NCBI GenBank assembly: GCA_014526335.1
Contig: JACTAT010000009.1
Coordinates: 1,307,961-1,371,960, forward strand
Direction of reading: 5' to 3'
DNA from: Chrysaora quinquecirrha
Lineage: Eukaryota; Cnidaria; Scyphozoa; Semaeostomeae; Pelagiidae
DNA: 64,000 nt
The notes below the pieces were generated by a model. The model was not told the DNA's origin. It ran no database searches and saw nothing but the letters and a program-made list of their open reading frames with translations. The first letter of the stretch is position 1, and every line of letters starts with the position of its first letter. A program made the position numbers and the translations under genes. Of the stretch, positions 1 to 64,000 are shown in pieces.

Positions 1-4
1 TCTT

Positions 5-1058
5 TCAGTGCCCCCTTTCCTTATTAGAACCCCAGGCTGATGGGTGATTATAAACAGGGTCGTTAATGATAGGAAACCCAATATACTGAAGATGTACACG
101 TATTTGATGCATTCTTCCAGTAGATGGGGTGCACCTCACAACACTTGACTGGCCATTGTAACTTTGAAATATAAATTCTGTTGTTGCTTCTTTCCCTCCT
201 TGTCAACTTGACAAACACCTACTTTGTGGGAAACAACTTTGATTGGCTCCTTACATATCACAGGGTCTTCAGGAAATTTCCTTTTACTCTACATAAATAT
301 TCCTTCTGAACAAGTCTTCCTTTAACACATTGCTCCAGCTCTTGAGCCTTCTCTTTTGTCTTTGCAAACATAAGAATACCTGATGTTAGCCTGTCTATCC
401 TGTGTATGGTATGTAAATTTTTCAAGCCATATTCTTCACCCAGTATAAAAACAGCAGTATTGTGTCTATATCTGCCACATGGATGCACAGGAATCGATGA
501 TGGTTTATCGATTACAACCATCAACTCACTGTTTTCAATGAACTCAAATGGTTTGTCAATAACTGGTGGCTCATGACGATGAACCTTTGTTTTTAATATA
601 TGATTTGATGTCAGTACTGTATCTTTACTAACTACTTTATCATTGAGAGTTATTTTCCCAATTTTTATTGCCTTTTCATAGTATTCCACAGTTTGCATTC
701 TAAACTCTTTCTTAAAAACATCAATAAGTGATTGGCCAAGCCACCTTCCTTTACAGTGAGCTGTAAAAGTAAAGAAATAGGGCTTGATATAACGCAAACC
801 ATTTTTACGTTCAAATGAAGTTTCTTTAAACATCTGATTGTCAAACCCTGGTTTGCTTTTTTTTCTTGGCTTTTTAGAAAAATTTCGTTCAAAACAAGAA
901 TTATTTTCAAATTGGTCATCATTATTTTCTTCTGGGGTTTTCCTTTTATTATTCTTGTTGGTGCAAGAAGAACTTGGCCTTTCCTCATCCAATACATCTC
1001 TTGGCTGGGCTACCTGGTCTGCCATGTCTTCTTTAGTTTCTTCCATATGACTATGCAA
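5..1058 (-). CDS. RPUSD2: RPUSD2-like RNA pseudouridine synthase (frame-disrupted)
   Basis: Predicted RluA-family pseudouridine synthase, an enzyme that isomerises uridine in RNA. The ATG at 1058 is the first after an in-frame stop. Residues about 1-75 are charged and disordered; then comes the RPUSD2-type block GLRYIKPYFFTFTAHCKGRW, an S4-like region, KPSSIPVHPCGRYRHNT and the catalytic aspartate in HRIDRLTSG. The uninterrupted frame ends at 258 after 266 codons, but family sequence goes on in other frames: PEDPVICKEP starts near 275, and EATTEF through GRMHQIRVHLQ and INDPVYN runs from about 190 to the stop at 5-7. Both shifts look like one missing base beside a short homopolymer (AAATTT near 275, TTTCCC near 192). 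A third missing base in the G run near 10-14 would extend the protein past the window. It is either a decaying gene or a real gene with sequencing indels. Family call is strong; intactness is not. Confidence 0.8.
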
Positions 1059-1606
1059 AACGAATGTGTGTTACTTTTTATTCCTTCTTGCTTTTTATTC
1101 TTACTCCTCTTCTGTCTTTTCAATCTTCATGCATGCTTCTTCCTGAGCTTCATGCTTAATATGATGGTCTTTCTTTTTCTTTTTACGATTATTGAGTTGA
1201 ATTGAATCCTCGACTTCAAGAGGCTGTCAGTAAAATCCCCAAGAATTTTCTGAGATGTTCTCGTGAATGAAACGTGTCCAAAGGCATGATAATAGCATGG
1301 TACACGTGAACATTTATCACGTGTAAGCATGAATCCGTTGTGCTCATTCGCTATGAACTTTCATTCCACATGTGCAATCGGCATGCACATTGAACTGTTT
1401 CTGGATTCGTCCAATTTCAGCTAATGAGCAAGCTGGAAATTATATTTTTGTCCAATCAGGAAGCACAGCGCCAAAGCATTAAAGCACTCATATTAGATTA
1501 CTGTCAACAATACAGCCAGTCTATCTTCACACGCGATTCTGAAAACATCCGAAATCTTAGTTCGCAAAGTTCACTGTAGTTTCAAGCAAGGAAATTCTTG
1601 TTAAAT
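1059..1606. promoter_or_regulatory. Divergent intergenic region, candidate bidirectional promoter
   Basis: This gap separates the minus-strand RPUSD2-like gene from a plus-strand ORF that starts at 1607. No coding signal with family resemblance is visible. The left half (1070-1200) is a T-rich tract that is the 5' leader of the RPUSD2-like gene. The role as a shared promoter is inferred only from the head-to-head layout; no TATA box or defined element was recognised. Confidence 0.25.
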
Positions 1607-1840
1607 ATGGATAGTTGTCAAACAAATAACAACTTTGGTTTCTGGAGAACTAAACCAGTGTTGATATTAGGATCTTCACCAAATGCATTCCAGAAAACGA
1701 ACAGCGGAACCTCAAATACTTCGGAGATGAATCCGGCCAGAAGTTTTGGGACGGAAATCGACCAAACAAGCAACATGCATCGAGATTTTTTGTCGTCTGT
1801 GTTTACGAGAAAGAACTTTCCACAGTCTGATGACAGCTAA
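1607..1840 (+). CDS. Small hypothetical protein (77 aa), unrecognised
   Basis: An open frame from ATG 1607 encodes 77 residues rich in Asn, Ser and Thr; an early stretch reads FWRTKPVLILGSSPNAFQ. I do not recognise a family. An AATAAA lies at about 1863. A second open stretch (about 1878-2007, starting right after a TTTTCAG acceptor-like sequence and reading NPEVDLEKEPSKTDFVGAYP) and a lysine-rich stretch ending near 2150 with another AATAAA suggest it could be the first exon of a small spliced gene, or the remains of one. No donor that keeps the frame open was found, so only the first ORF is annotated. Divergent from the RPUSD2-like gene. Confidence 0.3.
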   Translation: MDSCQTNNNFGFWRTKPVLILGSSPNAFQKTNSGTSNTSEMNPARSFGTEIDQTSNMHRDFLSSVFTRKNFPQSDDS

Positions 1841-2405
1841 AGAGTGATTTTGAATAGTTTGAAATAAATTTTGGCCTTTTCAGAATCCTGAAGTCGACCT
1901 GGAAAAAGAACCAAGCAAGACAGATTTCGTTGGGGCCTATCCGATGATGGCCTTATCTGCTTTGGTCTATCATACAACAGAAGAGATCACCAGCAATTTA
2001 CTATGGTAGTTGGCCATTGAGGCAAACGAAAATGCAACCGGCTAAAGTTGTGGACAGTCATAGGAGCCTGAAGTAAAGAACAAGTTTGAATCATCTGATG
2101 CTGCACCAGTGAAAGTGACAAAAAGGAAAGAGAATAAAGACTTTTAAGAAAAATTAAAAGAAACATTCGATCTTGAACTTTTTTAAGTTAGCTGCGTTTG
2201 TTATGTTCTAGTTCTACAAACATTTTTTAAATTGATAAATGTTGATTAAACTTACCTTAGAGGTAGTAATTTGTAGTAATTTTTTTTAATTTGAATTCAA
2301 ACTAGACTATCTAGTTTATATTTACTATGTATTTGGATAAAATTTATTTGTTAGAAGACGAAGTTGAATTGAAAAATAATTGATATTTGATTTGAAGTGT
2401 TTTTG

Positions 2406-2410
2406 TTGAT
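2406..2410. repeat. Target-site duplication (TTGAT), left copy of BEL/Pao element
   Basis: The five bases TTGAT immediately left of the element's left LTR are repeated at 8733-8737, immediately right of the right LTR. Confidence 0.93.
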
Positions 2411-2882
2411 TGTCGGGAATTAGATACTGTTAACCGCGACAATAAACTCACGCGTAGAATAAACCTCTCAGAAATAATACTTTTGAGCGTATATAGTCTC
2501 AGCGAAGTTAATTCACTACTCACAATTCTCTGTGTTCACAACTCACAACTTAACACTACGCATTCTACCGTTGTTTGCTTATATACTATTTGTAACGAAT
2601 GTTCTAGTAAGATAATTACGCAAAAATCATCATTACAATCTAGCTATTTTTAGTACCCTAGAAAGTTCTCGTAAAGTCCATTAGTTTCTAGAAGCTGAAT
2701 CATTCTGAGGCTAATTTCGAAAGCGAGGCTACATGGTTACAATTATGATTAGGCCTAAATGGCGATCTACAAATACGCAATGGCTGATTATGCTGAAAAT
2801 CAAAGGATTAAAGCTAAGTTACTAATGTTTCTAGATTGTTCGCATGCCTTGAATGCTCTGGAATCTTCTCGAATTCTCGACA
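2411..2882 (-). repeat. 3' LTR of BEL/Pao element
   Basis: 472-bp LTR, the downstream copy in element orientation. It is read on the minus strand as TGTCGAGAATTC to CCCGACA. It differs from the partner LTR at one base by eye. The polypurine tract abuts it at 2883-2893. Confidence 0.95.
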
Positions 2883-2893
2883 CACTCCCCCTA
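2883..2893 (-). other. Polypurine tract of the BEL/Pao element
   Basis: Directly before the 3' LTR the minus strand reads TAGGGGGAGTG, a purine run at the expected plus-strand priming site. Confidence 0.7.
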
Positions 2894-2937
2894 TTTGTTC
2901 TCGCAGAGAGCAAATATTGATTACGTTGTAAATGTAG

Positions 2938-5900
2938 TTATAGTTCTTCTTCTTCTTCTGCTATCACCCTAGTGATCTCCCTAGCGTCCACTGCAGCTCT
3001 TCTCTTCGGGCGAAACTCGGTAGCGGTTGGATTTAACTGCCCGTCTTTCCGTTCTGGCTCTATGTCACAGGATAACTCCAGCGGATACAACAGTTGAATT
3101 GCGCGCTCCAAATAAGATTTCCCGGTCCTGATTTTCGCTCCTCTGATGACCTTGTCTTTCCCTTCTATCAGTCCATCAACAATGCCCAAGTTCCACTTTC
3201 CTCTGTTCCTTTCATCGTTCTTTATAACTACTACATCACCGATCTTGATCGTTGGCAATTTGGACTTGTATTTCAGGTTGTGTCTTTCACGTAAAGCTCT
3301 GATGTATTCTCTTGTCCATCTAGACCAAAGCACGTCCTTGCACTTCCGAAGATATTTTGCACGCTTTCTCATGTCTTGATCTTCTATGTCCTCGACCTCT
3401 CCTTCTGGAATTGTGTTTGGTAAACCAAACTGAAGTGCATTTGGAGTTAGTATTGGAAGTTGAACGTCGTCCTCAACATAACTTAATGGTCGGTTGTTAA
3501 GTGTCACTTCAATATCCAAGATGATCTCTTCTAGCTCGTTCCATTTGAGATTGGCACTTCCTATTGTTTTGTACAGGGATTGCTTCACTAGACCAATCAG
3601 TCTTTCAAACTGGCCTCCCCACCAGGGAGCCCTGCTTAGATTGAACTGCCATGCGATGTTATCGTGTGCCAACAGGTTGCTGACTCGCTCTTCCTTCATG
3701 ATTTTTTGTAACCATTTCGATGCTGCAACAAATGTTCTCCCGTTATCGGAGTAGATTTTCTCTGGGCGACCTTTCCGTGCTACGAATCGCTTGAAGTTCT
3801 TGACGAACTCTGGCAGACTTTGGTCGGGCAACATCTCAAGGTAAATCGCTCTCGTTAAACTGCATGAAAATAGTAGAATGTAAGCCTTACCCAGCTGGTT
3901 AGCTTTCCTTTTATACTTCAGCGGTCCTGCATAGTCTAATCCGATCACTTGAAACGGCATGTTTCCTTCGGTTCTATCAACTGGTAGTTGTCCTGCAGGT
4001 GGCGCATTGAAAGCTACTGCTTGAAATCGTTTGCATCCATTGCAACTTCGTATCACTCGTTTTGTCAGCTGCCTCAGTCGAGGAATCCAGTATTTGCGGC
4101 GTACTTCTGTCATTGTCAGTCCAACTCCCCCATGCAGAGTCTTTAAATGGGCATCCATTACAAACTTCTCACTGTAAAGTCTATTCGACGGCAGGTACAC
4201 AGGATAAAACCCTTGAATTCTCCCTTGACATTCATAGATCCCATTGCTGTTTTGCTTAAGGTTCAACCTTAGACAGTCTCGTTTGAAGAATTCTGTGTCA
4301 GCAACAGCTCTCTGCTCCTTCCTCACCCAGAACCGTATCTGCTTCTCTGTCTCGTCTGTTGTCAGTGGTCCTCGAATTCTCTCAGATCTCTGCACCTTGC
4401 AGTTATTCAGAAATCGTGAAATCCAGGCACAGATGCGTATCGTTTTCCAAAAGCTGTGCTTTTCGAGGAGCTTGATGATTAGATCTTCTCTGTCAATGGT
4501 TGTTGCCAGAACCTGTTTAGTTAGCTTAGCTTCTGCTTCAGTATCTATATTTGGCTCAGTTTTTATGTCGTCTGGCCATTGCTCAATTGCTGATAACCAA
4601 TGAGGTCCAATCCACCAGGTTTCTCCTAACTTCGATGATACTGCTCCTCTGCTAGCTACATCAGCAGGATTCTTTTCTGTTGGAACGTGACGCCATTGGA
4701 TAAAACTTTTCTCTTGAATCTTTCTTACTCTATTCGCCACGAATTGCTTGTAATCACCGCTCCCTCTGATCCAATGTAGTGCTACTGAACTGTCAAGCCA
4801 GCCGGTTACTTTTCGGAATGGCAGTCCTTCCAACGCATCCTTGACATTCTCTACCAGATTCGCCGCCATATGAGCAGAAACGAGTTCAAGTCTTGGAATC
4901 GTCAATCCTTTCTTTGCTAAACGAGATCTTGCAGCTACAAGTCCCTGACTTAGTCCTGACTTTTGATGCACAACTGCATAGACGACTGCTGCGGTTCCTG
5001 TTCCACTCGTGTCACCAAATACGTGCAAATCAATTGCTTCGATCTGCTCCTGATAGGCTACAATGCTGCGTGGCACTTCAACCTCTGACGGTAAAGTCTT
5101 CAGGAACGTCTTCCACTGTTTATGTATGAAGTCTGGAACCTCTTTATCCCATGGTATGTTTTCGTCGCATATAGCTCGGTAGACCTTTTTCCCATTCAAT
5201 GTTATTGGTGATGCAAGACCAAGTGGGTCAAAAATTGAAGCAAGAAATCGCAAAATACCTCGTTTTGTGCCATCCTCTTTCTCTTGTGGAAACATGACCT
5301 TTAGGGTGTCACTCGTCTTGTTCCAAGTTAAACCTAGTATCCTTGTTTCGTTGGGCTTTGCTCCAAGTTGTTGTTTAGCATAAGTATTCTCTGCATCTGG
5401 ATCAACATCTTCACCTTCTAACTCTGGGATGTTTGAGTGCCATTTATGCAGCTTGAACTGTGCCTTCCCAAAAATTTCCACTGCACTGTCTTTCAGATGA
5501 TGAACTTCTTGAATGCTGTTTGCACCGGTGATTATGTCATCAACATAAAGCGACTTCGATATTTCCTTGACTTCTTCTGGATACTCAGATTCGTAGCTCT
5601 TTAGATGTTCTTCAATGGTGCCTCCCAAAATGAATGGACTTTGGACAAGGCCGAATAATGCCCTCGTAAAACGGTAAACTTCAACTTGTGACGGGTTTTT
5701 GTTCTTTATCCAGTGAAATCTTAAGGCGTCCCTGTCCTCCTCTCTAATCCTCACCTGCAGAAAAGCCTTCTCCAGATCTCCCGTCAGCGCAACTGGCTTG
5801 AACCGGTTTCGCACCAAGACGCTCCACATGAGGTTTTGCAGTGGAGGTCCTATCTCTAAGCAGTCATTCAGTGATGGAGTATTTTCACTTGCTCTTGCTG

Positions 5901-8169
5901 ATGCGTCGTAAACGATTCGTGTTTTTGTACTCTCTGCAAGCTCTCTCACAACTGGTTTGTGTGGTATGTAGAATTCTTTGCCCTTTGATTCTGATGGCGC
6001 TTTTTCAATGATTCCCTCTTCTAATTGTTTTTGAATGATTTGATCGTATTCTGCAAGTAGTGCTGGATCTCTTTTAAGTCTTCTCACCAGGCTTGAAAGT
6101 CTTCCCAAGCTTCCATTTTGATTGTTTTGAAGTTGAGGGTGCCCTATTTTCCACAACAGTCCTGTCTCATACCAGCCTTCAGGACTCCGGACCAGCTGAG
6201 CTTTGAATTCATCGTAAACTGACATCTGGTCTCCAGTTGGTCTGTCTTTTAGCCCTAAGACGTCCAGGCTGCACAGCTTCTCGTAGTCTGCTGCAGAGGA
6301 TTGAGTTAAGTAGACATTGTCCAGGTTTGACTCTGCGCCAGGTGACATCAGTGCCCATCCCAATGCTGTCTGCTCTGCAACTGGTTCTCCAGGCTGTCCT
6401 ACTCTTGGGCTCGCGTTCATCTTGATCTTCGAATATTCGCTTGCTCCTAAGATCATATGTATTGGCAGCTCGGGCTTGGTATCAGTATCATCCATTTCGA
6501 CCCCTTCTAAGTGTTTGTGTGCTATAATCAATTGCTTATAGTTGGGGTTTGATAGAGATAATAAAACAGGCTTGTCAACTTTGCTCACATTAATGCTCAG
6601 CTGAAAATTGTCTTTGAGGTTTGAAACCGTGACTGCATAAATATCCATTCTCTTGCTCGTGGAATGCATCATCATGTCGATTTGTCTGTGTTCTCTCCGA
6701 GTAGGTCCCTTGTTAAGTTTTTCACTCAGCGTTGCCGAGATATAAGAGCTTCCTGCACCAGTATCTAGTAGTGCTCTGCATTTTATTCCATCCACTTTTA
6801 CTACAACAACTGGGTAAATTACAGCTCCCTCTCCAGTTGTTACCAGGACTTGATTCGCTCCTTTGTCGCAGATTGAGGTGTGGTGTCTGCCTTTACACTT
6901 TTGACAGTCGGCTTTACTGCGGCATTCAGATGCTCTGTGCTTGGTACCAGTGCAGTTGAAACAAAGTCTTTTGGAACTAAGCATCTTTCTCCTCTCAGCT
7001 ACATCTGTTACATTGTCACATTCACTGGATTTGTGATTGCTCGCCTCACAGTAGACACAACCTCGCAGCTTCCATTCTTGCTGTTTCACTTGAAGCACTT
7101 TATCTCTTCTTTGTACTTTGAATCCCTTGTCATTAGTAAATGCATCATGTTTGCTCTCATTTAGTGGAATCGGATTTCGTTCACACCATTTACGAAGGGC
7201 CTCGACTAGTTGACTAAACCCCCACTCTTGCCAATCATCATCCATTCTGACTAAATCAGCTCTAATGCCTGGTAATTTGTCCAATGTCAAGCGTACGTAA
7301 CCAGTTACTTCTCTCAACTTCCCCATGGTTTCTAAAACTTGCACATTTGTAACCAACTTCTCGTAAAATTCGTGGATCTTGGCAGGGCTTGTTCCGTGAA
7401 TTGATGGTAAATTCAGCAGGTTTTGGATGTGGGCATTGGCGACTTCACTTGGCTTCCCGTATCTAGTTTTCAGGATTTGTTTAGCACGCTCATAACCCTC
7501 GGTCGTGAACGGTAGTCCATCAATTATCAGACGTACCTTTGGTATCAGCAGCTCCTTCAGGTATGAAAATTTTGCCACTTGTCCAATTTCCGCATGGTCA
7601 ATTTCAGCTTCAAATTGGCTCCAAAACCTTTGCCAATCAATGTGCGTCCCTTGAAACTTTGTGATGATCAGCTTCGGTAGTTTGGCTTTTGGTGTACGAT
7701 CTTTGTGCAACTGTAATTTCTCTCGTTCTTCCTCCAATCTTCTGTCGAACTCTCTCTTTATTTTCAGCTTCTCTTCTTCGAGTCTGAGGTCCTCTTCGAG
7801 CTGGCGTCGTCTTCTCAGTTCTATGATCTCTTCCTCTCGTTGTCTCTCCTCCCCCAGTGCCTTTTCTTTCAAGGCTGCTATTTTTTCTTGAACCTCACCA
7901 ACAGTTTCTTCGTATAGAGCGATATTTTCGTCTATCCCTTGACTCCAATCTCTGACTTCTTCGAGATCTTTTCCACTCGCGATTTTCAGTTTCTGCATTT
8001 GAACTTTCAGATCTTCAACCTCCTCTAATTGATTTTCGATTGTCTTCAAATGACGCTGCAAAGGCTTTATCGCATTCTTGCTCAAAATCGTTCCTGTATT
8101 TTGTTGAGTGTACTTTAGCATTTGAATTGCTGCATTGATTTTCTCCTGTACTGTATCCGCTGTCTCCAT
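2938..8169 (-). CDS. BEL/Pao Gag-Pol polyprotein, intact
   Basis: Polyprotein of the retrotransposon, 1,743 residues from the METADTVQEK start (ATG at 8169). In order: a coiled-coil, Glu/Arg-rich gag N-terminus (to about 155); the gag region with KLPKLIITKFQG (DUF1759 type); three CCHC-like knuckles near residues 368, 402 and 422; an aspartic protease with LLDTGAG near 469 (peptidase A17 type); reverse transcriptase with YVDD near 875; an RNase H region with HVFGDTSGTG; integrase with HHCC zinc finger near 1345 and DDE triad near 1411, 1475 and 1522; and a C-terminal chromo-like DUF5641 region (IGDVVVIKNDERNRGKWNLG). No stops or frameshifts were seen and all catalytic motifs are present, so the element looks capable of activity. 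The in-frame ATG at 8373 in the LTR was rejected as start because it precedes the primer-binding site. Confidence 0.95.
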   Translation of the reverse strand: METADTVQEKINAAIQMLKYTQQNTGTILSKNAIKPLQRHLKTIENQLEEVEDLKVQMQKLKIASGKDLEEVRDWSQGIDENIALYEETVGEVQEKIAALKEKALGEERQREEEIIELRRRRQLEEDLRLEEEKLKIKREFDRRLEEEREKLQLHKDRTPKAKLPKLIITKFQGTHIDWQRFWSQFEAEIDHAEIGQVAKFSYLKELLIPKVRLIIDGLPFTTEGYERAKQILKTRYGKPSEVANAHIQNLLNLPSIHGTSPAKIHEFYEKLVTNVQVLETMGKLREVTGYVRLTLDKLPGIRADLVRMDDDWQEWGFSQLVEALRKWCERNPIPLNESKHDAFTNDKGFKVQRRDKVLQVKQQEWKLRGCVYCEASNHKSSECDNVTDVAERRKMLSSKRLCFNCTGTKHRASECRSKADCQKCKGRHHTSICDKGANQVLVTTGEGAVIYPVVVVKVDGIKCRALLDTGAGSSYISATLSEKLNKGPTRREHRQIDMMMHSTSKRMDIYAVTVSNLKDNFQLSINVSKVDKPVLLSLSNPNYKQLIIAHKHLEGVEMDDTDTKPELPIHMILGASEYSKIKMNASPRVGQPGEPVAEQTALGWALMSPGAESNLDNVYLTQSSAADYEKLCSLDVLGLKDRPTGDQMSVYDEFKAQLVRSPEGWYETGLLWKIGHPQLQNNQNGSLGRLSSLVRRLKRDPALLAEYDQIIQKQLEEGIIEKAPSESKGKEFYIPHKPVVRELAESTKTRIVYDASARASENTPSLNDCLEIGPPLQNLMWSVLVRNRFKPVALTGDLEKAFLQVRIREEDRDALRFHWIKNKNPSQVEVYRFTRALFGLVQSPFILGGTIEEHLKSYESEYPEEVKEISKSLYVDDIITGANSIQEVHHLKDSAVEIFGKAQFKLHKWHSNIPELEGEDVDPDAENTYAKQQLGAKPNETRILGLTWNKTSDTLKVMFPQEKEDGTKRGILRFLASIFDPLGLASPITLNGKKVYRAICDENIPWDKEVPDFIHKQWKTFLKTLPSEVEVPRSIVAYQEQIEAIDLHVFGDTSGTGTAAVVYAVVHQKSGLSQGLVAARSRLAKKGLTIPRLELVSAHMAANLVENVKDALEGLPFRKVTGWLDSSVALHWIRGSGDYKQFVANRVRKIQEKSFIQWRHVPTEKNPADVASRGAVSSKLGETWWIGPHWLSAIEQWPDDIKTEPNIDTEAEAKLTKQVLATTIDREDLIIKLLEKHSFWKTIRICAWISRFLNNCKVQRSERIRGPLTTDETEKQIRFWVRKEQRAVADTEFFKRDCLRLNLKQNSNGIYECQGRIQGFYPVYLPSNRLYSEKFVMDAHLKTLHGGVGLTMTEVRRKYWIPRLRQLTKRVIRSCNGCKRFQAVAFNAPPAGQLPVDRTEGNMPFQVIGLDYAGPLKYKRKANQLGKAYILLFSCSLTRAIYLEMLPDQSLPEFVKNFKRFVARKGRPEKIYSDNGRTFVAASKWLQKIMKEERVSNLLAHDNIAWQFNLSRAPWWGGQFERLIGLVKQSLYKTIGSANLKWNELEEIILDIEVTLNNRPLSYVEDDVQLPILTPNALQFGLPNTIPEGEVEDIEDQDMRKRAKYLRKCKDVLWSRWTREYIRALRERHNLKYKSKLPTIKIGDVVVIKNDERNRGKWNLGIVDGLIEGKDKVIRGAKIRTGKSYLERAIQLLYPLELSCDIEPERKDGQLNPTATEFRPKRRAAVDAREITRVIAEEEEEL

Positions 8170-8240
8170 GTTTCTTCTCTCCCTTGAATAAAGTTTGTTT
8201 CTCTTGATGTATATCTTCGATGTTACTTTGTTAACGATTC

Positions 8241-8257
8241 TCCCATCTGGGGTGCCA
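8241..8257 (-). other. Primer-binding-site-like sequence of the BEL/Pao element
   Basis: Three bases inside the 5' LTR boundary the minus strand reads TGGCACCCCAGATGGGA. It begins with TGG, complementary to a tRNA 3' CCA, at the usual place for reverse-transcription priming. The tRNA species was not identified. Confidence 0.6.
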
Positions 8258-8260
8258 CTT

Positions 8261-8732
8261 TGTCGGGAATTAGATACTGTTAACCGCGACAATAAACTCA
8301 CGCGTAGAATAAACCTCTCAGAAATAATACTTTTGAGCGTATATAGTCTCAGCGAAGTTAATTCACTACTCACAATTCTCTGTGTTCACAACTCACAACT
8401 TAACACTACGCATTCTACCGTTGTTTGCTTATATACTATTTGTAACGAATGTTCTAGTAAGATAATTACGCAAAAATCATCATTACAATCTAGCTATTTT
8501 TAGTACCCTAGAAAGTTCTCGTAAAGTCCATTAGTTTCTAGAAGCTGAATCATTCTGAGGCTAATTTCGAAAGCGAGGCTACATGGTTACAATTATGATT
8601 AGGCCTAAATGGCGATCTACAAATACGCAATGGCTGATTATGCTGAAAATCAAAGGATTAAAGCTAAGTTACTAATGTTTCTAGATTGTTCGCATGCCTT
8701 GAATGTTCTGGAATCTTCTCGAATTCTCGACA
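8261..8732 (-). repeat. 5' LTR of BEL/Pao element (promoter LTR)
   Basis: 472-bp LTR upstream of gag-pol. On the minus strand it holds a TATA-like AGTATATAAGC (complement of 8428-8438) that could position transcription. An open frame in phase with gag-pol runs back into this LTR to 8373, but the start there lies upstream of the primer-binding site and is unlikely to be used. Confidence 0.95.
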
Positions 8733-8737
8733 TTGAT
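8733..8737. repeat. Target-site duplication (TTGAT), right copy
   Basis: Matches 2406-2410 exactly; together they define the insertion point of the BEL/Pao element. Confidence 0.93.
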
Positions 8738-10040
8738 CCTTTTTGAAACTTGAAAATCCGGGGTAAAAAGTAGTAAACACAGCCATTGAAAATTTGGTCA
8801 CGTGAACAAATCCTGTTTATCCGGATGTTCTGCAAAGCACGCAACAACAAACTTGGTTTTTATGTTTGAAGAATTCAAACATTATGTAGGGGTTTTCTGC
8901 AAACCGGAAGAAATATACCTACCTAGATAGATAGGAATCAGGAATGTTGTAACAATAAGATCGGAATTTCTATTCTCTGTGCACACAATTTAAACAATCA
9001 TTGAGTTGATTAATTATTTTAATTGCAATTCAAATGCATACAATCAAAACAATCGAAGAGGTTGTTCCCAGTCTTCGAAATTTGGCATCAGTTTGAACAA
9101 CAAACTCATTAGGAAACCATTAGCCAGCATGCGTTAAAATCTGGAACAAACAGAAAAGCTGGGAACTCGTGGAATGAGTGGGAATAAACGGAACTGAATG
9201 GAACCATTGTAGGCATGCTGAAAAAAGTGGAATAACTTGGAATCGGAGGAACAAAAGGAACAAAGTAGAAATCGGTGGGAATAAATGAGAACGAGAGGTG
9301 ACAAGGTGGAACAAACGGGGAATCACTGAAGAAGATGGAGGAACAACTCAGAAAAAGGAAATTACCGCAAACAAGCGAGAGCAAATTGATACTAAATGGG
9401 GATCAATGACGATTGCGGGTGAAAGCAGGAACAAAGCCTGAAACAGCTAGAATCACAGGGAACAATTGTGGAGATTTATCCACACTGCAAGCTGCAATGT
9501 TTAGGCTTATCTCAGGCTGATCTTAGCTGATCTCATTCTTCAAACATGGCTAATGGGTACCTTTAATCCAGATAGCAATTGAACCTTTCGCAACATGTTG
9601 CACAGTTTCACTTTCTTCGCTTGCCTGTGTGCAATCAGGCAATGAACTGCTTCATCTTATGCCATAACGAGAAACCTGTTTCAGTGCTAGCAAAAGAATT
9701 TTTCGTGCTTTCTCGCGATTGTTGTTTTTCGATAGTGCATCATAGATGACATGAGAGCTTTCTAATGTGACAATCCTATTCAATTTGAGTAACAGTTAAG
9801 GTGAGAAAACGATCATTTTGGTGATAAAGATCTTTGATGGTTTAGGATGATGACGTCATTTTGAGAATTCCCGCAAAACAAGCTTACATGTCTTGAGTGA
9901 TATATTTCAGCATTGGTTGAAAACATTTTGTTTGAAAACAACAGTTGACTGAATCGTAGGGAAAGAACCTGTGCATACAAGAATGAGACCCATTTGGTTC
10001 CTTTCTCTTTTATTTGGATCCGATCCAGATTCTAAAGTTC
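8738..10040. other. Intergenic region with degenerate GGAA-type repeat
   Basis: No gene recognised. From about 9130 to 9460 the plus strand is a degenerate array of GGAAC/GGAAT-type words (for example GTGGGAATAAACGGAAC), which produces spurious Phe/Pro/Ser-rich open frames on the other strand. The rest is unique-looking AT-rich DNA. Confidence 0.5.
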
Positions 10041-10059
10041 ATCCGGAACGGGCCGAAAG

Positions 10060-10270
10060 TATACTCATCGTCATTATCACTATTGTCATTATCATGATAA
10101 TCATTCTCACCATGTCACAATCATCATCGTCATCATAGTCGTTGTCTTGGTCATCATTATCATCATCGTCATCATCATCATCATAAACACCATCATCAAC
10201 ATCGCCACCACCATTATCATCATCATCATCATCCATCATAATCACCATCATCATCATCGCCACCACCATT

Positions 10271-10307
<37 letters not shown>

Positions 10308-10370
10308 CCATTATCAACATCGCCACCACCATTATCATCATCATCATCATCCATCATCATCATCCATCAT

Positions 10371-10408
<38 letters not shown>

Positions 10409-10460
10409 CCATTATCATCATTATTATATCATCTATCATCATCACCTTCATCGTCATTAT

Positions 10461-10525
<65 letters not shown>

Positions 10526-10595
10526 CCATTATCAACATCGTCACCACCATTATCATCATCATCATCATCCATCATCATCATCCATCATAATCACC

Positions 10596-10644
<49 letters not shown>

Positions 10645-10715
10645 CCATTATCATCATTATTACATCATCTATCATCATCACCTTCATCGTCATTATCACC
10701 ATCACCATCATCATT
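10060..10715. repeat. CAT/ATC trinucleotide microsatellite with higher-order structure
   Basis: About 650 bp of TCA/CAT/CAC triplets interrupted by markers. The marker TTATTAYATC recurs at 10421 and 10657 (236 bp apart), and CGYCACCACCATTATC recurs at about 10203, 10259, 10320 and 10539, showing that blocks of the array were duplicated together. Frames through it encode poly-His, poly-Ile or poly-Met and are not genes. Confidence 0.9.
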
Positions 10716-11206
10716 GCCATAAGGGTGGGTGAGGCAATTTCAAGCAAAAGGCAAAATGAATCACGAGGTGTGGTCACATCAAGATAAAGGACTGGGGTCG
10801 GACAGCTCAGATAAGCCCTGAGCAAGTCCTATTCAATTGTCTCCATGTGCCTTCCTTGCCTTTATCACATTGAAGGGAGAGAAAAAAGTACAACCGTGTA
10901 GTCATAACAGTGTTGATTTATGAAAAAATATTCCCATCGTTGCGAGGTTGTATGGATTGTATTCGATCTTAGCCATAACTATGACTCATGTAATAGAGGA
11001 TCTCAGGAGAGGAGTACAACATATTTACTATGGACTAACGAGACCTCGACCCTAGCTGTGACGCTACCTTAACTGTAGCTCAAACAGTTACCCTACTGAG
11101 CTCCTGACTATGATCTTGCTGGATCACACGGCACCACTGCATCTCAACAGAATTAGCGAAAGTTTCTTAACTTTTTCTTGAGATGCAATTACAATTTGAT
11201 TGACAT
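10716..11206. other. Intergenic, no recognised content
   Basis: Unique-looking sequence between the microsatellite and the MITE at 11207; no coding, RNA or repeat signal seen. Confidence 0.4.
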
Positions 11207-11575
11207 CCCGAGGGGGTACTTAGTATAATTTGGGTACAGGTATGTGCCGCCCATATGGTGGGTTTTTGCCCTGACATTCTCTAAACATGGGTATGATTTT
11301 AACCAAAACCCCATAAAAGTGGGTGGCAAATTGAAGAAAAGTCGAATGTTAAACTTTAATTCGTTCAGAAAAGTGGTAAAAACCGCCTCAAAAATGTTCG
11401 TAGTTCAATATCAAGCAATAATAAGGTCTAGAAAGTCTTATTACTCTTATATTCCGCTTATTCTTACTCATAAAATAGGGTCTGTTTCTGCAAACATTTA
11501 CATTATAAGTGGATGGGTTTCCGAAATCTGGGCGCACACCCCTGTCCATTCATAAGTCATGTACCCCCCCCCCCC
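11207..11575. mobile_element. MITE with G/C-tract terminal inverted repeats
   Basis: Begins CCCGAGGGGGTAC and ends GTAC followed by a run of C and then G, an inverted repeat of about 12 bp interrupted by the long C tract. Short elements with such ends (G-run plus GTAC) are common in marine invertebrate genomes. An internal frame of about 100 codons (11244-11555) shows no family resemblance and is treated as chance. No clear target duplication was found. Confidence 0.55.
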
Positions 11576-12011
11576 GAAATCGACATCCCCTGCACCCAGA
11601 TGGTCGCTATCACAAATATTCGCTTTCTCTGCGAACCTCACTTCTTTTAAGTTGTCAGGACCAACATTCCGCTCCAACCGCTATCTAGAATACTCGCAAT
11701 TTCGAAAAATATTCGTTGCGCCTTTTCTCCTTGAGTTCGGGAGCAGTCGAAGAGCTGCTAGTCTGATCCACTTATTCGCAACAACAACAACTTAAGGTGG
11801 TGGCAGCGACAACTTGGACTTATTACCTAGCTTTAATTGCTATTGAATTGAATTGACGGGCGCTCAATCTAGCTGAAGCAAACACCAACAACAATTCTGT
11901 TCGATTTAATTCAATGCAAGCGAAGAAAGCTAGGAACTTGTGCTTGTGTAGCAAGTCTTGCGATAACTGGTAATTGTGTGATAAGTCTACCAATCTGTCA
12001 CGAAATTGTTG
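11576..12011. other. Intergenic, no recognised content
   Basis: Contains short runs such as CAACAACAACAA near 11780 and TTGAATTGAATTG near 11840 but no supported gene or element. Confidence 0.4.
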
Positions 12012-12131
12012 GCCTGCCTGCAGACTCAACTGGTTTTACCTCCGACGAGTTGAGTTGAATTGAAATAAGGAGCTTCAACTCCACTCTTCGGAGGTTAAAC
12101 AGCCTTATACCAGTTGAGTCTGCAGGCAGGC
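12012..12131. repeat. 120-bp palindromic foldback element
   Basis: The outer arms (12012-12033 and 12110-12131) are perfect 22-bp inverted copies. Pairing continues inward with few mismatches (TTTACCTCCGA... against ...TCGGAGGTTAAA), so almost the whole 120 bp can form one hairpin. It is probably a foldback MITE; the outer arm resembles the GCCTGCGTGCAGACT core seen at 27770 and 44264. Confidence 0.8.
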
Positions 12132-12778
12132 TAGAAATGATGGGCTGTAATGATATCCTATTCATTTCAATCCGCATTCGTAAACGCATTTATTTGACAC
12201 CGTATTCAGTATCGTCTTTGCATTCAGTATTGTGATAGTCGCCTGAGCTAATGCATTTGGGATAACGTTTAATCAAAATTAGAAAGCATTTCTAATTTGA
12301 GTTAAAGCGGGAGTGAGCGTTCTGGTCTCCCTGTTGGGCCTCTTACCAGGGTCTCTCTGTGCCGTTTCGAGGCTGTCATGCGTATAAAGGGCTGAAAATT
12401 GTTGGGAACTTTGTCATGCATATTTGCAAATTTAATGGTGGTTCGGATTTGGGTTTGTGGTTGCGAACGACCAGGCTTTAATTTGAATTTATCTACCAAA
12501 GCGGGTGCATATATTATGGCATAGCGTTTTAAATCAAAAGCTAAATGTTTCAGTTTACAATACATAACATTGACAGGCCGGTTATCTTTCAATATGAAAC
12601 TGAGCTAATATTGAAATGTCAAACGTCGGCTGAGGTATTAAGCATTGCAGGTGTTTCATAATTCATTGCAAACAACTGTCGCAGCTGCGGGCATATGTTT
12701 AATTTCCTCGTCTTCGGTAACTTCACCTTAACATCGGCTTTCTGAAGCAGTTGTTTAAAGTCGTTTAAAGTCTCCGTG
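12132..12778. other. Upstream region of the GPCR gene
   Basis: No gene recognised. An imperfect tandem GTTTAAAGTCGTTTAAAGTC lies at 12753-12772, just before the start codon. It may hold the promoter and 5' leader of the receptor. Confidence 0.3.
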
Positions 12779-13771
12779 ATGACACACACCAATGATGCAA
12801 TCTACTTTTCAAGTCTGGTCATCTTCGGCCTAACTGCTCTGATTCTCAATCTGATTGTCTTGGTGACTTTCATTCGATTTCGGAAAAGTATATTTAGAAG
12901 AAAAAGCAACCGTATTCTTTTCTCAATGGCTTTTGCGGACTGCATGGTCGGTATATTTCAAATCGACCTTGGCTATTGCATACTGACGGAGCAAGACGGG
13001 AAGATTTTCAGGGTTACTGCGAATATCCCTTTATTCGGCAGCATGTTTGTTTCGATATTTTCAATGGCAGTTCTTATTGGTGATCGTCTTGTTGCGGTGA
13101 AATTTCCACTTAGGTATTCAATGATAGTAAGCAGCAAACGACTGCGCTTTCTGATCATAGCCTGTTGGGTCGTGCCGTTGCTGTTAACTGGACAGCAATA
13201 CGTTATTTTGGAATTCTCGAGGACAGCTGAGCTAAAGACAAGAGGAATTTTATTAGTGATCTTCACAATCACTGGCAGTATATTTCTTGCCGTGGCTAAT
13301 TCGTTTCTGTATGGAGAAGTCAAGAAGCAGTCGAAAAAGATGCTTGTGTTCAAGAAATCCTTTCCCGGGACCGATACCGTGGACTCTTTAATTGCCGCCG
13401 ACTGTCATAATGGTAGTAACAGCGACAGCAACGCTAATTGCACGAAAACTCAGCGCAAGGATTCGAAAGCAAAACTGGACGAGCTCAAGGTATCAAAAGA
13501 ATGCATCGTGATTATATTTGTGTTTATTTTATGCTGGTTGCCTCTTACAAGTTATCGACTCTACCATGTGATAAAACCTCCTAACCTTCAAGTACTGCAT
13601 CGTTTATTTCTAATCCTAGCTTCCTTTAGCAGCATTATCAATCCGTATGTATATTTCTTTAGAAGAAGGCAATTTAGGCGTTATCTCCTTAACCGAAGAA
13701 ATAGATCGTTTAACGGAAGCAGCTGTTCTGAGAAAAACGTTTTATCCAACTCAAAAGACGTTAAACTATGA
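12779..13771 (+). CDS. Rhodopsin-class (class A) GPCR, intronless
   Basis: Seven-transmembrane receptor of 330 residues, expected at the cell surface to signal through G proteins. TM1 at about 8-32 keeps the conserved Asn (ILNLIVL); TM2 has FADCMVG; TM3 ends GDRLVAVKFP with DRL in place of DRY (residues 102-104); TM6 has the toggle motif CWLP; TM7 has INPYVYFF (NPxxY kept). The third intracellular loop is long, Ser/Asn-rich and lysine-rich. The usual TM3 cysteine for the extracellular disulfide is not seen. Single-exon receptors of this adenosine/amine-like type form large families in cnidarians. The ligand cannot be called. Start: ATG at 12779; the GTG codon before it is not needed. Confidence 0.9.
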   Translation: MTHTNDAIYFSSLVIFGLTALILNLIVLVTFIRFRKSIFRRKSNRILFSMAFADCMVGIFQIDLGYCILTEQDGKIFRVTANIPLFGSMFVSIFSMAVLIGDRLVAVKFPLRYSMIVSSKRLRFLIIACWVVPLLLTGQQYVILEFSRTAELKTRGILLVIFTITGSIFLAVANSFLYGEVKKQSKKMLVFKKSFPGTDTVDSLIAADCHNGSNSDSNANCTKTQRKDSKAKLDELKVSKECIVIIFVFILCWLPLTSYRLYHVIKPPNLQVLHRLFLILASFSSIINPYVYFFRRRQFRRYLLNRRNRSFNGSSCSEKNVLSNSKDVKL

Positions 13772-14185
13772 TAAATTTTGAACAGAATTCAGTACATAAC
13801 TGAGCTCAACTGTGCAGAATTGAAGAAACTGTGTTTGGTAATTGATCAGAACACAGTTAATCGCCGTCGCAAGAGCGCTGATATCGACTGCAACTGCTGG
13901 GAACCAGTTGGCAGCTTATCGCAGAAGTAGAACAAGCCAAACTTTCTGGAGCTGTGCGCCGACTCGGTGCGGTTAAAAAGAAAATCTAGTTGCCAGCACT
14001 CTTTTTTCGAAAAGACAGTTGCGATAAATTAATTCCAAAAATCGCCGATTAGCAGTCGGCAACTCGGACTGTGCGCAGTGTCTATACAAGCTTGAAATGG
14101 GCAATATCCACACAAGTTTCAATCAATGAAAGACGAATTCTATTATTTTGTTATTTTCCGCGCTTCTTCTCCTTAGTAGTATATT
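13772..14185. other. Intergenic, 3' of the GPCR gene
   Basis: No gene or clear repeat recognised; a polyadenylation signal was not confidently placed. Confidence 0.35.
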
Positions 14186-14774
14186 CAGTTGACATCCGCT
14201 ATCTCGAACTCTCAAGGGAAACTGGAATTTGTTCGAGATAGCGAATGTTCGAATTAACGGATGCCCCATATAAATATAAAAATATATAGTTTTTAAGTCA
14301 GAAAAGGAACCCCTATTAACATGCAGGGCTACTTATCCCAAATTTCATTAAACAAGTTTGGCATTTTTTACATAGGAGTCAAAGCTCATCTGCTTTCATC
14401 CCCACTATTGGCGAAGTTGAGATAATGGCGATGCAGCACATCTCGAAAGAGAACAGCTTCATCTATTGCATATATGGGCAGCATATCACTTAGCTGCTGC
14501 CATTCCCGCTCCGCTAGGCGAACTTATACATATTTTCAACCTGTCTCTTTATCCAGTTCAGCAGGAAATTTGGCAAAGTTCGAGATAAAGAGCAGGTTTT
14601 CCTCCATGGGAAATCGAAAATGGTTCAAAATAGCGAATGTTCGAGATAACGGGGTTCGAGATAGCGAATGATTTTTCTATACAAACCCTTATACCAAAAC
14701 GCGGGGAAATGGAAAATCGTTCGAAATAGCGAATGTTCGAGATAGCGGGCAGTCGAGATAGCGGATGTCAACTG
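14186..14774. mobile_element. Tigger/pogo-like non-autonomous DNA transposon (MITE), 589 bp
   Basis: The ends are perfect 22-bp inverted repeats (14186-14207 and 14753-14774) beginning CAGTTGACATCC, with the CAG(T) start typical of pogo/Tigger elements. Subterminal sequence repeats the word TTCGAGATAGCGAATG and variants at least five times on both sides, in inverted orientation at the left end. No transposase frame is present. A clear TA target duplication is not visible. Confidence 0.75.
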
Positions 14775-15869
14775 TTCTTGCATATGTCTAGGATGTCTAG
14801 ACAGTTTGCAAATGTGCAGGTATTTCTTCAATGCTGCAATCGCTGAATTAGAAGGATATCTTGTTTAATCTTATGCAGTATTAATAACTAGGTCGCCTGA
14901 TGTATTTACTATCTATTGGTATTCACCATATTAATGAAGAATCAAGCGAAAATAGTCTAAAAATGGTGTCCGTTTTCATTCAGTGGTTTCTTAAATGTTT
15001 GAGAGTTAGCAACCATGTTTTTAGAATTTACTTATGCTTTCAGGAACTAACATTTACAAGATATATAAATTTATATTTCCAGGAATTATGATGTTTAAAA
15101 GAAATGTACCCTATTATTTCAAGTATTACACAACAAAGAAGGAGCTTGGCCGAATGGTAACGGTGGGGGAAGAACGTGAGTTTTAAGTTGTTGTTTGGAA
15201 TATCGTCGTGATAACTTGCAAGTGCCACAAGCCGTCACACGCTTGCAGATAACAGGCCAGCGGTGAGCGAGCGTCATCTGCGCCCAGGGGTGAACACCAA
15301 TGTTGCGCCCCTATATCCTATTTTTCGTTATATTTTAATCAAACCTTGATTTTTTATCTGATTCTATTACAAATTTAACAATTTTACGCCCCAAATTATT
15401 TGGCGCCTGAGGGCACTTGCCCCACCCTGCCTCCCCCTTCGCTACGCCACTGTGACAGGCAAATGAGTTTGTCGACGGTATTTGCTCTAAAATAAAGTTT
15501 GAGCGCTGACGGGGGGAATAAGATACGGAGTCAACTTTAACAGTAATGTTGCCATAAAACTGACTGCATGCATCGCGGTGTCCGTGTGGTACTGAATTCC
15601 GAAAACGGGTAGGTTTGACGCAGCCTAAATATAGCTCTTCTTAGCGTTCTGTTGTTAAAGTGAAGTTTTTTGTGCCAGTTACTAGGTCCAAGAAATTGAA
15701 AAACTAACAAGACCCTTATTGTGACGCTCGGTGACGACGCTACCACACTCTAAATGCATGCTTGCTTTGCACAAACATTCTTTTGCGCATGACGTATCCT
15801 AATCTCGTTCCCAGGGAGATTATTAATGCTAAACGAAAACGAGGTTGTTAGGATATCGAAATTCAAAAA
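14775..15869. other. Intergenic, 5' of the coiled-coil gene
   Basis: No gene recognised. The stretch 15250-15460 (GCGCCCCTATATCC, then CGCTACGCCACTG) looks like the 3' end of a dispersed element but could not be classified. The last 100 bp before 15870 may hold the promoter. Confidence 0.35.
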
Positions 15870-16814
15870 ATGGCGGAAAAACATTGGGTTTCTGAACTCT
15901 TTCCTGTCAAATTTTCTGTTGATGATGTGTTGAAAATCTCATCAGAAGAAAAGGAATCATTGTTGAAAGAAGAAAGAAATAAACGTGATAACTATAAAGA
16001 AATTTACGAGCGGGTTATAGCGAAGGAAATTGCCAGCAAAGGGGCTAGGACAAAAGCTGAACAAGTCCTCCCTAATAACCCTGTCCCTGACCCAGAAGAA
16101 GCTCTTCTAGTTCAACTTGAGAAAGAAGATACGAGCAATGGACCTGAAACCGTGAAGGCCAGAAAAGATTCCGTAGGCCTGTGGACTAAAGAAGAGCTGG
16201 AAGTCTTCAGGAATGGATATTTCAATTTGAAAAAGAAAGCCATGCGTCTGCTTGTTTTGTTGTCCATGGCAAAATTTGAGGTTAAAGATCTTAAAACGAA
16301 ATGTAAAGCTAAGGATAAGACGATTAAGGACAAAGACACTATCATTAGTGGAATATCAAGGCAGAATAAACAGCTAAATGCGTCTGTTGTTGAATTAAAA
16401 AAAGATGCTGACTTCTATAACAAACAATTAGATAGCTGTTCAAGGATTGAAACTGAGTTGAAAAATCGAGTTTTAATGTTGAAAAGAGAGCTCGTAAAAG
16501 AAAAATCAGAGTTAGAGAAGATAAGAGAAGTTTGTAAGAAGCAAAAAAGTTCTTTAAAGCGTGAGCAAGAACTAGGAGAGGAAAAGTTAACGCAACTGAA
16601 AACAGCCCTAGAGTTGAATTATTTACATGAAATCAGACAATTAGAAATAGAAAATGCAAATTTGAAAGAAAAATTAGAAAAAGAAATCAATGGGCATAGG
16701 ATTTCAAGGAATGCTCTGGAAAAATTAAGAAAGCATTTCGCGAATATGCATTCAGAAAAATCGACTTCAAATTTATTAGACGTTGTTAACATTCAGAGTA
16801 ACCCTGATCTTTAA
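15870..16814 (+). CDS. CCDC160: Coiled-coil protein resembling CCDC160
   Basis: Single-exon gene for a 314-residue protein. The N-terminus EKHWVSELFPVKFSVDDVL resembles the conserved HW..LF...FS..DVL opening of CCDC160; a second conserved-looking block WTKEELEVFRNGYFNLKKKA lies at about residues 109-128. Residues about 130-300 are an almost continuous Lys/Glu/Leu heptad coiled coil with no membrane segment or catalytic motif. The ATG lies in a good context (AAAAATGG). AATAAA follows at 16888. CCDC160 proteins have no established activity; the name rests on the N-terminal block only. Confidence 0.65.
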   Translation: MAEKHWVSELFPVKFSVDDVLKISSEEKESLLKEERNKRDNYKEIYERVIAKEIASKGARTKAEQVLPNNPVPDPEEALLVQLEKEDTSNGPETVKARKDSVGLWTKEELEVFRNGYFNLKKKAMRLLVLLSMAKFEVKDLKTKCKAKDKTIKDKDTIISGISRQNKQLNASVVELKKDADFYNKQLDSCSRIETELKNRVLMLKRELVKEKSELEKIREVCKKQKSSLKREQELGEEKLTQLKTALELNYLHEIRQLEIENANLKEKLEKEINGHRISRNALEKLRKHFANMHSEKSTSNLLDVVNIQSNPDL

Positions 16815-16887
16815 TTACAATATTTCTGTCAAAATATGTCTTGAAATTATAATTTGGCTTTATTTGTGATTATGATGAGAAAAAGTT

Positions 16888-16893
16888 AATAAA
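16888..16893 (+). terminator. Polyadenylation signal AATAAA of the coiled-coil gene
   Basis: Canonical hexamer 74 bases after the stop codon at 16814. Confidence 0.6.
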
Positions 16894-16916
16894 TCCTTTA
16901 ACTTTTGGTGTCCTTG

Positions 16917-17335
16917 TCTACTGTGGTGGATCATCACTACAACTGTGGTGGCACTATTTGCGTACTGTGGTGGTAGTTTCTGCGTACTGTGGTGGATAAT
17001 CACTACTTGTGGTGGGTTACTATGCTTGCGGTGGTGGCAGTTTTAGCGTACTGTGGTGGATAATCACTACTTGTGATGGGTTACTATGCTTGCAGTGGTG
17101 ACAGTTTTGGCGTACTGTAATGAATAATCACTACTTGTGGTGGGTTACTATGCTTGCGGTGGTGGCAGATTTGGCGTACTGTAATGAATAATCACTACTT
17201 GTGGTGTGGTGGGTTACTATGCTTGCGGTGGTGACAGTTTTGGCGTACTGTAATGAATAATCATTACTTGTGGTGGGGTGGTGGCAGTTTTAGCGTACTG
17301 TGATGGAAAATCACTACTGTGGTGGATATTATGCT
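16917..17335. repeat. 64-bp minisatellite, about six copies
   Basis: The unit contains GCGTACTGTGGTGGATAATC and TTACTATGCTTGCGGTGG. Successive GCGTACTG words start at 16982, 17046, 17110, 17174, 17243 and 17293, giving an exact 64-bp period for three steps, then one longer (69) and one shorter (50) unit. The first part is more diverged. It lies just after the poly(A) signal of the coiled-coil gene. Confidence 0.88.
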
Positions 17336-18089
17336 TGGTTATTAAACGAAGCAATTCTAGAAAACAGCAACAACAACATCAAGCGAAGTACCACACGAGT
17401 CTCTAGTTTACGCTCCCCTTATTTTGATTTGTCACTCCACAGTGAGCCCACACTGACCGATTTTAGAAAACAGCAACAACAACATCGAGCGAAGTAGTGG
17501 GACTTATGGAGTGAGTCTAGTGGGACTTATGTTGTGAGTCTAATTTGTTGGCAGCAACAAAGCAACAACAAGAACAAATCGTCTTGACTACAAAATGGCG
17601 GCAAATGAGCATTCAGTGTAAAGATCAAAAGAGCACGTCAAAATGTGAAAAAATAAGAGTAAATTTTTCGTTTAGTATGCAGTAAGTATAGAGAAAGGTA
17701 TAAATTTTATTTTGAACATTCTTTTTGTGAGATTGAACCTCGAAAATGATAATATTAAAGCCTGTCTGTTTTGATTGACTTTTTTTAGGCCGCCGTCCCT
17801 TCGTCAAACCGCCCGCCATTGATTGGCAGGCAAAGCGCTTAATTTCCCAGATAACTTCCAACTTAGAATGTCACCAAGCTGATTAAGATAACTGAATTTC
17901 ACTCGCAAAAGATCAAAGGAGTTAATGCCTATTTTCCTATGCAATCAAAAAGCTAAGGCATATAGGTTTTTGGTTAGTTTGGGATTGAGGGTAGGTACCA
18001 TACCGCCTACTAACCCTACTACTAGTCACAATCAATCAGTATATTTTATGTAGTTTAAAGTGAATGCTCCATTATTTTGTTTTAAAGCA
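17336..18089. other. Intergenic, 5' of the dynein gene, with a short direct repeat
   Basis: The word GAAAACAGCAACAACAACAT followed by CRAGCGAAGTA occurs near 17359 and 17466. GGGACTTATG(T/G) occurs twice near 17500-17530. This resembles the foldback element at 34625. No gene recognised; the end (17950-18089) may hold the dynein promoter. Confidence 0.4.
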
Positions 18090-21000
18090 ATGGAGCTTGA
18101 TGAAAGGTTGCATTGGTTTGGGACAAGGGTGACTTCATCACTGAAACCCAGAGCAGAAGAATTAAAGAATCTATTTTCTAATGAAGAAAGCAGGTAGTCT
18201 ACCTATAAATTATAATTATAACAGATTCATTTCTATCGATGTAGTTATGTCTTGTGTTGTGTAACAAACATTCATTCCAGATGTTAGCAACAATTTTCAA
18301 TTGCCTGAACTTTGTAGCTGCAATTGCATGAATGCATGCCAATCTGAGGAGTATGGCCTGTGCATGCACAAGATAAACAATAGAACAATGGAAAAGAACA
18401 ATGGAAAAGTAGTACTGCATGCACAAGATCTTGTCAAGAACTGCCATACTCCGCAGACTTGAAAGCATGCAAGTTTTCGTACCACAAAGATGTCTTTAAT
18501 ATTCTTTGATCAGAGAACACAGAACAGCTCTAATTTTTGGAATGCTCTGTTTATTTCTAGAATTCTTTTCATGGTGATAATAATTAGAAAAACGTTTGTT
18601 TCTTTTGCAGGAGAAGCCTGCTTGAATTCTGCAACAATGAAGAATCACGGCACCTATACATTTCATTTTCTGGAGATAACAACAAACATTTAGTTGCATC
18701 TTTCAAAGCCTCACCAGTATTGCAACAAAAGACTCTGCTATTCATTAAATCTCAAAATGGTGCAAAAATCACCAGAGATAACATTAACGATGAGGTCTTT
18801 TACTGTTCCTGCAGTGCAAACATAATCCACTACCTTGAGATCATAACAAAAGAGGTCTTCTTACCACTTTTGAGTATTGAGCAAACTGGAGGTGTTAGTG
18901 CTGATAAAATGATGGATGTTATTCACAGGCTGATGAGTTGTCTCCAAATTGCAAATGGAACTATTGAAGTAAGTATCAGCCAATGTGTAATGAGCTAAGA
19001 GATTCAAAGATTCAGTGGTGGCATCTTTTGGGTGCCATGGCTGAGTGGGACATTTTGGAAGAAAACCGTATGTTGGAAGAAAACCACACCTATCTTTCAA
19101 AGAAGGCACTTTGGTCCAGATAAGGAGGCTTTTTGATACACATTAGGAATGGTGCCTTTGAGACGTTCTGTTCCCTACACCTTTACTTATTTCTATTAAG
19201 TACCATACTTTACATATGTATGAGCAGTGGTGTATTCAAGGGGCATGGGGGCTGTCCCTCTTTTAATCATTACCAAGATAGGTCTTGTATATAGCCTAAA
19301 TCCAATTTTAAAACTTAAGATATGACTTGGTTATTTTTTCTTCAAAAACAAAGCCCTCATTTCCCTTGGCAAGATCCTTTTGTCCCTCCTTTGTCAAATA
19401 GCTGTTTGTTTGTAAATAATGTACTTATTTTTCTTCAGGGGGAAGTAAATCTGCCACTTCCATCAATAGAAGTTCTATCAGAGGCTGCTGGATATGGCCA
19501 CCGCAAACTCGCTGTTATTCATATTCTGGAGACATTTTTGATTGGTTGGATAAAGCAAATTAAGGTATTTTATCAGCAATGCAATTGAATAACGTATTGA
19601 TTTTGAGTAACCGTCACTCTTTGATATGTGATCGTTAGTTAATCTTGGTACAGGCATGTGGACCCTCTTTATTGGCCTGTTTAAGAATAGCATCCTCTCA
19701 TTATTTTCTTTGTTGATTTTAGATTTCACTGAAACTGGAACCTGAAGTTTTCATTGCAAGGCACCATGGAAGCAAGCCAGGACCACTATATGAAGCAGAT
19801 GTATGTATATGTTTACATGAAGTCGTCATCTTGTTCACACAAAGTCATAATGATGATTACAAAGATATCATCATCATCATCATCATCATCATCATTATCA
19901 TCTTCATCATCATCATTGTTATCATAATAATGATCAGACTACCTTTTGATTACGCATTACTGTTGAATTTCTTATTATCAACATTCATGTTTTCTAGGCT
20001 TGGTCAAAGCATTTGGAAAAAATCCATTCTCTGAATGAGCAGCTCTGCTCACCTGTTATTGTCAACATACTCATGAATCTGGAAGAGGCTGATAGTACAT
20101 ATGCCCAGTCATTTCATAACGTAAAGAGAGAAATTGCTAAGGTGGGAGGACTTAAAAATTTGTGCCCAGCTACCTTTGCTTGTTCCATACTAATTTTTAA
20201 ATAGAGGAATTGTACTTGAGACTGAAGGCTGAGTTCTTTCGTATGTTTTTTCGGTAGCAACCCTAGATTAAGCATGTTCTGTCTTGTCCCTTGGAATCAA
20301 ATTGTCTTTGCCTAGTATTTTGGACGCTTGCGTTTGTAAGAATAGGACCATAATTATAGCCTTCTTTATTTGTTGTCCTTTTTGGATCTGTCATATTTCG
20401 AGTATATCTACATTTCAGTCTGGGAGGCTCAAAAAGGCTGGTAATGTAATCCAAACCAGACCAGATATCTCTAACTCCAACCAAGCATGTCTATACATCC
20501 CCAAGACCGAAAGCTTTGAGCTTGTATTCTGCTTTTTATACGCATATACTTACAGTTTATGCATAAAGGCAGATATTTTGGGGTTGTAGCTATAATTTTT
20601 AATGTTACAGAAAGAGGTTAGAGATTCTCGAAGGTCTTATGGAAATTGTTTTGCACTATTTTGTCGCTTGGTCGTGGAATGTCTATTTTATCATCGAAAT
20701 CATTCGCTTCATTTCGTTGCTATTTTGAAGCGATTGGTATTTGGTCGATAATTCTATCTTATGCCTTCCTTCTTTCAGGCTGAAATGGAAGCTGACGAAA
20801 ACCTACAATTTCTTAGCACTTTGTCTTGCTGGTTTCAAGCCTTGTCATCTAGCAGTCAACCTTCTGATTTGATACCCAGTTTCGCTCCTTTGATGCACAC
20901 GCTATACCTGGTCTGGCAGCATTCGAGGTAAGACAGCATTCGGCATTCTTGAGCTTCCATCAGTTGAATATAATAACCACTCAGCTAATTAGTCTAAACA

Positions 21001-24000
21001 GGGTAAACAATCGACTTATTATACATCACCTTGCAAAGGATTCTCAGAATGTCTCAAAATTTTTTTTATAAGGAACACCGGTATAAGGAACACGAGACTG
21101 AAAATTCCCAAAAAATTAAGGAACTCCGGTTTGTACGAATAAGTAACAGTTTCCTATCTTTCTTCCCAAAAAGGCTCCATTTATATTTAAAGTTAGAAAA
21201 TGAAGCAAGTTTATACGAATTTACTGTAAAAATTAATATTTATACATATCTCACGACAAGGAACGGTATAAGGAACTGTCAGCCTCATTTTGACGAAAAA
21301 TTAAGGAACTCCAGCCTTGACTCAGGCGGAAAGGTTTCTTCTAAAAAACTTGTATAAGAATATGGTTTTCCTTCCAGTTTAAAGGTCGTGGTTTAAAACA
21401 ACTAAACCTGGTCCACTGTCAAACGATCCCTTAAGATCACCAGCTATCATTATATCTTTTAAGGAAACAAAAATAGTCTACGAACTTCTAACGAATTATA
21501 TCCTCGATACACATTTTTTTTATGAGGAACACCTTTATAAGGAACCCCAGGCTGAAAATTCCCAAAAAGTTAAAGAACTATAAAGACTCGAATGAAAACT
21601 ATAAGAATCACTTTTTCAAGAACAAAACCGTTAAATAAAAGGATACAAATATATTACCCATTGTTCTTCCCAAGTTAGAAAATGAAGCAATTTGGTATAT
21701 GAATTTGCTGTTAAAATCAGTATTCAAACATATCTCACATGAAGGAACAGTATAAGGAACTTCAGCCTCATTTTGCTGAAAAATTAAGGAACTCCAGCCT
21801 CAACTCAGACCAAAGGTTCCTTATAAAAAGATGTGTATAAGAATATGTTGGAAAGCTTGAAAAAGAGATGACTTAAATGTCAGGCCAGCAAAGGATTGTC
21901 TGAATGTCTCGAAATGTGTTTAGTGATAAGAATTTTAGTAGTTTATATACTCTGCTCCCTTCGACTGTTGCTCGGCTGTGCTTTAACCTCTAGTTCCTTT
22001 TTCGGTGCTGAACTCTATCCCGTTTCTCATTTCAAAAAACCAGCTGTAAGGCTATTCTAAGCACTTCCCAAAGGAAACAAGTCTTTAACTGTATTATGGA
22101 ATCTATATGTTTGTCTTAAGCGATTGAGTAGTTATCTTGATTAATCTTCCCTACCACAGCAATCAACTTAGACTACATTTTCAGAAATAAGATAATTGTT
22201 CCGTCAAAAAACAACATTTGATGGATTGAATTTATTAAAAGTTTTCATCAAAATTCTTTACAGTTATATTGAGTTATTATTATTTTTTTAAGACCAGCTG
22301 TAAGGAGTGTTCATTCCAATAGGAATAAGTCCGTAATTCATGTGATTGGATTTCAAGATTGAATACCTTCATTAAGCCTATGTACTAGATTAAAGTGCAT
22401 GACTACGTAGTCTGTGCTTTTAGAAAAATGACCTCTATTGATCATGGTTAAATTTTTAATTTAAGCAACGTTAATGTTGAAAGAAACTGTTATAATTATA
22501 ATAAGAAGTAGGCCCGTGTTAAATTTGAATGAACAGAGGGCCTTGCAATGTTTTGCTTCTCTAATCCCCTTGTTTTTCGGTAGAAGTATAATGCTGGATG
22601 CCGTCATGGTCAATGGACGTCAGGAGATGTGTAAGGCTATATTTGTAGAACCCTTAAGGTGCCGCTCGCCTTAAGCGTCTTTGATGCTTCCTTTATGACA
22701 GCCTATCAGTCTAGAAATCCCTACGGTATCTGGCTGATCTCCAGGAAATCCCTGCATGTATTTAGCGGTGTTTTTCTTGAAGTGAGTTTCATTCGAAATC
22801 AACCACCGATAAGACAACTGGTCTAAGTTCACGAAAATTTCTCCCTCCCGCCCTGTCCCTCTATTTATTTTTTGTTGAGTTTATGAGTTTTTGATTATTT
22901 TATTTCGCAGTCGACCAATCCGGTCGTCATTGCCAGGTGTACCGGCCGAAATTTGCGTTGCAAATCGGGATCACCGACCGTAAAATTGGGTTCCTTGATC
23001 ATGCAACAAAGGCTGGTATGCTGACCGGCCAGTTTCTTGAGAATACATTAATTATACGTTAAAGTGGGGGACATACTCAATAGGTCTTTATCCGAGAGGG
23101 GGCTAATTCTACACGGGAGTGCTTATGTTGTGTTAGAGGGGAAGAGGGCAGTTTATTCGAAATGTTTAAGAGTTTATGCTACCTTCCCAGTGAGAGCTTA
23201 TTCCAGTCCCAGAATTTGTTTTCCTGCCATAATAGTCATAATTTTATAATACATCAAAAAGTGTACGGAAAACCAATTTTTATGTTGAGGTGTAACTTCT
23301 TTTACGACTAGTAGTAATTCGAAAGGGGTACCTTTATTAAAAACTTTCAACCTCCAAATGAAGGACTTATTCGAGACCGTTGCTTATTTAAGTCTCAAGA
23401 AATCTCAAGCGAAATGTTATAGTAGCTATGTATATTTTTCTGAAGTGTTTGGTCTGTCGCTATATTGAGTTGTTTTTTAATCTTCTAGGTATTATCATAA
23501 GCTTGGTAATCTAACAAGATTACTGAAAATGATTGCAAATGAAGTTGTCAAACGGGCAAGAATTCTTGTTGGTGATAATGTTTTGGATGATCTAATAAAT
23601 GTAGGTAGCAGCTGGAATATGAGCTTTGTTTAGTGGCGAGACTATATCCTTTTTACCTTTACCTACCTTAAACAGAATCAGGGAAATTTCTTGCAGCTGC
23701 AGTGTAGGCTTTTTAAATATACCGGTCAAACAGGATTTAGGAAGCGTTTCAATCTTAGCTCTTCGGTGTCAATGTGTACCTCGCTGTAGTTAGTCTTTGC
23801 GGATCTTTTCATGCCGCAACTGCAATTTTGTAACCGAGATCGTTCGTAGCAAAGAATCTTTACCTGCTTAAGGTTTAACCTGCGCGCAGAGAACACATGG
23901 ACTCAGACGACATTTGAGAGACGATTTTCTATCCTGTCACTCAAGCTGAATTTAAGCTTACTTTACACTGACTGACTGCTTACTTACAGAGTTTCTAGTT

Positions 24001-24668
24001 GTAGAATTTACAAATCATAGGATTTATTATGCAGTTAGATATTATACATGCAACTATGTTCTAACAGAAAGTTTTAGTTATTATGACGTACAACTATTGA
24101 CATTAATAGATAGAAATTATAGAAGGATCATAACGTGCAAGAAGACATATGTAACATTGACATGAAGCAGCTGTTCCTACTATAAGTTTAGCGATTGGGG
24201 GCAAAGAGTTACTTCTTTTAAGGCCCTTGCATATGGTCTAACATTGTTTGCGAAACATTTGAAATTTACTTATCAGGCAATGTTGACGCTTGGCAACGTC
24301 ACAAAACATTGGTGACCAAACAAAATTTGCTAAGCTTTGAAACTGTTCAAAAGCATTTTCTTCTTGACGCAAAAAAAACCTTTGACGTGCCATGTTTTGT
24401 GACGTGGCCAAACGCTAAAATATTCCTCTTTACCCGCTAATTTCAAATGTTTGACAGAAATTTTTGATGACGTTGAACTTTGTTGTTAAATCAAAGTTGG
24501 AAAACCTTTATACAAGATTTAGATATTATCTTTTGTGTTTACCTAGGCACATTCTCACCTGAAAGAGGCTCTGCAGATATGTGCCTCGTTTAGAGGCAGA
24601 TATCTCGATACGAAAGACAAAGCTGATGTACTGAACCAGCAAAAATTAGCTGAACAAATTGGAAGAAG
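18090..24668 (+). CDS. Dynein exons 1-8: N-terminal tail
   Basis: Exons: 18090-18193, 18611-18968, 19439-19564, 19723-19800, 19998-20141, 20779-20927, 23489-23600, 24547-24668. They encode residues 1 to about 397. The first exon, with MELDERLHWFGTRVTSSLK, matches the short N-terminal opening of axonemal heavy chains. Later exons read LYLVWQHSRYYHKL and HLKEALQICASFRGRYLDTK, typical of the DHC_N1 tail used for dimerisation and intermediate-chain binding. All donors are GT and all acceptors AG. Exon 8 ends in phase 2, which does not fit the start of exon 9 (next entry). Confidence 0.85.
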
Positions 24669-27600
24669 GTATATTGTAAATTCAATGTTTTTGAAACTGC
24701 TATAATTTGAATTATTTTGCAAAAATTAAGATAAAAACATTGCAGCTACTCCTAAGAACTAAAAGAAACTATAGCTGAAGATAGTCAAAATGTTAAGACA
24801 GTTTCAGTACTTGAAGGTGCTGTGGCGTCGTGGTGTAATCCAGCTGACTCGTGGTGTCAGAAGCTTAGTGTGGTCAGGAATCGAACCCAGCAACGGTATC
24901 GTCACAGGGGGGAGGTCTTGATTAGTTAATGTACTACTGAGATCGTAGCAACTGGCGCTAAAACTCGCCTTCACCTTCAGTACTAAAAGGCCCAAACTAA
25001 ATGATCAAACATTCGTTGTCAAACCCTTGTGATTTTCTTTCCAAGCAACGTTTGCCTGCTTTGTCATGTCGGAAACCATAGCTTGAAAAGCAGAATTTTC
25101 TAACAATGTTTTTCAAAAGCTTCAAAAGCATTTTGTGCTTGATACAAGATAACAAGAAAAATTGTTTGAGAACAATGTTTTGGGACGTGGCCAATCAATC
25201 AAATGTTTTGTTTGACAAGCAAATCTCAAATGTCTTGACAAAAAATGTTTGGGCCAGTGCTTAAGACTTAAATTTTCAAAGCATCTCTTTTAAGGTTTTT
25301 TTGCAAGCAAAAATGGGCAAAAATTGTTGCGCTATGTTTTTCAAAAACCTCAGTACATTTTCTGCTTGTCACAAGCGAAAACATAAGACAAGCAATGTTT
25401 TTGCGACTTGGTCAAACGCTCAAGAATAATGATGCTAAACAATCAAATGTAATTTTTTTTTTGACAAACAAAACAATGATTGATCGTCTTGCCAGGGCCT
25501 AACATTAACAAACTAGACAAACGGATTGACAGAGTTACTCAGTACTACTAATTTAAAATTTCGATTTAAAAACTTATCATTTTCTAGAACGGACAGCGTT
25601 GGCATTGTTTGGCATAGTCGACTGTTTAAAGAAGCAAGAACACAAAGAGGTGGTAACGTCTTTAACAAAGAAAAGGACCAGAAATCGGAAAATGCTCTGA
25701 CAGGTATTTCTTGGCAGTTGGATGTCAACTGAATAGAAAATGGGGGATAAGATGTTACTTAATGTAGGAGTTCGACTCTGAAACAACGTTGCCTCAAAAT
25801 TAAAATCTACATCGAATCCTAAAACCTTTAGTATGAAATTTTATCAAAGTGTCATAAATAACTATTGATTGCATCAAATGAATGCTTGTTTTGGCTCAAT
25901 TAGCTTTGCTGTGTGTGTTAATGTCCCATTCCCGTGCACACTGCAAATTAAACTTGTTTCAGCGTAACATCTTGCAGAAGCCTTTCCAAACTTACCTTTA
26001 GGCTGTATTGTAAGGTCCTGGCCAACGGATCAAACATTATTTGTCAAACATTTGAAATCTGCTCATGAAGGTGTTGTGATGTCCTGGTCAAATCCAGTTG
26101 GCTCATGGTGTCAGAAGCTCATCGAAGTCAGGGTTCGAGCCCCAGCCACCGTAGCGTCATAGCCAAGGTTGAGGTCTCGCTTAGTTAACCTATCACTGAG
26201 ATCCTAGTTGCTGGTGCTAAATACACCATTAAACCTTCACCTTCACCATAAATCAGCAATGTTTGAACGTTTGACCACGTCAAAAAACATTACCTGACAT
26301 GAATAGATGGATCAGCAGAATTCATTGCATAGAGTAGTTACCAAAAGTTCGACCAAACCACAAAGCGAAAGTGCCTCAATTTAGCCTGACCCTTATTGTC
26401 TTTTTACTGATTTAGAATTAACTTGGGACGACTCTCCTTGGCCTGCAAGAAACAGTCCAGTATTCTCTGGCCTAAACAGCTTCATGGAGAGATGTAACGA
26501 TGTTTTAGAATTAGTGGAGACCACGCGACATTTCCGTATGCTAAGAAATGCAGCAGAAGTTGGAGGTGCTGGTGGGCGTGGTCTCGATGCCATGGTGCGT
26601 GAGATTCATGAAAAGTTTGAGAGTGCAATGAGAGCATTCAAGTCCAAAGTCAAGGTATATAAACGACAATTTTTATCTGCTTGTATTTTTCGCTGTCGAG
26701 AGGATAACTCCCATATGGCACATGATATTCATAGAAAGTTTAGCCTGGAAATGATAACACGAGAATATTGAAATTATAACCCCATAACCAAGGTGTAATC
26801 TACGAATCTGTATCCAGGGCAAATGTTCCTTAAAAATGAAATTGGGTTAAATCTTTAAGCTCTCTGTCCCTTCTGCCTTCCTAAAAACATCGAAGAGCCT
26901 AAATAGAATCTCGCTGTTTAAACCGAGATTAAAGTTTTGGGAGTTTATGGTCAGGGAGTAAAGGTTGAACTTCAGAGTTAAGGAGCTAAGGTTTAAGTTT
27001 AGGGTTAGGGTGAAAAGATTAAAGTTTAGGATTAAGAAACAAAGGTTAATGTTTAGGGTTACAGAGTAAGGGTTAAACTTTAGGGTTAGGGAATAAAGGT
27101 TGAACTTCAGAGTTAAGGAGCTAAGGTTAAAGTTTAGGGTTACGGGGAAAGATTAAAGTTTAGGACTAAGAAGCAAAGGTTGATGTTTAGGGTTACAGAG
27201 TAAGGGTTAAACTTTATGGTCAGAGAGTAAAGGTTGAACTTCAGAGTTTAGGAGCTAAGGTTAAAGTTTAGGGTTAAGGTGAAAAGATTAAAGTTTGGGA
27301 TTAAGAAGCAAAGGTTGATGTTTAGAGTTACAGAGTAAGGGTTAAACTTTAGGGTTAGGGAATAAAGGTTAAAGCTTAGGGTTAGTGGGTTAGGGAGTAA
27401 AGTTTCAACATCTATTCCAGTAGTAAAGCAGACACAGAATTCAGAAAATAGAATATTCTATTCGAAGCTTTAAAAGTGCTTTGTTTTCCTCATTTATACC
27501 TTCATTAATTCTTCAAGCTGCTTATTCAATCTCCAGGTACTGCATCAAATATGAAATTTTTCTACTTTTTGCAGGAAGTTCTCAATATTGACGAAACACA

Positions 27601-30600
27601 GCATTTTGAAAGAGGATTTTTCGTCTTTAGATCTGTAATACGGGTATGTCCAGTTTTTAGTTACCATTCTGATAATACTGATTTTGATAGAAAGACGATC
27701 CATTCATTTGCAGCCAAACTTGCATATTAACTTTGGGTTATGCCTGTATCAAGGGTTTCATAGCCTGCGTGCAGACTTTACTGTCCATTGCGAAGGAGCG
27801 CCTATGAGGAACCTAGGGTTTCATTGAGGAATATCCGTTAAACTCTCGATACAATGGATCTGTAGACTTATTGCTTGAGCCGTAAGTTTCCGCTCCTCCA
27901 CCACACCGACACCCCGCTGCAACTACGACTCATAAAAGAACAGTTGAAAAGCTGATTGAGCGATCTCATTTTAGTGTTAGCCTCGGTTTCATGAGCGATA
28001 ACTGGGATTCAGGTAATAAGTCTAATGGATCTGTATGGTAGAAATTTACAGTTAGATTTAAGAAAATAATAAGAAAATTTTAGTTCGAAAACGTGGCTAA
28101 AAGAGGTCCAAAAATAGGAGATTATTAGTACTAGGCCTGAGCTAGGTTTCTCATAAAAATTGCTTTTAACCTATTCGATTTCTATATCTTGTCTTACTCA
28201 AAGGCTTTCAATAATTTTACATGTCAATTTTATTTTCAGGAACTTGAGAGTCGCCTTGGTGGGGTTCTAAAAGAAAGCTTCAAACAGTGCTGGGATATTC
28301 CATCGAAACTTAGACTACTTGAAGTATTTGAAGGAACTAGTAGCAGAGAACTCGTTCAGGTACCTCAGTTATATTCTGTCACACATTTTCATCCAAAGAA
28401 ATGACCTTTGAAACGAATATATTTGTCCGTTGTTTAGAGGCTTTCGTTGTATAGAGATCCGTGTCAATTGATGTTCTACTGTAGGGCCTGATGCTACACA
28501 TGAGAAAAATTGAATGGAAGAAATACTTGAATTGAATTGAAAAAATTGAATTGAATTGACATCGCTTAAAGTCTCAAAGTATGATGCCGCCATAACTACC
28601 ATACCATTATGCTACTAGTGGCAATCGTTCTGGGTGCCAGTTCTTATAGCCTACATAACTGCAATGAAAACATACAAAAATGCCATTGGAAACGAATGCT
28701 AAACGTTCAATATTAAAGTACATGTAGCTACTAACTAAGTTTAATTAGAGCAATCCGTATTTTATTATAACTTACAACTGGCTGACGAGTATTGTTCAAT
28801 ATCCGCCAAGTTGCGACGCTTTTGTCGGACCGTACTGGACCGGACCGTAGCTACCTATATTCGCCTGCCGACAGTGGCAAACTAAAATCGAGGGAGAATG
28901 GCTTACCGAATTCGGCTTAAACTAAAAGTAGCTAGATATATTAAATTGTCTGTTGATTTTAGGTCGAGATCGACGATACCGTAAGTAAGTTTGTCGTTGA
29001 CCTCACACAAAAAGTCATTGAGACGAAAGAAATGTTTCAAGAAGGAATCAAAGTCATCCATCCTCACATTCCTCCATTGGCCAACGAGTTGCTTTGGCTT
29101 CACTCCCTAAAAGCCAGATTAAAGGTACGACTATGTCTTAAACGCAATCTTTAATTTATACATCTATTTTTTTGGTGTACTAAATACAGTAATAACCAGC
29201 ACACAAGAATCTAAGTGTTTGAATAAAGCCTTTTGGGCTCTGATATTTGGGGGGGGGGTGGTTAGTTGCTCCCTTGCTATCGTCTTAAAAAGCACTATGC
29301 CCCCTTGCTTCCGTCAATATTAATCTTGTGCTCCGAGTAATCTCTTTCAAAAATTATTTCTCCAGAAATTAGTTGCTGCCAAATTCCAGCGCTTTTCTAC
29401 TTAGTCTTGCTCCTTTGCTCCAAAACCCCACATCCTCCCTTTTTAGGTTCTTATATAGAGGTTTATACCATAATGGGGTATAGGAATCGCAGGGAAAATA
29501 GAGCATGGTTGAGCAGCTCTAGTAGGCTCATACTTCTCAATTTTCTGAATGAAATGGTTTTGTAATTCATGAAAAAGGCTAACCCAAGCCCAAGTTGCAT
29601 TTAAACCCCAATGAATGACTCAAGTCCCCTTAATTAACAACCTCTTGGGATATTATGATGAAGTGATTCAGGCTTAAGGTTCTTAACAAATAAAGGTTCT
29701 TGTGTGCCGGCGTTTACTGTTGCCTTTTTTGTCATGTTTCTTATTTTCTGTATTTTCTTGCTTTTTCTGTATTTTCTTGCTGTAGCTACGCTTTAGCATT
29801 TTTCTGTATTATCTTGCTTTTTCTGTATTTTCTTGCTTTATCTACGCTTATCCATTTTATTTTCCACAAAGCTTAATTTTACGGCAGATTTTTAGCTATA
29901 TCATATATTTTCATTTAAGGTTCCGATGGAGAAGCTAAGACTTGTCTCACCTACATCGCTGAAAGGAGACGAAGGATGGAAGCTAAGGGACATGTATTCT
30001 GATTTCATCAAAGATGTTGACAAGTAAGTACTCGTATTTGTATTTAGGTTACTTTCGTAAATCAATGCAAGAAAGTTCACCATGCTTCCTCACCTTGACA
30101 TTTGGACCATATATGATATGACTATTTTTCCTTTTTGTTGTTCGCTCGAAACGTACCGTTGATTTGTAAGTACTAGCTAATATTGAGTTTTCTCACTTAT
30201 TACCTACAGGGCTGAAGCTACGCTGTTCAAACGATGGCAAAGCACGATAGGAGAAGACTTGAGATTAGGATTAAAGAAGCACCTTCTGGTACGTTTAATA
30301 ACTGTGGCATATGATGTTTATTAAGCACCTTTAGAGCTCTATGCACTTACCAATGGACTTTCGCTGTTGTTGTGTTGAAATAAAGGATTTGCAATATTCT
30401 GTCATATTCGGTTAAAACGTTACTAGCGCCTAAGTTGTTTAGGTTGAATAATTCGGCTGAACCTAGGAAGAAAAAAATTCGGAGTCAATGTTTTCGGAAT
30501 TCGGAAGAATAGCCGGTTTCAAGGCAACCTTAGAGGTGCTGTGGCGTTGGGCCTGATCCAGCTGACTCGTGATGTCAGAAGCTCAGCGAGGTCGGGGCTC

Positions 30601-33600
30601 GAGCCCCAGCTACGGTAGCGTCACAGCCAGGGTTGAGGTCTCCATTAGTTAACCTTAATACTGAGATCCCAGCAACGGGCGCTAAATACACCATTTCACC
30701 CACCTTCACCTTCAGGCCACCAAAATCGGAAATATTGAAAGATAAAGCCGAATTTTCATATCCGAATATTTATCCGATCATTGAACACGGTCCCTGAATA
30801 ACTCAGTATTTGAAGAATTGGTTACGATGGGTCCTTAGGAAGTCAAGTAAATTTTCAACTTGTAAAAATTCAGAATAGTACAGTTAGTCACCCTCTTTTG
30901 CAGACATCGAGCAGTTCAGATGATGCCTTTGAAATTCTGAAAGTCAACATGGACAAACACTTGGAGGAAATACTAAAAGAAGTTAAATATCTTCAACGGC
31001 CACCGTTTGAATTGCGTCTTCCTGATAGTATTCGGTCTTTGATACGGAGCACAGATCCTTCAGTACTGCGAACAAACGCTGCAAGACTAGAAACTGTTGC
31101 GTCTCAGTATAATTCAATCATAAGGACCATCAGTGATATTGAAAAGCCACTATTCGAAGCAAAGATAGTGGTCATGGAACAGGCAAGTATTTTTGCTCAA
31201 TATATTTTTTCCTACAATTTTCCTACCAAAAATCTTTTGACACTTGCACTATTTTTACTTCATTTATAGCAGCTGAAATCCCTTCACCCCGGTTCAGAGT
31301 ATCTCACAAGAACCCGTAATGCATTTTATTACAGTTCACACCGTAGACGAACAGAACAACATTGTTGTGGGGCTGATTTCCTGTATTTTCCTGCAAGAAA
31401 TAGAACACGAGTCACGTTTTTTGAAAATCATTGGGGGGTGGTCCAAAGACTTTTTGCAGGAATTGTAGAAGAGTTAGATATAAACGTATAACAGGTAGCT
31501 GTCTCTATCAGAGGCCCTGTTTGTCCTATAAAGCAGAGACCTCGTTAAAAAAAACAGTAAAATTCAAATTCCATCTTAAGGCGGACATCTTTTTAGAGTG
31601 GCCTAAGAACAAAGTCAAATGGCTTTAAGAGTGTTTAAGGATGATTTGCTGTTTTTGGGTACCCTAGCCACTGGTTATATATTATACCTTCTTTAAATCA
31701 TGCTTCACATAAATCATGTCGTTCTCTCTTAGCTTTTGAAGCAAGGCCTGCACAGTTTCACTTGGAAAGATGTTGAATCAACTGATTTCATTGAGCAAGC
31801 AACAAATCTTGTTTGCAACGATGCTTTTAGAAACATTGAAATTGTCAGAAGCAACTTCAATGCAGTATGCAAAGTGTCTGAATCCTGGTCTAACGGAGTT
31901 CTCGATACATTTGGATCCGTTGCTCATGATGTCTCGTTCTATATCAATGAACTCAATGCAAAGGAAAGGTTGGTCTTAGGCCTTGGTCAAACAATCAAAC
32001 ATTGTCGGTCCATCATTTAAGATGTGCTTGTCCAGCAAAATGTTTGACCTCTTAGCTGCGTCCAAAAGCATTGCTTGTCCAATATTTCTGTTTCGTCAAG
32101 CAAAAAATGTTTTGAACCTTTTCAAAAAAACATCACGCTAAAAATTTTGACACTTTTGCTTGTCAAGCCATGTTTTTGGACGTGGTCAAACAGTCAAACA
32201 TTTGATTTAAGGCAGATTGAAAATGTTTGATCGTTTGGCAAGGTTCTTAAATTTCTCTTCCGTTATGTAGTAGATTTATTCTCTGTTGTTACATATCTTA
32301 ATTCTGTTGTCTTTTATTAGCTGCACAGTAACATTTTTGGTTTACGTTTTAGCTATCTTTATGCCAACTTTGTACATAAAGGATTATCGCAACTGATCTG
32401 CCTCATAAGCGCTTTGGCAATGGCAACCAATTGGCACCTAGTTCCTTTTTGACGGCAAATAGTCGGGCACTGTTCTGTTATGATGTTATATTCATAAAGT
32501 TATGATTACTATAATTGGATGGACATCTTAGTAAACTCAGTCAGTGAACTCAGTTTTTTAAAATAGAAAACATGGCCTACCGAATTCGAAATATTCTTAG
32601 TTGCATGTTTCACCACTCCGAAGCGTCAACGTGCCCTAGTACTGTCTTAAGCTGGCCCTCTAGTTCAAGAGATTTTCTCACAAACTCAAGATAACGGTGA
32701 TGATACAGACTACAACGTTGCAAAGCAGAAACTTACAGCTTTCTTCGAACCACAGAAAACTCCAACTTATTAATGCACCTTTCATTTCAGGAGCTGCTGT
32801 GAAGCACTTTGGCACTCAGTGGAAACCGGAGGAGCACGTATACATGAACTACTGCAGTCTACATTTGAAGCAGTAAAGATAAGCAGAGCATCACCTGCAT
32901 GGCAAAGATATACAGAACAGATATCAAACATTGTATATGAAGGGTTGAGGAAATCGATACTGAAATCTCTTAATTCAATGTTGCGTCGAATATCTTTGTC
33001 ACCAGATGCAGAGGTGAGCTTAGAAGTGCTTGTAAAAACTTTTTTCACGATTACTATGATATTTATCTTCTTTTAACAGTAGTGTATTTCAGTATTATGA
33101 GGACCTTTGTTGGACAAGTGTTTTGAACCCCCTTCCCTTAAAACATTCAAGAAAAATGTTATAGTTTCATTCTAGACAATTTGCACAGTGGAATATTTCA
33201 CCTACTCCCTTTAAATTTGATAAAGAAATATGCACTTTTTTCGAAATTGTTGAGAAAATGACGTTTTTGCTTTCGCGACACCATACACCTTCCGATTCAA
33301 CTCTTTGTTAAATACTTAAAGACGTTTACGACGGATGCATTGTAGTCTTATCTAGACGTAAATTTAGTGTCAAAACCAAAGGTTATATGCAAAATTGAAG
33401 GTTAAAGGTTAGGGGTCAAAGGTTGAAGGTTATATCATTTGTAACAGGCCATGGGTTATAGCCTTATTCTACCTTGTAGCTATCATTATATGCAAGCTAT
33501 AATCTATAGATTAATTCAACTTTCTCCATATGCACGATTACTCTAAACGACATGCTTTTCTATTTTAAGCCAATCCTGACAATTCGCCTCGAACTGATTG

Positions 33601-36600
33601 CTTCTGAAATTACATTTTCACCACCGCTGCATCCATCATCTGCTGCTCACTCTTTGAAAGAATACGTTGCTGACTGGTTGCAATGGTATTTATCGAGAGC
33701 ATCATACGTGGCATCGATATCAAGTGATGAGGTACGTAATTCAGATTCTGTATATGCAATGCCTCGTCAAATACATTACAGTAAAATCTGCATAAAAATA
33801 CTTGTGATTTCGGTAACAATCTGACATGGTTCTGTAGCAGGAAAATGTTCTTAAATTTGTTCTTATATTTTGTACTGTGGATATAGTCAGTCAGAATACA
33901 CATTGCAAATAATTATTCAAACTGAAATGAAATTTTCCTACCTCAGAATTCTAATTCCTGAATCGACAATAATGATTAAATTTGGTGTGGTGCTTCACTT
34001 AATTTCCTTTTTGTTGTAAGAGCCAGCCAGATCTTTTGCAATGAAATTTCCCATTACCCTTCTTTTTTTCAAGAATTTCAAGGAAATGGTCTCTGAGGAT
34101 CCAGAGGTGCTTGAAATCGTCAAGAAAATAAATCAAATTGTTGAAGAAAGAATACTAGAATGCGAGGTATTGTAAATCTAAACGTTAGAATGTTTATTTT
34201 TTATACTGCTCGTACTTATCTCTTTGCAACTTAAACTCTATGTGAGCCACATTTTCTAACATTTTCTTTTATATGGAGCCATGGCAATAACTTTTAAGAT
34301 GGCAGTAGATTTTTCGGCTAATGATTCGGAGATCGAGGTTGTCGGTAGTTTCTCATGCCAAGCTTGAAGCTTGCTTATTAAGCATGCAGTAAAGTCTCAC
34401 CTTTTAGAAACTACTATATAAAAATCCTATATCCTGAAATTTTCAAGAACTTTAGGCAAACAATAGCGTAATTTAAGGAGAGAGACACAACAGGTTGAGA
34501 AAGAAGAGATTCTTTGAGATGAGATATCACTGTAGTATGAGTTGAAAAGTTTACTGAACTTCATGCCACGAATCTACAACTTTTGGCCTGATGGAAAACA
34601 CGAAATGCCTAGATGTGGAAGACTAGACTTATTACACGAGTCCTAGTTATTGATATTGAGTCTATACTGGACACTCAAACCAGCAAACAGCTCAAACTAG
34701 CAAACAGCCCAGCTGTATGGTTGTTGTTCTTGTTGCTGCTGTTTGCAAAGAGTGAGACTCATGTAATAAGTTTAGTGGAAGACCTGAGTTATGAAATATC
34801 AATTAGTTGATCAGTTAAATAAGAATTCATTTCAGCCGTCCTTGCTTTGCTGTCTTTTAAGCTGAGTTTTGAGTGATCTAAATATACTAGTCTACCGTCT
34901 ATAACAGTGTTTTCAACGATTAATAACTTATTTTTCTACACTCTTCTTTGTTATTGGTATCAGCATGCTGATTTGTAAATGGCAGCAACTTGGTCATAAT
35001 TTTTTTATCTCTTCATTCAGAAATATCTGGACACTTTTAAAGAGTTTGCTTTCCTTTGGCTGCAAGACGTAAGACTGACATTCGACGAGTTTCTCAAGGG
35101 TAACATCAGTTCACGAGCAAGAGAGGCGTCAAGACTGGAAGAAGTGAAATCTTCTCTTTCAAATGGTTCTAAGAAGGAAAAAGATACACAGAGAAGGTAA
35201 GAAGAATTTAGCCTATTTATGAATGTTAACGTTGCAACTCTGAAAGTTGACTTTGAGTAAAGTTGCTTTTTGAGCTAGGTGTAATCAAGTTCTGGTATGT
35301 GGCAATTTTCTAACATTTTTTTTAATGATTACCATAGAGTATCACGCACAACCTTGTTTTTCATGTTTTCATATAAGGATTGATGTACGAACTAGGGTGA
35401 CAATTTTTAAATTACTAATAATATTCGTTGTTTTCATTTCAGTTCAAGTCGAGCCTCTTCTGCAATCACTACTTTGAACAGCATAGCCATGGGAACCTTT
35501 GCCTTGACTGAAAGAACCATGATGGCTGTCAAACGACTGAAATTGTCAAAAGATGATAACGCTCCAAGCCTGGATGATTTTGACAGAGAAATCGATGTTT
35601 ATAGGGTTAGTATCAGTTGATATATCTCAGATATACACTCATATAATTTCGACTGCCTTTTTCCAAAAAGTTGTTCGAAAAAACTTATTACACGAGTCTC
35701 AGTTATAACAGCCTTCAGGCTTAGTTGGTTTTGTTGTCAGAACGCTACTTCTTGTTTGAACAGCAAATCAAATTTCATATTAAGCGAACGTTTCACGTAG
35801 AAATGGCTAACGTATATCAATCTACTCTAGATTGTTGTTTTTTTCCTTTAACTATGAAGCCCTATGGCTCATTCAAACGTGATTTTTTAGAATTCTCGAG
35901 ATGAGATACATGCTGCCATAGAATCAGTTCAAGCTGGATGGATCAAGGTTAACATGCAGCCAATTAAAAAGACCATCGAGACATATGCAAGCAAATGGGT
36001 GTTTACGTTTACAAAGTACCTTTCTGATCAGGTACATTTTCACTTAATAATCATCTTCTTTCATAAACATGCCTCGAGCACCTGTTTACTGTCCATTATT
36101 CTTTATAAAAGCCTAACTGTCATTCATTGCTGAGTATTTAAAATAACAAGCTACTTACAACTCTGTGTATGTTTTCCTATTTCCGGAATGCAAGACTTTT
36201 AGCCGAACAAGTCCCCTTCACACCTGACTTTGTTAAACAGGTTTCCTCACGAAGACCTTGGCAGCCTTGACTGACTTTGGCCCCTGACAGCCCTTTAATT
36301 TTGTATGTGCTTTTGATAGGAAGAATGAAGAGGCACCTTTTGCTTGCTGCTGCAAAACTTAGTTCCGCCAAAACGTTAGTTTATTCACCAGTTTGCAAAT
36401 AATTGCTCCTTTTTGGGACGGGCGACCTTTGATTTGATTTTATATGCCAAAGCTCTACCAACCAAGCTCTCTGCTCAATAGCCTTCCATGAAAGCTATAG
36501 TTTCATCAATCATTCACATTCTGCGTCTCCATCCGCAAATACAAGGAGACCGTCAAACCCAGACAACACAAAATATACGTTATACGGTCGAGCAAGAGAT

Positions 36601-39600
36601 ATAACTTCACTGAATAGAGTTGCTGCCACGCTGTCTGAGCTGTAGCCAACTAACCCAAGATAAGGCATATCTACTAAAGTTCTATTTCAGTCTTACCACT
36701 CAAACAATAAATTTCCGTATATTGTTATATGAGAGTCTGAATAACTGTTCTCTTTGCACAAGGTTTCAAGTGCATTGAATGATCTGGATGCCTTTCTGAA
36801 GAGAATAGAGCCAGGTGTCGAGGCAATCACAGGGGAAGAAAGAGATATCATTTCATTCATGAGACTAATGAGAATTTTCAATGAGGTTTGCCAATCTATA
36901 CTTTGTTAAACAAAAATACATAAACTAACGCTTCTATACTGCGCTACTACACTTAACTTCCATATGCTAGACTACGCAATGCAGTAAAACCCGCACATAA
37001 GATTCTGAACGCAGCCTGATTGGGTTCTTATGTAGTAAGGTGTATACCATAATCATGGTGTAGGTTCTTAGTAAAGGCACTTAAGCAATTGCCAAGAATA
37101 ACAATGCATGGTGTAAAATCTAGCAGCTTCCACAGCTCCTGCTAATCACTGTTCTGAATGCAGTGTTTTGGAGTCCATGTAAGGGGTTTAGCTGTCGTCA
37201 AAATCGTGAATGGGATGGGTTGGAACTCTGTATTAAAGAGCCGCTGTGGTCTTTGGATATCAGGCGAAATGGTTCTTATATATTGAGCAGGAAGCGTTTA
37301 ATTTCATGTTGTAAGTTCTTTATATAGGGAGGTTCTTATTTGTGAGCTTTCACTGCATACTTTTCATTAGCTCGCTATTATTTTGCAAGTCAAAATATCG
37401 CATTTGAACATTTAAATACCGTAAATCTATGCCACTTATTCATATCTGATGTATTTCAAAATATTTAATTAATAATGTACTTAATATGTACTTAATATGT
37501 ACTTAATAATGTTCTTTTTACAGGTAACTGCTCAACAATCTGAGCTGGACACGAAATTCGCCACCATGAAGAAAACTATCTCTGTGCTCGAGAAATATGA
37601 ACAAAAGTTACCAGAAACGACACAGAAATTTTATTCCGCAGCTCCTATTAGGTAATCTTCAATAATATGATACTTTTAGTATAGCATTAGTATAACATCC
37701 CCGCAGTATGTGATTAGGGTTCTTGGTAGGCACAAAACCTGTGCTGACTTGCAGCCTAGTTTTTTCTAGAGCTGCTAGAGCACCTCAGGCTGTACTAAAC
37801 GTAATTGTTTTTTTGTTGCTTTCTAAGATGGAACAATCTGAAAATGAAAGTCAGCCAAGCTAAACAGAGACTTGGTCCCAGAATCCAAGCAGAGGCTGAC
37901 AATGTTTCAAAGGTAACGAATGTAACTTGGGTAACTCTATCCTAATCTATCCTAATGTTTGCCATCCATGAAAGCTCATATCGTTGTATTGCTAGCTTGA
38001 TATATCTATCTATTGCACGTTTGTATTTCCCAAACATATTTTCAACTCTATTGAGCCTCTGATAATGCCGTTCTGTCTTTCCCCATAGACACTGTTTGAT
38101 TTCGGCGAACGCTGCAAGGAACTGGACTACGAATTCCGATCAAGTGAAGCCTTCAGTCGATCTTGCTTAATTTACACTGCACACAGCATCATGGACTCTG
38201 TTGAAAAGAGGCTGAATGTAATTGAAAGTGAGGCCCAGGTATGCGATTCAGTTATTTCTGATAAAATGTTTGAAGCCAAATATGATGGAAATATGATTAT
38301 TTGTAATGAGAAAAGCCCCTTCAGTTGAATTATAGCCTCCAAATGTACATTGTTGCTCTACATCGCTATACTCAGACTTTTAAGCAATGTTTGTCAAACA
38401 TTTGATACTGGGCCCAAGCTAAACGATCAAACATTGTTTACCAAACATTGGAGAATCGCTTTACAAGCGATGTTTGTCCGTTTGACCACGTCACAAACAT
38501 TACTTGAACTTGAAAATTCGACATCAATATTTTTTACAAAGAATGCTTTGCGATGTGATCACACGGTCAAACATTGTGTTTGAGATGCAAATCTCAAATG
38601 CTTGACAGACAGTGTTTGATCTTTTGGCCATGGCCTTAAGCTTCTGATCCTGAGCAAGAATCAGTTTATACTCAGTGTTTTCATTATGTTTTTTCTAGGA
38701 TCTAGTTGAATTGCAAGAACTGTTGGAGAAAGAAGTAGCTGACTTTTCTATACTTCCAAGGCAAGTTGCTAACAATATAAAGTTGCCTAAATTGACGCCT
38801 TTCTGATTAAGGGCGATCAGTTGGTCGGGCTACAATCTCGCAGAAAGCTTTATTTCATAAATTGTAACTTTTTTTGGTGGGGAAGGGAGTCGATATACAA
38901 GGAGATGAATTTTGTAAATATATCTCTCAATAAGTTTGACCGCTAATCGGATTTATAATTTAAAAGAAAACAATATTTTTTCCTTATAGTTTACGTTCAG
39001 ATCTCGGAATCTTGAGAAATGTCTGGGAAACAGTAAAGTAAGTAATTGAACTTCTCAAATATTTATTTCTTTTGGTAGAGTGACGAAGATACTCAGCCTT
39101 TGGTAAAACCAGAGAAAGTGTCTGTCAAACAGCTGAGATTTGCCTAAAAATCCCCAATTTTCTCAACTATGAAAGACTCGTGAATAGTTTCTGAGTGGTG
39201 CAAAATTTGAAAATTGGGAGAAACAGCGGAAAAATCTCTGGGCATAATTAAAAGCTTTTTCTTTTAATCTCAGAGTATAAAAGTCAGAAGCAGTCTGAAA
39301 TCATTGACTAAAGCAGAATTTATAGCCACATGCAGATCGAAATGCACCAATCAGAAAGTGAAACCGAATTGGCATTGTATTGTAAACGCCAATCAGCTTG
39401 TGGGATACAGCGGAAGACCAATAGAATTAAATGAAGAGCCCAGACAAAAAGAAATCGTTTTCTCTCTTTTTTCTCCTAAATCATATCAACGCTTATAACG
39501 ACGATTAATGTCTTCTTGTTTACTTGTTTCAAAGGCTTATTCAAGAACAGCAAAGTGATTGGAAAAGGCATAGATGGCAGAAAATTAAACCGAAATTGCT

Positions 39601-42600
39601 GCGGAAACTACTTATTCAGCAAGAAGACTTAGTGAAGCAATTACCAGAAAAAGCGTTTGGCTGGGATGTTACCATTGGCATCACAATGACTATTGAAGAC
39701 ATGATGGTAAGTGTAATGATTAAACTGCTCCTATTGCCACAACCATTGCTCTTTTAATTATCAGTAGTTGCACTGTTTCCCTCTAAAGACTGCTCTTAAT
39801 ACTTTTTCTGCTACTTGCACTAGTACTGGTACCAATGCTGCTCCTCCTACTACTACTACCGATGCTCTTTTCAATGCCACTAGTGGCATTATAAATACCA
39901 GTGCTTCTGCCAAGCCAATAATACCACTGGTGGCACTGTTACTAATTACAATCAATGTACTTCTACTGGCACTAAGCTTCTCATATCTCCACATGCCGTT
40001 CTTAATTCTTCTACTGATACTTGCACCAGTACTTCAACCACTTTTTTTACCACTAGTGGTACTGTTACTATCAGTCAATTTTTTGGCACTATACGTTCCC
40101 TACAACTAATACTTCTACGTTTACTGCTACTGACTACTCTTGCTTCTTCCACTGCTACCCGAATTAGTACTACTATCACTGGTAGCTCTACCCCTACAAC
40201 ATCTTATCATTCTGTCACCATGCTGTTACAAATACCGCCCGTTCTGCATCCACTGCTGCAAGTTGTAGTCTTTCTACTACCTCTGCTGCTCCTATTGCTT
40301 CTACAATTGCTGCTTCTACTCTTCCTAACCCTACAACCCCTACTGCTTCCGATGCTATTCTTACCTCTGAGACCTCTACTCATTTCTCCGTTCAGCCATT
40401 CCAACCAGTACTTGTAACACTAGTATGCCTACTAATACCGATGCTGGTCCTGCCGTAACTGCTGCTGGATGTGTTGCTGCAGCCGCTGCTTTGAATACAA
40501 CCATTGGAAGTCTTACTACTGCTTCTTTTTCTTTGCAGTCTTGCATTCCAATCATGGAAGACCTTAGCAAAGCAGCAATGAGAACCCGTCACTGGAAGCA
40601 GCTTGTCCGTGCAACAGGAGGTGCTGTGAACATCAGTAGTGGAGGACTCACAAAGATGACTTTGGGTCAGTTTCTTGAACTCGGTTTGCAAAATCACGCA
40701 GAAGAGGTTAGAGGAGTCATTCAGAGGTCATCTAAAGATGTCGGAATTGAGAAAACATTGAAAACATATGAAGAAGTTTGGCTGAGTAAAACGTTTGAGT
40801 TGATCAAGCATACTCGATTGTCCAACATGACAATGTGCTCTGTGGCAACACTAGACGTAAGTACATTGTTCTATACATTCTTTTATTTTCGCTAAAATGT
40901 TGTATTAAAATAACACGCGTTTTTTTTATAAAGAACCACTTTACAAGGAACCTTCATGTAGAAAGCGCGAAAAATTAAAGAACTTTTGTACTCGAAAATC
41001 ACTGAGGGACTTTTCAATGTTGAATGTTTTTTTTCACTACAAATAATTAAGAATTAGAAAACCGGTTCCAATCATTTGCAGTCCAAAATCACATAAATTG
41101 TACGTTACGCATGTATCAAATTTTTCCTCGACTAGTCCCGAGCCTTGCTTACAAGCAAGTTTCTGTGTATAATGGTCATGACACTGAATGTGCAGTTCAA
41201 TTAAGGAACTATTAAGGAACTACAATTGACTCAAAAGTGGTCAAGAAATAAGGAACTTTAAGAACTAGGCCTTGAGCTAGGTTCTTTATAAAAAGGCGTG
41301 TATCTGATTTGATATTTTCATTCAGACCACTTGACTAGTTTTTTATGCATGGTCTAAATAGCTCGTCTAGAGTAGGCTATAGTGCTTTACTGATCAGGTA
41401 GTATACAGCTATAAAATTTCCATTTTATCCACAGACCCCAGCAAGCGAGTTTGGCAATGATTCTGAACATGGTCCTGCAGCTGCAAGACAGTCAGGGAGT
41501 CGAGTTTCATTAGCAAGTATGGGATTAAGAACTGAATCAAGACTTCGTCTTACGTCTTTGTCAAACACGTCTGTGCAACAGTCTTCATTGATGAGCATTG
41601 CTGTAAGTTGATATTCAGAAATTTTATTTCAAATTTGATTTTTTGGGTTTGATTTCAAATTTTGCCATGAATATAAAGACATTTGTACACCTGCGAGGAG
41701 AATCAATTCATTGCATATTGAAAGACCCTGGAAGACTATTCTAGATGAAGTTCAGGGGCACAAATTTGTGAAAATATTCAACATCATCCGGAAAATATCA
41801 GAATAACAAAGTAAAGCGGAAACATGTTGGAAGATACTTAAAATGCTTTTTTCATTCTGACACTCATCAGAGCAAAACGTTAGAAACAGACCAAACAATT
41901 GAATTAACTAAGACGGAATTTATAGCCAGATGCAGATCGAAATGCACCAATCAGAAAAGTGAAGCTGACTACTGTTAATTGTATTTTGAACCCAAATAAT
42001 CTCTGGGAACACAGTGGGAAGACCTACAGAATTAATAAGTTAGAAACGAACTCTTTTTACTCTACACAGAACCATCCTTTACCAAACTATAGCAGACTAA
42101 ATTTTTCCCGTGTTTTACCACGATGTGTTATTCCACCAAGAGTTTATCGTCCCATCTTATTCAAGATTGTTTTCATTCATTATTATGTTATTCAGCAAAT
42201 GTTTATAAAAAGCAGTTCAGAAGCTGTTATTTGAATCTTCTTCTATTCGAAGGAAATGGGCGATATTTATCTGCTAAAGAATATTGAACCTATTCTGGAA
42301 GAGCTGGAGCTACATCAGGTTTGATACGATGCTTTTAACTCATCATACGGCCCAAGAAAAGGATAGCGTATCTAGCTTGGACCGCTTAAAATAAAGAATA
42401 ATAGGAGAAAAATAGATAAAATCTAGAAAGTATATGTAAAGAATTACAAGAATCTGAGATATAACAAAAGCGAACCTTTATTCTTTAAAGAATCTCAAAA
42501 TTTGCATGCGGGTCAGAGTATTTATAGAGTAAGTTTGTAGAGTTTGTGAATTGATGTCTATACCAACGACGGATGTTGAATGCTGATCAATGAACGGCAG

Positions 42601-45600
42601 CTATTACTAGACCATTCCATCACTACTTCAAGTGATATCCTCAGTTAGCGACAAACAAGGCAAAGTGAGCATGATTCACTATATAGGATAAGGCATATCA
42701 CCAATCCTGTATAGACTTAATTGTAATAGAAGCGATTGAGATACAGCTGTATTACTTAAACAGGACAAGGATGTTTAATTTTAGGCACGTTGCATAACCT
42801 GTCCCAACAGATATTGTTATCGGCATCGTTCGTAGCAGAAGGATCTTTAACTGCTGCTTGGGTTTTACGTGCGCGCAGAGAACACACGGAGTCAGACGAC
42901 ATTTGAGAGACGATTCTCTATCATGTCCGATCAACTGACTTTACTTTAACTTCATACTGACTTCGTACTGACTTTTACTGACTGACTACTTATTTACAGA
43001 GTTTCTAAGTTATAGTATTTACAAGTCACATGATCTATTGCGCAGTTAGAAATTATACATGCAACTATGTTCTAGCAGAAAGTTCTAATTATAATGACGT
43101 GCAAGTACTTACGTAAATAGATAGAAGGCATAGAAAGATCATAACGTGCAAGAAGACATACGTTACATTTACATGAAGTAGCTGTTCCTACTACAATATT
43201 GGGGGGACTAACTACAAAGTATTGGCAAAGTACTAACCGAATGTCTTTGTTTCAGCTTTCCCTGCAGTCAATGTTTGGTGGAAGTGCTGCTAGTTCATTC
43301 ACGGATGACATTGTTAAATGGCAGAAGACACTACAAAATCTCGAAGCTGTTCTAGTGTTATGGTGGGAAGTTCAACGAAAATGGGTGAAACTGGATGATG
43401 TAAGTCGTTTTGACACTTTTGAACTCTAAAGTTAACTGATCAAAGCTTTAAAATCGATGAAAACGTCTTGTGTTCAAATCTAATTTGGATCAGCGTCCTC
43501 AAGCAACCGGTGTAATCGTTCTAGAACATCGGTCCTGGGGCAAGGGTAAGATGAAAGTGAAATTGGGTATCAGGCACCATTCGCCAGGACCTCAGGAGAA
43601 GTTAGACTAACGAGACATTGACCCTTGCTCTGAAGCACCAAATGGGAGTTTGCAGCCCAACTCAACTGAGTGCCTGATGTCATATTCCCTATTGATGGAT
43701 TAGACCACGACACAAGAGCTCCTTTGAAGGGACACAGGCTGAAGATGCACATTAACTTTCTATTGCTCCATTGAATTCCGACTTGTTGCTTTTGACTTTT
43801 ACTTCATTATATCTTGTTAATCAACCATTTTTTTGGATCAAAAAGGGGACAGGTGTTGTATGACCCGTTGTCCCCTTTCTGAGCTTGGTTGGTTGCCTCC
43901 CTGCTCAGCTGTCCCCCAGAATTAAAAAATGTATTCAAGTGACACTGAATTATTGATATAATTGATAAAAATCATTTCTTCTTTTAAACAGATATATAGT
44001 GGAACTGACTGCAGAGTTGGTCTTCCGAAAGAGACAAATCTCTTCGCAACATCAAGCTACGATTTTAGAGACATTCTCAAGGCTACGGAGAAAAACCCAA
44101 ATGTTTTACAGATATGCTCCAAAGAAAGTATGTAGCAATTTCATTTGCAGTAAGACCTTTCGTTCATATTTGTGCTTTATGCTTCATTAGAAAAGCAGCC
44201 TTTCATGCTAATTAGAAAATTTTGTTGCCAAGCAAAGTGACACTAAGATGGATTGGTTGGCCTGCGTGCAGACTTTACTGTCCATTGCGAAGGAGTGCCT
44301 ATGAGGAACTTGTAAGTTACAAGTTTAGGCCAACCAGGTCAGGGCTTGGTTGGCCTTAATACGTTTAAGTACTGTATGTCGTTGCATACGATAAATGAAA
44401 ATAAGAAGCATCTCTCTCGTTTGTTTATGTGATAACATAATGTCTCAACTATTCTTATTTGTTAAATTTCAGATATATATACTAGATTCGAGAAAATGAA
44501 CTCAAATTTTGAGATTTGTCTCAGAGCTCTTGTTAACCATCTCGATAGAAGAAAGCAAAAGTTTCCTCGTTTGTATCTGGTATCAACTGAAGATGTTCTT
44601 GATATTGTTTGCAAAGGTAAGAGGGCCCCGCCTGACTAGTCTTGTATGCTAATGCAATCTTGTTGTTTATGTGACTTAATTAACGGAAAGAGCTAATAAT
44701 GTTCTATGTAGCTTGCAAGCTTGCAGTTTTTTTATTATTCTTCTGGATTGTGTTAGTCGTGAATGATTGTACTGATTAATCTTGGGATTAATTTGATTCT
44801 ATTACTACTGATCATAGTAGGCTTCATTTCATCGATAATACGGGTCATAGTTATCTTCTACAAGGCTTGGTACCCGTGGACGCCGATTTGAAATTTCTGA
44901 ATGGGAGACTCTTTTCCTAAAAACAATTCGGGGAAATACAGTGAACAGAAACTTAGACAAACTCCACATTTGAGCAGAAAGCATTTTTGCAAATTTAGCA
45001 AGGTGTTGGGATGGTGGAGGGGCTGAATCCAAGTAACAAATGTTTTCCCTACACAGCCAACGTTGACAATAATTTGGCTTTTTATTGTATTCTGGTTTAT
45101 TTGGCCTAATTTGAGGTACCTTTATACACAGATTTGCATGCACATCGATTACCATGTCATACATCTATATTGTTATTTAGGCTACGATCCTGGACAAGTG
45201 AACCCACATCTATCCAAGATCCTGCATAATGCTTGTCTAATGGATTACGATATGCAAGAAAGTGACGAGAGGCATTTCTATCGCATCACTGGAGTTAGAA
45301 GCTTGCATGGAGAAGTTTTGAAGTTCGTCAAAGTAAGTGTTGGATTTTGAGTTTGATTTCTTTGGATTTCATCTTTATGCTGTATGAAAAATTATGTAGT
45401 TCCTGTAGCTAAAGACCAAGAGTTAAAGAAAGAGTTAAAGACCAAGAAACCCGTTTTTAAAACAGACTGTTTAGCACCTTCACATAAATGCGAGACCCTG
45501 ATTTTCCGATAAATGGACAGTATGTTACTTCATTTTCAACCAAACATGTATCTTAAGATAGAGGGGTGCGTTAGCATAGCTGGACCCATCCACACCTTTC

Positions 45601-48600
45601 TGTATAAATTTGGATAATACAGTACTTATACTTTCTGTAATAATGCACTTTTGAAAACGAGCGTAACAATCGATGCCTGGGCTGTCGAGCTCGAGAGACA
45701 GTACGGGGACCGGGGGGTGGGGTAATGTAACGACAAAAAGATCCGTTTCACTAACGGTTGACTATAACTTACTTAAATAATATATCCAGTACTTTTTGTT
45801 ACTATGTAAAATATTTCACTGAAAGAATTGTGGAGCTCTATGAAAAAGTTATTGAAAGCTAATGCCCGATAAAGGGAAAGCAATTACATCTACTTGCAAT
45901 TTATTGACACCTTTTCTTGAAATCTTGCAAAACCATATAAAACCTGAAATAGTAGAAGCATAACCCAAAAGCTCCCACGCGTAAACATTCCTGTCTTGAA
46001 ACATTGCATTAGTACGTTGAAAACACCTATTGTTATTAATTTTAGCCTGTGGATTGCGATTCAGCTGTAGAGATCTGGCTCAACTCGGTTCTCACTGCAA
46101 TAAAATCGACCCTGCAAGTTGGTTTAGCATCTGCACTTGGAATGCCATTACCAGAAAACTTAAAATTGCAGCAAAAGCATCCAGTGAAACAACAATACCT
46201 GTCAAATCGGAATCGAAAACCAAGAAAACGGAATCTACGCAAAGGAAAGTATTGTTTGCGCCTGAAACCGAAGTTGTGAAGGAGCTTGATGACACTGCGC
46301 ACGTGGAAATCAACCTGCCGTCGTCATGGTCACTGAGAAACGTAAACGAGGTTGTTATCCTTGCCCTGCAGATTGAGTTGACAAAGAAATTTGAAAAGAG
46401 TTTTGAAGAATTACATTCAGGGAACCGAAATGCACTTGATGACCTGCGCGAGCATCTGTCAACAATTGTCCAATCAGCAGCCAAAGTCTTGCAAGGCTCT
46501 GAATCCAGTGATCCTTTACATGAAGTAATTGATGATTCTGATGATCAGAAAAAGATATTGACACAGGCAGTAATGAAAACAGGAGAAACAGCAAAAGGCT
46601 CCTACAGATCGTAGGTACTCTGAAGCTCCCTCAGTCCCCACAATGGTGTTGCTACCTAGTCAAATACAAAAACTAACAAACCTCGTATTCATACTGTCAT
46701 CAAAGCGTGACTTGGCAGAGAGGCTGTCACGGCTTGTGAAATCAATTGACGAGAACGAAAACGAGGACAAGAAGCTGCTACAAGAGACATTTGAATGGCG
46801 TTCACAGATTAAATATTACTGGACTCAATCGAATGCAAGTTGTCAAGTCTCGATTATGGATTATGAATCCGATTATGGATTTGAGTATCAAGGCACTGCA
46901 CCTCGGATGATCACGACTCCTGAAACAGACAGAGCTTTCTTTTGGTTATGTCAAGGTTTTGCTTCTAACATGTCTGGTCTTATCACTGGCCCTTCGGTAA
47001 GCTCAATTTTTTTGAATTAAACTCTTTAGATTCCTATCGTGCTTTTGCTGTTATCTTACAGAGAATAAAACCCGCGATGCCTTATCAAGCTCTTTCTCAC
47101 TTAAGCCCCCTCAAGCCGCACTTTTTTGAGAACATTGTCATTTTCAGTATATTTACCTCCATATTTATCGCTTCTTTCAAAGCTTTTAGACCCTGTGTGA
47201 TACGCCTCAATGGTGAACGAAATAGAATGAAGCTAAGCTGTACCCTGTTATGTCTTTTTTCTTTTTTAGCTTGTTGGAAAGAAAGAAACCGTGCTGGAGC
47301 TATCAAATGTGTTTGGCTGCCCTCTTTTTTCATTCTTGTGTTCGGAGAAGCTTGGCACTCGAAGAATTGGGGAAATATTCAAAGGAATTGCAGCAACAGG
47401 TTTGCTTAATAACTTATTTAGTTGAATCATCAATAATTTCACCCCTGGTGGTTTAATATTTTCTATAGACTTTAATTATCAGGATCAAGTTTTCAAGTGG
47501 TACTAAAGAAGGCTCAACATAGCCGAAACACAAAGAAAGTCAATCGGGAGGAGAGCCTTGGTTTGTATGACTTGGACCGACTTGGACAGTTACTAGACGA
47601 TTTCATTGAGCTCTTTAGCTCAGTGGAAACGTCGTTGGCTCCCTGACCATGCTGCCCAGGTTCGAATCCAATCTATTGTTGTGTGCCACTTTTGTAAAGA
47701 CTATCATAGTGCTAGCCATTTGTGACAAATATGTATTCTTTCTGATGTACGCGTCTTCACGCACCAAAGAAATAACATTTCCTAATTTTTGACTTACAGG
47801 ATCTTGGGCTTTGTTTCAGAATATTGACAAGCTCACAGGCTCTGCAATTTCTGTAATCGGGCAACTGATGTCAGCTGTTTCAGAAAGTCTACAAGCGAAA
47901 AAATCGACAGTTTTCATACAAGATGAAGAGCAACCCTTATCAGTAAACGCAAAGATATTTTCTACAGTTCATTTGAACACTAACATCGATAACAACTCAA
48001 CTCAGAAAGCATTCCCTCGCATTAGCTCGTCACTGTTCTCTCTACCTGGAGTACTGCTAGAGAAATTCAGGACTGTCTGTATATCAAAGCCGGATGTATC
48101 AACAATACTAAACTTGCATCTCATTATACACGGATTCAAGTACTCACAAGAACTTGCTGGAAAATTAGCCAGTATTCATTCATTGTGGTCCACGCTATCA
48201 ACTCATAGCCATCCTGCTTCTATCAAGACAATGTGTAACGTCATTGCGGATGCTGGAGATTACAGAGACAAACTAAAGGTAACAGAGGGAAATGTTGACG
48301 TAACAGTTATTTATGAAAAGGAGGCTGAGGAAGAATCAGAGCGAGGCTCGCTATCTCCTGTTGCTTCACTAGCGGATTCTGAAGAACAGAAAGAAGAAAA
48401 TGTAAATAAAGGTAAGAAAAAAGAACATCCCTTTTCTAAATGCCCCCGCCTCCCTGAATACAGGCCCCTCTAAACGTTTAAAGATTAAATATAAACCTTA
48501 ACGGCATTTCTTATTTGTTATATTCCCTGATCGTTGATTACTTCTCCATAGCGATTAAACGAGAATAGAAAACATCCACATGGTGCCTTGCGACCTTTAA

Positions 48601-51600
48601 TTTTCCAAACACTAGGCTCAAGATTCCTCTTCAATTCTTATACTTACAGTTAGAAAATTAGAGGATCTATTTGGTAGCGGACCTGAAAACTCTTAAAGGA
48701 AAAAAGAGGTCACCTTACAAGAAGAAAAAGCTCCTTTCTAACTAATTCAACCTTCCTTCACTTTAATTTGTTTGCCAAATCGTTGGAGACTTGACAATCG
48801 ATAGTTACCAATGCAGAATGAGTGTAGATTCTATGGGGTACAGGTTTCATTTCTGGAGTTTCCCTTCGCCAGCAATAAGCAACCATAACACTAGTGTGCT
48901 TTCTGTAGATAGAAAACGCATGTTTGGTAAGCATCATATTCAGGATTCCTACTTATTTCATTGGTACTTTATTAGGAGTGAGAAGAAGAAAGTATGATGT
49001 TATCTATCGACTTCTATCTGCGGGATCTGCGGAATAGAAATCTCGCACGCGGGTTGTTTGAAATGGATTATAGGCTCAAGATAAGGAACTTCCATGTTAT
49101 TGTTTTAACTGTTTATTAAATTTCTAGAACCGAGTACAGAAAAGCGAGAAACCATAACTAAAGATGAAAATTCTTTCATGGAATACGAGAACCAACAGAT
49201 GAAATACATCGAAGAGAAAAGCATTTTATTAGCCGTGCGGGGCAGCGTATCACCTTCCCTCTGCGGTGCAGATGCCATCATGTTTGCAACAATGCTTTCG
49301 GATTATTTTCCTTCGATTGATATCCCTTTGTATTTGACAATATCACAGAGCAAGAGAATAATCTAAGCATTGGTGAAGATACGATTGGATTGAGCCTACA
49401 ACAAGAAGAAGGTGCGCCATTACGATCATTGCCAAGTTCGCCTCAGCCAAAAGAACAAGGTAGGTGAATGATTTTGACTAGTGCACATGAAGTGTGCGTG
49501 TGTCTTGGTACTAACTGTCACGTTGCCACACATGAAGTCCATTTACATGAGCAAACAGAACTTTCAAGGGAAATTTCAGAGAACAATTGCTCTTGGTCGT
49601 GTAACATTGGGTCAATATCGTTGCACAAACTTGTTTTTATTTGAAACCTTTCTTTAAAATTGCGAGAAACAGCGGAAATATGCCGGGTATACTTAAAAGA
49701 TTTTTAGATCTGACACTCCTCAGAGTATAAACGTCAAAAGCAGACAGAAACGAGAAACTGGATCGGCTCTGGTCCGATCAAGAACCAGTTTATTATTCAC
49801 TATGTTTTCTTATTTTAGCTGTCAGTGATTTGGAGTCAGCCGTCCGCATCGCTGTTGACCGATTGAATCTGCAACCTGGATCTTCATTTGTCGGACGGGT
49901 GGTGCAACTCGCCCAGCTAACGGCCACTCAAAAAACGGTACTGAAGTCATAAATCTCTTGAATTTTGTTGTTTTTTATGTTGAATTTTAAGCCATAAAGT
50001 ATTATTGAACTTCTCTTCCTTTTTCAGGTTCTTGTCGTCGGTCCATCCGGATCAGGAAAGACTGAATGCATCCGGACTCTTATCGCTGCCCAAAGAGAAA
50101 TGGGCCGAAATGTCATCTACGATTCAATATACTTAGGAATGGCTGATTCAGAGAAGCTGTTTGGCTATACTGATGCTAGATCAGGGTATGTATATGAAAT
50201 TTTTCAAAAATCCTATTCTATACAGTATTAAGCTATTACCTCACCACCAAGAAACTGACTTTGATGAAGATCATGGATCGAAAAGTTTACAAAAGTTGTC
50301 TATATCTTTTAATTTCCCATTTGGTATATATAATTTATATATATATATATATATATGAGAAGCCAAGCAGCCTGGTTTTGCAATAATTAGTTTCTTAGTG
50401 GCTGGGTGATGCTGAATTCTATGCTATGGAAACAAAGCAAAAAAGTAATTTTGCTTTGACACTTTCCAAATTATAAAACATCAGAAACAGACCTGCATAA
50501 TTTTGTTCACCAATATTCAACTTCTAGACTGTTCAAGGATGGTCTTCTGCCTTCAGTGCTTCGCCGAAAGCTTCATGACTTGTGTAAAAGCGAATTTAGT
50601 ATGGCGTCAAATGACAGCAAAGATATGAGATGGATTCATCTTGATGGAGTGGTAAGAACACATTTCTACCAATTCTAATAATCTTTTTTTTATGATTTTA
50701 TAAAGCAGAAATGCCTGGTTAGTATGCTAATTACTAAGCGAGCAAGCAGTCTTTATTTGCATATTTTGGAAGGGTAAACAGCTAGGCTGATGTTGACCCC
50801 TCCTTCTTATGGTCCCGAGCTCATATTCTAGAACGAATTACCCCGATAAGGATGAATAATCGACTGGAATGAAGACTTGTTGTGGTAATCCCGACGAGAT
50901 TCCAACCTGCAACTTTTGACCGTGAGTCGAATGCTTCGCTACTGTTGTGCACCAGAAGATCTTGAAGTCTAATGGAATGAATAATATAATGAAAACTTTT
51001 CGAAACCACAGAGTATTAAAGAGTCTATGATGTGGATATAATAATATTCAACTATAATAGGGTCAAGCAGGCGGACAAGTGCTGGAACACGCTGAATAGA
51101 TGAGACCTTTAATCCTGATTTTTGTAGGTCACGAAGCGTCGACTATGGTCATCGACGTGTGCTTTACAACGGAGTAATATTTTGTTTTCTATTATTCATC
51201 GGGATCCATCACAAGAAACAAATTTTTGGGACTTTGTGCTTCTTGCGATAATTCCCGATGTACATTCGAGCAAAGGATCATTCATTCTGCGATGGTGACC
51301 ATTGCCATCTGCATGTTGCAAAGACAGCGAAAGTTCTCGCTGTTCCGACTCTATCACTCAATCATACGGCTGACCTATAAATTTATCAGTCTTCAGTTTC
51401 AGAAAATCTTATCTCCCCGGATTCAAGTTATCATTCTTTTAAATTCTAGGTAGACTCAGCTCAGATGGATCTTCTGTCTTCAGTTTTGTCTGGAAATGGT
51501 TAGTATTTGTAGCCTTAGCTTTTTCGTTCTCTATAAAAATAATTTTTCAAAGAATGAAAGCTGAAAAAACAGCATAGGTTCACTACGTTTTAGGAAAAAA

Positions 51601-54600
51601 AATACTAAGAAACTTAAACTCGTTATGAGGTCACCTCTTATTACGATAGAAAGATCCATGGACTACACAAACACCTTTTCTCCAATTTCGTAAACCCCTG
51701 ACCCCCTCATGATTACGATGTCTTTCAGTGAGTCTGATTGCTTGAGAGAACCTCTTCTAAGACTTGAAAACATGATCAAATCTTGCTTCGTTTTACAAAA
51801 GTATTAGCTACTGGTCTGCTTCATCTTATTCTCTGGTTTTTCTGCGATCTGATGCCGTGTGATTGTATCTTCCTGTAGTTTATGCTGGTGTTATCAATAG
51901 CCCTTTCTATATCCTTCTTGCTTTCCACTTCATAAATGAATATTGTATTTGTAGTTCTATGTATTTTTTTACTTCACGTTACAGATACAGTGATCCTGCC
52001 AAATTCCGAGAGACTTCATTTGCCGACAGCAGTTCGATTCATCTGGGAAGTATGTACTGCCATTAAGCATATTTCTTACTTCTGTTTTATTGTATTTTTT
52101 ATAATCTTGCGTTTTCTTTGTTTTTTAGAAATACAACTGGGACTATTTAATAGGGTGTAGGAAAGATGCTACAGGCCGAGTAAAAGTGAATAATTAAAAA
52201 CAACTGATTATATACACTGTCTAAACTAACGAAAAGCCTCAAGAAAACATCCTTCTAAGCTTCCCTCTTTTGAAGCAAGGACTAGAAATGAGCCAGTCTC
52301 CTTTCTATTGATCCCCCTCTTTTTAGCCACGGACATTGATTGCTTACAAACTGAATTGCGAAGCAATGTTTTTAAACAGCTCAAAAACTCACGTTCTGCT
52401 AAGAATCTTTGACAAGCAATGATTTTGCCACATGGCAAAATAAACAAACATTTCGCTTGACAGCAAATTTCTGGCAAATTTTTGGCAAGGGCCTAACATC
52501 AAGCTGGCCAAAATCAGAATTTATTTTTATTTATTAATAAGGTTTTCCTTCTAATAGGCCTCCCTCTCTAATAAGCGCCTTCAAAATTGTTCTCCAAAGC
52601 TAAAAAGCCCTGTCAGCCTTATAGAGCTTTCTTGGTATTTGTTATCTTCGGTATCAAAACATACAGTCACTGATTGTTTCTTGTATTTATTCTTCAGATC
52701 GACTCACTAGAGAACATCAGTCCATCTATAATACGAAACTCTGGAGTGTTGCACCTGAATCCAAATGACGTTGGATGGGAGCTTGTTATACAGAACTGGC
52801 TTTCAAAACAACAAGAAAATCGCAGAGAAACTCTCTCACGTTTGTGCCTTCGATACATCCAACCCACGCTTGACTTTCTTCTCAATGAAAAGATTCATAA
52901 TGAAACAGAAAACAAGAAATCTGTTGTTGGGTACAATCATCCTCGTGGACAACTTCAGCATGTTATTAGTTTATCGAATTTGGTCTTAGTCAAGAATTTG
53001 TTCTCCATCTTTGAGGTAAGTTTGAATTAAGGAATTTTCTGGTTGCATCATACAGTGAACAAACCTTCGTACAGCGGACACCTCTATAAAACGGACAGCT
53101 GTAGGACCGATGTTGCTGTCTGTTGCAGAGAGGTTTCCGGCTTTTTAACAAAGAAATAGCCTGTTGGTCAAAATTGTTGTCCGGTGTTTGGTTCTGTCCG
53201 TTGTAAAATAGAGGTGTACGTTAAACTGTTGTTTCTGGTAATGTAATTTTAGCGAATACTTATGAACTATTTTGGGTAATTAGAATGAGCGTCAAATAAC
53301 AATCAAAGTTAGTAGAGAAGTGCGAAATTTGAACTTATAATAACCCTCTTTTTAACAAGCTTTAATTGGAGTAGCTTGGGGGGTCTTTTTGAAAGGGGAC
53401 CCTAAATATTGTATCTATGTACAGGTGAACAGAAATTCAAAATCAAGTTTGAAGAGCATCAACATTAAAAATATGCGTCTTTATACTTTTATGTGCATTT
53501 TAGAAATGTACCAATAGACCAAATCGGCTACCCATTTGAGATCACATGGCCATACTCTTGAGGAGCTTTTCCTTTAATTGAATTCTAAATTTTGGGCCAT
53601 GAAAAGCATGGTTCGAGCTCTGAATTTGACAACAAAGCAATGGTTCCTCAAGGGAATGACCATGTGACCTGAAATGAGTGTAAACAACGTTAGCCGATTT
53701 GGTCTCATTTTGTGACAGTGTTATGTTTCGAATGGCGTGTTAGTTAATTGTGCCATCCCGCCTATTTGCTATCTAAAACAAATTTGCATTCCCTTTGAAA
53801 GTTCAATTTTCTTTCTGCTTTTTGCTGTATTTCAGCCTAACCAAATAAATATTTTTTTTATTTAGGCTTTGATATCCAATGCTCAAGATCCGACAACTGA
53901 AAACTTCGAGAATTACTTCAATTTTTCTTGTTTCTGGGCGTTTGGCGGTAACTTGATCAAGGAGCACAGGGAGTATTTTAGTAATTGGTGGAGAGACAAA
54001 TGGCAAGCTTTCATTATATTTCCAGATAACGTTTCGGTAAGTCATAGATTTTTTACGACGCTAAAGCATTTCACGTATTTATTCCGGGGAGGGTTCTTCC
54101 AGAAACATTGGGTACAGGTGAGGCTCCGTGGCGTCGAAATGTACGCACGAATCGATACATACGGATCATAAGATATCCGAATGGATACCAAATAACACAC
54201 ATTTAAGATAATGTGGCCACGTATAGTGAAGAAAATATGACCTCGAAATCAGCAGACTTTGGCGAAAAAGATATGGTTATACTAAAGAACATCTTGGAAA
54301 ATCTTCAAAAATCGAGGTTTTTCAACATCATTCAGAATTTTCAGCGACGATTTTTATTTCATCTCTTCTCAAACCTCTTCACTGTCTATGTCAGTGCAGA
54401 ACTCCTCGAAACTCAAGGAGATTTTTGTGGAAGAAATAGATTTCTGACGTTATACAAGACCTTTTTGGATGGTAGCTTTATTTATATTCTCCCTTCATTT
54501 CCATATTTTCAAATCACAAACCCGTAATTTCTTTTTTTATTCTAGATTTGGGAATGCCAAGTTCATCCAGAAACCCACGAGTTTGTTCATGTATCCGAGA

Positions 54601-57600
54601 TACTTCCATCCTACTCCGGGAAGCCGAATGCTGCTTTTCCAGCGGATGCACATGTGGTTACTGTGCAGAACATGGTATTATTTTTATGCTTATTTATTTC
54701 AGTAAGGATTTCCAAAACTTTGGCATTGTCGACTAAATAAGTTATTCAAGCTTCTGGAAAGGAGTAGAAGATTTTTTGTAAAATTTACGTTGAGAACAAG
54801 AGAAACAACTGTGTATCATTTGACGATAGTGGCGACTAGTATTACATAAACATAGTTACTAAAAGCATATATGTATCATTAATGACGAGCACTAGGATAG
54901 ATTTTCCACACGTGGCATACCACAATAGACTGGGTCGAATTTGGACTGCATGACCATAGAGCAAACGACAGTTCAACTGAGCTTGAATATATGTCATGAA
55001 TGGCGAACATTAGGATAGATTTTTCACAAGTGGCATACTACAATGGTTTGGGTTCGAACCGTTCAAAAAAGTCAAACAGGGGGCGAGCCTTTGGCTGTAT
55101 GACTTGGAGAGTTTCTAAAAGCATACATGTCGTATTCAATATTTCTAAAATCAAGATCTTGTTGTCATTTTAGGTACTATCACACTTAGTAGGAGCTCTA
55201 GCAGAATCAGGAAAACCAACACTTCTTATTGGTACTGCTGGCTGCGGAAAATCTCATATCATCAAAGAGCGTTTGTTACATAATTCTTCAGAAATGGCAG
55301 AAGTTCAATCATTGTTCATTAATTCAAATAAGTTCATTACTTCGACAACATTATGGCAAAGAATGGATGATTTCCTTGAGTGGAAACATACGAGAACCTA
55401 TGTGCCAAAAGGAAATAAAAAATTGATATGTCTTATTGATGATCTGAATCATAGCAATGTGAGTTATTGTTTATGTTTGTTAGATATTAGACATGCTACA
55501 CTGTGATAACATTTATGTAAGAAGTAAGAGACACTCTTTATAAGAACCTTGACCTGGAAACCTCTCGTTCAATGTAAACCTTAATGTAAACCTTCATGTA
55601 ATACCTGGAAAAAATTACAAAGAAGAGCAAATATGCACACCTTGATTTGTTGACAAAAGTCAAAGATGTTTGTTTGCCAATAATCTTTCTGGAGCATTGA
55701 TATATTTGTGCCAAAAAACAGGTTCTTAAGTATTTTGGGGTTGAACAGCATCCCTCTTTAATGATAATAATCACGTTGAGCATGATGATTTTGATAATCT
55801 TGATGGTCTTGATCATGATGATGATCAGCATGATGTTGTTGTTGTTGATGATGATGGTGACGTTAATGAACATAAAGATAAGGATTATGAAGACGACGAC
55901 GACGATGATGATGATGATTGTGATGATGATTGTGATGATGATGATGATGATTATGATGATGATCATCATCATGATCATCATCATGAAATTACTGACTTCT
56001 TTTCTACTGTACTTAATCATTAATTACCATACCATCATTTTTACAGACAAACACCTCAGGTAGCCAATCAGCGTGCGAGATGATGCGTCAGATTCTGGAT
56101 CACAGGGGATCATTCTATTACGACAATTGGAAATGGCGGGAAATTCATGACGTCACATATCTTGCAACGTATAATCCTTGGACAACAGTATCAACACCTA
56201 CACTTAGCAATCGATTGCTGAGTAAATGGGTTGTTCTCTACCAACCTTTTCCAAGGTAAGTTGTATTCAGATATATAAGGGATCTTTCAAGCTACGTTAA
56301 TACGATCCGCGATTCGATAGGACTTTGTACCGTATTGTTGTCCGTTTCTATGAAGATGATGATGATTATGACAAAACGGTGCGAAATGAATATGGTTTTC
56401 TGTAACACCTCAGTCAGATATGACTTTGTTATGTAGCTACGAAGCTTTATTGACTGTCAGCCCTTTATCGTAATTTTGTGCAATATATACCGGGCACGGT
56501 TTTCATTTCAAACCGTATTCATTATCATTATCTTCTTCATGTTAATGAAGAGACCAATTCAGTACGAGTTCTTATTTTCTTATTTGAATACGATTTCCTA
56601 AACGTAGCCCCAATTTTTCAGTTTATTGCCTGCAATAATAATTTTAGTTATTGTAGCCTATAAATGTCTTGGCTACATAGATAACAGTAACTACAAACCT
56701 CATAAAACTTTAAAGAATATCAAGGAATATGTTACAACTTATTCATTCATTCATTCATTCATTCATTCATTCATTCAATTATTTTTTTTATTTGTAGAAT
56801 AACAATTTATAGCAATGACATGTATTTTGAACGATCCAGGAAAAGCTATACTTATCTTGCTTAGGTTTCTCCAAAAAACTAACAAACTATCAACAAAAAA
56901 TTACGTGACGAAATATTAATAATTTTAAAGATAAAAAGGAGGTTAAAAATAATATTAATTGACTTAATAGTTGACATACTGACATCAAGTAAAGCAGAAT
57001 AACGTCACGATCAAAGCCGATAAAGGGAATTTTTTCTAACATTATCAAAAATTGAAATTAAGCTTTTATCTGATGTATGTTTTCTTGGATTGTAAAGCTC
57101 TAATGTCGTTGGCTGTTTGCTTTAGTGATTCTGCAAGGTTATTTTCATAGTCAAGCACCCAAAGCTCTTCTCATTTCATGCCCCCATATTTTGTTCGGTG
57201 AACTTCATGCATATAGCAGTGCTCATTTATGATAAAGTTACCATGCTCTTTTCAATTACGTTTCAGCGATCATGAGCAGCAAAGCGTCTATGGAACATTG
57301 CTCAGAACGCATTTCATCCTGCCGTATACTCAGTCAAGCCAAGAAAACACTGAAGAAATTGTTTCCAGTGAAACGTTACGTAAGCAGAAAGCAGAAAAAG
57401 ACATGAAACAGCTTTTAGAGTCAATTGTCAGTGTGACAGTCGAAGTTCAAGAAAATCTTCGTGGGATGTTTCTGCCGACTCCAGATAGATGCCATTATAT
57501 GTTTACTCTTAACAACCTGAATATGATTTTTAGGTGAGTGGTTCTTGTCATTTTTACTTACTAGAGTACCCTATGCTAAACCCCCTGTTTTATACTAATG

Positions 57601-60600
57601 CCCTTTCTTACTAAACCCCGTCCAATACTTTGTAGTGTGAAGAGATAAACTTGTCTGGGTCGACTTAACTTTGCTTTACTTGCCTTTGCTTGTATTCTAA
57701 CTTGGCTTAACTTGACTTTCGTTCATCTTATTCTATTTGCTTGTATTCACTTTATTTTCTTTTCTTTACTTTAATTTTCTTTGCTTTACTCTACTCTACT
57801 TTACTTTTTTTACTTTATTTTACTTTATTTTACTTTACTTTACTTTATTTTGCTTTACTTTACCTTTCTTTTTTTACTCTACTTTGCTTTATCTTACTTT
57901 ACATTTCTTTATCCTGTGGCTTATGTTTGAAGAAATTCGAACATATTGGTGTGGGGATGTAGTGTCATTAACCAACGCTTGAGCAATGGGAAATGTGTAA
58001 CAATGCTTAGCATCCAATTGATTGCATTACTAGTCGTTGTAATATTTCTACTCATTCTATACTTCCTCTTGGTGTTCCCTGTTTGTTACATTTGTATCTT
58101 GCCAGAAACCTCCTTAGCTGTTTAGAGTGCGTTATAATAGCAACAGCATTGAAGGATCCATTCATATAGGAAATAATGATTGCCCATAACAAGCCATACA
58201 GAAACCTCGGTGTCTCTCCTTTTCCACTATGATTAAGAAAAGATCTTATCATTTGCATCACATGATTTGGTACATAACAGACGACGAGTGACGCGAGAAC
58301 AAAGATCATTCCCTTGGAAAATTCTCGTTGAGCGCTTGACTTCTGTTTTGTAATGCTTCGGTTTAAAGTCGAGTCCTGTATACGACGATTGATGGATCTA
58401 TATGCACCCATATAATAGACAAATGTTGTCAATATGGCGATCAAGTACACGCTTGTTAGCACTGGGTGGAATATAAAATAAAACCCAAACAGCGAAGAAA
58501 ACGTTAAAACCATAGTGGATGTTAGACTAAAAGTTATGGCTGCACCGATAGCTGCTTTAGTTCGTCTCTGAGTCATCACATTACTATAGTCGTTTAAGTA
58601 CCTCATGTGAATATAACGATCGATGGCCACACATAAGGTCATCCCAGCTGAAAATGGACCGAAAGAATACAATAAAAACTGTATTATTATCCCTGCAATA
58701 TCTCTGTGTAATTGAAGCTTTATATAGGGCAGTCCTTGTATTGTTAGTTGGAGTATTCCCATGCAGAGATCGGATATGCTTAAACAAGCTACTAACTTGT
58801 ACGAAGGGATTGCTAATTTCTTCAGCTTTTTCAGAGCGTAGATAAGAAAGCCATTCAGTAGTATGTTTGATATTCCGACAACGTTGTTAACTGTTAGAAT
58901 AGTTATAAGTTGAGCAGGAGTCATTTCTACGTATTCGATGAGACATGTCTGCCATCTTGGAGCCATCTCTGTCTTTTAAGCCAAATGTTTGTTGTGAAGT
59001 CGATCTTTTGTTAATGATGGTCTAGAAAAACAAGAGTTTATTATTTTGGATGTTTTTCTACAATCCATTAAGACCGTGTTCTTCTAAACAAATTTTTTTC
59101 GGTAGCTTACATTTTTCGAAATGTGTGTTTTTCTAATCCATTCGTCTGAAAACAGCAGGTTTGGAGCTCTCCAAAACCTTTTGTCATCAGAAGCAGAAGG
59201 CTTCCGAGACTTTCGATAGATTTTCGGTTTGAAGTTAGAAAGAGACCATTTTACAAGTTGCCAGGATACATTCCACGAATGGGTCTAGGGACGAGGCAAA
59301 CAAGAATTTTGGCGCGAAAGTTTTCAGATTTCCAGAATTCATGTTTCTTATTTCTCCAAAATTTTACTTTATATCTACACCGCAAAAATGGAAATTTTGG
59401 GCGCTCTAACAGAGCTTTATGACTGAGTAGCCCATCATGTGTTTGAGAAAATTCTAGGCCGTGTTCTTCTTAACCTCAAAAACCTTCCGCATTTGAAAAC
59501 AGAGCCTTTTTAACACCTAAACCAACGTTGCTGGGCGAGAAATGTTGGCTGGAATGTTGGATGAAATGTTGATCGTTTCAATACTGCAACCAACATCATG
59601 GGACAAGAAATGTTGACTGAAATGTTAGATGAAATGTTGGTCGTTTCAATACTGCAACCAACATCGTGAGACACTTGATGTTACAGACCGTTTTGTTTTT
59701 TACAGGAATCTTTGTCTTGCTGTTGGACCAGGATGTAAGGAGAGCTATTTGTTAATGCTTTGGAAACACGAGTGTGAAAACATCCATGGAAGTTTGTTGT
59801 TTGATAAAGTTGACAAAGATAGATGGATGCAATTGTTTTTTACAACTGCTAGAAAGAGACTCAACAAAAACCAGGTAGGGTCGATTTTGTAATTTCAGCA
59901 TGCAAAATGCAAACTCCTTATTTTCGGTCCGCTTGCGTCTTGGGTGTGTTCATTGAAGAATTTGTCGTACCGGCTAATCGAGATCTCTTTAGATTTGAGT
60001 GAGATCTCGGAAAGTTTTGCTGTAAAAATTAGTATTTAAACATATCCCACGACAAGGAACAGTATAAGGAACTTTCAGCCTCATTTTGTGGAAAAATTAA
60101 GGAACTCCATCCTCAACTCAGACCAAAGGTTCCTTATAAAAAAAAACCTGTAGCAAATGCCTTCACGATACGGCAAAGTTACTATAACACAGAAAAAGCG
60201 AAGGTGCATGAGAGATTTACTGATGACTGAGGACAGATAAAAAAGATAATGCGAACTTTTTATGATTTGCCATCACAGAACATATCGTTTCTTTCTTGGT
60301 TTCGTTAGGTCTTTTATTAAATTTGCTTGCAGTTTAAGAAAGCTATTACGGGTTTGGTAATCACATAGTGAACTTTTCTTTCCTTAAAAACTATTTGCTT
60401 TGACTAAAGAGTTTGTAATGCTTTGAAGTTAATCCTAACTCATACTTCTGATTATCAATGGAATCCGTCAAAAGAATATTTAATTCAAAGATGTTTACTT
60501 CAAATATCTATGTGCGACTCACCTGCGTTATGTTTGCATCTACAGCTAGAAATTAAGTAGCGGTCGTTTTGTTGGAGCTTTTTCCATTCATTCTCCTTAT

Positions 60601-63600
60601 CAAATACCATTAACTCTGATATTTCCTGTTCAAGGCTTTCCACGCCAGTGCTTTTGAGTAACTAACTTTTGAAGATAATAAAGTCTTTTAACTCTCGATT
60701 GACTATTAAGGACAACCAGTAATCCAGTCAGTCACGTGCTTTGCAATGATTGACAGCTGTCATTTTCGATAATATGATTGGTTCTTTAGTTTGTCTTTTG
60801 GTAATGAGAAAGAGTACATCTTATCTATCTTCTCTCCCAAATTTGTTATTCCATCAGAAGAGGTGTCATTATTGTTGACAACAAAGAACATTATTGTAGA
60901 CAACAAAGAACACTTGCAAAGGTTATTCTGTTTCTTAGATGAGACTGATGACTCAATTTTGTTGAGTTAGGAACTGTGAGGAAATTTCCGATGGAATATC
61001 TTCATTCTTTTAATGGTTTAAATATTTTATGCTATTCGAATGATTGCTCTTTAAATAATTCAAGCCGTTTGAACGATTTGCTTTGGTCTTTCAATCCAAG
61101 CGAGTAAGAAATACCTCGATAAATACAGCCCAAAGTGAATCTAGGCCAAGATTTTCTGAGTGATATCATTGAGTTTGTCGAATCCTCTTGGAATTCCAAA
61201 CGTTGAAACTTGAAAATCTTAAAATGTATCAAGGTCCTGAACTTGCCCAAGCCCTCTGTAAAACTGGGTTACATCTAAGGGTTGTTTAGGGGGTTCTAGG
61301 GAGCAAGGGAACGTACAAAACATATCCAGGGAGTAAGGGAACGTACAAAACATATCCAGGGAGCAAGGGAACGTATAAGAAATGTCCAGGGAGCAAGGGA
61401 ACGTACAAAACATATCCAGGGAGCAAGGGAACGTACAAAACATATCCAGGGAGCAAGGGAACGTACAAATCATACCCAGGGAGCAAGGGAACGTACAAAA
61501 CATCCAGGGAGCAAGGGAACGTACAAAACATATCCAGAGAGCAAGGGAACGTGCAAAACATATCCAGGGAGCAAGGAACGTACAAAACATATCCAGGGAG
61601 CAAGGAACGTACAAAACATATCCAGGGAGCAAGGGAACGTACAAAACATATCCAGGGAGCAAGGGAACGTACAAAACATATCCAGGGAGCAAGGAACGTA
61701 CAAAACATATCCAGGGAGCAAGGAACGTACAAAACATATCCAGGGAGCAAGGAACGTACAAAACATATCCAGGGAGCAAGGGAACGTACAAAACATATCC
61801 AGAGAGCAAGGGAACGTACAAAACATATCCAGGGAGCAAGGGAACGTACAAAACATATCCAGGGAGCAAGGGAACGTACAAAACATATCCAGGGAGCAAG
61901 GAACGTACAAAACATATCCAGGGAGCAAGGAACGTACAAAACATATCCAGGGAGAGCAAGGGAACGTACAAAACATATCCAGGGAGCAAGGAACGTAGAA
62001 AACATATCCAGGGGCAAGGGAACGTACAAAACATATTCAGGCAGCAAGGGAAGGTACAAAACATCCAGGGAGCAAGGGAACGTACAAAACATATCCAGGG
62101 AGCAAGGGAACGTACAAAACATATCCAGGGAGCAAGGGAACGTACAAAACATATCCAGGGAGCAAGGGAACGTACAAAACATATCCAGGGAGCAAGGGAA
62201 CGTACAAGACATATCCAGGGGGCAAGGGAACGTACAAAACATATCCAGGGAGCAAGGGAACGTACAAAACATATCCAGGGAGCAAGGGAACGTAGAAAAC
62301 ATATCCAGGGAGCAAGGGAACGTACAAAACATATTCAGGGAGCAAGGGAACGTACAAAACATATCCAGGGAGCAAGGGAACGTACAAAACATATCCAGGG
62401 AGCAAGGGAACGTACAAAACATATCCAGGGAGCAAGGGAACGTACAAAACATCCAGGGAGCAAGGGAACGTAGAAAACATATCCCGGGAGCAAGGGAACG
62501 TACAAAACATATTCAGGGAGCAAGGGAACGTACAAAACGTATCCAGGGAGCAAGGGAACGTACAAAACATATCCAGGGAGCAAGGGAACGTACAAAACAT
62601 ATCCAGAGAGCAAGGGAACGTACAAAACATATCCAGGGAGCAAGGGAACGTACAAAACATATCCAGGGAGCAAGGGAACGTACAAAACGTATCCAGGAAG
62701 CAAGGGAACGTACAAAACATATCCAGGGAGCAAGGGAACGTACAAAACATATCCAGAGAGCAAGGGAACGTACAAAACATATCCAGGGAGCAAGGGAACG
62801 TAGAAAACATATCCAGGGGGCAAGGGAACGTACAAAACATATTCAGGGAGCAAGGGAAGGTACAAAACATCCAGGGAGCAAGGGAATGTACAAAACATAT
62901 CCAGGGAGCAAGGGAACGTACAAAACATATCCAGGGAGCAAGGGAACGTACAAAACATATCCAGGGAGCAAGGGAACGTACAAAACATATCCAGGGAGCA
63001 AGGGAACGTACAAGACATATCCAGGGGGCAAGGGAACGTAGAAAACATATCCAGGGAGCAAGGGAACGTACAAAACATATCCAGGGAGCAAGGGAACGTA
63101 GAAAACATATCCAGGGAGCAAGGGAACGTACAAAACATATTCAGGGAGCAAGGGAACGTACAAAACATCCAGGGAGCAAGGGAACGTAGAAAACATATCC
63201 AGGGAGCAAGGGAACGTACAAAACATATTCAGGGAGCAAGGGAACGTACAAAACATCCAGGGAGCAAGGGAACGTGGCCATGTAAAAGAGAACATGGGAA
63301 CATTGGGAAACAGGGATCAGGTTAAATCCTCCCTATCAATTCACTTGACTGTCAATCTGAAAAATAAACGTATTAAACTCAAGGGAACAGGGGAACATGT
63401 AACCCTCCTAAACGACCCTTATATCTAGGTAGTAGCCAGCGTCTAGCCTCGAACTCTTCTCTTAGTACCTCAGTCTGATTTGCTATGTTCTAGAGAACTA
63501 TAGATTAAGTCTTGGGGTGTCTCGATCCAGTTTATTCCTTTGAATAGCTTCATTTTTGCCTCGACGTTTTTTATCCCCATAGAAATGGTTATTAAACTTC

Positions 63601-63813
63601 CATAATTTGTGTAAAATTTTTCAAGGAATGCAGATGGGTTTAAAGCGATTTTCAATTTAATTTTAGCTGGAAATATTGTCGCAGCCTTCTCTTCTTGTAT
63701 CGAATGCCATGAACATGGAAGATTCAACGAAGAAAGGAACAAAGTCCTCATCAGCATCGTCTGATAGCGAAGACCATGGCCATCTGTATAAGCCAGTTCA
63801 AGACATTTCAAAG
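18090..63813 (+). CDS. Divergent dynein heavy chain (DNHD1-like), 53 exons, 3' end outside window
   Basis: Large microtubule-associated AAA+ protein of the dynein heavy chain family. The 53 resolved exons join in phase except at three places (see the block entries) and give about 3,190 codons. The order is the dynein one: N-terminal tail starting MELDERLHWFGTRV, DHC_N1 tail, linker (DHC_N2), then AAA1, AAA2 and AAA3. AAA4, stalk, AAA5-6 and C-terminus are beyond 64000. AAA1 is degenerate: GPSLVGKKET for GPAGTGKTET, LFQNIDKL for CFDEFNRI, and STVHLN where TMNPGY is expected. AAA2 (GPSGSGKTEC) and AAA3 (GTAGCGKS) P-loops are intact. A true axonemal motor needs AAA1, so a DNHD1-type role (in mammals linked to sperm flagella) is more likely. 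Assignment to DNHD1 itself is inference; a lineage-specific inactive axonemal dynein is the alternative. ATG context GCAATGG. Confidence 0.85.
19860..19935. repeat. ATC microsatellite in dynein intron 4
   Basis: Run of ATC triplets (about 10 perfect, then degenerate) between exons 4 and 5. Confidence 0.85.
21061..21357. mobile_element. TTATAAGGAAC-family MITE, copy 1
   Basis: Begins TTTTTTTATAAGGAACACC and ends AGGTTTCTTCTAAAAAACTT followed by GTATAAG, a decayed inverted repeat. Internal words AAAATTAAGGAACTCC and CAGCCTCATTTTG are shared with the copies at 21508 and 60018. Confidence 0.65.
21508..21839. mobile_element. TTATAAGGAAC-family MITE, copy 2 (best preserved ends)
   Basis: The left end ATACACATTTTTTTTATGAGG and the right end GGTTCCTTATAAAAAGATG followed by TGTAT are imperfect inverted repeats of about 23 bp. 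Confidence 0.72.
23821..24184. repeat. Solo-LTR-like dispersed repeat, copy 1 (dynein intron 7)
   Basis: About 365 bp with high similarity to 42800-43195; shared words include CGCGCAGAGAACACA, CAGACGACATTTGAGAGACG and GTGCAAGAAGACATA. It starts with TG and ends near CCTACTATA. Size and ends suggest a solo LTR; no internal region is present. Confidence 0.6.
24222..24472. mobile_element. CAAACATT foldback MITE, copy 1
   Basis: Family with ends near GGCC..GGCCAAACGATCAAAC, rich in CAAACATT and its complement AATGTTTG in inverted arrangement, with a TGACGTGG/CCACGTCA core. This copy runs from GGCCCTTGCATATGGTC to TTTCAAATGTTTGACAG. Confidence 0.6.
24812..24975. mobile_element. tRNA-derived SINE, copy 1, with 9-bp target duplication
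   Basis: GGTGCTGTGGCGTCGTGGTG with GATTCGAACC-like B box (GGAATCGAACCC) and a long-variable-arm-like GTGTCAGAAGCTTAGTG resemble a class II tRNA head; the tail reads TTAGTTAATGTACTACTGAG then ACTCGCCTTCACC. The element is bounded by TTCAGTACT at 24803-24811 and 24976-24984. Same family as 26068 and 30533. Confidence 0.75.
24989..25256. mobile_element. CAAACATT foldback MITE, copy 2
   Basis: Starts GGCCCAAACTAAATGATCAA and ends GACAAAAAATGTTTGGGCC, inverted ends. Adjacent to the SINE on the left and to another copy (25262-25502) on the right. Confidence 0.65.
25262..25502. mobile_element. CAAACATT foldback MITE, copy 3
   Basis: Same family words (GACAAGCAATGTTTTTG, GACTTGGTCAAACGCTC) and right end TTGATCGTCTTGCCAGGGCC. 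Confidence 0.5.
26014..26295. mobile_element. CAAACATT foldback MITE, copy 4, split by a SINE
   Basis: Left part 26014-26067 (GGTCCTGGCCAACGGATCAA), right part about 26250-26295 (AGCAATGTTTGAACGTTTG). A SINE of the GGTGCTGTGGCGT family sits between them, so the SINE is the younger insertion. Confidence 0.6.
26068..26249. mobile_element. tRNA-derived SINE, copy 2
   Basis: Contains GGTTCGAGCCCCAGCC (B box fit GGTTCGANNCC) and the shared tail TTAGTTAACCTATCACTGAG; ends CCTTCACCTTCACC. Confidence 0.72.
26416..31968 (+). CDS. Dynein exons 9-16: DHC_N1 tail
   Basis: Exons: 26416-26654, 27575-27643, 28240-28359, 28963-29124, 29920-30023, 30210-30288, 30904-31182, 31733-31968. They contain LTWDDSPWPARNSPVFSGLN with FMERCNDVLEL, FELRLPDSIRSL and LKQGLHSFTWKDVES, all placed as in DHC_N1. 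Exon 9 begins with two bases before the first codon and so needs phase 1 from exon 8, which ends in phase 2; a micro-exon or an indel is likely. Exon 15 ends CAG and is followed by a GC donor (GCAAGT at 31183), supported by the fit of MEQ to LLKQGLHSFTW. Exon 12 holds an internal GTAAGT (28981) that is read through. Confidence 0.82.
26945..27410. repeat. 134-bp tandem repeat made of telomere-like TTAGGG words
   Basis: GGTTGAACTTCAGAGTT recurs at 26963, 27098 and 27232, a 134-135 bp period with about 3.3 copies. Each unit is a string of variants of TTTAGGGTTA and TTAAAGTTTAGGG, close to the metazoan telomere word TTAGGG. It lies in dynein intron 9. Confidence 0.82.
27770..27812. repeat. Dispersed repeat GCCTGCGTGCAGAC, copy 1
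   Basis: Shares 43 bp with one mismatch (GCCTGCGTGCAGACTTTACT ... GCGAAGGAGYGCCTATGAGG) with 44264-44306. Confidence 0.6.
30533..30714. mobile_element. tRNA-derived SINE, copy 3
   Basis: GGTGCTGTGGCGTTGGGCC, CAGCTGACTCGTG, GGGCTCGAGCCCCAGC and the common tail ending CCACCTTCACCTTCAG; in dynein intron 14. Confidence 0.75.
31183..31184 (+). other. GC splice donor (intron 15)
   Basis: Exon 15 ends CAG and the intron begins GCAAGT. No GT nearby keeps the frame and the dynein alignment; the downstream acceptor is CTTAG at 31732. Confidence 0.75.
31979..32247. mobile_element. CAAACATT foldback MITE, copy 5
   Basis: From GGCCTTGGTCAAACAATCAA to TTTGATCGTTTGGCAAGG, inverted ends; dynein intron 16. 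Confidence 0.65.
32791..39706 (+). CDS. Dynein exons 17-29: tail to start of linker
   Basis: Exons: 32791-33013, 33570-33731, 34074-34166, 35021-35196, 35443-35605, 35891-36031, 36763-36885, 37524-37651, 37828-37912, 38089-38238, 38699-38760, 38990-39037, 39535-39706. All joins are in phase. Landmarks are LETFDEFLKG-like VRLTFDEFLKG, AGWIKVNMQPIKKTIETYAS (the usual W....PIK...... pattern), SDLGILRNVWETVK and the start of the linker, HRWQKIKPKLLRKLL with WDVTIGITMTIEDMM. The intron after exon 27 has a GC donor (GCAAGT at 38761), confirmed by phase: CCA-AG joins to T-TTA to read PSLRSDLG. Confidence 0.85.
34625..34773. mobile_element. 149-bp foldback element with ACTTATTACACGAGT ends
   Basis: The left end AGACTTATTACACGAGT and the right end ACTCATGTAATAAGTTT are inverted copies. 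The interior carries GCAAACAG and a CTGTTTGC/GTTGTTGTTCTTG tract. A lone end (AAACTTATTACACGAGTCTC) occurs at 35683. Confidence 0.65.
38410..38636. mobile_element. CAAACATT foldback MITE, copy 6
   Basis: From GGGCCCAAGCTAAACGATC to GTGTTTGATCTTTTGGCC with inverted ends; dynein intron 26. Confidence 0.68.
38761..38762 (+). other. GC splice donor (intron 27)
   Basis: Exon 27 ends CCAAG before GCAAGT. Phase 2 joins correctly to exon 28 to read PSLRSDLG, which a later GT would break. Confidence 0.78.
39185..39440. repeat. Dispersed repeat with GAGAAACAGCGGAAA end, copy 1
   Basis: Shares GAGAAACAGCGGAAA, CTCAGAGTATAAAAGTCAGA and CAGATCGAAATGCACCAATC with 41815-42060, and its left part with 49665-49765 and 63870-63940. 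Class unknown. Confidence 0.55.
39707..40538 (+). repeat. Dynein intron 29: degenerate ACT/GCT triplet tract
   Basis: Nearly the whole 830-bp intron is made of ACT, GCT, TCT and ACC triplets with drift, giving long open frames on both strands (Thr/Ser/Ala-rich in one frame, Leu-rich in another). It lacks family resemblance and is read as a decayed trinucleotide array. The GTAAGT donor at 39707 and TTTGCAG acceptor at 40532-40538 are canonical. Confidence 0.6.
40539..45332 (+). CDS. Dynein exons 30-36: linker (DHC_N2)
   Basis: Exons: 40539-40856, 41435-41602, 42253-42318, 43256-43399, 43992-44127, 44473-44616, 45181-45332. The linker is the mechanical lever of dynein. Strong landmarks: MRTRHWKQLV, KTLKTYEEVW, DIVKWQKTLQNLEAVLVLW, DCRVGLPKETNLF and RRKQKFPRLYLVSTEDVL (the KR..FPRF.F.S..DLL motif), then PHLSKIL. 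Exon 31 encodes 56 residues of Ser/Arg-rich, probably disordered sequence that standard dyneins lack at this place. The frame of exon 30 stays open 110 bp upstream of its acceptor, so an alternative longer exon cannot be excluded. Confidence 0.86.
40911..41303. mobile_element. TTATAAGGAAC-family MITE, copy 3
   Basis: The left end AACACGCGTTTTTTTTATAA and right end GTTCTTTATAAAAAGGCGTG then TAT are inverted. The interior is mostly unlike copies 1 and 2. Confidence 0.65.
41815..42060. repeat. Dispersed repeat, copy 2 (partner of 39185-39440)
   Basis: Shares GGAATTTATAGCCAGATGC and GATCGAAATGCACCAATCAG, followed by a similar CAGTGGGAAGACC. Confidence 0.55.
42800..43195. repeat. Solo-LTR-like dispersed repeat, copy 2 (dynein intron 32)
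   Basis: About 396 bp; begins TGTCCCAACAG and ends CCTACTACA (TG...CA with TGT/ACA ends). Very similar to 23821-24184 across its length. Confidence 0.62.
44258..44336. repeat. Small foldback with the GCCTGCGTGCAGAC repeat, copy 2
   Basis: GGTTGGCCTG at the left and TTTAGGCCAACC at the right are inverted; the central AACTTGTAAGTTACAAGTT is itself palindromic. Shares its left 43 bp with 27770-27812. Confidence 0.55.
46046..49937 (+). CDS. Dynein exons 37-41: end of linker and degenerate AAA1
   Basis: Exons: 46046-46996, 47270-47399, 47800-48411, 49128-49459, 49819-49937. FEWRSQIKYYW and YGFEYQGTAPRMITTPETDR give the normal approach to AAA1. Walker A is GPSLVGKKET (split by intron 37), Walker B is WALFQNIDKL, sensor I has lost its Asn and the region expected to carry an arginine finger reads SSLFSLPG. 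AAA1 should therefore not hydrolyse ATP, and nucleotide binding is doubtful. Exon 37 reads in frame only if about one base is missing at 46155-46165 and one extra at 46593-46596; the alternative is two mini-introns (46122-46171, 46525-46591). Exon 40 needs one more base near 49328. An acidic, Ser-rich insert of about 75 residues follows AAA1. Confidence 0.78.
47585..47680 (+). repeat. tRNA-like SINE fragment in dynein intron 38
   Basis: TTTAGCTCAGTGGAAACG (A-box-like) and CAGGTTCGAATCCAATC (perfect B box GGTTCGAATCC) are spaced like a tRNA, but the arms do not pair well. The flank GGAGAGCCTTGG...GTATGACTTGGA is echoed at 55083 (GGGCGAGCCTTTGGCTGTAT), so it is a dispersed repeat rather than a tRNA gene. 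Confidence 0.4.
49665..49765. repeat. Dispersed repeat fragment in dynein intron 40
   Basis: GCGAGAAACAGCGGAAATA, ACACTCCTCAGAGTATAAAC and CAAAAGCAGACAGAAAC match the left half of 39185-39440. Confidence 0.5.
50028..54674 (+). CDS. Dynein exons 42-48: AAA2 module, P-loop intact
   Basis: Exons: 50028-50185, 50528-50651, 51450-51498, 51985-52049, 52698-53015, 53866-54036, 54546-54674. Walker A is VLVVGPSGSGKTEC; then KLFGYTD, LFKDGLLPSVLR and Walker B region RWIHLDGVVDSAQMDLL, followed by LPNSERLHLPTAVRFIWE. These match the AAA2 signature (LFGY, WxDG, W.v.DG..D, NGERI) with Trp replaced by Gln after DSA. In standard dyneins AAA2 binds ATP but does not hydrolyse it. All joins are in phase. Confidence 0.86.
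50333..50357. repeat. TA dinucleotide microsatellite
   Basis: About 10 TA units in dynein intron 42. Confidence 0.8.
50830..50960 (-). mobile_element. tRNA-derived SINE fragment (minus strand)
   Basis: On the minus strand: CTGGTGCACAACAGTAGCGAA, then CATTCGACTCACGGTCAAAA, then GCAGGTTGGAATCTCGTC. The order and spacing resemble A box, anticodon arm and B box of a tRNA head. In dynein intron 43. Confidence 0.45.
52328..52493. mobile_element. CAAACATT foldback MITE, truncated copy 7
   Basis: CGAAGCAATGTTTTTAAAC, GACAAGCAATGATTTTGCC and TTTTTGGCAAGGGCC match the right half of the family. Confidence 0.45.
53051..53230. mobile_element. Mariner/Tigger-type MITE, about 180 bp
   Basis: Begins TACAGTGAAC then CGGACACCTCTATAAAACGG and ends CTGTCCGTTGTAAAATAGAGG then TGTACGTTAAACTGTT, imperfect inverted ends of about 45 bp. 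The CGGACA/CTCTATAAAA pattern is typical of short mariner-derived elements in invertebrates. Dynein intron 46. Confidence 0.65.
55174..59874 (+). CDS. Dynein exons 49-52: AAA3 module, P-loop intact
   Basis: Exons: 55174-55458, 56047-56255, 57267-57533, 59706-59874. Walker A is LLIGTAGCGKSHII and Walker B LICLIDDLN, both complete. GSQSACEMMRQILDH matches the family motif YGTQ.pi.LlRq..d. The sensor-I GGGRN loop is replaced by ATYNPWTTVS. The lid has LPTPDRCHYMFTLNNLNMIF and LLMLWKHECENI. AAA3 is the regulatory ATPase of dynein, so this protein keeps its regulatory site while losing AAA1. The intron between exons 51 and 52 holds an antisense GPCR gene. Confidence 0.86.
55755..55990. repeat. GAT/ATG trinucleotide microsatellite
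   Basis: Degenerate then nearly pure GATGAT triplets in dynein intron 49; open frames in both strands encode poly-Met/Ile/Asp and are not genes. Confidence 0.85.
56742..56777. repeat. ATTC tetranucleotide microsatellite
   Basis: About nine tandem ATTC units in dynein intron 50. Confidence 0.88.
57680..57915. repeat. Pyrimidine-rich CTTTA/TTTAC low-complexity tract
   Basis: Tandem-like ACTTTATTTT words; frames through it are Phe/Leu/Tyr-rich and meaningless. Lies in dynein intron 51, beside the nested GPCR gene. Confidence 0.8.
58052..58966 (-). CDS. Rhodopsin-class (class A) GPCR, intronless, nested in dynein intron 51
   Basis: Seven-transmembrane receptor of 304 residues. TM1 has NILLNGFLIYAL (conserved Asn), TM2 has LSISDLCMG, TM3 ends CVAIDRYIHMRY with a complete DRY (116-118), TM6 has CYVP instead of CWLP, and TM7 has SYMNGSFNAVAI, where NPxxY is reduced to NAVAI. 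The intracellular tail is short and basic. It is a complete gene inside a dynein intron (57534-59705) on the opposite strand and does not overlap any dynein exon. It is not a close copy of the receptor at 12779. The ligand is unknown. Start: ATG at 58966; an in-frame start further upstream was not sought. Confidence 0.88.
   Translation of the reverse strand: MAPRWQTCLIEYVEMTPAQLITILTVNNVVGISNILLNGFLIYALKKLKKLAIPSYKLVACLSISDLCMGILQLTIQGLPYIKLQLHRDIAGIIIQFLLYSFGPFSAGMTLCVAIDRYIHMRYLNDYSNVMTQRRTKAAIGAAITFSLTSTMVLTFSSLFGFYFIFHPVLTSVYLIAILTTFVYYMGAYRSINRRIQDSTLNRSITKQKSSAQREFSKGMIFVLASLVVCYVPNHVMQMIRSFLNHSGKGETPRFLYGLLWAIIISYMNGSFNAVAIITHSKQLRRFLARYKCNKQGTPRGSIE
59539..59680. repeat. 68-bp tandem duplication upstream of dynein exon 52
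   Basis: GAAATGTTGRCTGRAATGTT...CAATACTGCAACCAACATC occurs twice, starting at 59539 and 59607. Confidence 0.8.
60018..60150. mobile_element. TTATAAGGAAC-family MITE, copy 4 (5'-truncated)
   Basis: Matches the right half of copies 1 and 2 (GACAAGGAACAGTATAAGG, CAACTCAGACCAAAGGTTCC) and ends CCTTATAAAAA; the left half is missing. Confidence 0.6.
60151..61296. other. Dynein intron 52, left part, no recognised content
   Basis: AT-rich sequence without a supported gene or repeat. Confidence 0.4.
61297..63275. repeat. 30-bp minisatellite, about 66 units, with 806-bp higher-order period
   Basis: The basic unit is AGGGAGCAAGGGAACGTACA followed by AAACATATCC (30 bp). Variants are 29 bp (one G lost in GGGAACG), and about 26 bp (loss of ATAT). 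Two marker variants recur 806 bp apart: GGAAGGTACA (core at 62051 and 62857) and TACAAGACAT (core at 62204 and 63010), showing a large internal duplication. Because 30 is a multiple of three, long open frames exist on both strands with 10-residue repeats, but these have no start context, no splice fit and break at each 29-bp unit. It lies inside dynein intron 52. Confidence 0.95.
63667..63813 (+). CDS. Dynein exon 53: Ser/Asp-rich segment after AAA3
   Basis: In-phase exon of 49 codons (LEILSQPSLLVSNAMNMEDS then a Ser-rich run, then LYKPVQDISK) between a TTTTAG acceptor and a GTATTC donor. The sequence is probably a disordered insert before AAA4. The gene continues beyond the window. Confidence 0.6.
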
Positions 63814-63869
63814 GTATTCAACAATAATTTAGTTTTTGAGTGATACAATTTTGAGTGGTACAAAATTAT

Positions 63870-63940
63870 AAATTTTTGAGAAACAGCGGAAACACCTCTG
63901 GGCATACTCAAAAGCCTTTCTCGTTTGGCACTCCTCAGAC
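63870..63940. repeat. Dispersed repeat fragment (partner of 39185-39440)
   Basis: GAGAAACAGCGGAAACACCTC and GGCATACTCAAAAGCCTTT match the left parts of the copies at 39215 and 49670. Confidence 0.45.
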
Positions 63941-64000
63941 AGGGCATCTTTTAACATACTGAATGGTGGGGTAATTGCCCCACCAGGCCCCATTGGCTGC

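What the first reader, a model, noticed from the sequence alone, without database searches (positions are those of the whole stretch)
46980..59874. Dynein heavy chain with a dead AAA1 but intact AAA2 and AAA3 P-loops: a pseudo-motor
AAA1 is the main ATPase of every working dynein. Here its Walker A reads GPSLVGKKET (threonine replaced by lysine), Walker B reads LFQNIDKL (both acids lost), the sensor-I Asn is gone and the arginine-finger region is changed. AAA2 keeps GPSGSGKT and AAA3 keeps GTAGCGKS with IDDLN. The exons are clean, in phase and conserved elsewhere, so the gene is under constraint as a protein with no normal power stroke. This fits DNHD1-like dyneins; in an early-branching animal it would show that loss of AAA1 chemistry is old.
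Basis: partly seen in the sequence, partly recalled or inferred. Interest (0 to 1): 0.85.

Follow-up and report, generated by a model that had tools for sequence, protein, structure and literature searches.

The report
Animal-wide dynein without its engine
This DNA encodes a giant protein of the dynein motor family whose main fuel-burning site has lost its key residues, as that site has in the related proteins examined here from corals to amphibians, so it likely works as a fixed microtubule anchor in cilia and not as a motor.

Summary
The motif reading is right. The gene is larger than reported, about 18,088 to beyond the window end (AAA6 at about 84,281 in extended coordinates). AAA1 has lost the Walker A Thr, both Walker B acids, the sensor-I Asn and the Arg finger supplied by AAA2; AAA2 and AAA3 keep their P-loops. 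The AAA4 P-loop, outside the window, is lost too. A tree without AAA1 columns puts the gene in a clade of corals, lophotrochozoans, an echinoderm, amphioxus, a tunicate, sturgeon and a newt (100/100), sister to outer-arm beta dyneins (DNAH9/11/17). Walker B Asp+Glu at AAA1: 0 of 70 clade rows (window included) against 218 of 221 other dyneins. AAA4 P-loop: 0 of 73 against 222 of 224. AAA3 P-loop: 73 of 74 clade rows. The loss is therefore old. The best-conserved motor part is the stalk with the microtubule-binding domain; AAA1 identity is 0.40, against 0.89 in beta dyneins. Inferred: an ATP-insensitive, linker-docked microtubule anchor, as in yeast AAA1/AAA4 double mutants. Caveats: identity with DNHD1 was not testable; four one-base frame breaks sit in this copy; no RNA was seen; the C-terminal domain was not found.

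The parts
18088..35196 (+). 5' exons of the same gene: tail (DHC_N1 region), from a candidate first Met exon 18088-18193 onward
   Evidence: gene finder and tblastn of P0001 and the coral protein P0002, which matches from its residue 1 at 18090
35443..45332 (+). tail end and linker (DHC_N2 region), e.g. exon 40539-40856 (tblastn piece 89% identical to P0001)
   Evidence: Pfam DHC_N2 in P0001
46046..46996 (+). linker end and start of AAA1, ends ...LITGPS (first residues of Walker A); holds two one-base frame breaks (46145-46180 and 46577-46611)
   Evidence: the only match to itself in the genome by DNA search
47270..47399 (+). AAA1 exon with altered Walker A: LVGKKET..., Thr to Lys
47800..48411 (+). 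AAA1 exon with lost Walker B (ALFQNIDKL) and lost sensor I (STVHLNT)
49128..49461 (+). AAA1-AAA2 segment with a one-base frame break near 49327
49819..50185 (+). AAA2 exons 49819-49937 and 50028-50185 with intact P-loop GPSGSGKT
50528..53015 (+). AAA2 exons: WIHLDG (50631-50648) and the AAA2 Arg-finger segment SIIRNSG (52725-52745), Arg to Asn
53866..54674 (+). AAA2 lid and AAA2-AAA3 junction exons (53866-54036, 54546-54674)
   Evidence: Pfam Dynein_AAA_lid
55174..55458 (+). AAA3 exon with intact P-loop GTAGCGKS and Walker B LIDDLN
56047..57533 (+). AAA3 exons with sensor I ATYNP and NRLLSKW (56047-56255, 57267-57533)
59706..59874 (+). AAA3 lid exon; the gene continues outside the window (AAA4, stalk, microtubule-binding domain, AAA5, AAA6, to about 84281 in extended coordinates; 86572-94756 is withheld and the C-terminal domain was not found)
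63667..63813 (+). probable AAA3-AAA4 linker exon, the last one seen inside the window
   Evidence: weak tblastn support, E 1.3e-4

Best explanation
The window carries most of a dynein heavy-chain gene whose AAA1 site has lost the Walker A Thr, both Walker B acids, the sensor-I Asn and the Arg finger of AAA2 while AAA2 and AAA3 keep their P-loops, and its product likely acts as a non-stepping microtubule anchor in cilia. Shown: it belongs to a clade found from corals to amphibians in which AAA1 Walker B and the AAA4 P-loop are gone and the AAA2 and AAA3 P-loops remain in nearly every row, sister to the outer-arm beta chains; the stalk with the microtubule-binding domain is the best-conserved part of the motor. 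Inferred: without AAA1 and AAA4 nucleotide the linker stays docked and the microtubule-binding domain stays in the strong, ATP-insensitive, direction-dependent state of the nucleotide-free motor, so the protein holds a doublet and does not walk. Inferred: nucleotide at AAA2 is structural, and ATP at AAA3 is the one remaining possible switch. Inferred: the place of work is the axoneme or ciliary assembly. Likely, untested: this is the lineage of vertebrate DNHD1.
For: Motif counts (window included in the clade rows): AAA1 Walker B Asp+Glu 0 of 70 clade rows against 218 of 221 other rows; AAA1 GxxxxGK[TS] 3 of 69 against 219 of 221; AAA4 P-loop 0 of 73 against 222 of 224; AAA2 P-loop 72 of 73; AAA3 P-loop 73 of 74. 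Trees without AAA1 columns: clade support 100/100 in the careful tree, AU p 7.9e-8 against placing the window gene and P0001 with canonical beta dyneins. Conservation: AAA1 identity, coral against bilaterian, 0.40 in the clade against 0.89 in beta dyneins (cnidarian or placozoan against bilaterian); stalk plus microtubule-binding domain 0.60 against 0.70. The genome has other dynein genes with intact AAA1: all five control loci show CFDEFN and four of five show GPAGTGKTE. [quoted passage not shown] yeast dynein with AAA1 K/A and AAA4 K/A together shows in 1 mM ATP the stalk registries of a motor whose AAA1 cannot bind ATP (alpha under backward, gamma under forward load), and AAA4 K/A blocks linker undocking and is immotile as a dimer (PMC7683685). 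If the clade is DNHD1: zebrafish dnhd1 knockdown gives fewer and shorter cilia with no significant change in beat frequency (PMC9749982), and human DNHD1 variants disturb sperm flagellum structure (PMC9916431).
Against: No expression data. Four one-base frame breaks in this copy, against two frameshift-like places in about 13,900 aligned residues of five control dynein loci, leave room for recent inactivation in this species. AAA1 is not the least conserved segment: the last part of the ring with the C terminus (0.32), AAA5 (0.33), the linker (0.37) and even AAA2 (0.38), whose P-loop is kept, score lower than AAA1 (0.40) in the clade, so much of the motor has drifted. The Walker A Lys survives in 52 of 66 clade rows and the full GK[TS] in 3 of 69, so weak ATP binding at AAA1 is possible in some. 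Sensor-I Asn is kept in 8 of 70 and the Arg finger in 10 of 71. Hydractinia (P0171) lacks the AAA2 P-loop as aligned. The yeast mutant comparison is with a cytoplasmic dynein. The clade's microtubule-binding domain carries its own one-residue insertion, so its binding may differ. Ciliary location is not shown for any clade member here. The C-terminal domain of this gene was not found.
Confidence: 0.6

Rival explanations
1. A regulatory or assembly partner: it likely pairs through its tail with an active heavy chain, as non-catalytic motor-like subunits do in kinesin-14, and modulates that motor or the building of cilia without anchoring microtubules by itself.
For: Tail and linker are retained and well conserved against P0001 (up to 93% in a tail exon; Pfam DHC_N1 and DHC_N2 in P0001). 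Zebrafish dnhd1 knockdown changes cilia number and length, not beat frequency. Kar3 with a non-catalytic motor domain is a precedent (PMC4338441, search listing only).
Against: The stalk and microtubule-binding domain, which such a partner would not need, is the best conserved part of the motor.
Confidence: 0.23
2. A remnant of a duplicated dynein on its way to becoming a pseudogene, as has been suggested for human DNHD1.
For: Four one-base frame breaks in this copy; drift over much of the ring; a published suggestion that DNHD1 may be a ghost gene or becoming a pseudogene (PMC8754002 passages).
Against: Long, mostly full-domain members in many phyla, with branching that mostly follows the species tree; AAA2 and AAA3 P-loops kept in 72 of 73 and 73 of 74 rows; stalk exons 71-100% identical to P0001 at 71339-74966; no in-frame stop in the 18 exons checked. 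Some of the breaks sit next to runs of A, C or T, as assembly errors do.
Confidence: 0.09
3. A motor that still works, driven by ATP at AAA3 (with AAA2) in place of AAA1.
For: AAA3 P-loop and Walker B are kept (73 of 74 and 67 of 72 rows); linker and stalk are present.
Against: AAA1 is the only site strictly required for motility in known dyneins (PMC4879348); AAA4, whose ATP binding the yeast work found necessary for linker undocking, is also lost (0 of 73; PMC7683685).
Confidence: 0.06
4. An artefact: wrong exons or an assembly chimera mimic a dead AAA1 in a normal dynein.
For: The model rests on genome sequence alone; frame breaks occur nearby.
Against: Independent proteins from many species show the same losses; no alternative AAA1 exon in the readable part of 102 kb; splice sites are canonical.
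Confidence: 0.02

Closest known systems
[quoted passage not shown] human, 4753 residues)
   Same: An orphan dynein-like heavy chain outside the 15 named human chains, linked to cilia and sperm flagella (PMC8754002, PMC9916431, PMC9749982 passages)
   Different: No DNHD1 sequence from human, mouse or teleost was reached, so the AAA1 residues and the place in the tree were not compared. PMC9916431 calls the region of one variant the hydrolytic ATP binding site. One amphibian clade member (P0145) is labelled Dynein heavy chain 14 by its source, so kinship with DNAH14 is also untested
Outer-arm beta heavy chains DNAH9, DNAH11, DNAH17
   Same: Nearest canonical group in the trees; same domain order
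   Different: They keep GPAGTGKTET, CFDEFN, ITMNP and the AAA4 P-loop; the clade does not; the AU test rejects joining the window gene with them
Yeast dynein AAA1 K/A plus AAA4 K/A mutant (laboratory construct)
   Same: Both sites without usable nucleotide; AAA3 present
   Different: An engineered cytoplasmic dynein; here the changes are natural and old
Vik1 and Cik1, non-catalytic partners of kinesin-14 Kar3
   Same: Motor fold without ATPase that still holds microtubules (recalled; one Kar3 paper seen as a search listing only)
   Different: Kinesin fold; heterodimer partner; no relation by sequence

Membership tests
Dynein heavy chain family | Tail, linker, AAA ring and stalk in order | tested here: met
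   Window Pfam AAA_6, AAA_7 and lids; tail to AAA6 exons by tblastn of P0001 and P0002 in the window plus 38 kb downstream
Dynein heavy chain family | C-terminal domain (Dynein_C) | tested here: inconclusive
   Present in P0001 but not found in this genome's readable stretch; 86572-94756 (extended) is withheld
Canonical motor dynein (all DNAH and DYNC classes) | Complete AAA1 catalytic set: GK[TS], DE, sensor N, Arg finger from AAA2 | tested here: not met
Outer-arm beta class (DNAH9/11/17) | Branches inside the class in a tree that leaves AAA1 out | tested here: not met
   sister position, AU p 7.9e-8 against joining;
AAA1-dead clade described here (P0001, corals, bilaterians) | Inside the clade in a tree without AAA1 columns | tested here: met
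   100/100; 100 and 98 SH-aLRT
AAA1-dead clade described here | AAA4 P-loop lost, AAA2 and AAA3 P-loops kept | tested here: met
   AEGFPGLPL at AAA4, GPSGSGKTE, GTAGCGKSH
DNHD1 | Orthology to human or mouse DNHD1 by tree | not testable with these tools
   No such protein among the listed hits (120 of 137, 120 of 333, 120 of 383 listed) nor so named among the PDB hits shown (60 of 84 in each)
DNHD1 | Ciliary or sperm-flagellum role | not tested
   Only published work on vertebrate DNHD1
Pseudogene | Reading frame broken and no constraint | tested here: inconclusive
   Introns present; four one-base frame breaks but strong conservation against P0001 and no in-frame stop in the 18 exons; no dN/dS was possible

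The most novel reading that the evidence does not exclude
Before cnidarians and bilaterians split, a copy of the outer-arm beta dynein gave up its engine (AAA1) and its linker release site (AAA4) and became a permanent, direction-sensitive microtubule staple of cilia. Animals from corals to amphibians have kept it since, and human DNHD1, filed as a ghost gene, is its last vertebrate form.
Probability: 0.42. Interest if true: 0.86.

Novelty: new variant of a known kind. Interest (0 to 1): 0.73.

Why it matters
AAA1 has been described as strictly required for motility and as holding the full catalytic set in all dynein isoforms (PMC4879348, passage). A clade kept from corals to amphibians without it shows that a dynein ring can be kept for something other than stepping, and gives a natural test of what AAA3 and the microtubule-binding domain do by themselves. 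If DNHD1 belongs here, its description as a decaying ghost gene is wrong, and the reading of one infertility variant as a hit on a hydrolytic ATP site (PMC9916431) needs revision. Full-text searches on DNHD1 and on inactive dyneins (30 of 33 papers listed, 15 of 172, 10 of 32, 12 of 277, 15 of 22, 7 of 7) listed no paper whose title or abstract start reports a shared loss of AAA1; most of the listed papers were not opened. Kollmar 2016 is not held, and Wickstead 2018 and Gibbons 2018 are known to me only as citations in PMC8754002; any of them may touch on it.

Tried and rejected
Rejected: a canonical DNAH with misread exons (no other AAA1 exon; shared losses in relatives). Rejected: membership in the beta class. 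Tried without result: reaching DNHD1 of amniotes or teleosts; Kollmar 2016 by DOI (not held); an own-genome search for paralogues by protein (all busy, so paralogues in this genome were not searched by protein). No dN/dS: no DNA of a close relative was at hand. No structure prediction was run: the tool takes proteins read letter for letter from the window or fetched proteins, and the spliced model is neither.

Rows dropped or moved: for the counts, 304 listed proteins plus the window model gave 305 rows. Of these 72 (the window model and P0173 among them) were put in the clade from their place in the hit lists; 33 clade rows plus P0173 were placed by the tree. Three more (P0186, P0272, P0047) were moved in after their AAA1 motifs looked odd, and the tree, which leaves AAA1 out, places them inside, two of them on long branches. 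P0173 (Chromosphaera) was counted apart. That leaves 74 clade and 230 other rows; rows without cover at a site were left out of that site's n. Rows are not independent: several are isoforms or close species. The tree dropped six rows (among them the long-branched Hydractinia, Adineta and P0172) and added six; one search used 28 of the 56 rows. In one search two of the ten canonical rows (the choanoflagellates) entered no average, and the window could not be scored in the last segment.
Full report
What is there. The window (64 kb; its place in a 328 Mb genome is G000 C631:1307961-1371960) holds most of one plus-strand dynein heavy-chain gene. A small codon-and-splice gene finder and tblastn with relatives give exons from about 18088 through 59874 and on, past the window end, to about 84281 in extended coordinates (AAA6). 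The C-terminal domain was not found; 86572-94756 is withheld.

The AAA1 site. Walker A reads GPSLVGKKET (Lys of GK kept, Thr to Lys), Walker B LFQNID for CFDEFN, sensor I STVHL for ITMNP, and the AAA2 segment that gives AAA1 its Arg finger reads SIIRNSG for ATVSRAG. AAA2 keeps GPSGSGKT and an LDG Walker B; AAA3 keeps GTAGCGKS and LIDDLN. Pfam still recognises AAA_6 and phmmer aligns the region to solved axonemal dyneins. No second AAA1 exon was found. The AAA4 P-loop, read from downstream DNA, is gone as well: AEGFPGLPL for GVGGSGKQS.

Relatives. Three protein searches listed 304 different proteins. The closest is P0001 (eukprot gene16198-7569_t, 54% in the search, 66% over the 855 columns shared in the 28-row tree), which has an even more degraded AAA1 (GSTVSSRNE, IFANLD). 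Others come from Pocillopora, Orbicella, Lingula, Owenia, many molluscs, a nemertean, sea stars, crinoids, a sea urchin, amphioxus, tunicates, an acoel, rotifers, sturgeon, gar, lungfish and amphibians. Over all rows with cover, the window included: AAA1 Walker B Asp+Glu 0 of 70 clade against 218 of 221 other dyneins; AAA1 GxxxxGK[TS] 3 of 69 against 219 of 221; AAA1 sensor Asn 8 of 70 against 224 of 225; Arg finger 10 of 71 against 227 of 229; AAA4 P-loop 0 of 73 against 222 of 224; AAA2 P-loop 72 of 73 against 216 of 230; AAA3 P-loop 73 of 74 against 195 of 228. The two misses in the clade are Hydractinia at AAA2 and one frog at AAA3. How the clade rows were assigned is told under Tried and rejected.

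Tree. To avoid grouping by the dead site itself, trees used AAA2 to AAA4 only. In the careful tree (28 rows, 868 columns) the window gene pairs with P0001 (100/100), then corals (100/99), then bilaterians (12 rows, 100/100), then P0173 (13 rows, 100/100), sister to the beta class DNAH9/11/17. P0173 bears the tag Nk52, which one paper uses for the ichthyosporean Chromosphaera perkinsii (PMC6981761, passages). Forcing the window gene and P0001 to group with the beta rows costs 354 log-likelihood units (AU p 7.9e-8). Larger quick trees agree. P0173 is half way: it keeps GKT, the Walker B Glu column, sensor N, the Arg finger and the AAA4 P-loop but has Lys for the Walker B Asp. This suggests stepwise loss, with Walker B and the AAA4 P-loop gone by the cnidarian-bilaterian ancestor; GKT still stands in two corals.

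Constraint. Mean identity by domain, corals against bilaterians in the clade and cnidarian or placozoan against bilaterian in beta dyneins (2 by 14 and 2 by 6 proteins): AAA1 0.40 and 0.89; AAA2 0.38 and 0.77; AAA3 0.46 and 0.65; AAA4 0.49 and 0.73; stalk and microtubule-binding domain 0.60 and 0.70; AAA5 0.33 and 0.73; the rest to the C terminus 0.32 and 0.75; linker 0.37 and 0.70. AAA1, the most conserved part of the working motor, fell most, but it is not the lowest: linker, AAA2, AAA5 and the C-terminal part are lower still. The microtubule end fell least. The alignment shows a clade signature there (DLTWNKGAKR with one extra residue).

Frame breaks. The exons are not all clean. Near 46145-46180, 46577-46611, 49327 and (beyond the window) 67905 the frame shifts by one base relative to P0001; some of these places lie next to runs of A, C or T. 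An automatic count found three such places in 3,829 residues aligned to P0001, the fourth being seen by eye, and two in about 13,900 residues over five other dynein loci of the same assembly, one of which is more than half withheld. Assembly error is the simpler reading, but recent damage in this species is not excluded. The exon tested has no second copy in the assembly, so no second allele could be compared.

How it likely works. [quoted passage not shown] without ATP the linker is straight and the microtubule-binding domain holds tightly; ATP at AAA1 releases it (PMC4879348, passages). In yeast, AAA4 unable to bind ATP keeps the linker docked and the dimer immotile. The AAA1 K/A plus AAA4 K/A double mutant in 1 mM ATP takes the alpha registry under backward and gamma under forward load, the behaviour that the paper gives for the nucleotide-free motor (PMC7683685, passages). 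The clade has lost both sites. I infer a permanently docked linker and an ATP-insensitive, direction-dependent grip: an anchor or staple. AAA3, kept in nearly every row, could still tune the grip, since ADP at AAA3 is reported to weaken binding. A ciliary place of work is inferred from kinship with outer-arm chains.

Relation to DNHD1. Human DNHD1 has been called a ghost gene that may be becoming a pseudogene (PMC8754002, passages). Zebrafish dnhd1 knockdown gave fewer and shorter Kupffer's vesicle cilia without a significant change of beat frequency (PMC9749982, passages), and human variants give malformed sperm flagella (PMC9916431, passages and Discussion). These fit a structural ciliary protein without motor action. 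That DNHD1 is the vertebrate form of this clade is likely but untested: no human, mouse or teleost DNHD1 was among the listed hits, and one newt member is labelled Dynein heavy chain 14 by its source.

Verdict. The anchor mechanism is an inference.

Noticed in passing
window 58052-58975, minus strand: An open frame of 307 residues with a rhodopsin-family receptor domain (Pfam 7tm_1, E 3.7e-16) lies inside the dynein intron 57534-59705 on the opposite strand.
   Followed up: partly
window 61298-63275: A 30-base tandem array, 66.6 copies at 94% match, sits in the dynein intron after 59874; because the unit is a multiple of three it stays open in several frames on both strands and looks like a protein.
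   Followed up: partly
window about 8182-2968, minus strand: Open stretches that look like a BEL/Pao-type retroelement (by eye).
   Followed up: no
window below 1223, minus strand: Exons that look like an RNA pseudouridylate synthase (by eye).
   Followed up: no
window 13042-13489, plus strand: A second receptor-like exon (by eye).
   Followed up: no
window 15852-16797, plus strand: A 315-residue coiled-coil-like open frame without a Pfam match, just upstream of the dynein gene.
   Followed up: partly
window 31185: A probable GC-AG intron donor (CAG|GCAAGT) in a tail exon of the dynein gene.
   Followed up: no
window 59538-59673: A 68-base unit repeated twice (91% match) just before dynein exon 59706.
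   Followed up: no
P0171 (Hydractinia relative): Lacks the AAA2 P-loop as well, as aligned, and keeps only AAA3, so AAA3 may be the last site needed. Its sensor-I segment aligned differently in the two calls.
   Followed up: partly
P0173 (Nk52 tag, Chromosphaera): A half-way form: AAA1 Walker A, sensor N and AAA4 P-loop kept, Walker B Asp changed to Lys.
   Followed up: partly
P0001: The source gene model has the tail domain DHC_N1 at residues 1984-2178, inside the ring sequence, probably a mis-joined model.
   Followed up: no
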